Below are positions 1-33,486 of a stretch of DNA of 33,486 nucleotides, one piece after another. The first letter of the stretch is position 1; every line of letters begins with the position of its first letter. The notes beneath the pieces are model-generated. The model worked only from the letters and a program-made list of their open reading frames with translations. It did not search any database and was not told where the DNA came from. The stretch comes from an uncultured Nitrosomonadales bacterium. GTDB lineage: Bacteria > Pseudomonadota > Gammaproteobacteria > Burkholderiales > Gallionellaceae. The DNA lies in NCBI GenBank assembly GCA_903915035.1, contig CAIWRI010000069.1, positions 1-33,486 of the forward strand, read 5' to 3'. Made by a program: the position numbers and the translations under genes.

Positions 1-87
1 CCATCAATCACATTCCGGGGTTGAGGCTGTAGGAATCCCCTGTCTTTCATTCAAAAACACGAGCCGTAAGGCGACATGTTTTGAGGG

Positions 88-104
88 AAGCCCCTTGCGG
101 GCTT
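88..104. other. Short GC-rich hairpin
   Basis: A perfect 6-bp inverted repeat (AAGCCC / GGGCTT) with a 5-nt loop lies just before the HD-GYP remnant. There is no T-tract after it, so it is not a convincing terminator. It may be a relic of the rearranged region. Confidence 0.35.
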
Positions 105-110
105 AGGCAG

Positions 111-420
111 GAGAGGATGTACTGGTGGCGGCAAGAATACGTACCCATCTGTCGCTGGTCAGGGTGAAGCTGCTGGACGCGAGTTATCGCGAATGTATCT
201 ATATGCTGGGCGCTGCGGGTCACTACAATGATAGTGAGGGGGCATATCTGGCGCATGGCGGCTTATGCTGCGGCGCTGGCTGCAGCATGCGGCTGGGAGG
301 CGCGTGATTGCCGTCAGGTCGAGCTGGCAGCACCGATGCATGACGCCGGCAAGATTGGTATTCCCAATGCGATCATGCGCAAACCGGGCAAGCTGGATGC
401 GGCCGAATGGATCATCCTTA
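111..420 (+). pseudogene. Decayed REC-HD-GYP phosphodiesterase fragment
   Basis: Two reading frames together give a recognisable remnant of a response-regulator HD-GYP c-di-GMP phosphodiesterase. The first (about 111-240) reads LVAARIRTHLSL, typical of the end of a receiver domain, followed by AGHYNDSE. The second (about 240-420, shifted frame) reads HIWRMAAYAAALAAACGW and then APMHDAGKIGIPN, the HD motif with the conserved KIGIP segment, and KPGKLDAAEW. The linker between receiver and HD-GYP is almost entirely missing, the frame changes near 240, and the match stops at about 418 before the GYP motif. This looks like a deleted, frameshifted, 3'-truncated gene. It ends exactly where the stop codon of the convergent GGDEF gene lies, suggesting a rearrangement junction there. 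Confidence 0.75.
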
Positions 421-2148
421 GCTGAGAGGCGCACGAAATTCAATGAGCGCCTCGCCAGTTTTGGGATTCTGGAGGTCAGCTTTGGTTAGCGGCGCACGAG
501 TTTTGGAATCCGGCTCACAAGTTTCGGTTAGCAGCGCACGAGTTTCTGAATCCAGCACACGAACTTCGGGATACTGGAGGCCCGTTTTGGGATCCTGCAG
601 TCCAGCTTCAGTGAGCGGCTCGCCAGCGTCAGAATCCGGCTCATAAAAATGCACCGAATTGCGCCCGTGCGCTTTAGCCGCGTACATCGCTATATCCGCC
701 TGCTTCATGATATCTTCCTGATTACCCTCGTGATTGATAAACATCGCGATGCCGATACTCGCAGAACAGTGATGTTCGACAGTACGAACCGGCAACCCTG
801 CATTGATTACATTCAGATAATAAGGTGCAGACAGTCTGGCGCGGATTTTTTCCGCGATACCTTGCGCCAGTAACACTGATTTTTCTTTTTCTGTATTCAG
901 ATTACCCAGAATCACCACAAACTCATCGCCACCGAAACGCGCAACAGTATCAATCTTGCGTACACAGCCTTTTAAGCGATTCGCAACTTCGATCAACAGC
1001 AAATCACCCGTTGCATGGCCGTGGCTGTCATTCAATGGCTTGAAGTTATCCAGATCGAGAAATATCAGTGCGCTATAACGTCCGCTACGACGACTGGCAG
1101 CGATTCTCTGGCCTAAGCGATCAGTTAGCAGGCGTCGATTCGGCAGTTGTGTTAAAACATCATAAAAAGCCAGCATGGTTATTTGCTCCTCGGCTTTTTT
1201 CCGCTCAGTGATATCCAGAATTACCCCAACCAGACCACCCAGTTTTCCGTCTACCTTGGTAAAAGTGGCCTTGGAAAACATGACATCCCGGTATTCGCCA
1301 CTGACGGATCGTACCTTTGCTTCGTATGTCTGAGTGCCGTGATGCTCAAATAACGCCTTGTCTGTGGCGTAGTACTGGTCAGCCAATTTCTTAGGCGAAA
1401 GTTCATACACCGATTTGCCGATAATTTCTTTCCGGCTGCTGCCGGTATATTGTTCAAACGCTCTGTTGCAACCCAGATAGTGACCTTTCTCGTCTTTATA
1501 AAACAAGGGACTGGGAACGGCTTCAACCAATTGTTCGATAAAATTCAATTGCTCTTTCACTTCCAGCTCGGATTTCTTGCGCGCTGAAATTTCTCTCATC
1601 AGTAGCAAGGTATTGTCAGCTACGCTTGAAAAAATTGAAAACATGATGTCGATCAGGATATTCGCTGAGTTATCCATGCTTTCAGTCGCCTGCTTTTTGG
1701 CTGATTCAACAGACATTCCTTTTTGCAGGGCTGTAATCAAAAGAATCATGTATTTGTCATCGCCCAATATATGCTTTGCTAACCAGCGTGAAAGAAATAG
1801 CAGAATATTTTCGATGACATTTTCAGAAGAAGTATTTTCCGAATCTCTTAAATGAGATAAGTAGATCAAAAATTCGTTATGGCCTTTATTATGTTCAGTC
1901 AGTTCATCTTCATCTGAAAGATGCGTTAGCCAGATATCTTCTTCAGTTTTGAAATGAAAGGTGGAATAGTCCGCTAGCTCATTAAATATCTCATTTAATG
2001 TCGGAACAGCAGATTTAATTGCAATATGTGATGCGAGTTTATTCAACAGAGCGACCAGGCACAGATGCTGTTCATCTATCACTGTAATGCCGGTATTGAA
2101 ATTTTCATTCCAGGGAAAAAAGTCAATATGTTGTACAGTAGGATTCAC
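418..2148 (-). CDS. Hemerythrin-PAS-GGDEF diguanylate cyclase with repetitive tail
   Basis: A 576-residue soluble protein predicted to make c-di-GMP. Residues 10-140 form a bacteriohemerythrin domain with the expected diiron ligands: H28 in IDEQH, H65 with E69/E70 in HFKTEE, H86 and H90 in EHNKGH, and H126 with D130/D131 near WLAKHILGDD. Residues about 200-315 are a PAS domain ending in DITERKKAEE. Residues about 325-500 are a GGDEF domain with an intact active site (GGDEF, 406-410) and an inhibitory I-site RKID (397-400). No transmembrane segment is seen. Known hemerythrin-GGDEF proteins sense oxygen or redox state, so this one probably couples oxygen to c-di-GMP. Oddity: residues 503-576 are five 14-residue repeats following the normal GGDEF end (GRNSVHFY). 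The gene diverges from the gas vesicle locus. Confidence 0.92.
   Translation of the reverse strand: MNPTVQHIDFFPWNENFNTGITVIDEQHLCLVALLNKLASHIAIKSAVPTLNEIFNELADYSTFHFKTEEDIWLTHLSDEDELTEHNKGHNEFLIYLSHLRDSENTSSENVIENILLFLSRWLAKHILGDDKYMILLITALQKGMSVESAKKQATESMDNSANILIDIMFSIFSSVADNTLLLMREISARKKSELEVKEQLNFIEQLVEAVPSPLFYKDEKGHYLGCNRAFEQYTGSSRKEIIGKSVYELSPKKLADQYYATDKALFEHHGTQTYEAKVRSVSGEYRDVMFSKATFTKVDGKLGGLVGVILDITERKKAEEQITMLAFYDVLTQLPNRRLLTDRLGQRIAASRRSGRYSALIFLDLDNFKPLNDSHGHATGDLLLIEVANRLKGCVRKIDTVARFGGDEFVVILGNLNTEKEKSVLLAQGIAEKIRARLSAPYYLNVINAGLPVRTVEHHCSASIGIAMFINHEGNQEDIMKQADIAMYAAKAHGRNSVHFYEPDSDAGEPLTEAGLQDPKTGLQYPEVRVLDSETRALLTETCEPDSKTRAPLTKADLQNPKTGEALIEFRAPLS
433..642 (-). repeat. 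Five degenerate 42-bp tandem repeats in frame
   Basis: The 3' end of the GGDEF gene consists of 42-bp units, each encoding 14 residues. The units in protein order are EPDSDAGEPLTEAG, LQDPKTGLQYPEVR, VLDSETRALLTETC, EPDSKTRAPLTKAD and LQNPKTGEALIEFR, followed by a partial unit APLS and the TAA stop. Because 42 is divisible by three, copy-number change keeps the frame. Confidence 0.85.
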
Positions 2149-2360
2149 GAAATGACCTCAATATTAATAAGACACGAAAAAATAATTTTTACAAAAAACT
2201 CAACATAGCAGTATTAAAAAACAGCCTTGTGCTTAACTTTTCGTTAGTCTAAAATTAAACAAAAATTGCAATACTCGCGGTTTTTTACTTTGAAGATATA
2301 TTGCATCCAAGCATTTACGAGAGCCTGATGATGCGGCATGGTAAATAGTCGGATGATAAC

Positions 2361-2394
2361 TGCTTGTAAGCATCAAATATTTTCATTTTTGATG
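2361..2394. promoter_or_regulatory. Two adjacent dyads, possible operator
   Basis: TGCTTGTAAGCA (2361-2372) is a perfect interrupted palindrome. It is followed by CATCAAA (2371-2377) and TTTGATG (2388-2394), a 7-bp inverted repeat. They lie about 210 bp upstream of the GGDEF start. They could be protein-binding sites or a small hairpin; no family can be assigned. Confidence 0.3.
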
Positions 2395-2481
2395 TTCAGC
2401 ATTCTGTAGCGCAGATGTAAAATTCGTTCGCAAGTTCCTGATCAATCTGATGAGCCGTGTGTGCGCATTCGACAGTCCGAA

Positions 2482-2495
2482 ATGATGCGTATCAT
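2482..2495. promoter_or_regulatory. ATGAT-N4-ATCAT dyad, possible operator
   Basis: A 14-bp dyad (ATGATGCGTATCAT) in the divergent intergenic region. Its size fits a helix-turn-helix regulator site. The owner is unknown. Confidence 0.25.
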
Positions 2496-2980
2496 ATCTA
2501 ACAGTATTTTGATAAAAATCGATACGATTGTCCTCCACAAACTGATTTTTCCTGTGTCATTCGCATCACTCACACCATACTCATTTCGGTGAACGAGCTT
2601 TTCATATCTCATTGTAGCTATTCTGTTTCTTCATCCAGGCTATACGCTAACAGCGCTGAATGGTGATTGCTGAATATCCGTTTTGCTCCCGTGAGTCTTT
2701 ATGACGGCCTCAGATAAAAAAATTTACGCCTCCCATTATCCGTCGGGAATGCCTTTGTTACAATAAGAAAATTCTTACTTTTCTCTAGTGATTCCGTTAT
2801 AGCTGAAATCAAGTAGATGAATGCCGAAAAATAAACAACAGACTGTCAGCTAACTTGTCTTGAATTTTTTTTCAATGACCCGTTGACCCCGTTTGACAGC
2901 GGGGATAAAGTAAAACATCTTTTAACGCCAGATTTCTTTAAAAATAAGTTTCAAGCGCTAATTTACGACAGTATCTGGTG

Positions 2981-2986
2981 TATAGT
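2981..2986 (+). promoter_or_regulatory. Candidate -10 box for the first gvp operon
   Basis: TATAGT lies 29 bp before the chosen start of the first gene, which would give a short leader containing AGGA at 3002-3005. No convincing -35 box is seen at 16-18 bp, so the promoter may need an activator. The same hexamer is seen before gvpF at 17314. Confidence 0.3.
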
Positions 2987-3015
2987 AAGTGTCCTTTACA
3001 CAGGACTGTTCATTC

Positions 3016-3627
3016 ATGCGTATTCTAATTGTAATTCCCGTTATTCATACTTTGCAGGATATGGGCTCTTTGCATGAATTAACCAGGCAGGCGTACGTCG
3101 TTCGTTATGGAGATGAAAAATGGCTGGCACATTTAAAATCAATTGATCAGGTCTGGAGCGGAATTCGGCAGATGATTGAAAAACTTGAATTGCCCTGTGC
3201 TCGTGTGCGGCTGTATCAGGATGGTTTGCCTCTGTGCGGTAATGAAATAGAAATCGTCAGGGAAGTCGCTGCGCAAGGTAGTCAAAATTATCAAATTCTG
3301 CTGGAACTGATCACACAAGGTGCTACGCTGACGGGTACAGAGGACGCCAATCTGTTGCTTCAGGAATATCAGTTGCATCAGGATGCTGCGACAACGGACT
3401 CCTTAGCACAGGAAAATATCCGTAAGGTGCGGCGTCAAGCGATACTCGCAGCAAGAGATCAGTTTATTGCAAATCGCATCAATAGCACGCTTAGCGAAGG
3501 TGAAATCGGCTTGTTGTTTTTGGGCATGGCTCATGCGGTAGAATCGCTGCTGGATGCAGATATTCTCGTGCGTCCTTTGCTCCCTTCGCTACAGGAAAAA
3601 CAGGAAGGAATCCGATGCCCGGCATAA
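3016..3627 (+). CDS. Conserved-looking protein of unknown function, first gene of gvp run (GvpY-like?)
   Basis: A 203-residue protein starting MRILIVIPVIHT. The N-terminus resembles a beta strand, not a signal peptide, and the rest is mostly helical with many charged residues. No catalytic motif is recognised. It overlaps the NtrC-type regulator gene by 13 bp, and that gene's ribosome-binding site lies inside this one, so the two are translationally linked. In Serratia an uncharacterised gene (gvpY) sits just before the NtrC-type regulator gvrA. Position suggests this could be the equivalent, but I cannot confirm homology by eye. The ATG at 3016 was chosen over the upstream GTG at 2989 because AGGA lies 10 bp before it. 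Confidence 0.75.
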   Translation: MRILIVIPVIHTLQDMGSLHELTRQAYVVRYGDEKWLAHLKSIDQVWSGIRQMIEKLELPCARVRLYQDGLPLCGNEIEIVREVAAQGSQNYQILLELITQGATLTGTEDANLLLQEYQLHQDAATTDSLAQENIRKVRRQAILAARDQFIANRINSTLSEGEIGLLFLGMAHAVESLLDADILVRPLLPSLQEKQEGIRCPA

Positions 3628-5204
3628 CATCTGCACATAACAGGGATAGTCGCGTGAATATGGCGGCATCCGTCAAGGTGCTGATTGTGGATGATCTTGA
3701 GGATGTGCGCTGGGCGCTGTCCAATATCGTCCGGCTTGAGGGATATGTTCCGCTGCCGGCAGCGAACGGCTCGGAAGCGTTGACCTTGTTCATGCGGGAG
3801 AAGCCCGATTTGGTTCTGCTGGATGTTGGTCTGCCCGATATGAATGGCTTTGATGTGCTGGCACGGATTAAGGCGATCGACAAATCGGTTCCTGTCGTGA
3901 TGGTGACAGCGCGCGGCAAGACCAGCGACGCCGTTCGCGCAATACGAACCGGTGCCTATGACTATGTGGCAAAGCCATTTCTAAATCAAGACATCGCATT
4001 TACCGTACGGCTTGCCATTGAGGAAAAATCAAAAGCAGCCCGGAAACAGCAATCCTGGGAAGAATCGGAGGCTGAGGGCTCATTGCTGAATATCATGGGG
4101 AAAAGTCCTGCAATACAGCGTATTCAGGCAGAGGTGGAGCGTGTAGCCGGGACAAATTTATCCGTATTGCTTCAGGGGGAGAGTGGCACCGGAAAAGAGG
4201 TGGTTGCAAGGGCGATCCACGCAGCAAGTTTGCGCGCCGGCAAGCCGTTCATTGCACTGGATTGTGGTGCCATTCCGGAGTCACTGATTGAAAATGAACT
4301 ATTCGGCCATGAAAAAGGGGCGTTCACCGGCGCACATCAGCAAAAAATCGGGGTCTTCGAAATGGCTGAAGGGGGCACCCTGTTTCTTGATGAAATCGGC
4401 AATCTGCCCCTGGCGGTGCAAAGTTCTCTGCTCCGGGTGCTTGAAACACGGTATATCCGGAAAGTGGGTGGCACACAGGATCAAAAGTTGAATTTTCGAC
4501 TGGTAGCTGCAACCAATGTGGATCTTCAGTGCACGATGCAGCAGAAAACTTTTCGTGACGATCTGTACTATCGGCTCGCAGAATTTACTATCCTGCTGCC
4601 CTCGTTGAAGGAGCGTAGCGAGGACATTGTGTTTTTGGCAAAACGCTTTCTCGCGCAGGCAAATCTGGAGTTGGATAAGCAGGTAACGGGCCTGTCGACG
4701 CAGGCCGAAGAGATGCTGCAAGGCTACTCCTGGCCTGGCAATGTGCGCGAGTTGCGTAATCAGATACGGCGGGCGACCTTGCTGTGTATTGATCCTGCAG
4801 GAATCATTACGCCTGATTTGTTCATGGCGCTCAATGTGATCAATAATAATTTAAAATTTGAAAGTTGTAGTAATACGCTATGCGATCAACCGGGATCTAT
4901 GTGTTCTTTCCCTCTGGGAAATTCAGCGTGTCCGTTCACTAATGCGAAACTTCTGTTCGGCGCAGAAACTGCATCACTCAAGGAAATAACTGCCCGCATG
5001 ACGGCTCAGGTTGAACGTCTGGTATTGCAGCAAACTTTACAGCATGCCAAAGGCAATAAGGCACTGGCCGCGCGCATGCTTAAAATTGACTATAAAACAA
5101 TGCATAACAAGTTGAAACTGTATGAGATTTTGTCGAACCATGGCGTGAGCGATGACTACTCACCGGGGGACGGGATAGATCCTATTATTGCAAAAAAGGA
5201 GTAG
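3615..5204 (+). CDS. gvrA: NtrC-family sigma-54 response regulator (GvrA-like)
   Basis: A 529-residue activator with the full NtrC layout. The receiver (about 20-135) has the acidic pair D26/D27, phospho-acceptor D70 in LVLLDVGLP, T98 and K120. The AAA+ domain (about 160-400) has Walker A GESGTGKE (188-195), the sigma-54-contacting loop GAFTGA (235-240), Walker B FLDEIG and the WPGNVREL motif. A Fis-type helix-turn-helix is at the C-terminus (AKGNKALAARMLKIDYKTM). The intact GAFTGA means it should activate sigma-54 promoters, and such a promoter precedes gvpA at 13691. AGGAAGGA before the ATG at 3615 supports this start. The likely kinase partner is encoded at 8760. The symbol follows the Serratia gas vesicle regulator by domain type and context. 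Confidence 0.93.
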   Translation: MPGITSAHNRDSRVNMAASVKVLIVDDLEDVRWALSNIVRLEGYVPLPAANGSEALTLFMREKPDLVLLDVGLPDMNGFDVLARIKAIDKSVPVVMVTARGKTSDAVRAIRTGAYDYVAKPFLNQDIAFTVRLAIEEKSKAARKQQSWEESEAEGSLLNIMGKSPAIQRIQAEVERVAGTNLSVLLQGESGTGKEVVARAIHAASLRAGKPFIALDCGAIPESLIENELFGHEKGAFTGAHQQKIGVFEMAEGGTLFLDEIGNLPLAVQSSLLRVLETRYIRKVGGTQDQKLNFRLVAATNVDLQCTMQQKTFRDDLYYRLAEFTILLPSLKERSEDIVFLAKRFLAQANLELDKQVTGLSTQAEEMLQGYSWPGNVRELRNQIRRATLLCIDPAGIITPDLFMALNVINNNLKFESCSNTLCDQPGSMCSFPLGNSACPFTNAKLLFGAETASLKEITARMTAQVERLVLQQTLQHAKGNKALAARMLKIDYKTMHNKLKLYEILSNHGVSDDYSPGDGIDPIIAKKE

Positions 5205-5207
5205 CAC

Positions 5208-5786
5208 ATGACTGATAAAACTCGCACCACGGAATTTACCGACGCTAAACTTCGTCTTGAAGAAATTGGCAGCAAATTGGGCGAACTGTTTGGTAAGCCG
5301 GCCGCTGAAGCCGCGACAGGCGGGATTTTCGCAGGGCTAGGCAGCATGCTTGAACAATTGGGGAAACTGGCTGAACACGGTGCGCTGAATAAAAGTGGCG
5401 AACTGGATAGCGGGACGGACAAACGGATCAAAGGTGTTTATGGCTTTACGATCAAGACTGCGCTGGGTAACAAGGGCGGCATAGAGGTTGAACCCTTCGG
5501 CAATATAAAAAAAAGCGAAGACGGCAAGTTGGTCGAAGTACAACAGATACGTGAGCCTATGATAGATCTGTTTGATGAGCCGGATCATCTGCTTGTTGTT
5601 GCCGAAGTGCCAGGAATTACGCAAGAAGAGGTACGCCTGGAGTTGCATGACGATATTCTGATTTTCTCGGCCGAAAATGCCGAGTGTAAATATCGCAAGG
5701 AAGTGTTGCTGCCAGCCAGTTTTGCGTCAGGCCAGATGAATTTTACCTGCCATAACGGTCTTTTGAAAATTCGGCTTAACAAATAG
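5208..5786 (+). CDS. gvpH: GvpH-like Hsp20 small heat-shock protein
   Basis: A 192-residue protein. Residues 1-75 are polar and helical. A segment about 74-84 (KGVYGFTIKT) resembles the YGF stretch of GvpH proteins. Residues about 110-192 form an alpha-crystallin domain (DLFDEPDHLLVVAEVPGI, then NGLLKIRLNK at the very end). It lacks the long C-terminal tail with an I-x-I motif found in classical Hsp20s. GvpH of haloarchaea is also Hsp20-like. AAGGAG at 5196-5201 sits 6 bp before the ATG, inside the end of the regulator gene. Role by inference: holdase for gas vesicle structural proteins. Confidence 0.88.
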   Translation: MTDKTRTTEFTDAKLRLEEIGSKLGELFGKPAAEAATGGIFAGLGSMLEQLGKLAEHGALNKSGELDSGTDKRIKGVYGFTIKTALGNKGGIEVEPFGNIKKSEDGKLVEVQQIREPMIDLFDEPDHLLVVAEVPGITQEEVRLELHDDILIFSAENAECKYRKEVLLPASFASGQMNFTCHNGLLKIRLNK

Positions 5787-5797
5787 CGGAGCGCAAC

Positions 5798-7942
5798 ATG
5801 GAAAAAGTGACGGATGGGCTATTGCAGTTAAAAGTATCCGAGGCACTGGGTAAGGATGTCGGGCGGGCGCTGGCAAGAATAGACCCGGCGGATTTCACGT
5901 TGCTGGGTGTTGAAATTGGCGACATTATTGAGATTGTCGGGAAGCGTCGCACGGTGTGCAAGGTCATGCCGGCTTTCAAGGATGACAGAGGCGGGGCGCG
6001 AATCCAGATAGACGGCGTGTCGCGCGGCAATGCGGAAATTTCCCTGGAAGAGGTCGTAACAGTCAGGAAAGTTGCCGCCCAACCGGCGCAGCGCATGGTT
6101 TTGTCTCCTACTGCAGCAGGGTTTTCTGATCGCGACCTGCAATACATAGGCACAAGACTGGACGGGCTGCCGGTACTGGAAGGAGACCGGATACGCGGCA
6201 CCCTGTTTGGTAGCCGCTTTGTGGATTTTTTAGTCAGGGAAACCGAACCCGGCGGTCCTGTATTGATAACGCCAACCACGCTGTTGACGGTGGGGCCCGC
6301 GCGCACGGAGGCCAGAACAGGCTCGGTCGGACGGCCCTCCTTTTCCTATGAGGATGTCGGCGGACTGAAGCGCGAAGTGCAGCGTGTCCGTGAAATCGTT
6401 GAATTACCGTTGCGTTATCCTGAGGTGTTTACCCGGCTTGGCATTGATGCACCTAAGGGGATTTTACTGTACGGACCACCGGGCTGCGGCAAGACGCTGA
6501 TCGCACGTGCGGTCGCACATGAGACCAATGTACGGTTTTTCACGATCAGCGGCCCTGAGATTATGCAGAAGTTTTACGGCGAGTCCGAAGGATATCTGCG
6601 TAAATTATTCGAAGATGCGACGAAACAGGCGCCGTCTATTATTTTTATAGATGAAATTGATTCCATTGCACCGAAGCGTGAATCGCTGGGGGGCGAGCAT
6701 CAGGTCGAAAGGCGGGTGGTCGCCCAATTGCTCAGTCTGATGGATGGCTTGAAGTCAAGGGGGCAGGTTATTGTCCTTGCCGCCACCAACATTCCGAATG
6801 CGATTGATCCCGCGCTGCGCAGGCCGGGGCGCTTTGATCGTGAAGTGGTCATTCCCATTCCTGACCGGCATGGTCGTTTGGAGATACTGGAGATTCACAG
6901 TCGCGGCATGCCATTGGCGCGTGACGTCGATTTGACCCGCCTGGCGGATGTAACGCATGGTTTTGTCGGTGCAGATCTGGAAGCATTGTGTCGGGAAGCC
7001 GCGATGATCTGTGTTCGGCGTATTCTGCCGGAAATTGATTTTGCCCAGGCTTCTTTGCCCTATGAGTCCTTGCAAAAACTGGAACTTTGTCTGGATGATT
7101 TCCTCACCGCGCTACGCTCCATTGAACCATCGGCCTTGCGTGAAGTGTTTGTCGAGGTTCCCAATACAGCCTGGGAGGATGTAGGCGGACTGGTTGAGCC
7201 TAAGCGCCTGCTGCGCGAGGCGTTGGAGTGGCCGTTGTTGCATGGCGAAATGTTTAAGGCGGCAGGCATTCGTCCACTCAAGGGAATACTGCTGTCAGGC
7301 CCGCCCGGTTGCGGCAAAACCCTGCTGGCACAGGCAGCAGCCAGCGCCACACAGGTGAATTTTATTTCTGTCAAAGGACCCGCTTTGATGTCGAAATACA
7401 TCGGTGAATCCGAGCACGCCGTGCGCGAAGTGTTCCGCAAGGCAAAGCAGGCCGCGCCTTGTCTGGTATTTTTCGATGAGATTGATGCCCTGGTGCCGCG
7501 TCGTGGTGGAGGTGCTTCGGATGCCGGCGTCGGCGAACGTGTCGTAGCTCAGTTTCTGGCCGAATTGGACGGTGTCGAAAAGCTGAATGGCGTGCTGGTG
7601 CTGGCGGCGACCAATCGGCTGGATATGATAGATCCTGCCCTGAGGCGACCGGGTCGCTTCGATCTTGTGGTAGAAATTCCGTTGCCTGATGAAACTGAGC
7701 GTCTGGCCATTTTACAGGTACAGGCGCGAGGCAAACCCGTCTCCGCTGAGGTGGATTTGGCGGCAATGGCGAGCAATACACAAGGTTTAACAGGCGCTGA
7801 CCTTGGTGCCGTCTGTCAGTATGCGGCTATGAATGCGATTCGCGAGCGAGTCGGCCGCGGACAACAGTCAACACTTGACGCTTCCCCCTTGTGTATTGAA
7901 GTGCAACATTTTGAGGCTGCATTACGTCAGGTTGGAAAATGA
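5798..7942 (+). CDS. CDC48/p97-like double AAA+ ATPase
   Basis: A 714-residue protein with a CDC48 N-type substrate domain (about 1-165) followed by two AAA+ modules. Module 1 has Walker A GPPGCGKT (226-233) and Walker B IIFIDEID (D285/E286). Module 2 has Walker A GPPGCGKT (501-508) and Walker B LVFFDEID (D560/E561). Both keep the arginine-finger segment RRPGRFD, so both should hydrolyse ATP. CDC48-type proteins are hexameric unfoldases or segregases. Inside a gas vesicle operon this one probably remodels or extracts Gvp assembly intermediates. It overlaps the next gvpF gene by 4 bp (ATGA). An AAA+ gene follows gvpH in Serratia-type clusters as I recall (gvpZ), but I leave the symbol blank. 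Confidence 0.92.
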   Translation: MEKVTDGLLQLKVSEALGKDVGRALARIDPADFTLLGVEIGDIIEIVGKRRTVCKVMPAFKDDRGGARIQIDGVSRGNAEISLEEVVTVRKVAAQPAQRMVLSPTAAGFSDRDLQYIGTRLDGLPVLEGDRIRGTLFGSRFVDFLVRETEPGGPVLITPTTLLTVGPARTEARTGSVGRPSFSYEDVGGLKREVQRVREIVELPLRYPEVFTRLGIDAPKGILLYGPPGCGKTLIARAVAHETNVRFFTISGPEIMQKFYGESEGYLRKLFEDATKQAPSIIFIDEIDSIAPKRESLGGEHQVERRVVAQLLSLMDGLKSRGQVIVLAATNIPNAIDPALRRPGRFDREVVIPIPDRHGRLEILEIHSRGMPLARDVDLTRLADVTHGFVGADLEALCREAAMICVRRILPEIDFAQASLPYESLQKLELCLDDFLTALRSIEPSALREVFVEVPNTAWEDVGGLVEPKRLLREALEWPLLHGEMFKAAGIRPLKGILLSGPPGCGKTLLAQAAASATQVNFISVKGPALMSKYIGESEHAVREVFRKAKQAAPCLVFFDEIDALVPRRGGGASDAGVGERVVAQFLAELDGVEKLNGVLVLAATNRLDMIDPALRRPGRFDLVVEIPLPDETERLAILQVQARGKPVSAEVDLAAMASNTQGLTGADLGAVCQYAAMNAIRERVGRGQQSTLDASPLCIEVQHFEAALRQVGK

Positions 7943-8763
7943 GCGATACAGCGGTCGTTACAGAGCATGCAATCTATCTTTACTGTCTGGCGAGGCCTGA
8001 ATGCCTTGCGGTATTACAGAATTTGAGCGGAGTGGACGAGCACTTCCCTGTGACAGCGTTGTGCGGTTGCGAGGGTAGTGTGGTCGCGGTGATCAGTGAA
8101 GTTGATCCGGCAGAATTTTCAGAACAAAATTTGCAGATGTTGTCGTGGTTGGGTGTGCGTGCGCAACGACATGAGGCTGTGGTGGAACGCGTGATGGCTA
8201 GCTCGCCACTTTTGCCGGTCAAGTTTGGCACGCTGTTTCGTTCTTTAGCCAGCCTGCAGGCATATCTGGGGCTGAATGTTGTTTCGATCTCGCGTGCTCT
8301 GGATGAATTGCGGGGACTGGTCGAGTGGAGCGTTAAGGTTTATCTGGCAGAGTCGGTGGCTCGTCCTCTCGTGGTTGCCCGGGATGAGGATATTCAGTCA
8401 AAAATTGCCGCGATGCCGGCGTCCCCCGGTGCTCGTTATATCCAGCTAAGGCAACTGGAGAGTAAAATTGAGGTATCGCTGAATATCTGGATTAACCGGC
8501 TAGCTGAGGCTATTCAAAGCGAGTTGATTGTGCATGCCGTGGCATCAACCCGGTTGCGTCGTCACTCAAGTGCCATCACAGGACGGCCTGAGCGGATGGT
8601 CTTTAATCGTAGTTATTTACTCAGCGATATGATGCTGGCTGATTTTCGTGCGGCGCTCGCCAGGCAGCAGGCTGAGTACCTGGATAGTGGTATCTCGCTG
8701 GTACTGCAAGGGCCATGGCCACCTTACAATTTTTGTCCTACGCTTGCGGGGAGTGAATCATGA
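7939..8763 (+). CDS. gvpF: GvpF/GvpL family gas vesicle protein
   Basis: A 274-residue member of the GvpL/GvpF family. Evidence is the N-terminal strand (AIYLYCLARPE), the family block LLPVKFGTLF at about 94-103, the RSYLLSD segment, and the C-terminal GPWPPYNF motif. GvpF and GvpL are assembly factors; GvpF of Halobacterium binds GvpA and is proposed to prevent its premature aggregation. This copy overlaps the AAA+ gene upstream (ATGA at 7939) and the histidine kinase downstream (ATGA at 8760) by 4 bp each. It is one of three paralogues in the locus, which are diverged from each other rather than recent duplicates. Confidence 0.9.
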   Translation: MSDTAVVTEHAIYLYCLARPECLAVLQNLSGVDEHFPVTALCGCEGSVVAVISEVDPAEFSEQNLQMLSWLGVRAQRHEAVVERVMASSPLLPVKFGTLFRSLASLQAYLGLNVVSISRALDELRGLVEWSVKVYLAESVARPLVVARDEDIQSKIAAMPASPGARYIQLRQLESKIEVSLNIWINRLAEAIQSELIVHAVASTRLRRHSSAITGRPERMVFNRSYLLSDMMLADFRAALARQQAEYLDSGISLVLQGPWPPYNFCPTLAGSES

Positions 8764-10268
8764 AAGACTGGGTTGCCGGCAGTAATTCAAGCAGGCCCGA
8801 CCTGACTGATGGTGAGACGTCAGAGGGTTGGTACGAAAAGTTATATCACATGCTGCTGGGTAATATTCCGTTTTCCCTGCTGCTGGTTGATCGTTCTTTG
8901 TGCATCGTGTCGGCTAACCGGAATTTTTTGGTCAAGGGGCAGCGTACCGAAATTAACACCATAGGCGCGGCGGTAAGCGAGGTATTTCCAGATGTGGTAC
9001 TGAGTTTTACACAATTGGAAAGCAAAATTCGCAATGTATTTGACTCGGGTTTTCCCCTGCCGGGCGAGCAAATGACCTATCGGGCACCGGGAATTGCAAC
9101 GCGTGTTTATTATTACAGCGTGATTCCGGTGCGGTTAGGCGAAATGGTGGAACACGTGATGCTGGTGATGGATGACATTACCGAAAAAGTACAGTTGATT
9201 GAAAAAGCCAGAATGGTAGAACGTCATTTGGCAACAGTGGTCGAAAGCGCGAACGACCTGATGGTATCCACCAATGGCAAAGGCAGTATCGTCAGCTGGA
9301 ATCGTTCTGCGGAACGTATTTCCGGTTATCAGGCTAATCAGGTGCGCGGCAGGTTGCTGGCTGACTTGTGTGAGGGGGGGCACCGCGAAGATATGAAAGC
9401 GATGATCCGACGTCTGGTCGAGGGTAGTGCCGTTCAGTTTCAGGAGATATGTCTGGTCTCCAACACGGGCAGTCTTATTCCTGTCGACTGGTCGTGTTCG
9501 CCTATTCTTGATGATACGGGTAAGGTCAGCGGTGTGGTTGCGGTAGGCCGCGATTTGACGGAGCGGCGCGCATTTGAACAGCATATCTTTCAAAGTGAAA
9601 AACTGGCCGCCTTAGGTGTGATGGCTGGCGGGATCGCGCATGAATTGCGGAATCCGCTGGCGGTAAGCTTCTCTGCAGCGCAGTTTTTATTGAAACCTTC
9701 CGAGGATTTTCTCTTTCAGCGGGAATGCGTTAATAAAATCATAGATGGCATCCAGCGCTCTTCATTGATTATCGAAAATCTGTTGAGGTTCGCCAGACCC
9801 TCACCGGGTGATCGCGTGGGCGCGCTGGATCTCGTTGTTCTGGCAACGGATACGGTTGGCGTGTTGTCTCCTCAAGCCAGGCTACAGAAAATTAAGGTAC
9901 AGGAAAAGTACCCCGGCGCGCCTGTCATGGTTTCAGGAAATACCAACCTGTTGCAACAAGTGTTGATGAATTTGATTTTGAATGCATGCCAGTTTATGTC
10001 TGAAGGGGGAGAGGTGATAGTTGAAGTTCGATGCGAAGCGGGTTCGGCGCTAATCCAGGTAAGCGATACAGGTTGCGGTGTCTCACCCGCCAATTTGAGA
10101 CGCGTGTTTGACCCTTTCTTTACCACCAGACCCATCGGTAAAGGGACAGGTTTAGGGCTGTCCATTTGCCACACCATCGTCAAACAGCACGGCGGTGAAA
10201 TTGAGCTTGAGAGTGAGGAAGGGAAAGGCAGTACCTTTTCCGTTCGGTTGCCGCTGCTGCAGGTTTGA
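8760..10268 (+). CDS. Soluble NtrB-type PAS histidine kinase (GvrB-like)
   Basis: A 502-residue kinase with no transmembrane segment, so it senses a cytoplasmic signal. There are two PAS-like regions (about 30-140 and 155-280; the second ends in VAVGRDLTERRAF). The dimerisation/phospho-acceptor domain has H294 in GIAHELRNPLA. The catalytic ATPase domain has the N box (LILNACQF), G1 (DTGCGVS), the F box (FDPFFTT) and G2 (GTGLGLSI). It is the only kinase in the locus, so it probably phosphorylates the NtrC-type regulator at 3615 and/or the lone receiver immediately downstream. It starts within the end of gvpF. Confidence 0.92.
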   Translation: MKDWVAGSNSSRPDLTDGETSEGWYEKLYHMLLGNIPFSLLLVDRSLCIVSANRNFLVKGQRTEINTIGAAVSEVFPDVVLSFTQLESKIRNVFDSGFPLPGEQMTYRAPGIATRVYYYSVIPVRLGEMVEHVMLVMDDITEKVQLIEKARMVERHLATVVESANDLMVSTNGKGSIVSWNRSAERISGYQANQVRGRLLADLCEGGHREDMKAMIRRLVEGSAVQFQEICLVSNTGSLIPVDWSCSPILDDTGKVSGVVAVGRDLTERRAFEQHIFQSEKLAALGVMAGGIAHELRNPLAVSFSAAQFLLKPSEDFLFQRECVNKIIDGIQRSSLIIENLLRFARPSPGDRVGALDLVVLATDTVGVLSPQARLQKIKVQEKYPGAPVMVSGNTNLLQQVLMNLILNACQFMSEGGEVIVEVRCEAGSALIQVSDTGCGVSPANLRRVFDPFFTTRPIGKGTGLGLSICHTIVKQHGGEIELESEEGKGSTFSVRLPLLQV

Positions 10269-10274
10269 ACTGAG

Positions 10275-10661
10275 ATGACTGAAGGCCTGCATGTGCTGGT
10301 AGTGGATGACGAACCTGATGTGTGCTGGGTGTTGGAGGTGCTCTTGCGTAACAACGGGTTTACGGTGGTGACAATGGCAAGCGGCGGCGCCGCCTTAAAC
10401 TGGCTTAACAGCGCCACGTGCGGACTTATTCTTGTCGATGCAAAGTTAGGCGATATTGAAGGTGTGGAGTTAGCCAGAAGAATACGCATCGATACCGCTT
10501 GCACGGCACCCGTGATTCTTGTTTCCGGCTATTTTTACAAGGATGACAGTGTGGTGCAAAACAGCCTGAATAACGGGACTATTGCCGCTTTTGTCACTAA
10601 GCCTTTCAGGCATGAAGAGATTTTGAACGCAATTAATGCCGTCTTGTCCGTAAAACATTAA
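10275..10661 (+). CDS. Stand-alone receiver-domain response regulator (GvrC-like)
   Basis: A 128-residue protein consisting only of a receiver domain: D11/D12, phospho-acceptor D55 in LILVDAKLG, S84 in ILVSGY, and K109 in TKPF. There is no output domain. It follows the kinase gene by 6 bp. Single-domain receivers usually act as phosphate sinks, phosphorelay intermediates or allosteric partners. Here it could tune the flow of phosphate from the kinase to the sigma-54 activator. A receiver gene (gvrC) is also part of the Serratia gas vesicle cluster. Confidence 0.9.
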   Translation: MTEGLHVLVVDDEPDVCWVLEVLLRNNGFTVVTMASGGAALNWLNSATCGLILVDAKLGDIEGVELARRIRIDTACTAPVILVSGYFYKDDSVVQNSLNNGTIAAFVTKPFRHEEILNAINAVLSVKH

Positions 10662-10674
10662 CTGAGGAATGCTT

Positions 10675-11745
10675 ATGCCAACTAAAAAATTCATCTATGC
10701 GGTTGTCGAAAATGATCTGCTATCGCTTGCCGGCATCACAGGGCTTGCCGCAGCACCGCTCGAAATGGTCTGTTATAACAATCTGGCCGCAGTGGTCAGT
10801 GACATTGATGCCGTGCGTTTTGATACGGAATTATCGGAACAAGGAACGTCCAATCAGCTTAATGCCGATCTGCTGGCCTATCAGCAGGTAAATTTTCAGC
10901 TATTAAGCGGTTCCGGCGGTATGCTACCACTTAAATTTGGCTTTACTGCAGGTAATCGCAGCGAAGTCGAAGCGGTTCTGGAGCATGCTTATCTGCAACT
11001 GCGTTCCGGTTTGGACAGGCTACGAAATCAGGTTGAATTAGTGGTTCAGGTCACCTGGGATATGAACAAAATTATTTCTGAAATTGCGTATGACCATGCC
11101 GAATTTATCAGCGCAGATCCCGTTAAGACCGGAAAATTCCTGTTTGAAGCGGCCCAGGCGAAGAAAATTGAATTGATAGACTTGATTAACAAGCAACTTT
11201 CGCCACTTGCCGGTGATTTTTCCGACGGGCCGCGCAAAGCGGAGGATATGATCCTGAATCGCAGTTATCTGGTAGACAGGCGCAGTGAAACACAGTTTGA
11301 TGCAGCGATGAATACGCTAGGGAATTGCTATGACGGAATTTTAAGTTTTCGCTACATTGGCCCGCTGCCTGCATATAGTTTCGTCAATATTGAACTGAAT
11401 CAGGGCAACTTTATTTTACTGGATAAGGCGAGAAAAATTCTGAAACTGCAGCAAACGACGACTTGGGGAGGCATAAAATCTGCCTATCGTCAGCAACTAA
11501 TGGCTTATCACCCGGATTTTCATCCAGATGACGCACAAGCCGCAGAGCGGTGTAAAGAGGTAATCGCAGCCTTTGACATGGTAAGTGCTTATTGCCGGAG
11601 TTTTCCAGATTTTTCGGGAAATGACAGTAGCTATGATTTTAGCCGGAATGAGGTCGAAAAGCACTTCATTGTCGATACTAAATCAGCGGTGTTATCTCGT
11701 GGAGCCGCCTCACGTTCCGTTGTGCCTGATGGTATTTCGCTATGA
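10675..11745 (+). CDS. gvpF: GvpF/GvpL protein fused to a C-terminal J-domain
   Basis: A 356-residue protein. Residues 1-240 are GvpF/L: KKFIYAVVEN at the N-terminus, MLPLKFGF at 83-90, NRSYLVD near 195-201, and GPLPAYSFV at about 229-237. Residues about 248-312 read as a DnaJ J-domain: ARKILKL, a helix, YRQQLMAYHPDFHPDD with the obligatory HPD at 279-281, then a helix III/IV region. The last 45 residues look disordered. J-domains stimulate Hsp70 ATPase, and the very next gene, overlapping by 4 bp, encodes an Hsp70. The ATG at 10675 was chosen over 10669 because GAGGA (10664-10668) is then 6 bp away. By inference it targets Hsp70 to gas vesicle proteins. Confidence 0.88.
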   Translation: MPTKKFIYAVVENDLLSLAGITGLAAAPLEMVCYNNLAAVVSDIDAVRFDTELSEQGTSNQLNADLLAYQQVNFQLLSGSGGMLPLKFGFTAGNRSEVEAVLEHAYLQLRSGLDRLRNQVELVVQVTWDMNKIISEIAYDHAEFISADPVKTGKFLFEAAQAKKIELIDLINKQLSPLAGDFSDGPRKAEDMILNRSYLVDRRSETQFDAAMNTLGNCYDGILSFRYIGPLPAYSFVNIELNQGNFILLDKARKILKLQQTTTWGGIKSAYRQQLMAYHPDFHPDDAQAAERCKEVIAAFDMVSAYCRSFPDFSGNDSSYDFSRNEVEKHFIVDTKSAVLSRGAASRSVVPDGISL

Positions 11746-13523
11746 GTAAAACCATTGGTATTGATTTGGGTACGACTAACAGCTGTATGGCTGTGATGAT
11801 GGAAGGCGAGGCGGTAGTGATTCCGAATGCGGAAGGGGAGCGCACCACGCCGTCTGTGGTTGCCTTCATGGATGACGGTCAATATCTGGTAGGTCGTGCT
11901 GCGAAAAATCAGCAACTGGACAATCCCCTTAACACGTTTTTTTCGATAAAACGTTTCATGGGGCGCAAATGGAATGAGGTTGTAAATGAGATGGCGATGG
12001 TTCCCTACCAAATCAGGAGGGGAGCGACTGATGAGCTGTATGTTGTGGCTAATGACCGTGAGTATGCACCGCAGCAGATCAGTGCATTGATATTGCAAAA
12101 GCTCAAGCGTGATGCGGAGGCTTATCTTGGTTGTATGGTGACGGACGCGGTGATTACCGTCCCTGCCTATTTTAACCATGCTCAGCGCGAAGCGACCCGC
12201 GATGCGGGGCAAATTGCCGGGCTGAATGTGTTGCGTATCATTAATGAACCCACCGCTGCGTCGTTGGCTTACGGGCTGGATCAGGTGAATGAACAGAAAA
12301 TTCTGGTGTTCGACCTGGGCGGCGGCACTTTCGATGTGTCGATACTTGACTTGGGCGAAGGGCTGTTTGATGTAAAGGCCACCAATGGCGACAATCACCT
12401 TGGGGGAGATGACTTTGATCAGGCTATCGTCAACTGGATGATCACTGAGTTCAAGAATGATCAAGGCATAGATTTGGCTGCTGACAAAGAGGCCTTGCCG
12501 CGTCTTTATCAGGCTGCCGAGCAGGCGAAAATCACCCTTTCTAAAGCGGGGTATGTCGACATTAATTTGCCTGCTATCGTCACAACTTCTGCGGGTGCAA
12601 GTCACCTTGTCCTGCAACTGACGCGTGAAAAGCTGGACGGGATTGCAGGAGAGTTGCTGCGGGCCGCCCTGCTGCCGATTAAGCAAGCCTTATCGGATGC
12701 CGCCATGTCTCCGGCTGATATCAATCATGTTGTTTTAGTCGGCGGGATGACCCGCATGCCGGCAGTGGTCGATACGGTTCGGCAACTGTTAGGCAAGGAG
12801 CCGCATCAAGGCGTAGATCCGGATGAAGTGGTAGCGATCGGTGCCGCTATTCAGGCGGGTATTCTTTGTGGCGAGGTTCAGGGGATCTTGCTGCTCGATG
12901 TTACCCCGTTGTCACTGGGGATAGAGACCAAAGGAGGTGTTTTTACGCGTCTGATTGCAAGAAATTCAAGCATCCCGATACGCAAAACCGAGACTTTTAC
13001 CACTGCAGTAGATAACCAGACCTCAGTTGAAATTCATGTCTTGCAGGGTGAGTCGGAAATGGCCGCTTTCAATAAGACACTGGGCATCTTTCAGTTGTCA
13101 GGCATCACGCCGGCGAGGCGTGGACTGATGGAGATAGATGTCAGTTTCGATATTGATGCGAACGGCATTATCCATGTTCATGCAGAGGATATCGTAACAG
13201 GGTGCGAACAGGAGATTCGTGTAGAAGGTGGAACCGGTTTAAGTTTCAGTGAAGTCAACAGGATGATGATGGAGGCCAGGATGCACGCCGAGATAAGCTG
13301 TCGTTTGCATGAACTGGCCGAAGCACGCAACCTGGGGGAGGTTCTTGCTGACGGGATTGACCACTCGCTTGTGGTGCAACGTGGCAAGCTCGAAACTGCT
13401 ACAACGACTCTGATTGAGCGTCAGCTTTTAAGTTTGCGTCAGGCAATGGCCGGTAATGACATCATTGAAATACGCGCCAAAATCAGAGCGGTCACAGCAG
13501 CGGCCCAGATTCTCATTGCATAA
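11742..13523 (+). CDS. Dedicated Hsp70 (DnaK-like) chaperone of the gvp locus
   Basis: A 593-residue Hsp70. The nucleotide-binding domain has [10 protein letters not shown] at the N-terminus, the phosphate-2 loop [10 protein letters not shown] and [12 protein letters not shown]. The interdomain linker reads [18 protein letters not shown], so the hydrophobic LLLDVTP core is kept, although the Asp normally found before it is Gly. A substrate-binding beta domain follows. The C-terminal lid is short: the protein ends about 45 residues earlier than a typical 638-residue DnaK and lacks the conserved acidic tail. No grpE or dnaJ neighbour is present. It is coupled (ATGA at 11742) to the GvpF-J-domain gene. 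It is therefore probably a specialised paralogue serving gas vesicle assembly, not the housekeeping DnaK. Confidence 0.93.
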
Positions 13524-13547
13524 ATGCGGGTCGTGATTCCATAGGTA

Positions 13548-13561
13548 TGGCGGTCGCGCCA
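13548..13561. other. TGGCG-N4-CGCCA hairpin after hsp70
   Basis: A perfect 5-bp GC-rich stem with a 4-nt loop 24 bp after the Hsp70 stop codon and about 140 bp upstream of the gvpA sigma-54 promoter. There is no T-run, so a terminator role is doubtful. Its position would also suit an upstream activator binding site. A second small dyad CTATA-N3-TATAG lies at 13602-13614. Confidence 0.35.
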
Positions 13562-13690
13562 CAGATATTCCACCTCACTTGATTTATAAAATATTATCGG
13601 CCTATAAGATATAGAACACTCTGTCAGATAAATTTATTTATACTTTTGATTTTTAAGTGTTTTATTTTTATTTTGCGAATTACAAATCTT

Positions 13691-13705
13691 TGGCGTCAAG
13701 ATTGC
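13691..13705 (+). promoter_or_regulatory. Sigma-54 promoter of gvpA
   Basis: TGGCGTCAAGATTGC matches the sigma-54 consensus TGGCAC-N5-TTGC, with the invariant GG (13692-13693) and GC (13704-13705) exactly 10 bases apart. Transcription would begin near 13717, leaving about 75 nt of leader before gvpA. An NtrC-type activator with an intact GAFTGA loop is encoded in the same locus. This was the only convincing GG-N10-GC site I found in the intergenic regions I checked. Confidence 0.75.
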
Positions 13706-13729
13706 TTATCTATAGGTACCGGAACAGAA

Positions 13730-13763
13730 ACCTGATGCTTCGGATGCAGCATACTTATCAGGT
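13730..13763 (+). other. Stem-loop in the gvpA leader
   Basis: ACCTG-ATGCT (13730-13739) can pair with AGCAT (13748-13752) and, after a 6-nt bulge, CAGGT (13759-13763). It would lie near the 5' end of the sigma-54 transcript. The likely role is 5' mRNA stabilisation of a very highly expressed message. Confidence 0.45.
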
Positions 13764-13791
13764 GTAAAAACTTTTATTTTGGAGAGCTATC

Positions 13792-14010
13792 ATGGCAAAC
13801 GTACAAAAATCTACAGATTCATCGAGTCTGGCTGAAGTGGTTGATCGTATCCTTGACAAAGGTATCGTGATTGATGCATGGGTCAAAGTGTCTTTGGTAG
13901 GCATTGAATTATTGTCAGTCGAAGCTCGCGTTGTTGTGGCATCGGTTGAAACTTATCTGAAGTACGCAGAAGCAATTGGCCTTACCGCCAGCGCTGCAGC
14001 ACCGGCTTGA
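13792..14010 (+). CDS. gvpA: Major gas vesicle shell protein GvpA, copy 1
   Basis: A 72-residue protein with the strongly conserved GvpA core: [49 protein letters not shown]. GvpA polymerises into the ribbed, gas-permeable vesicle wall. The short Ala-rich C-terminus (TASAAAPA) is like that of cyanobacterial GvpA. GGAGAG at 13781-13786 precedes the ATG by 5 bp. It is the first gene after the sigma-54 promoter. Confidence 0.98.
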
Positions 14011-14021
14011 TAGGTTTGATT

Positions 14022-14048
14022 CAGATAGCCTTCTTGTGAGGCTATCTG
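14022..14048 (+). other. Strong hairpin between the two gvpA copies
   Basis: CAGATAGCC (14022-14030) and GGCTATCTG (14040-14048) form a perfect 9-bp stem with a 9-nt loop, 11 bp after the gvpA copy 1 stop. No T-tract follows. It probably stabilises the gvpA mRNA 3' end and/or causes partial termination, favouring gvpA over downstream genes. Confidence 0.6.
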
Positions 14049-14143
14049 CTTGACCACAGGAGATTTGCCCGCTGGTCTAAGATGTAAGATGTTGGTTTGA
14101 ATTGTTGTTCCTTAGGTTAAAAACATAAATTAGGAGAACTATC

Positions 14144-14362
14144 ATGGCAAACGTACAAAAATCTACAGATTCATCGAGTCTGGCTGAAGTGGTTGATCGT
14201 ATTCTTGACAAAGGCATCGTGATTGATGCATGGGTCAAAGTATCTCTGGTGGGTATTGAACTGTTGTCAGTCGAAGCTCGCGTTGTCGTGGCATCGGTTG
14301 AAACTTATCTGAAGTACGCAGAAGCAATTGGCCTTACCGCCAGCGCCGCCGCACCAGCTTGA
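14144..14362 (+). CDS. gvpA: Major gas vesicle shell protein GvpA, copy 2
   Basis: A 72-residue protein identical to copy 1 at every residue. By my alignment the two 219-bp genes differ at 12 positions, all synonymous. The ribosome-binding segments are also nearly the same (AGGAGA at 14132-14137, then ACTATC before the ATG). No second sigma-54 promoter is visible in the 133-bp gap, so it is probably read from the copy 1 promoter through the hairpin. Confidence 0.98.
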
Positions 14363-14369
14363 GTAGCCC

Positions 14370-14403
14370 GTGTTCTGCTTCTATTGTCGAAGAAACGGAA
14401 CAC
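14370..14403 (+). other. Hairpin after gvpA copy 2
   Basis: GTGTTC (14370-14375) pairs with GAACAC (14398-14403), and inside it CTTC (14378-14381) pairs with GAAG (14389-14392). It lies 8 bp after the stop. With no T-run it is more likely an mRNA 3' stabiliser or attenuator than a full terminator. Confidence 0.5.
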
Positions 14404-14528
14404 TTTACGCCTTTTACGTAAATTCAGATCGTAAGCGCGTTTCGCGATAGTTTTTGAATCTATGCGAGGCGTGGAGCCTGACTTTATGGAGGCAAGGTCG
14501 GCAGGATAAGGCGATTCAGGAGGTTATT

Positions 14529-14957
14529 GTGAGCAGAATAGATGATATGACCAGGTTGCACGATCATGTTCAGGCGGGGCATCGGACGCGGAAGTCTCTT
14601 GTTGCTTTCCTGGTGAGTGGTGGCGCCGAAAGAAGAGTGACGGTAGGTGCCGTTCGCCGGGCGAATGTTGCTGAAAATGATGAACGAAGTAGAAGTTTGA
14701 TGGCGAGTCTCCTGACGTTCATGGGAGGCTTGACAGCGCAGGAAAAAGGACGTCGACAAGCGGCTGCGCGCGCACATAAATCGCGCGTGACGTTTATCAA
14801 GAAGTTGGAACGCGATGTGGCCTCTCTGGCACATGGCGTTGCGTTGACAAGACAAGCAAACCGTGCCGAAAATGCAGCTTCGTCTGCCGCTTGGACCGGG
14901 GTGGCTGTTGTTGCATCAGGCAAACGGAGCGCGAAGTCTTCACGCGCAGCAGCATAG
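14529..14957 (+). CDS. GvpC-like repeat protein
   Basis: A 142-residue basic, helical protein starting at GTG 14529, chosen because AGGAGG at 14518-14523 sits 5 bp before it (the TTG at 14454 has no such signal). Residues about 20-125 can be read as three degenerate repeats of about 33-38 residues, beginning RKSLVAFLVSGGAE, SRSLMASLLTFMGG and RVTFIKKLERDVAS. Each has a hydrophobic pattern in its first half and RxAN/RQAAARA/RQAN in its second. GvpC, the outer strengthening protein, is known for amphipathic repeats of about 33 residues and is often encoded right after gvpA, as here. Homology is inferred from repeat design and position rather than sequence identity. The tail GKRSAKSSRAAA is basic and probably disordered. 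Confidence 0.65.
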   Translation: MSRIDDMTRLHDHVQAGHRTRKSLVAFLVSGGAERRVTVGAVRRANVAENDERSRSLMASLLTFMGGLTAQEKGRRQAAARAHKSRVTFIKKLERDVASLAHGVALTRQANRAENAASSAAWTGVAVVASGKRSAKSSRAAA

Positions 14958-15040
14958 AACGGGTTGCGGATGCGCATAGGTATCCGCACTCGCCTGTTGC
15001 CAGATGTCTTCTGAAGGTGTGTATCCACGGGAGAGTGAAC

Positions 15041-15592
15041 ATGAATAACAATTTGGGACGACTTTGCGTGACTAAAGAAATGATACAGGTCGGGCGCATG
15101 GCTCGTCAGGCGGATCATCTGCAGCGTCACGAATTTATAGCCCGACTCAAGCGTGAAGTTTCAGACTTGAGACGAGGATTGATTGCTGAAAATAGTGCGG
15201 TGCACAGAGCCTGGTTTGGTCCTACATCGGCAGAAATAGCTGCGACTAAGAAGGAAGCATTTGAAAAGGCTGCTCTGCATGCTAAAAAAGCGGCAGAAAC
15301 CGAAGCTGCCAGGATGGCAAAAGCTGCGGAGCAGGATGCACTTGTCAAGAAAATGAAGGACGAAGCGGAGCGCGCGAAAAAAGCGGCCGAAATGCTTCGT
15401 GCGAAGAAAGCTGCAGAAGTTCAGGCCAAAGCGAAACTGGCTGCGGAAGTCGCTGAAGCTGATCGAGTTAGTGCCGCACTCGCTGATGAGGAGGCAACTC
15501 GGGTCAGCAATGAAGTTGAAGCAGCGCAAGCGGCTCAGGTCAATGAGGTTGCAGAAGCAACCGAGTCAACACCGACACAAAATATCCACTAA
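15041..15592 (+). CDS. Ala/Lys/Glu-rich coiled-coil protein with one GvpC-like repeat
   Basis: A 183-residue protein starting at ATG 15041 after GGGAGAG (15029-15035). Residues about 25-60 (HEFIARLKREVSDLRRGL) resemble the third repeat of the preceding protein (TFIKKLERDVASLAHGV), so the two are related. Residues about 70-170 are a long, highly charged Ala/Lys/Glu helix with KKAAE and AKKAAEM motifs, forming an extended single helix or coiled coil. A likely role is a vesicle-surface or cytoplasmic tether protein of the GvpC type. It could instead be a filament-like spacer. Low-complexity composition makes homology claims unsafe. Confidence 0.65.
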   Translation: MNNNLGRLCVTKEMIQVGRMARQADHLQRHEFIARLKREVSDLRRGLIAENSAVHRAWFGPTSAEIAATKKEAFEKAALHAKKAAETEAARMAKAAEQDALVKKMKDEAERAKKAAEMLRAKKAAEVQAKAKLAAEVAEADRVSAALADEEATRVSNEVEAAQAAQVNEVAEATESTPTQNIH

Positions 15593-15680
15593 CGCGAAAA
15601 GAGGCGCACGGGTCACTCTACCGGGTGGCTTTATGTGGCGAGTGCGCCGGGTGCGTCATCAACAACGAAAGGCTAATACC

Positions 15681-16709
15681 ATGAATCAGCAAGCGGTGGA
15701 AATCGTGAGAGTCCGTGCCAACGATAGCGACAATGTATTACCTGAACCCAGCGATGAATTTGTTCTGACACCCTACGTTCAGGAGTTATCCGATCGTGCC
15801 CTGACTTATCTGCAAGCCGGTTACGCGGTGCACTTTTCAGGTCCTGCTGGTATAGGTAAGACTACATTGGCTTTCCATGTGGCTGCTCAGTTGGGGCGCT
15901 CGGTCAGTCTGATTCATGGCGATGATGAGTTTGGAAGTTCTGATTTAATCGGCCGCGAGTCTGGGGTGCGTCGTCACAGACTGGTTGATAATTATCTTCA
16001 CAATGTGTTGAAAACAGAGGAAGAAGTGAATAGTATGTGGGCGGACAATCGTCTTACCACTGCCTGCCAGAACGGCGAAACGCTTATTTACGATGAGTTT
16101 ACCCGCTCACGTCCTGAGGCAAATAATGCACTGTTGAGTATTTTGTCAGAAGGAATTCTAAATATTCCCAAAATGCGAAATTCAGGTGAAGGTTACATGG
16201 GCGTACATCCCGAATTCCGCGCAATTTTTACTTCCAACCCTGAAGAATATGCCGGCACGCATAAAACACAGGATGCCTTGATGGATCGGATGATTACTAT
16301 CAAGATGGGGCATTATGATCGGGAAACCGAGATCAGCATCACAGTAGCCAAGACGGGGATTGATCTGTCAGATGCCACCAACATCGTTGACGTTGTGCGC
16401 GAGTTGCGCAATGTCGGGGTGAATAAGCAGCGCCCGACGATACGTGCTTGTATCGCCATTGCCCGTGTCCTGGTAATTCGTGCCGGTCATGCAAAATGGG
16501 ATGATCCCGTTTTTCAATGGGTCACAAGGGATGTCTTGAGCGTAGAGATGGCGAAGGTCACGCGTGGCGGCGAACCTATCATGGTTCAATCGTTAGGTGA
16601 TGTTATCCAAAGGGTATGCGGCGATGCGCGTAAGGCGCAAAAAAAATCGGTTGACGAAGCTTCTGATTTCAGAGCCTTGGCAAGCGAACTGGTGGGAGTA
16701 AGGTCATGA
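15681..16709 (+). CDS. gvpN: GvpN AAA+ ATPase
   Basis: A 342-residue MoxR-type AAA+ protein. Walker A is GPAGIGKTT (54-62), Walker B is LIYDEF with D138/E139, and it is followed by the family block TRSRPEANNALLSILSEG. A sensor-1-like IFTSNPEEYAG segment comes later. GvpN is a conserved gas vesicle accessory ATPase that promotes vesicle growth from small bicones. The start at ATG 15681 follows AAAGG at 15668-15672; longer open frame upstream overlaps the preceding gene and is not used. The stop overlaps the next start by 4 bp. Confidence 0.95.
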   Translation: MNQQAVEIVRVRANDSDNVLPEPSDEFVLTPYVQELSDRALTYLQAGYAVHFSGPAGIGKTTLAFHVAAQLGRSVSLIHGDDEFGSSDLIGRESGVRRHRLVDNYLHNVLKTEEEVNSMWADNRLTTACQNGETLIYDEFTRSRPEANNALLSILSEGILNIPKMRNSGEGYMGVHPEFRAIFTSNPEEYAGTHKTQDALMDRMITIKMGHYDRETEISITVAKTGIDLSDATNIVDVVRELRNVGVNKQRPTIRACIAIARVLVIRAGHAKWDDPVFQWVTRDVLSVEMAKVTRGGEPIMVQSLGDVIQRVCGDARKAQKKSVDEASDFRALASELVGVRS

Positions 16710-17014
16710 GCACCAAAAACAGACCCAGAGGATTGGAGAGTATTCGCTCGATTTCAGGTTTGGTGACTGAGGCGACACATCCTCACCGGAAATTTTTGAA
16801 GTTGGCTATACTTGCGATGGAGGAGGCGCGTCGTGGCAAGGAAAAAGCAAGCGCACAGGCTCGAATCGATAATATCGACGAACGACTTGTTGAAATCAGG
16901 GCTGAATCAGGAGCCTTGCTCGACGTCTGTAATGAGATTATTAATGTCGCAACTGACACAGCATCGCAAAATGATACTAAACAGACTAAACGTGGCTTCA
17001 CACTGAGGTATTGA
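16706..17014 (+). CDS. gvpV: GvpV-like gas vesicle accessory protein
   Basis: A 102-residue protein, coupled to gvpN by ATGA. It begins with a basic segment (RPRGLESIRSISGLV) and continues with a long helix containing EEARRGKEKASAQARIDNID, then RLVEIRAES. This layout, a short SIRS-type N-terminus then an ARR-KEK-A-A-RI-NID-R--EI helix, is what I recall for GvpV proteins encoded next to gvpN in cyanobacteria and Serratia. The precise function is not established. Confidence 0.7.
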   Translation: MSTKNRPRGLESIRSISGLVTEATHPHRKFLKLAILAMEEARRGKEKASAQARIDNIDERLVEIRAESGALLDVCNEIINVATDTASQNDTKQTKRGFTLRY

Positions 17015-17016
17015 AC

Positions 17017-17193
17017 ATGATCATCCTGAAGTATAAAAAACAACTACGCACCAGCAAGGATATCGCTGGCTTCCACCGGTGTTTACAAGCGACAGGCTTG
17101 CCTCTGGCTGTAGTGCAGCGCAGGTGTGGTGTTATGCCTGCTTTGCGGTTGAGCAGGAAACGAAAAAAGTTGTCTGAGCTGTTTGGTTTGTAG
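17017..17193 (+). CDS. Small basic protein of unknown function
   Basis: A 58-residue open frame starting MIILKYKKQLRTSKD, 2 bp after the gvpV-like stop. It has 13 or more Lys/Arg, two Cys and no recognised domain. It could be a real operon member or a chance ORF: there is no good ribosome-binding site other than GAGG at about 17005-17008, and codon use gives no clear verdict. Confidence 0.4.
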   Translation: MIILKYKKQLRTSKDIAGFHRCLQATGLPLAVVQRRCGVMPALRLSRKRKKLSELFGL

Positions 17194-17271
17194 TGTATGC
17201 TCGCCATTTAACGTGAAACTCGCGTAGCGATTTTTCTTTTTCATCTCCCTCAGAGGTCGTTGGGATTGTGA

Positions 17272-17291
17272 AAAGTGAGCGGTTTCACTTT
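17272..17291 (+). other. Hairpin upstream of gvpF
   Basis: AAAGTGA (17272-17278) and TCACTTT (17285-17291) form a 7-bp stem. It overlaps the candidate -35 box of the next promoter, so it may be a regulator site rather than an RNA structure. Confidence 0.35.
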
Positions 17292-17319
17292 GGCTGGTTT
17301 CAGGGTGTATCGCTATAGT
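17290..17319 (+). promoter_or_regulatory. Candidate sigma-70 promoter before gvpF
   Basis: TTGGCT (17290-17295), an 18-bp spacer and TATAGT (17314-17319), followed by AAGGA and the gvpF start. It could give the assembly genes a basal supply independent of sigma-54. The match is moderate. Confidence 0.35.
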
Positions 17320-17336
17320 AAATAAAGGAAATAAAA

Positions 17337-18098
17337 ATGACCATGGGCAAATACATCTACGCAGTAATTGATGTGGTGGGTGACAAAATCTATGATGAGC
17401 CATGTGGCCTCAATGGTGCTGTTCTGCATACAATTTCCTGTGGCCAAATCACTGCGGTTGTGAGCGATTTGGTGGATAAAAGGATACGTCCGGAGCGTAA
17501 AAATCTGGCGGCGCATAATTCTGTAATCAAACATTTGATGGGGGAAGTTCCCAGTCTTCTTCCCGTAAAATTTGGAACACTTGCCAATAGCGCTGAGGCC
17601 GTTAGGGAGTTGCTCCGGGAAAATAATGACACGTTGGTCGCAGAATTGGACAAGGTACGCGGACGCGTCGAAATGGGTCTGCATGTAAAACTGGACGTAG
17701 CGAATGTTTTTGAATACATGGTGAATAGTCAGCCTGAACTGGGTGCTTTGCGTGATCGCGTGTACGGGCGGCAGCGCGGGCCCACACAGATGGATCAGAT
17801 TGAACTGGGTAGCATGTTCGACCGTTTACTCAGTAAGGAGCGTGAACGTTACACTGATGCGGTGATCGCGGTACTGGGTATTCGTTGTGCTGACATTAAG
17901 CAGAATCCGCCCAGAGACGGAGAGGTAATGAACTTGGCTTGTCTGGTCGACCGCGATGCACAGCAAGCATTCGAGGATGGTGTTTGCGAAGCCGCCAATC
18001 TGTTTGATAGTAATTTCTCCTTTGATTTTAACGGACCTTGGGCACCACATAATTTTGTCGACGTCAATTTGACTGAGGCATCCTATGTTTCTGCTTGA
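17337..18098 (+). CDS. gvpF: GvpF/GvpL family gas vesicle protein
   Basis: A 253-residue GvpL/GvpF family protein: KYIYAVIDVV at the N-terminus, LLPVKFGTLAN at about 78-88, a helical middle, and GPWAPHNFVDVNL near the end. It is the third family member in the locus and the one next to gvpG, the most common arrangement across gas vesicle clusters. AAGGA (17325-17329) supports the ATG at 17337. It overlaps gvpG by 14 bp. Role: assembly factor binding GvpA. Confidence 0.93.
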   Translation: MTMGKYIYAVIDVVGDKIYDEPCGLNGAVLHTISCGQITAVVSDLVDKRIRPERKNLAAHNSVIKHLMGEVPSLLPVKFGTLANSAEAVRELLRENNDTLVAELDKVRGRVEMGLHVKLDVANVFEYMVNSQPELGALRDRVYGRQRGPTQMDQIELGSMFDRLLSKERERYTDAVIAVLGIRCADIKQNPPRDGEVMNLACLVDRDAQQAFEDGVCEAANLFDSNFSFDFNGPWAPHNFVDVNLTEASYVSA

Positions 18099-18348
18099 TA
18101 AGTTACTTACCGCACCGCTTTTGTGGATAGCACGGGAAATTAACGACGCAGTCCAAAAGGAAAAGGTAGAAGAGTCTGAAGCAATAACCCGATCGCTCAG
18201 CGAGTTGTACATGAGACTTGAGACTGGTGAGATTACTGAACAGGAATTTGAGCTTGAGGAAACCCGGTTGCTCGATAGGCTTGATGCTATCGAGTTACGC
18301 AATAAGGCTGATGAGGATACTAATGAATCATCCATACAACATCATTAG
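18085..18348 (+). CDS. gvpG: Gas vesicle protein GvpG
   Basis: An 87-residue GvpG. The hydrophobic N-terminus (FLLDKLLTAPLLWIAREI) and the following acidic helix (LSELYMRLETGEITEQEFE, then LLDRLDAIE) are family hallmarks. GvpG is an essential minor assembly protein, usually encoded beside gvpF as here. It starts inside the gvpF coding region, which implies translational coupling. Confidence 0.93.
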   Translation: MFLLDKLLTAPLLWIAREINDAVQKEKVEESEAITRSLSELYMRLETGEITEQEFELEETRLLDRLDAIELRNKADEDTNESSIQHH

Positions 18349-18380
18349 GCTGGATATTTTGCTTTACTGAAAGAAATCAA

Positions 18381-20357
18381 ATGAAGGCGGGAGATCGTAC
18401 TTTAACGCAGGCAGAACCCGCCTTTTTGAGTGATGATGCACTGCGTCTGTTGCTATTCGGTGGCAAGGGTGGGGTGGGGAAAACGACCTGTGCCGCAGCC
18501 ACAGCCCTTCGTCTGGCTCAACAACATCCGGAGCGCCTCTTTTTGCTGGTATCGACTGATCCTGCACATTCCTTGCTTGATTGTTTCAATGGTTCCTCAC
18601 CGCCCGATAATCTGACTTTGTGTGAGATTGATCCGCAGGATAGTCTGAAGCGATTCAAAGCGGGTCATGAGGAACATTTGCGCGATATCGCACTACGCGG
18701 AACTTTTCTGGATGAAGCCGATGTAACACGATTTTTGGATATTTCCATGCCTGGCCTGGATGAAATCATGGCGCTTCTGGAAATAGCGAACTGGGTAAAT
18801 CAGAACCGTTACGCTTGCATTGTGGTGGACACAGCTCCGGCCGGACATACGCTCCGCTTGCTAGGACTTCCCGAAATCATGCGCCAGTGGGTGCAGATAC
18901 TTGATGCAATGCTTGCAAAACACAGGTATCTGGTCGAGCTTTACCGGGGCGCATACATTAAAGATGCAGCGGACCTGTATTTAGAACAAACCATGGCCGA
19001 CCTGACTCACTTGAATACGCTGTTGCAATCATCTGAAAGCTGTCGCTTCATACCTGTTATGACCGCTGAGTTTATGAGTATTTCAGTGACACGGCAAATG
19101 CTTGTCGAGCTTGAGCAGTTAGCACTTCCCGTGCATGAGCTGATTATTAATCGTCTGCGCACGGAGCAGAAAACATGCGCTTTGTGCTGCGACTCATTCG
19201 CCAGACAAACCGTTGCAATTGTAAAGTTGAAGTCGATCTTTTTAAATTACAGCTTGTGGGGGCTGCCGCTTTTTCTTGATGAAATGCAGGGCGCTAAGCG
19301 CCTGTCGAGGCTGTGGCAGGCCACGCTGCCGCTGGAGCAGGAAAATGGAAAGAGTAACTTATTCTCAATGAATGCCGTGCAGAATAATCATAATATTCAG
19401 TATTCAGCGGTTAGTAATCCCTGCCCGCGTCCTGCTGCTTCGATGAAACTTATCTTGTTCGCTGGCAAAGGCGGTGTGGGCAAGACATCCCTGGCATGCG
19501 CCTCAGCGCTGCATTTTGCAAAAACAGAGGGAGAGAAGGAAATTATGCTTTTCTCAATCGATCCGGCGAATTCGCTGGCAACATGCCTGGGTATTGAGGT
19601 CGGTTCAAAAGAAGTTAGGGTGGTGCCGGGGTTGACTGTGATCGAGATGGATGCTCAGGCCGAGTACGCACGTTTAAAGCAGAATTATGCAGACGAATTG
19701 AGGCTCGTACTTGATCGTCATGCCGGGCAGGGCCAGGCAGGGGCTGAACTCACCTTTGATCGTGAGGTTATGGAACGTATTCTGGATATGGCACCTCCGG
19801 GCCTGGACGAAGTATTGGCACTCACCAGAGTCGTGGGTTTGATGGAGAGTGGACAATATGATCTGTTTATCCTGGATACTGCTCCTACGGGGCATCTGTT
19901 GCGTTTTTTAGAAATGCCGGAACTGATTGAGCGATGGCTTAAAACCTTCTTCGCGCTGTTTTTGAAATATCGCGAGATATTTTGGTTGCCCAAAGTTTCT
20001 CAGATGATGATTGACCTTTCCAGACAGTTGAAGCTGTTCCGGCGTGTGCTTATTGACGCACGGCAAGCGATGCTGGTGGCCGTCACGATTCCCTCTGAAA
20101 TGGCATTGGCTGAAACAAAGGATTTGCTGATTGCTTGTAAGCGGTTAGGCGTGACTGTACCAACCCTGATGGTGAACATGGTTACGCCATCCTCTTCTTG
20201 TCCTGTCTGTTCTGTATTACACAGCACAGAGCAACGGGTGCTCGGGAAATATGACGTAAATTTTCCAGATAGCCACAGGACTGTGGTATTTAGCCGGAAA
20301 GAGCCACGCGGAATCGACAGTTTACGTGCTTTGGGCTGTGCAATGTACGCAGTGTAG
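18381..20357 (+). CDS. Tandem Get3/ArsA-type ATPase with a CxxC motif in each half
   Basis: A 658-residue protein made of two homologous SIMIBI-class ATPase halves. Half 1 has GGKGGVGKTT (27-36), STDPAHS and DTAPAGHTLRLL. Half 2 has AGKGGVGKTS (361-370), SIDPANS and DTAPTGHLLRFL. Both keep the deviant Walker A lysine and the switch residues. Each half also has a C-terminal CxxC: C266/C269 (CALCC) and C607/C610 (CPVC). In Get3 a CxxC pair from each subunit binds the zinc that holds the dimer, so this looks like a single-chain Get3 pseudodimer rather than an arsenite pump ATPase. No arsB, arsR or arsD neighbour is present. Position between gvpG and the minor shell genes suggests it chaperones hydrophobic Gvp proteins. 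The ribosome-binding site is weak. Confidence 0.88.
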   Translation: MKAGDRTLTQAEPAFLSDDALRLLLFGGKGGVGKTTCAAATALRLAQQHPERLFLLVSTDPAHSLLDCFNGSSPPDNLTLCEIDPQDSLKRFKAGHEEHLRDIALRGTFLDEADVTRFLDISMPGLDEIMALLEIANWVNQNRYACIVVDTAPAGHTLRLLGLPEIMRQWVQILDAMLAKHRYLVELYRGAYIKDAADLYLEQTMADLTHLNTLLQSSESCRFIPVMTAEFMSISVTRQMLVELEQLALPVHELIINRLRTEQKTCALCCDSFARQTVAIVKLKSIFLNYSLWGLPLFLDEMQGAKRLSRLWQATLPLEQENGKSNLFSMNAVQNNHNIQYSAVSNPCPRPAASMKLILFAGKGGVGKTSLACASALHFAKTEGEKEIMLFSIDPANSLATCLGIEVGSKEVRVVPGLTVIEMDAQAEYARLKQNYADELRLVLDRHAGQGQAGAELTFDREVMERILDMAPPGLDEVLALTRVVGLMESGQYDLFILDTAPTGHLLRFLEMPELIERWLKTFFALFLKYREIFWLPKVSQMMIDLSRQLKLFRRVLIDARQAMLVAVTIPSEMALAETKDLLIACKRLGVTVPTLMVNMVTPSSSCPVCSVLHSTEQRVLGKYDVNFPDSHRTVVFSRKEPRGIDSLRALGCAMYAV

Positions 20358-20375
20358 TAAATGTGAATAGCTAGA

Positions 20376-20386
20376 TGCTATATAAT
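20376..20386 (+). promoter_or_regulatory. Candidate -10 region before the TPR-gvpS-gvpK-gvpJ genes
   Basis: TGCTATATAAT contains TATAAT (20381-20386) preceded by a TG that could act as an extended -10. No clear -35 box is seen. A palindrome CGAGTACTCG (20397-20406) lies just downstream at the expected start of transcription and could be an operator. Confidence 0.35.
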
Positions 20387-20420
20387 TAAACCAGTACGAG
20401 TACTCGCGGAGTATCTGAAA

Positions 20421-20699
20421 ATGGAAAATATCATGATGGAATCCGGCAATGACTGCCCCGTAGTGAAAACCAGGCGATCATTGACAGAACGGCTGTTTGA
20501 CATGGCTAATCAATATCGCAAAGAAGGGAATTTCCGGCAGGCTGCTGAAATGTACTGGACGCTTGTGGAGGCTCATGCTGGTACGAAGCAGGCGGGCGAG
20601 GCTCGTGTGGTATTGTTGGAAATAGCCGACGAGTATGAATGTAATAATGCAAGGCGAATGGCGCGGAGTATCTACGAAAGACTAATGTCTCTTGAATGA
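20421..20699 (+). CDS. Small TPR-like helical protein
   Basis: A 92-residue protein. Residues 25-92 fit about two tetratricopeptide-like helical pairs: LFDMANQYRKEGNFRQAAEMYWTLVEA, then ARVVLLEIADEYECNNARRMARSIYERL. TPR modules mediate protein-protein contacts, often with Hsp70-type chaperones. It sits between the Get3-like ATPase gene and the minor shell genes. GGAG at 20408-20411 precedes the ATG. It is not one of the widely conserved gvp genes I can name. Confidence 0.7.
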   Translation: MENIMMESGNDCPVVKTRRSLTERLFDMANQYRKEGNFRQAAEMYWTLVEAHAGTKQAGEARVVLLEIADEYECNNARRMARSIYERLMSLE

Positions 20700-20717
20700 T
20701 GACGCCACGAACGACAT

Positions 20718-20742
20718 GGGATACGCATATTAATCGTATCCC
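20718..20742 (+). other. Intercistronic hairpin
   Basis: GGGATACG (20718-20725) and CGTATCCC (20735-20742) form a perfect 8-bp stem with a 9-nt loop between the TPR gene and the gvpS-like gene. Without a T-run it is more likely an mRNA processing or stability element. Confidence 0.5.
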
Positions 20743-20764
20743 GGAAAGATGAAAAGGAATGGTG

Positions 20765-20980
20765 ATGGGATATTCTGAAAGTGAAGGCGTTTCGTTGTGC
20801 GACTTGTTGGATAGGGTGTTGAATATGGGTGTGGTCGCGACAGGCGATATCGTCATTTCGGTGGCTGGCGTGGATCTGATTTATATAAACCTGCAACTTC
20901 TGCTAAGCTCGGTTGAAACCGCGCTCGATGGTGGCATGCTGTTTAAGCCAAAGACTGAATCCTTACCGGTGGCGCTATGA
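20765..20980 (+). CDS. gvpS: GvpA-family minor protein (GvpS/GvpJ-like)
   Basis: A 71-residue GvpA paralogue: VSLCDLLDRVLNMGVVATGDI, then VAGVDLIYINLQLLLSSVE. The core follows the GvpA fold (LLDRVL--G-V), but ID and W residues of true GvpA are replaced and the C-terminus differs. It is therefore a minor shell or nucleation component of the GvpJ/M/S group (gvpA2-type in Serratia) rather than the main wall protein. The ATG at 20765 was chosen because AAGGA (20754-20758) lies 6 bp before it; in-frame ATG 20759 would overlap that site. It overlaps gvpK by 4 bp. Confidence 0.85.
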   Translation: MGYSESEGVSLCDLLDRVLNMGVVATGDIVISVAGVDLIYINLQLLLSSVETALDGGMLFKPKTESLPVAL

Positions 20981-21297
20981 AAGAAACGATGGAATTTCTC
21001 TTCCCCTCCCCTGATGAGAAAACTGAAAAACGTCGCCCGCGCATTGAGCTTGATCCTGAGAAAGTTAAAAAAGGCTTGGGGCAGCTGGTGTTGACGCTGG
21101 TGGAATTGATTCGCCAGTTGCTTGAAAAGCAGGCGCTACGCAGGATTGAAGGTGGTTCATTGACAGAGCATGAAATTGAGATGCTTGGCTTAACTTTCCT
21201 TGAATTGAATGAACAAATGAAACGCTTGAAAAATGATTTCGGGTTGACCGATGAAGATTTGAATCTGGATCTGGGACCGCTTGGTAAATTGTTGTAA
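20977..21297 (+). CDS. gvpK: Gas vesicle protein GvpK
   Basis: A 106-residue GvpK: RIELDPEKVKKGLGQLVLTL, VELIRQLLEKQALRRIEGGSL, then a helix LGLTFLELNEQMKRLKNDFG and the end LNLDLGPLGKLL. This is the standard pattern of the family, including the DLGPLG tail. GvpK is an essential minor component conserved across gas vesicle clusters. It is translationally coupled to the gvpS-like gene upstream (ATGA) and 30 bp from gvpJ. Confidence 0.96.
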   Translation: MKETMEFLFPSPDEKTEKRRPRIELDPEKVKKGLGQLVLTLVELIRQLLEKQALRRIEGGSLTEHEIEMLGLTFLELNEQMKRLKNDFGLTDEDLNLDLGPLGKLL

Positions 21298-21327
21298 ATA
21301 AAGTCAGATTAAATGGGTAGATAGCAA

Positions 21328-21684
21328 ATGACGACAGGAACACAAAAAAGCATTACACATGGAACAGACTCATCAACTCTGGCTGATGTGCTGGAGCGCA
21401 TTCTGGACAAGGGAATGGTGATTGCGGGTGACATCAAAATCAATCTGGTGGATATTGAGTTGTTGACGATACAGATACGTCTGCTTATCTGCTCGGTAGA
21501 TAAGGCAAAAGAGATGGGTATCGACTGGTGGAGTACCAATCCCTACCTTAAACCGCTGCCTGTCCCCGAACAATCCCAGCTTGTAGAACTGAATGAACGT
21601 ATCGCATTGCTGGAAAAGACGCAACAAGATAATACTTCCTTGAAGGTAAAAGCAAAAAGATCCGGAACGCATAAGGTGCTGTGA
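21328..21684 (+). CDS. gvpJ: GvpJ-type GvpA paralogue with coiled-coil tail
   Basis: A 118-residue protein. Residues 15-65 match the GvpA/GvpJ core: SSTLADVLERILDKGMVIAGD, IKINLVDIELLTIQIRLLI. Residues about 68-75 (MGIDWW) are typical of GvpJ, which carries IDWW after the core. The tail has a heptad-like LVELNERIALLEKTQQ helix and a basic end. GvpJ is a minor component implicated in vesicle shape and nucleation. This is the last recognisable gvp gene of the locus. Confidence 0.92.
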   Translation: MTTGTQKSITHGTDSSTLADVLERILDKGMVIAGDIKINLVDIELLTIQIRLLICSVDKAKEMGIDWWSTNPYLKPLPVPEQSQLVELNERIALLEKTQQDNTSLKVKAKRSGTHKVL

Positions 21685-21808
21685 ACAAAATTGCTGTCTG
21701 AGCGTAAGCTGGGATACGAAGCATGAATGAATAGCGGATGTTACGGTGTGTCAGGTTGATGTGCTGATTTTTAACGACAGCGAAAGTGTGCGCACAAAGC
21801 TACGCATA

Positions 21809-21841
21809 ACTTGAAATTTTACGGGCTGTATAACTTCAAGT
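21809..21841. promoter_or_regulatory. ACTTGAA-N19-TTCAAGT inverted repeat upstream of the ABC exporter
   Basis: A perfect 7-bp inverted repeat in the 200-bp gap between gvpJ and the exporter operon. A separate palindrome TGTGCGCACA lies at 21787-21796. Either could be a regulator site. No strong terminator for the gvp transcript is visible in this gap. Confidence 0.35.
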
Positions 21842-21884
21842 ATAAACTTAGTTGGGGTATCGGAGGTAAATAAGGAGACTTTTT

Positions 21885-23021
21885 TTGTTTGGCATCCTGA
21901 AAATCGCATTTAAGCTACTGGTCAACGATAAGGGGAAATTTGCCGCTTTGCTGGTGGGAATTACTTTCGCTGTTTTTCTGATGATCATGATGACTTCAAT
22001 GTTCGCCGGGATTCTGGCCAGATCCTCGTCTACTGTCACCAACATCGGTGCAAAAATGTGGGTTCTGGATCCCGCTGTCAATAACGTCTCCAGCAGCATC
22101 CCCATGCCGGATTATGTGCAGGACGCCGTCAGAAGCATCCCGGGGGTCAGATATGCGGTGCCGCTTTATTCGGGCGGCGCACAGGTCAAACTGAAAAGCG
22201 GAATTTATCAAGGGGTTACAGTCATCGGTCTGGATGATGCCACCTTGTTTGGCCGGCCTGATCTGATGCAGGGGAAAATTGAAGACATCTATGCGGAAAA
22301 CGGTTTCATCGTTGTCAATGATGCAGAATTCAAGAAGCTGGACAGTCCCAAAGTCGGCGATGAATTTGAGCTGAACGATCACCGCGGGGTGGTGGTTGGC
22401 ATTGCAAAAGCCAATACGTCAGGACTGTTTGGCGTACCCACGCTGTACACGACTTATCACAGAGCGATTACCTATATTCCGTCAACACGCTTTACCACTT
22501 CTTATATACTGGTTCAGCCGAAAAGCAGCAGCGATATTCCGCACATCAAGCTGGAAGTGCAAAAACTGGGTTATCAGGCGCTGACTGATGATGAATTTAT
22601 CCAGAAAATCTCGAATTTCTATATGTATCAGACCGGCCTTGGCATCAATGTGATGCTGATGACGGTGATCAGCTTTATTGTTGGCTTGTCTATTTCAGGG
22701 CAGACCTTTTATACTTTTATACTCGAAAATCTCGAAAAGTTCGGTGCCTTGAAAGCGATAGGCGCAAAAAGCCGTGAACTCATCTCAATGATCCTGTTTC
22801 AGGCGGGCTTTACTGCCTTTCTGGGCTACGGACTCGGTGTTGGTCTTGCCTCTTTGATTATCATGCTGGCTAAACTGAGATTACCTGATTATGCAGCCCA
22901 GATCACCAATATGAATCTTGGTATCGCGTTTATCATGGTGCTCATCATAGCGAGTATTTCAAGCTATATTGGTGTCAGAAAAGTGATCCGGATTGAACCT
23001 TTCGATATTTTCCGGGGCTGA
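21885..23021 (+). CDS. ABC exporter permease, FtsX/MacB (DevC-like) type
   Basis: A 378-residue permease beginning MFGILKIAFKLLVNDKGK at a TTG codon, with AAGGAG (21871-21876) 8 bp upstream. One transmembrane helix lies near residues 22-42, followed by a periplasmic domain of about 210 residues. Three more helices lie near 250-280, 300-335 and 345-370, ending in the typical FtsX-like tail (RKVIRIEPFDIFRG). This 1+3 helix plan is that of MacB/DevC-type mechanotransmitters, which drive substrates through an adaptor and an outer-membrane channel without moving them across the inner membrane. It is the first of four genes forming a complete tripartite system. The substrate is unknown; DevBCA relatives export glycolipids. 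Confidence 0.87.
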   Translation: MFGILKIAFKLLVNDKGKFAALLVGITFAVFLMIMMTSMFAGILARSSSTVTNIGAKMWVLDPAVNNVSSSIPMPDYVQDAVRSIPGVRYAVPLYSGGAQVKLKSGIYQGVTVIGLDDATLFGRPDLMQGKIEDIYAENGFIVVNDAEFKKLDSPKVGDEFELNDHRGVVVGIAKANTSGLFGVPTLYTTYHRAITYIPSTRFTTSYILVQPKSSSDIPHIKLEVQKLGYQALTDDEFIQKISNFYMYQTGLGINVMLMTVISFIVGLSISGQTFYTFILENLEKFGALKAIGAKSRELISMILFQAGFTAFLGYGLGVGLASLIIMLAKLRLPDYAAQITNMNLGIAFIMVLIIASISSYIGVRKVIRIEPFDIFRG

Positions 23022-23022
23022 C

Positions 23023-23706
23023 ATGAAAAAACTGGCGGTCGAGGCAACGGGTCTTGCCAAGTGGTTCGGCGAGGGGGAGGCTAAGACCATTGCCGTAAAC
23101 GAGGTTAGTTTTACGGCCAACCTGGGTGAGATACTCTATATAGTAGGCCCGTCAGGAAGTGGCAAGACGACCTTGCTGAGCATGATTTCCGGAATTTTAA
23201 AACCCAATGCCGGACAGGTGCTGCTTGAAGGAAAAGATATCTGGCGCATGAGTAGCGATGAGCTGGCGGATTTCAGGTTGAACAAGATAGGTTTCGTTTT
23301 TCAGGATTATCACCTTTTTTCCAGACTTACCACCGTCGAAAATGTGGCCATACCGTTGATTCTGAAAAAATGCGATTGGGATGAATCCATGCGCATTGCC
23401 CTGGAGTATCTGGACATTGTCGGCCTCAAAGACCGGGCATATTTGCCGCCAGTCAAATTGAGCGGCGGTGAGCAACAAAGAGTGGCCATCGCAAGGGCTA
23501 TCGCCAGTCGTCCTGACATTCTGATATTCGATGAACCGACGGCTTCACTGGACGGAGATACCGGCAGAAAAATCGTCGAGTTCGTCAAACAGCATATATT
23601 GAACGAAAATCGTTGCATTATCATCGTCACGCATGACAGCAGGATATTCGAATATGCAGATCGCATCATCCATATGGAAGATGGCAAAATAGTTGAAGGG
23701 GATTGA
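23023..23706 (+). CDS. ABC exporter ATP-binding protein (DevA/LolD/MacB type)
   Basis: A 227-residue ATPase: Walker A GPSGSGKTT, Q-loop FQDYHLF, signature LSGGEQQRVAIARA, Walker B ILIFDEPTASLD and H-loop VTHDSR. It starts at ATG 23023, 1 bp after the permease stop, and is followed at once by the adaptor gene, so one operon. It forms the nucleotide-binding dimer for the DevC-like permease. Confidence 0.93.
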   Translation: MKKLAVEATGLAKWFGEGEAKTIAVNEVSFTANLGEILYIVGPSGSGKTTLLSMISGILKPNAGQVLLEGKDIWRMSSDELADFRLNKIGFVFQDYHLFSRLTTVENVAIPLILKKCDWDESMRIALEYLDIVGLKDRAYLPPVKLSGGEQQRVAIARAIASRPDILIFDEPTASLDGDTGRKIVEFVKQHILNENRCIIIVTHDSRIFEYADRIIHMEDGKIVEGD

Positions 23707-23707
23707 A

Positions 23708-24679
23708 ATGAGAAACAAGTTTTTGATCGTGCTCGCTATCGCAGGCATTATGGCAGGTTTTGCCAGCGCCTATGTGTATGGGATAAAAAACAAGCCGCAG
23801 CCCCCCGCGTTCAATCCGGCTTCCAATCCATATGCACAGGGCATTTATGCCAACGGTATTATTGAAAGCAACCAGAGCAGCGGTGAAAACATCAATATTT
23901 ATCCGGAAGTGCCCGGGGTCGTCGTCAGAATCATGATTCCGGAAGGGGCACAGGTGTCTGCGGGCACGCCACTCCTTATGCTGGATGATGGCGTGCAACG
24001 CGCAACAACAGAACAGCTCAAGGCTCAGGCTGAAGCCTCTCAGGCGCAGATAGCGCTTGCCAAGGCCAGCCTCAGGAGTGTTCAGGATACTTTTGCTAAG
24101 CTGCAAAAGTCCTATGAACTGGATACAAAATCAGTCAGCCGCGATGTGCTCGACACGGCACACAATGGGGTTGAAGTGGCGAAAGCAAATCTGGCTGTTG
24201 CAGAGAAACAGTATCAGGCATCCTTGAAAGCGTATCAGGTGGCAAAGGTTCTGTTAGCCAAATATCTGATTAAGGCAAAGTCGGATGGTATTGTGCTGTC
24301 GGTCAATACGGCTGTCGGGAGTTATATCTCTTCTCAAGGAACGTATGACAGCTACACCGGAAGCATGGATCCCCCTGTTGTGATGGGGAATTCTGAAGGT
24401 TACATCGGGGTGCGCTGTTATGTAGATGAAATACTCATACACAGACTGCCCGCTGCTGCCAAAATGCATGCACGCATGTTTGTCAGGGGAACCAATATCA
24501 ATATTCCTCTGGAATACGTCAGAGCACAGCCTTATGTCACACCGAAAATTGAACTGTCGAATCAGAGGACAGAGCGGGTCGATGTGCGGGTATTGCCTGT
24601 CATCTTCAGATTTGCAAAACCCAAAGACATTGTGCTTTATCCAGGGCAGTTGGTGGATGTTTATATCGGGGAGGACTAG
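23708..24679 (+). CDS. HlyD/DevB-family periplasmic adaptor
   Basis: A 323-residue membrane fusion protein. An N-terminal membrane anchor (FLIVLAIAGIMAGFASAYVYG) is followed by a biotinyl-lipoyl half (EVPGVVVRIMIPEGAQV), a long alpha-hairpin (about 95-185, Ala/Gln/Lys-rich) and the second lipoyl half (IKAKSDGIVLSVNTAVGSYI). It links the inner-membrane exporter to the outer-membrane channel encoded next. ATG 23708 is used because AAGGGGA lies just upstream; the previous stop is 1 bp away. Confidence 0.9.
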   Translation: MRNKFLIVLAIAGIMAGFASAYVYGIKNKPQPPAFNPASNPYAQGIYANGIIESNQSSGENINIYPEVPGVVVRIMIPEGAQVSAGTPLLMLDDGVQRATTEQLKAQAEASQAQIALAKASLRSVQDTFAKLQKSYELDTKSVSRDVLDTAHNGVEVAKANLAVAEKQYQASLKAYQVAKVLLAKYLIKAKSDGIVLSVNTAVGSYISSQGTYDSYTGSMDPPVVMGNSEGYIGVRCYVDEILIHRLPAAAKMHARMFVRGTNINIPLEYVRAQPYVTPKIELSNQRTERVDVRVLPVIFRFAKPKDIVLYPGQLVDVYIGED

Positions 24680-26131
24680 GTGCGATCAAACCCTACGATG
24701 TTGCTGATGTGCGTGTGGCTCACGGCCTGCACCCTGGGGCCTGACTTTGTGCCACCCAGGACAGCTGCTGTGACTCATTACAATCACGGCAAAGATCCGA
24801 AAGAAACGCTTACCGTTGCGGGGCAATCCCAGCGCTTCGAGGCGGGTACAGCGCCGGTTGACCGTTGGTGGAAGCTGTATCACTCAAGTGAACTCGATGC
24901 GGTAGTTGACGCGGGACTCACCAATAATCCAACGCTGGAAGCGTCCAGAGCCAGTTTGCGGTTAAGCCGCGATAATCTTCAGGCAGGCTACGGGATTTTC
25001 TATCCTCAAGTCAGCGCTAATGCAGGAGCTGAAAGGCAAAAATATTCTCCTGCACATATCGGCAGTCCTGCGCCCGGTAGTATTTTTAATCTGATCACGT
25101 TGTCAGCGTCGGTGAGTTATGCGCTGGATGTCTTTGGCGGTGAACACCGCCTGATTGAGAATCTGCAATCTCAGGTTGACGAGCAGCACGCCGTTGTTGA
25201 GGGAGCTTATCTTGTATTGACTGGCAATATCGTCAATACCGCTATTGCCATGGCAGCGTACCACGATGAAATTGCGGAAACTGAACAGTTGATCGAAATG
25301 CAAAAGGGGGCAATTGCGATCACCGCAAAACAGTTCAAGGCCGGTATTATTCCCTATGCAACCCTGTTAAGCCTGAAAAATCAATTGGCGTCTCTCGAAG
25401 CCACTCTGCCACCGTTGCAACAAAAACTGACACAATCCGAACATCTGCTGGCAACGCTCGCAGGATATTCACCCTCAGAATGGCTGCCACCTGAAATGTC
25501 GATCAAAATGCTCGATTTGCCTGAGAAACTGCCTTTGTCGCTGCCTTCAGAACTGGTGCGGCAGCGTCCTGATATTCTTGCCGCTGAGGCCGGTTTGCAT
25601 GGTGCCAGCGCGAACATCGGCGTGGCTGCGGCAGCGCAGTTCCCGAGCTTTTCCCTGAATGCCAGTTTCGGACAAAACAGTACCTCGATGACTAAGCTGC
25701 TGGGTCATAATAGTAATTTCTGGAGTATCGGACCCAATGTGGCCGCTCCGCTGTTTGATGGTGGCACGCTGGCTGCCAGAAAACAGGGCGCATTGGATGC
25801 GTATCAGCAAAGCTTGGCACTTTACCGGCAAACTGTCATCAACGCCTTTGCTCAGGTGGCCGATACCTTAAACGCATTGGAGAATGATGCTCAAACGCAA
25901 GTGGCGGCACTTGAGTCGCTAAAGTTGTCTGAAGAAGCATTGCATCTGGCACAGGTAAATAATCAGGCAGGGACGGTCAATTATCTGCAAGTGCTGGCAG
26001 CAAATATGCAACATCACCAGGCAAAAATTATTTATCTGCAGGCTCAAGCTCAGCGATTGCAGGATACAACGGCACTCTTCGTCACGCTCGGTGGCGACTG
26101 GAAAAACACGACCCGGTCGAATTTACACTGA
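24680..26131 (+). CDS. Outer-membrane efflux lipoprotein (TolC/NodT type)
   Basis: A 483-residue outer-membrane factor starting at GTG 24680. A lipoprotein signal with the lipobox LTAC puts the modified Cys near residue 17. Two OEP repeats follow (WWKLYHSSELDAVVDAGL at about 63-80, RQRPDILAAEAGLHGASANI at about 293-312), the hallmark of RND/NodT-type channels. It directly abuts the adaptor gene, so this ABC exporter carries its own exit duct. No terminator is obvious right after it. Confidence 0.92.
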   Translation: MRSNPTMLLMCVWLTACTLGPDFVPPRTAAVTHYNHGKDPKETLTVAGQSQRFEAGTAPVDRWWKLYHSSELDAVVDAGLTNNPTLEASRASLRLSRDNLQAGYGIFYPQVSANAGAERQKYSPAHIGSPAPGSIFNLITLSASVSYALDVFGGEHRLIENLQSQVDEQHAVVEGAYLVLTGNIVNTAIAMAAYHDEIAETEQLIEMQKGAIAITAKQFKAGIIPYATLLSLKNQLASLEATLPPLQQKLTQSEHLLATLAGYSPSEWLPPEMSIKMLDLPEKLPLSLPSELVRQRPDILAAEAGLHGASANIGVAAAAQFPSFSLNASFGQNSTSMTKLLGHNSNFWSIGPNVAAPLFDGGTLAARKQGALDAYQQSLALYRQTVINAFAQVADTLNALENDAQTQVAALESLKLSEEALHLAQVNNQAGTVNYLQVLAANMQHHQAKIIYLQAQAQRLQDTTALFVTLGGDWKNTTRSNLH

Positions 26132-26420
26132 TAACTACGTAGTGTTTTATTTACCCAGCGGGCTAAGCGTTGATCACCATGCGTGCGGCCCTATCTGCGC
26201 ATTCGCGCAGCTATTCCATCTTAAAAGTCAGGTTCTTTGCGGCGGTAATTTTGTTGAGGCTGATAGTCTGCTACACTAGCGGCATCGGATAATTCAAAAT
26301 CACGCAAGGCATGCCTTCAGGAAAATTCACCGCTTTTTCCGTGCGCTTCATTGACAAGTAAAAACTGGCTCCGCTCACTATCCGCAGCGAGTAAAACTTA
26401 ACAGAAGGTAATTTGTCTCA
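26132..26420 (+). other. 289-bp intergenic region with a CTGCGC-N4-GCGCAG hairpin
   Basis: It separates the ABC exporter operon from the RND operon. A perfect 6-bp GC-rich stem with an ATTC loop lies at 26195-26210 and has no following T-run; it may be an imperfect terminator. The RND promoter is not clear. TACACT at 26270-26275 is a possible -10 without a good -35. The short open frame crossing this region (26091-26279) is not supported. Confidence 0.45.
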
Positions 26421-29400
26421 ATGTGGATTGTTGAATTAGCATTAAAAAAGCCTTATACCTTCATTGTGATGGCGATTATCATTCTGCTCGCCACACCGCT
26501 TGCTATTTTTCGCACACCGGTGGACGTGCTGCCGGAAATCAATATTCCCGTCATCAGCGTCATCTGGAACTATGCCGGACTGTCGCCCCAGCAAATGGCA
26601 GACCGCATTACTTCTGTCCATGAACGTATCCTGACAACGACGGTCAACGACATCGAACATGTTGAATCGCAGTCATTGAGTGGCATTTCGGTTGTCAAAA
26701 TTTACTTTCAGCCGAACGTCAATATCCAGACTGCCATAGCGCAAACCGTGGCCGTCTCTCAGACCGTGCTGCGCCAGATGCCGCCGGGCAGCAATCCCCC
26801 GCTGATTATCAAGTACACCGCTTCCAGTGTTCCGGTGATTCAGATTGGCATGTCAAGTAAAGAAGTGCCTGAACAGGGACTGTTCGATCTTGCAACCAAT
26901 ACCCTTAGGCCACAGTTGGTGACAATCCCGGGTGTCGCCATTCCCTGGCCCTACGGCGGCAAACAACGGGTAGTTTCAGTTGATCTGGATACGCAGTCGA
27001 TTTTAGCCAAAGGACTTACCTCAACCGATGTGATCAACGCAATCAATAGCCAGAACCTGATCCTGCCCTCCGGGACGGCAAAACTGGATGATACCGAATA
27101 TAACGTCAGTCTGAACAGTTCGCCCGTGTCAATTGAAGGCCTGAACAACATCCCCGTGAAAACCGTGAATGGCGCAACAACGTTCCTGCGGGAAGTTGCC
27201 CATGTCCGCGATGGATTTTCGCCGCAAACCAATATCGTCAAACAGAATGGCCAGCGCGGTCTGCTCTTGTCCGTTTACAAGAATGGCGGTGCATCGACAC
27301 TGGATGTGGTTAATGACCTAAAGGCGAAACTGCCCACTTTGCTGCCGCTGCTGCCGAAGAGTGTTAATGTTGCACTACTGGCGGATCAGTCCACCTTTGT
27401 CAAGACGGCAGTTACCGGCGTCATTCACGAGGCGCTGATTGCTGCGGTGCTGACGGCTGTCATGTTGCTGCTGTTTCTGGGAAATTGGCGTACCACGTCG
27501 ATTATTGCCATCTCCATTCCCCTGTCGATTTTTACTTCTATCGTGCTGCTGCATGTGGTGGGAGAGACGATTAATATCATGACCCTCGGCGGATTGGCGC
27601 TGGCCGTTGGTATTCTGGTCGATGATGCGACGGTGACCATCGAAAATATCGAGCGTCATTTGCATATGGGTTCGGAACTTTACACTGCGATTCTCGAAGG
27701 TGCCGGCGAAATTGCTATCCCGGCTTTTGTCTCGACGATGTGCATTTGTATCGTATTTGTACCCATGTTTTTCCTCGACGGGGTTGCGCGCTTTTTGTTC
27801 GTCCCGCTGGCTGAAGCGGTGGTGTTTGCAATGCTGGCCTCGTATCTGCTATCCCGCACCCTGGTGCCGACACTGGCCTTGCTGCTGATGGGACATCAAT
27901 CAAAGAGAGGTAAAATTGCCCAGTGGGTGCAGGGTGTGCATGAGGCATTCAATCTGCGGTTTGAGAAAATGCGCAATGCCTATATCCTTCTGCTCAGTCA
28001 TTTGTTGACGCATCGCCGCAGCTTTATTGCCGGGTTTCTTGGTTTTTGCCTGCTGTCCTGCGGGCTGTTTCTGATGCTCGGGCGCGATCTTTTTCCCACG
28101 GTTGATACCGGTCAGATCAAGCTGCATATGCGCGCACCGACCGGAACCAGAATAGAGAATACCGCGCTGCTGACTGACGCGGTAGACAAGGCTTTGCGTA
28201 AAATTATTCCCGGGCAGGAAATCGCTTCGATTATCGACAATATCGGCCTGCCCTATAGCGGGATCAATCTGTCCTATAGCAACTCGGGCACCATCGGTAC
28301 ACTCGATGCCGACATCCTTATTTCGCTCAAACCCGAGCATAGACCGAGTAGTGAATATATCGACAAGATTTCGCTAGCGCTTAAAAAGCAATTTCCGGGT
28401 GTTGAGTTCTTTTTTCAGCCCGCCGATATCGTGGCCCAGATTCTGAATTTCGGCTTGCCTGCCGCAATCGACGTGCAGATATATGGCAGCAAAACGGCCG
28501 AAAATACGCTACTTGCCGGGAAATTGATGAGCCAGATCAAAGCTGTCAGCGGGGCGGTCGATGTGCATGTTCATCAGCGTTTTGATGAGCCGGGCATCGC
28601 CCTGGAAATGGATCGCCCCCGTTTACAGAATTTGGGAATCAGCCCGGTCGATGTGGCGCAGAATATTCTGTTGCCGCTGTCAGGGAGCCAGCAGACCCAA
28701 CCGGCTTTCTTCCTCAATCCGTCCAGTGGCATCATCTACAACATACTCACGCAGATGCCGCAATACAAGATGAATTCGCTTGATGACCTGATGCATCTGC
28801 CGGTCAATATCCCCGGAGCTAATGCGCCGCAGGTGCTGGGCAATCTGGTGAAGATTGCACCAACCAAGGAGGCTGGCATCGTGACACGCTACAATATTCT
28901 CACCGCTGTCGATATTTACGCGAATGTGCGCGGTCGTGATTTAGGCTCGGTTGCCGGGGAGATTCAGGCCCTCATAGATCATGCCCAGGCGAATCTGCCT
29001 AAGGGCAGTCGCATCTCAATGCGCGGTCAGGTGCAGACCATGCAATCGTCGTATATCGGTCTTGGCGTGGGTATTCTTGGCGCTATTGTTTTGGTCTATT
29101 TGCTGATTGTGATTAATTTTCAGTCCTGGCTGGATCCCTTAATCATTATTTCCGCTCTGCCTGCCGCCCTGGCGGGCATCGCCTGGATGCTGATATTGAC
29201 CGGCACTGATCTCAGTGTACCGGCACTGACCGGGGCGATTATGACCATCGGTGTGGCAACCGCCAATAGCATACTCGTTATTGCATTTGCCCGGCAGCGA
29301 CTGGATGCGGGCTTGCCGCCGCTGTCCGCCGCGCTGGAGGCTGGCGCTACGCGACTGCGTCCTGTGTTGATGACGGCTTTGGCGATGATACTAGGCATGA

Positions 29401-29603
29401 TTCCGATGGCGATCGGCCTGGGTGAAGGAGCGGAACAGAATGCGCCACTTGGCAGAGCGGTGATCGGTGGTTTGCTTTTTGCGACCATCTCGACGCTGCT
29501 TTTTGTTCCTGTTGTCTTCGCTACTTTTCATCAGCGGCTAGCCTTGCGCAATGCGCGTAAGCTGAGCGCTGACGCATTTACCTCAACACCCGCTTCGTTA
29601 TAG
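26421..29603 (+). CDS. RND-superfamily efflux pump, inner-membrane subunit (HAE1-like)
   Basis: A 1060-residue, 12-helix RND pump with internal two-fold symmetry. It starts MWIVELALKKPYTF and carries the family block FRTPVDVLPEINIPVISV. Transmembrane helix 4 has GILVDDATV with D401/D402, the proton-relay acids of AcrB (D407/D408). In transmembrane helix 10, where AcrB has K940 in GLSAKNAIL, this protein reads GVATANSIL, with Ala at 948. The lysine is thus absent, which places it in a divergent RND branch rather than with AcrB/MexB proper. The next two genes encode its adaptor and channel. Substrate unknown. Confidence 0.93.
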   Translation: MWIVELALKKPYTFIVMAIIILLATPLAIFRTPVDVLPEINIPVISVIWNYAGLSPQQMADRITSVHERILTTTVNDIEHVESQSLSGISVVKIYFQPNVNIQTAIAQTVAVSQTVLRQMPPGSNPPLIIKYTASSVPVIQIGMSSKEVPEQGLFDLATNTLRPQLVTIPGVAIPWPYGGKQRVVSVDLDTQSILAKGLTSTDVINAINSQNLILPSGTAKLDDTEYNVSLNSSPVSIEGLNNIPVKTVNGATTFLREVAHVRDGFSPQTNIVKQNGQRGLLLSVYKNGGASTLDVVNDLKAKLPTLLPLLPKSVNVALLADQSTFVKTAVTGVIHEALIAAVLTAVMLLLFLGNWRTTSIIAISIPLSIFTSIVLLHVVGETINIMTLGGLALAVGILVDDATVTIENIERHLHMGSELYTAILEGAGEIAIPAFVSTMCICIVFVPMFFLDGVARFLFVPLAEAVVFAMLASYLLSRTLVPTLALLLMGHQSKRGKIAQWVQGVHEAFNLRFEKMRNAYILLLSHLLTHRRSFIAGFLGFCLLSCGLFLMLGRDLFPTVDTGQIKLHMRAPTGTRIENTALLTDAVDKALRKIIPGQEIASIIDNIGLPYSGINLSYSNSGTIGTLDADILISLKPEHRPSSEYIDKISLALKKQFPGVEFFFQPADIVAQILNFGLPAAIDVQIYGSKTAENTLLAGKLMSQIKAVSGAVDVHVHQRFDEPGIALEMDRPRLQNLGISPVDVAQNILLPLSGSQQTQPAFFLNPSSGIIYNILTQMPQYKMNSLDDLMHLPVNIPGANAPQVLGNLVKIAPTKEAGIVTRYNILTAVDIYANVRGRDLGSVAGEIQALIDHAQANLPKGSRISMRGQVQTMQSSYIGLGVGILGAIVLVYLLIVINFQSWLDPLIIISALPAALAGIAWMLILTGTDLSVPALTGAIMTIGVATANSILVIAFARQRLDAGLPPLSAALEAGATRLRPVLMTALAMILGMIPMAIGLGEGAEQNAPLGRAVIGGLLFATISTLLFVPVVFATFHQRLALRNARKLSADAFTSTPASL

Positions 29604-29612
29604 GACTTAAAT

Positions 29613-30785
29613 ATGACTAATCAGCGACATTCCCTTCAGGGCCTGCCGGAATTTCATCTGCACGGAACCACTCAGGAAAACAGTCGCGGCAAGGTTGTCC
29701 GCACTGCGCGTTGGATAACGCTGCTAATTGTCTTGTTGTTGCTGGCCGGTTTGGGGCGGGCACTGCTGGTGCGCCGTGCGAATGCGGCGTTGCTGGCGAC
29801 GCGCGCGGCAGAGAATGCCATCCTGCAGGTGCGAGTCATTTTGCCTGCTGCCGGCAACTACGAATCCAGACTCACCTTGCCCTCGACCTTGCAGGGAATT
29901 TATGAGGCGCAGATTTATGCGCGCACTAACGGCTATGTAAAGCAATGGTTTAAGGATATTGGTCAGACGGTCAAAAAGGGTGATCTGTTGGCGACACTCG
30001 ATATTCCCGATGTCAACAAGCAGGTAGAGGAGGCGCAAGCAAATTTTGATCTGGCGAAGACCGCTTTAGAGCGCTGGGGAAAACTGCGTGAGCATGATGC
30101 GGTCTCGCAGCAGGAATATGACGAGAAGTTCGCAGCATATAAGCAGACCGGTTCAGTGCTCAAACGTCTGCATGACCAGCAGGATTTTGGCAAGGTTCTG
30201 GCACCTTTCGATGGCATTGTTACACGGCGTAATGTGGATAACGGCGACCTGATCAATTCCGGCAACGGCGGCACCGCTCAGACGATGTTCTCTATTTCAC
30301 AAATTGATAAACTGCGACTTTATGCTTACGTTCCACAAGCTCGTGCAGCGGGCATACGTGTTGGCGATAGCGTGGATATTCTGCGCTCAGAGGCTGCCGA
30401 CAAACCGGTTAAGGGGACTATCGTTCGCACCGCAGGGGCGATAGATACTGCGACGCGAACACTGCAAATCGAAATTCAGCTGGCCAATACCGATCATAGT
30501 CTGCTGCCCGGTTCCTATGTCGATGTGGCTTTTACGCTAAGAACTTCCGGAGGGTTGACTCTGCCAACCAATGCCTTGTTGATCAACGCTGCGGGTATCA
30601 GAGTTGCGACCATACAGCCGGACGGCAAGGTCAAGATGAAAGTAGTTGTGCTGGGTACCGATTATGGCCATGACGTTGAAATCAGGGCTGGTCTGAATCC
30701 TGATGAGAAAGTGGTCATGAATCCGCCTGACTCAATCAGCGACGGAATGGCCGTGGCAGTTGCCGCCGCGCTTCCCGGAGAATAA
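29613..30785 (+). CDS. RND periplasmic adaptor (membrane fusion protein)
   Basis: A 390-residue adaptor. A transmembrane anchor near residues 33-52 (TLLIVLLLLAGLGRALL) follows a polar N-terminal cytoplasmic stretch. The lipoyl half IYARTNGYVKQWFKDIGQTV, a short alpha-hairpin, the second half VLAPFDGIVTRRNVDNGDLI and beta-barrel/membrane-proximal domains (LRLYAYVPQARA; LLPGSYVDV) follow. It lies 9 bp after the pump gene and 2 bp before the channel gene, so all three are one operon. Confidence 0.92.
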   Translation: MTNQRHSLQGLPEFHLHGTTQENSRGKVVRTARWITLLIVLLLLAGLGRALLVRRANAALLATRAAENAILQVRVILPAAGNYESRLTLPSTLQGIYEAQIYARTNGYVKQWFKDIGQTVKKGDLLATLDIPDVNKQVEEAQANFDLAKTALERWGKLREHDAVSQQEYDEKFAAYKQTGSVLKRLHDQQDFGKVLAPFDGIVTRRNVDNGDLINSGNGGTAQTMFSISQIDKLRLYAYVPQARAAGIRVGDSVDILRSEAADKPVKGTIVRTAGAIDTATRTLQIEIQLANTDHSLLPGSYVDVAFTLRTSGGLTLPTNALLINAAGIRVATIQPDGKVKMKVVVLGTDYGHDVEIRAGLNPDEKVVMNPPDSISDGMAVAVAAALPGE

Positions 30786-30787
30786 CC

Positions 30788-32206
30788 ATGCGCCGCATTT
30801 TAATTATTGTCAGCCTGCCGCTTTTGTGTGCGGCATGCTCCACTATCGGTTCCGACTATATCCGTCCTGCGATAACCGACATGCCCTCCGGCTGGAAGAC
30901 TGAATCCGGCTGGCAGTCTGCGAGTCCTGCTGATGCCAACCCCAAGACCGCATGGTGGATTATTTTTGGCGACAGGCAGCTGGATGAACTGGAAGACAAT
31001 TGCCTCAAGGACAATCCTAACTTGAAAGAGGCTGTGGCGCGCCTTGATCAAGCCCTTGCACAAAGCAACGCACATGCCGCTTCCCTGTTTCCCTCTGTGG
31101 CACTCCAGACTAATGTTACACGCAGCCGTATTTCGGCTAACCGGCCACTGGCAGCCTATAACACGCAAAACAGCAGTACTGTGCAGAATGACTTTAAACC
31201 CGCCCTGACTGTCAGTTATGAAGTGGACTGGCTGGGTCGGGTGCGCCGCGATATCGAAAGCGCTAAGGCTAATGCTGGACAGGCGCGGGCAGATCGTGAA
31301 AATGTTCGTCTGGTATTGACAGCTCAGCTCGCCTCAGTCTATTTTCAGTTACGCCAAATTGATGAAGAAATCGGTTTCGTCACTGGTTTAATCGCGTTGC
31401 AACAGAAAGTGCTTGAACTGATCCAGATACGCCACGAACTTGGCGTCGCAGGCGAGAATGATGTGGTTTTGCAGCGTGCATTGATCGAATCAAACAAGGC
31501 GCAAGTCGAACTGCTGAAGAATCAGCGCAAACAGACTGAAAACACACTGGCTACGCTGACTGGCGTGCCCGCAGCAACCTTTACCTTAAGTGCAGGAGCA
31601 CTACCGGCCAATATCCCGATGATTCCTGTCGCGCTGCCGGCGACACTGCTGGAACGGCGACCCGATATTGCTTCTGCTGAGCGCGCGATGGCTGCGGCGA
31701 ATGCTCAGATTGGTATTGCCAGGGCGGCGTATTTCCCAACGTTAAGTCTTTCGCCCGCACTGGGGGGGTATGAGTCTAATCGTTTGTCTAACCTGATTTC
31801 GGTTCCTTCACTGCTTTGGTCTGTCGGTGTCCAGTCCAGCCAGACTTTGTTTGATGGCGGCAGAATTCGTGCCGGTGTCGATTTTGCACAGGCCGGATAT
31901 ATTGCGGCACGTGCTAATTACCGTCAGTCCGTTCTGCTCGCCATTGAGGAAGCGCAGGACGCACTGGGCACCTTGCATGGCTTAGCCTCCGCCGGACAAA
32001 AACAGGATGAAGCGGTACGTGACCAGAACAAGGCTTATGCAATTACCTTGCTGCGTTATCAGGCGGGCTTGGATAGCGCGCTGACGCTCGCCACCATGCA
32101 ACAAAATCAACTAACCGCTTTACGCGTTCAGTCACAACTGCGTGGCGGCCAGTTTGTCTCGGCAGTCAGTCTACTCAAAGCACTCGGTGGTGGCTGGTCA
32201 GAATAA
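30788..32206 (+). CDS. Outer-membrane efflux lipoprotein, NodT family
   Basis: A 472-residue channel protein. The lipoprotein signal MRRILIIVSLPLLCAAC has its lipobox Cys at 17. Two OEP repeats follow (WWIIFGDRQLDELEDNCL and ERRPDIASAERAMAAANAQI), with GPxxxP-like and LFDGGRIRAGVDFA segments typical of NodT. It is distinct from the channel encoded at 24680; the shared plan reflects the family. It is the last gene of the RND operon. Confidence 0.93.
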   Translation: MRRILIIVSLPLLCAACSTIGSDYIRPAITDMPSGWKTESGWQSASPADANPKTAWWIIFGDRQLDELEDNCLKDNPNLKEAVARLDQALAQSNAHAASLFPSVALQTNVTRSRISANRPLAAYNTQNSSTVQNDFKPALTVSYEVDWLGRVRRDIESAKANAGQARADRENVRLVLTAQLASVYFQLRQIDEEIGFVTGLIALQQKVLELIQIRHELGVAGENDVVLQRALIESNKAQVELLKNQRKQTENTLATLTGVPAATFTLSAGALPANIPMIPVALPATLLERRPDIASAERAMAAANAQIGIARAAYFPTLSLSPALGGYESNRLSNLISVPSLLWSVGVQSSQTLFDGGRIRAGVDFAQAGYIAARANYRQSVLLAIEEAQDALGTLHGLASAGQKQDEAVRDQNKAYAITLLRYQAGLDSALTLATMQQNQLTALRVQSQLRGGQFVSAVSLLKALGGGWSE

Positions 32207-32395
32207 GAACTTGCCTTCAGCTATAGCAAACATATTAACCCGGCTGTTTCCCCGCGCCGGCATCGCAATGACTGTCTGGCTGGCATTTTTCAGGCCGGAT
32301 AGTTGCTGTCAACCAATGCAATGTTTTTGCCTGTGATGGCGGATGCGACTGATAAACGCAGTTGAACGGAATTTTATTCTGCCTGCGGAAATTAA

Positions 32396-32427
32396 AAAGC
32401 CACAAAGGAATCACCCTTTGTGGCTTT
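32396..32427. terminator. Strong bidirectional rho-independent terminator
   Basis: A perfect 13-bp inverted repeat (AAAGCCACAAAGG / CCTTTGTGGCTTT) with a 6-nt loop lies between the convergent RND operon and the PEP-CTERM gene. On the minus strand it is followed by a T-run (CTTTTTAAT), an ideal terminator for the PEP-CTERM gene. On the plus strand the T-run is shorter but usable. Confidence 0.9.
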
Positions 32428-32441
32428 CTGATGATACTAAC

Positions 32442-33116
32442 TTATGCAGTTTTTTTGCGACGTACCATGAAACCCAGCAGACCCAAACCACCCAGCATCA
32501 TGCCGTAACTATCTGCTTCCGGAACAGCTGAAACAGACGCTGGGGAAACAGCGGTGTAGTTATAAGTAACAGTAAGCTGCGCACCGGAGTAATTGCTAAT
32601 ATCAGCAGTTAAATTTGATGTATTGGCGCCAGCAAGAGAAAAACCGGTTGTAGTGACCATATTGCCAGCAATGCTGCCTGTACCAATCCAACTGCTCAGA
32701 TCGGTATTCAATGTCTGGTTATCCGTAGCAGCGGTGGTCGTCTTCAGGCCGGTACTCACTGTTGCGCCACTAGCAATATTGTTTACCTTAAGGTTTGACA
32801 ACGAAGCATCAATTTCGCTTGAATACGCACTGCCGACATTAACGTCAACAAGTGAAATACCTGAAAAACGAACATTTGACGCAGTGCTTGTACCATTGTT
32901 GGTAAGAGCTGCTGTTATATTGCTAGTGCCTGAGAAAGAAAAAGTGACATCATTGAGCGTGCCCAATGAACTGTTAAATTGGTTGACACTAAAGTCATTA
33001 TTCCAATCCGTTAAACCCATGCCTTGGGAAAATGTTTGGGTCTCAGTCGCTGCTTGTGCATAACCGGCAGCCAGTGACAATGCGGAAAGGGTTGCAGCAA
33101 GGATAATTTTTTTCAT
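32442..33116 (-). CDS. PEP-CTERM sorted exported protein (choice-of-anchor E-like)
   Basis: A 224-residue secreted protein. The signal peptide MKKIILAATLSALSLAAGYAQA is followed by a Thr/Ser/Asn-rich beta-sandwich body beginning TQTFSQGMG, with FNSSLGTLNDVTFSFSGTS, the pattern of the choice-of-anchor E domain. The C-terminus is a PEP-CTERM sorting signal: VPEADSYGMMLGG, a hydrophobic helix, then RRKK. PEP-CTERM proteins are processed by an exosortase and become part of the extracellular or surface matrix. ATG 33116 was preferred over 33128 because it gives a standard signal peptide. Its leader carries a GEMM-type riboswitch and a sigma-70 promoter. Confidence 0.9.
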   Translation of the reverse strand: MKKIILAATLSALSLAAGYAQAATETQTFSQGMGLTDWNNDFSVNQFNSSLGTLNDVTFSFSGTSNITAALTNNGTSTASNVRFSGISLVDVNVGSAYSSEIDASLSNLKVNNIASGATVSTGLKTTTAATDNQTLNTDLSSWIGTGSIAGNMVTTTGFSLAGANTSNLTADISNYSGAQLTVTYNYTAVSPASVSAVPEADSYGMMLGGLGLLGFMVRRKKTA

Positions 33117-33127
33117 AATCAATTCCA

Positions 33128-33142
33128 TTCGGTTCGGTTCGG
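33128..33142. repeat. Three tandem TTCGG pentamers
   Basis: TTCGG is repeated three times directly upstream of the PEP-CTERM start (CCGAA on the coding strand). The AACC it contains could pair with the GGTT of the aptamer's 3' strand, so it might take part in the riboswitch expression platform. That is speculative. Confidence 0.4.
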
Positions 33143-33149
33143 TTTAGTA

Positions 33150-33232
33150 AGTTGTTGTAACCTAGCTATCCTCATGACTGAGTAGGACCTATGGCTTTCC
33201 GTCCCCATATTTCTACAGGTTTGGCTAAAGTA
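33150..33232 (-). promoter_or_regulatory. GEMM-I (cyclic di-GMP-I) riboswitch, possibly a variant
   Basis: Read on the minus strand, the leader follows the Vibrio Vc2 aptamer segment by segment. AAACC comes first. A stem CCTGTA-GAAA-TATGGG (33219 to 33204) carries the GAAA tetraloop. GACGGAAAGCC follows (Vc2 has GACGCAAAGCC). A second stem pairs GGTCCT (33189-33184) with AGGATAGC (33172-33165), and AGGTTAC (33163-33157) keeps the UUAC that holds the ligand-contacting cytosine. The base corresponding to Vc2 G20 is unclear, because the sequence reads AGCCAAACC, not GGGCAAACC. Ligand preference is therefore uncertain. It would control translation or transcription of the PEP-CTERM gene. Confidence 0.78.
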
Positions 33233-33264
33233 TTTATGTTTTATCAAAGTTCAGCAGCAAGATA

Positions 33265-33293
33265 ATAATATCAAAATGTCTCCTCTGAGTCAA
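33265..33293 (-). promoter_or_regulatory. Sigma-70 promoter of the PEP-CTERM gene
   Basis: On the minus strand TTGACT, a 17-bp spacer and TATTAT form a near-consensus promoter. Transcription would start near 33257, giving a leader of about 140 nt that contains the whole GEMM-like aptamer. Confidence 0.7.
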
Positions 33294-33486
33294 TAACATT
33301 TTTTAAAAAAGTTTTAACGTAAAACTCGCGCAGGCATTCGTCAGTTACAGTCCATCAAGCATATTGTTTCGTCGTTTAAATCGCGTTATTGTTCGTTCCA
33401 GAGGGTAGCCGGGTTTCTCAGCATGAAGTAAACGGTGAGCGGCTTGAAAAAACAGGCAAGCAGGAGCGCTCACCGGGTAAGCGGTA
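33294..33486. other. Gene-free right edge with hairpins
   Basis: No open frame is supported here. AGTTTTA-N3-TAAAACT (33310-33326) is a 7-bp hairpin next to a TTTTTTAAAAAA run. It could be the terminator of a neighbouring gene outside the window. Confidence 0.5.
33433..33475. repeat. Bulged inverted repeat (CGGTGAGCG ... CGCTCACCG)
   Basis: CGGTGAGCG (33433-33441) pairs with CGCTCACCG (33467-33475). Next to it GCTTG (33442-33446) pairs with CAAGC (33457-33461), leaving a 5-nt bulge (AGGAG) on one side. This extended imperfect hairpin is reminiscent of REP-like intergenic elements. It could also be part of a feature cut by the window edge. Confidence 0.45.

Follow-up and report, generated by a model that had tools for sequence, protein, structure and literature searches.

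A Serratia-type gas vesicle cluster with a GvpF-J fusion and an adjacent DnaK in an uncultured Nitrosomonadales bacterium

In this study, we propose that the gas vesicle (gvp) locus in the window, i.e., the whole analyzed stretch of 33,486 nucleotides of contig CAIWRI010000069.1, is probably a cluster of the type known from Serratia sp. ATCC 39006, extended by a dedicated Hsp70 pair, and that its chaperones, judged from their sequences, form a parallel network rather than a linear relay resembling the yeast GET pathway. Sequence comparison shows a J domain, its HPD motif intact, joined to a GvpF domain, while the next gene encodes a DnaK of a non-housekeeping lineage. The original prediction had spoken of a possibly undescribed system. 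This stands for the first step, GvpF-J with its adjacent DnaK, of which no description was found in the literature searched, and falls for the ArsA-type ATPase, which was already described from gvp operons in 2010 (PMC2963123). The genes concerned are:

5208..5786, + strand, gvpH, Hsp20-like (HSP20 9.3e-5; GvpH below cut-off)
5798..7942, + strand, CDC48-type double AAA ATPase (CDC48_N, CDC48_2, AAA twice), GvpZ position by synteny
7939..8763, + strand, second plain gvpF/L (PF06386 5.5e-45)
10669..11745, + strand, GvpF-J, a GvpF/L domain plus a J domain (PF06386 and PF00226)
11742..13523, + strand, DnaK/Hsp70 of 593 aa (PF00012), start overlapping the GvpF-J stop by 4 bp, without the usual C-terminal tail
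13792..14010, + strand, gvpA copy 1, likely client (PF00741 3.8e-17)
14144..14362, + strand, gvpA copy 2 (PF00741 3.8e-17), translated protein identical to copy 1
15675..16709, + strand, gvpN AAA+ ATPase (AAA_5 2.4e-16), start approximate, listed ORF from 15399
17337..18098, + strand, gvpF1 without J domain (PF06386 6.2e-61)
18085..18348, + strand, gvpG (PF05120 1.2e-12)
18381..20357, + strand, tandem ArsA/Get3-fold ATPase, GvpW position of the Serratia order
20421..20699, + strand, 92-aa protein with two TPR hairpins (AF2 model, fold matches), GvpX position of the Serratia order by family
20759..20980, + strand, gvpA paralogue (PF00741), A2/S/M type by position (synteny)
20977..21297, + strand, gvpK (PF05121 7e-33)
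21328..21684, + strand, gvpA paralogue (PF00741), A3/J type by position (synteny)

Both Pfam domains of GvpF-J were found in 101 of the 117 homologues listed, the window protein included. The HPD motif is kept in all 25 aligned fusions and in 32/32 fusions that matched the J profile in the locus survey, a count that leaves out five weaker, likewise HPD-positive fusions because HPD itself was partly used to recognize them. The J-protein/Hsp70 pair had been predicted before and is borne out in this form: a separate DnaK gene lies directly 3' of the fusion, with open frames that overlap or are separated by 4 bp, in 18 of the 19 Pseudomonadota fusion loci read (L008-L021, L023, L024, the window and L157; the DnaK of L019 is cut by a contig end). 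In Methylococcaceae loci the pair sits apart from the main gvp cluster, though all 20 fusion-bearing genomes of the scan hold gvpA, and hence the pair tracks gas vesicles and not position. No adjacent DnaK is present in L070, the lone exception among the 19 loci, nor beside the fusion in the loci outside Pseudomonadota (15 fusion genomes of the Bacteroidota set, L025, L026 and L027/L069), so that a private Hsp70 is not required for the J fusion. In L122, a DnaK fragment lies ~5 kb from the fusion. The 11 rows of gvp-linked DnaKs make up a clade (support 93/94) apart from the housekeeping DnaKs of the same genomes, with a support of 100/99 for the separation from their own paralogues; when the partial L122 row is added, the support of the gvp group falls to 46/82. 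The DAEF(E/T)EVK tail is found in none of the 16 full-length gvp DnaKs, versus 7/7 housekeeping DnaKs.

The GvpF tree, comprising 61 rows from 26 loci of our choice with the Marinobacter fusion left out, weakly suggests a single origin of the fusion (84/62, 81% of bootstraps). In the same tree, the fusions group with plain rows of the Bacteroidota set and with rows of F1 type, but not with the F3 rows, and a derivation of GvpF-J as GvpF3 plus a J domain was rejected on this ground. A J-protein with a dedicated Hsp70 is known from HscA/HscB, and client-specific J-proteins are found in class C. There, too, the J domain is carried on a client-binding domain and the gene is coupled to a separate Hsp70, whereas here the client domain is GvpF and the predicted client is a gas vesicle shell protein.

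In the proposed mechanism, the GvpF part would hold a GvpA-family subunit, likely via its first helix, as far as the GvpF domain itself allows us to infer. The J domain would trigger ATP hydrolysis on the neighbouring DnaK, which would take the hydrophobic subunit and keep it soluble until release with the nucleotide exchange factor of the cell and insertion into the shell together with GvpG and GvpN. The Get3-fold ATPase and the TPR protein in the GvpW and GvpX slots would serve as accessories that tune assembly and are gained or lost independently of the pair. Alternatively, the Hsp70 recruited by the fused J domain might act in vesicle turnover or quality control, jointly with Hsp20 and the CDC48-type ATPase, and not in assembly. 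Such a role would fit the fusions that, outside most Pseudomonadota, have no DnaK beside them, as well as the CDC48-type ATPase present within the gvp stretch of 22 of the 31 Methylococcales genomes; yet a separate DnaK adjoins the fusion in all but one of the 19 Pseudomonadota loci read, and GvpF, reported to bind GvpA, has been proposed as a chaperone of freshly made GvpA (PMC9501494, PMC11445434, PMC10903477). We regard the turnover role as unlikely.

The original prediction had arranged the four proteins into a convergent GET pathway with a fixed order from J-protein/Hsp70 via the TPR protein to the Get3-like ATPase, while stating itself that no homology with that pathway was implied. The yeast GET/TRC pathway proceeds by Hsp70/J-protein, Sgt2 and Get3 steps. 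All parts exist in the window, GvpF-J, DnaK, the Get3-fold ATPase and the TPR protein being confirmed by domains or fold, and the locus shares with GET/TRC the Get3 fold, the CxxC pair and the P-loop, as well as a TPR protein encoded in the same locus as an Hsp70/J pair. A matching parts list does not make a pathway, however. Because co-occurrence, position and missing docking features speak against it, the relay of four genes as one unit is rejected, and a fixed-order handover is very improbable.

With regard to co-occurrence with gvpA, all four genes are indeed present in 10 genomes (including G936 and G072, with the G072 DnaK cut by a contig end), but they share one stretch in only three cases, namely the window, L008/L035 and L010/L036. 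Among the 31 gvpA-bearing Methylococcales genomes, the TPR gene is independent of the J fusion (7/6/12/6, Fisher p = 0.71, a test that takes related genomes as independent): six carry the fusion without a TPR gene in the gvp locus and 12 a TPR gene without the fusion, as do two of the 15 Planctomycetota-set genomes. The genome sets include the fusion-bearing centres G069, G075 and G080 by construction; removal of G069 gives 6/6/12/6. In the Bacteroidota set, 27 of the 29 gvpA genomes were mapped (G686 and G721 left out), and a G497 fusion fragment with a stop was excluded from the counts. Many genomes are fragmentary MAGs, with partial clusters in G062, G077, G875, G884, G957, G1003 and G1012, and single absences are accordingly soft. 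The TPR gene directly behind the ATPase gene, the arrangement noted for the window, is not general: across the 26 gvp loci in which the TPR family was found, this holds for two, whereas in 21 the gene is flanked by gvpK and a gvpA-type gene. In G957, G1191 and G1259 (L111, L126, L131) the TPR gene is present and ArsA is absent from the stretch read. Outside the gvp locus, four fusion genomes that lack a TPR gene there (G067, G070, G076, G077) encode a distant homologue of the TPR family (E 4.5e-17 to 3.9e-14), with no gvp gene mapped alongside; these four were excluded from the gvp TPR count, as were weak matches in other genomes, whose E values ran from 1.7e-7 to 8.7e-4 and whose ORFs all had at least 228 aa.

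Docking features point in the same direction. The C-terminal EEVD of Hsp70 is the docking site for TPR proteins, and this end is absent from all 16 full-length gvp DnaKs. Their C-termini include YDVD in L014 and L024 and other short acidic ends in L011, L015 and L017, but both YDVD proteins belong to genomes lacking a TPR gene in the gvp locus (G067, G077). A Sgt2-type co-chaperone combines three TPRs with a carboxylate clamp, a dimerization domain and a client-binding C-terminal domain. The 92-aa protein of the window has no room for such a client domain; its AF2 model consists of four helices (H20-33, H37-50, H55-73, H77-90), and PF13174/PF13428 are found in many of its homologues, the window protein itself staying under the Pfam cut-offs. 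In our register, the clamp residues Lys at position 5 of TPR1 and Asn at position 6 of TPR2 each occur in 0/11 aligned rows, while Asn9 of TPR1 is kept in 9/11. With clamp positions not conserved, a role as TPR-clamp co-chaperone was dismissed. Tah1, which binds an EEVD peptide with two TPRs, is among the fold matches of the model, and the protein may bind a tail in another manner. Among 30 proteins of the window compared with Pfam (E cut-offs 0.1 and 0.01, best 25 families per protein), no Get1, Get2, Get4 or Get5 was found. In addition, the clients would be shell proteins, unlike in GET.

The Get3-fold ATPase differs from the single-domain, homodimeric Get3 by its tandem build of 658 aa with two ArsA_ATPase stretches (Pfam). 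Its deviant Walker A motif GKGGVGK, D60/D394 (which we take to be the Get3-type catalytic Asp), the DTAP-type switch II and the cysteine pairs C266/C269 and C607/C610 are invariant or nearly so in 12/12 aligned sequences; in Get3, the CxxC motif is reported to bind zinc (PMC10248533). It is conceivable, if tentative, that clients of the GvpA family are served by two holdases, each driven by ATP and independent of the other, one being Hsp70 with GvpF-J and the other the Get3-fold GvpW, with the TPR protein as a local adaptor near GvpK/GvpJ. The groove that accommodates tail anchors in Get3 would then be predicted to shield an amphipathic helix of GvpA type in GvpW. Get3 chains do top the fold-match list of the C-terminal half, but this list hardly probed the N-terminal half, the best solved relatives by sequence are the tandem ArsA-type structures 5zme and 9nbl with a Get3 only in third place, and deletion of the W-slot gene is reported to preserve Serratia vesicles (PMC10344784). 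A variant in which two helix chaperones trade clients appears rather improbable: a private Hsp70 would act via GvpF-J, the tandem ATPase would grip GvpA-family helices like tail anchors and the TPR protein would dock the ATPase near GvpK/GvpJ at the growing tip. In E. coli, gvpW deletion lowered or abolished the ultrasound signal, and W may therefore matter more than the term accessory in our preferred model implies.

Relatives of the ATPase are mostly named 'arsenite-transporting ATPase' or 'ArsA family ATPase' in databases, in line with arsenite resistance and an incidental gvp neighbourhood. Yet the ArsA-type gene occurs in gvp stretches across several genome sets (in 11 of the 18 fusion-negative Methylococcales genomes, and at single-domain length in 15 Bacteroidota-set stretches), and there is no ars transporter among the window proteins scanned; given the gvp context, we discarded this reading as extremely improbable. 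Arsenite is bound by cysteines 113/172/422 in E. coli ArsA. Such cysteines are reported to be absent from ArsA homologues outside the arsenic cluster (PMC2963123). The same work of Castillo and Saier in 2010 describes two-domain ArsA homologues (cluster average 637 aa) whose operons also contain gvp genes and hsp20 and proposes that gvp-linked ArsA energizes a biogenic step. Its main text mentions TPR, DnaK and DnaJ 0 times, and no proposal of a Get3 handover was found in the passages considered.

The gene order of Serratia sp. ATCC 39006, gvpA1CNVF1GWA2KXA3Y / gvrA gvpHZF2F3 gvrB gvrC (PMC9501494 Table 1), is the same in Methylobacter cluster L050 and, within stretch limits and with C and Y left out of the comparison, is also followed by L062 (V not detected), L101, L107, L108, L114, L116 and L117. 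In such loci, ArsA takes the W slot, the TPR protein the X slot and CDC48 the Z slot; Serratia GvpW and GvpX were matched by position, the named homologues all coming from Pectobacteriaceae CE90 and CE70 and not from Serratia sequences. In the window, these genes are present in a rearranged order, with the regulator/H/Z block placed upstream and the TPR gene ahead of A2, whereas Serratia X follows K. GvpF-J and DnaK are present in the window and not listed in the Serratia order. In native Serratia, vesicles are reported to be retained when C, W, X, Y, H or Z is deleted (PMC10344784), and W and X are outside the 11 essential genes (PMC5601083), which also argues against a relay running through both.

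The solubility of the very hydrophobic GvpA before its insertion into the shell has been named as an open subject (PMC10903477). GvpF-J with its private DnaK makes this question directly testable, with HPD as a one-residue switch. In E. coli, detectable vesicles were reported from five of the 15 gvp clusters tested (PMC10344784), and the pair, if our model is true, would be a candidate helper for heterologous gas vesicle expression. Named strains carrying the pair are Marinobacter gelidimuriae (L010) and Methylobacter psychrophilus (L016); in Marinobacter, GvpF-J occupies the F3 slot.

The part of the window's gas vesicle cluster worth following is the pair formed by a J-domain fusion and an Hsp70. 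The original prediction had placed both in a GET-like relay, in which GvpA-family clients would pass from J-protein/Hsp70 via a TPR protein to a Get3-like ATPase. The four named parts are indeed present, three of them confirmed by a Pfam scan, the fourth being a small helical-repeat protein:

10669-11745, GvpF/L domain plus J domain (the GvpF-J fusion), Pfam scan
11742-13523, Hsp70 (DnaK), Pfam scan
18381-20357, double ArsA_ATPase, Pfam scan
20421-20699, small helical-repeat protein (TPR)

The Hsp70 start and the stop of the fusion overlap by 4 bp and, as predicted, GvpA-family genes lie 3' of the TPR gene, namely two with gvpK between them. According to Pfam, the cluster further encodes GvpH (Hsp20-like), a CDC48-type double AAA ATPase, GvpN, GvpG, two plain GvpF/L proteins and sensor/regulator genes. 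Two gvpA copies (13792-14010 and 14144-14362) encode identical 72-aa proteins; tandem runs of several copies are also seen in some Methylococcaceae loci, e.g., L050 and L052. Since the window cluster is the sole gvpA locus found in its source genome and a search of 36 further genomes from the genus, several of them incomplete, gave no gvpA match, the cluster was probably gained horizontally. Among the matches listed, the closest named relatives of its fusion come from Gallionella and Nitrotoga, so that the source is probably a betaproteobacterium and its phylum the Pseudomonadota.

The fusion is widespread. A protein search with the window fusion (8000 candidates scored) returned at least 117 relatives, and both Pfam domains are present in 101 of the 117 matches listed, the query's own protein counted. 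The HPD motif is invariant in 25/25 aligned fusions. The J profile recognises 32 distinct ORFs of the compared loci as fusions, all with HPD (32/32), and five more (L084, L088, L092, L095, L096) combine a GvpF domain with a J-like, HPD-bearing tail of weak or absent profile score. The resulting 37 fusions stem from Pseudomonadota, Omnitrophota, KSB1, Bacteroidota-set and Planctomycetota-set genomes. In a genome scan, 20 of 27 loci were fusions, and gvpA was also present in all 20 fusion genomes. A single origin of the fusion seems likely, if not firm, because all 11 fusions in a GvpF tree (61 domains, 26 hand-chosen loci) fall together, with one change, at 84/62 and in 81% of bootstraps. After the J domain, many aligned fusions conserve a tail motif resembling YSFxxExVEKxFI, possibly a docking peptide.

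A neighboring Hsp70 is present in part of these loci. DnaK is the next gene after the fusion in 17 loci (L008-L021, L023, L024 and the window) plus L157, with open frames that overlap or stand 4 bp apart; it thus adjoins the fusion in 18 of 19 Pseudomonadota loci, counting L019, whose DnaK is truncated by the contig end, the exception being L070. A tree that includes the same genomes' housekeeping DnaKs places 11 gvp-linked DnaKs in one clade (93/94); support for the whole gvp group falls to 46/82 once the partial DnaK of L122 is included. With own paralogues as the sole comparison, 16 gvp DnaKs group as one clade at 100/99. Neither an EEVD end nor the DAEF(E/T)EVK tail occurs in any of the 16 full-length gvp DnaKs, the latter tail being kept in 7/7 housekeeping DnaKs (L140, L150-L155). 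Their C-termini read YDVD in L014 and L024, with other short acidic ends in L011, L015 and L017. The YDVD ends are loosely EEVD-like; the gvp loci of these two genomes show no TPR gene. Mapping placed no main gvp genes beside the fusion/DnaK pair of the Methylococcaceae loci. Beyond the Pseudomonadota loci listed, no DnaK adjoins a fusion among the loci mapped, so that the J domain there would have to use a general Hsp70.

Whether the TPR protein and the ArsA travel with this pair was assessed by searching gvpA, regardless of the fusion, in four genome sets (centre genomes included): the order Methylococcales around genome G069, assigned by its named locus (gvpA in 31/301), the phylum of genome G075 (the Bacteroidota set, 29/296), that of genome G080 (the Planctomycetota set, 15/246) and the window's phylum (6/397 at E 0.001, five above the cut-off). 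Among the 31 Methylococcales, fusion and TPR co-occur in seven, the fusion stands alone in six, the TPR alone in 12 and neither is found in six (Fisher p = 0.71), the corresponding counts being 11/2/11/7 for fusion and ArsA (p = 0.24) and 16/6/3/6 for ArsA and TPR (p = 0.056); these tests count related genomes as independent, and absences, here as in the other sets, are upper bounds because assemblies are often broken. Of the 29 Bacteroidota-set genomes, 27 were mapped: a profile-called fusion is found in 10 and a weaker one in five, ArsA in 17, and neither a gvp TPR nor a DnaK in any gvp stretch. In 15 of the 17 (among L079-L096, L135 and L136) the ArsA frame is of single-domain length (947-1070 bp), whereas the ArsA is tandem in the window and in its relatives among the Pseudomonadota. 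In the Planctomycetota set, fusion, ArsA and TPR occur in 2/15, 7/15 and 2/15, and in the two TPR-bearing genomes the stretch read contains no ArsA and no fusion; in L126 and L131, two clusters of this set, gvpN and gvpF flank the TPR gene, with no ArsA found in the stretch. Four fusion-bearing Methylococcaceae genomes whose gvp cluster lacks a TPR carry distant gvp-TPR homologues outside their gvp loci (L075-L078). The predicted co-occurrence of the four parts holds for 10 genomes, but they share one stretch in three of these and the TPR is independent of the fusion in the Methylococcales, so that a GET-like relay is not supported.

The TPR and ArsA proteins have named homologues in Pectobacteriaceae CE90 and CE70, and Serratia strain 39006 is of this family as well. 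The gene order of Serratia ATCC 39006, gvpA1CNVF1GWA2KXA3Y/gvrAgvpHZF2F3gvrBgvrC (Table 1 of PMC9501494), is matched, as far as read, by eight clusters including L050 of Methylobacter, in which the ArsA takes the W slot, the TPR the X slot and a CDC48-type ATPase the Z slot; by position, GvpW would be the ArsA and GvpX the TPR protein. The letter W covers different proteins, since a review (PMC11267810) describes GvpW as a putative GvpL homologue and PMC2963123 describes a cyanobacterial W as distantly GvpL/F-like. In PMC4982088, A1, F1, G, A2, K, A3, F2, F3 and regulator genes are required in Serratia, N and V mutants form bicones, and W, X, Y, H and Z are absent from the required-gene list; PMC5601083 restates 11 essential genes, W and X not among them. 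According to PMC10344784, native-host mutants lacking C, W, X, Y, H or Z keep their vesicles; in E. coli, the signal is lowered or abolished without C, H, W, Y or Z, and loss of X raises the xAM signal and lowers opacity. GvpW and GvpX belong to a cluster layer whose variation is separate from that of the GvpF-J/DnaK pair.

GvpF is described as a binding partner of GvpA and a likely chaperone of it in PMC9501494, PMC11445434 and PMC10903477. The simplest chain suggested by a GvpF-J protein with an adjoining DnaK is that the GvpF domain would bind a GvpA-family protein, the J domain would load the neighboring DnaK, and DnaK would hold and then release this client. In searches of open-access literature no paper joined 'gas vesicle' with 'Get3' or with 'DnaJ domain', and none of the entries listed by broader searches named the pair, those on J-domain, GvpF and DnaK being unrelated to judge by titles and the openings of abstracts; the term 'undescribed' is limited to these searches because subscription journals lie outside their coverage.

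Upstream of the gvp cluster, a Hemerythrin-PAS-GGDEF protein (418-2148, minus strand) is possibly an oxygen-linked signal protein. Directly 3' of the gvp genes, 21885-32206 encodes MacB-type ABC export genes, a periplasmic adaptor and an outer-membrane factor, followed by an AcrB-type RND pump with its own adaptor and outer-membrane factor. The protein at 32442-33128 (minus strand) has a signal-like N-terminal segment and a C-terminal end that resembles a PEP-CTERM sorting signal.
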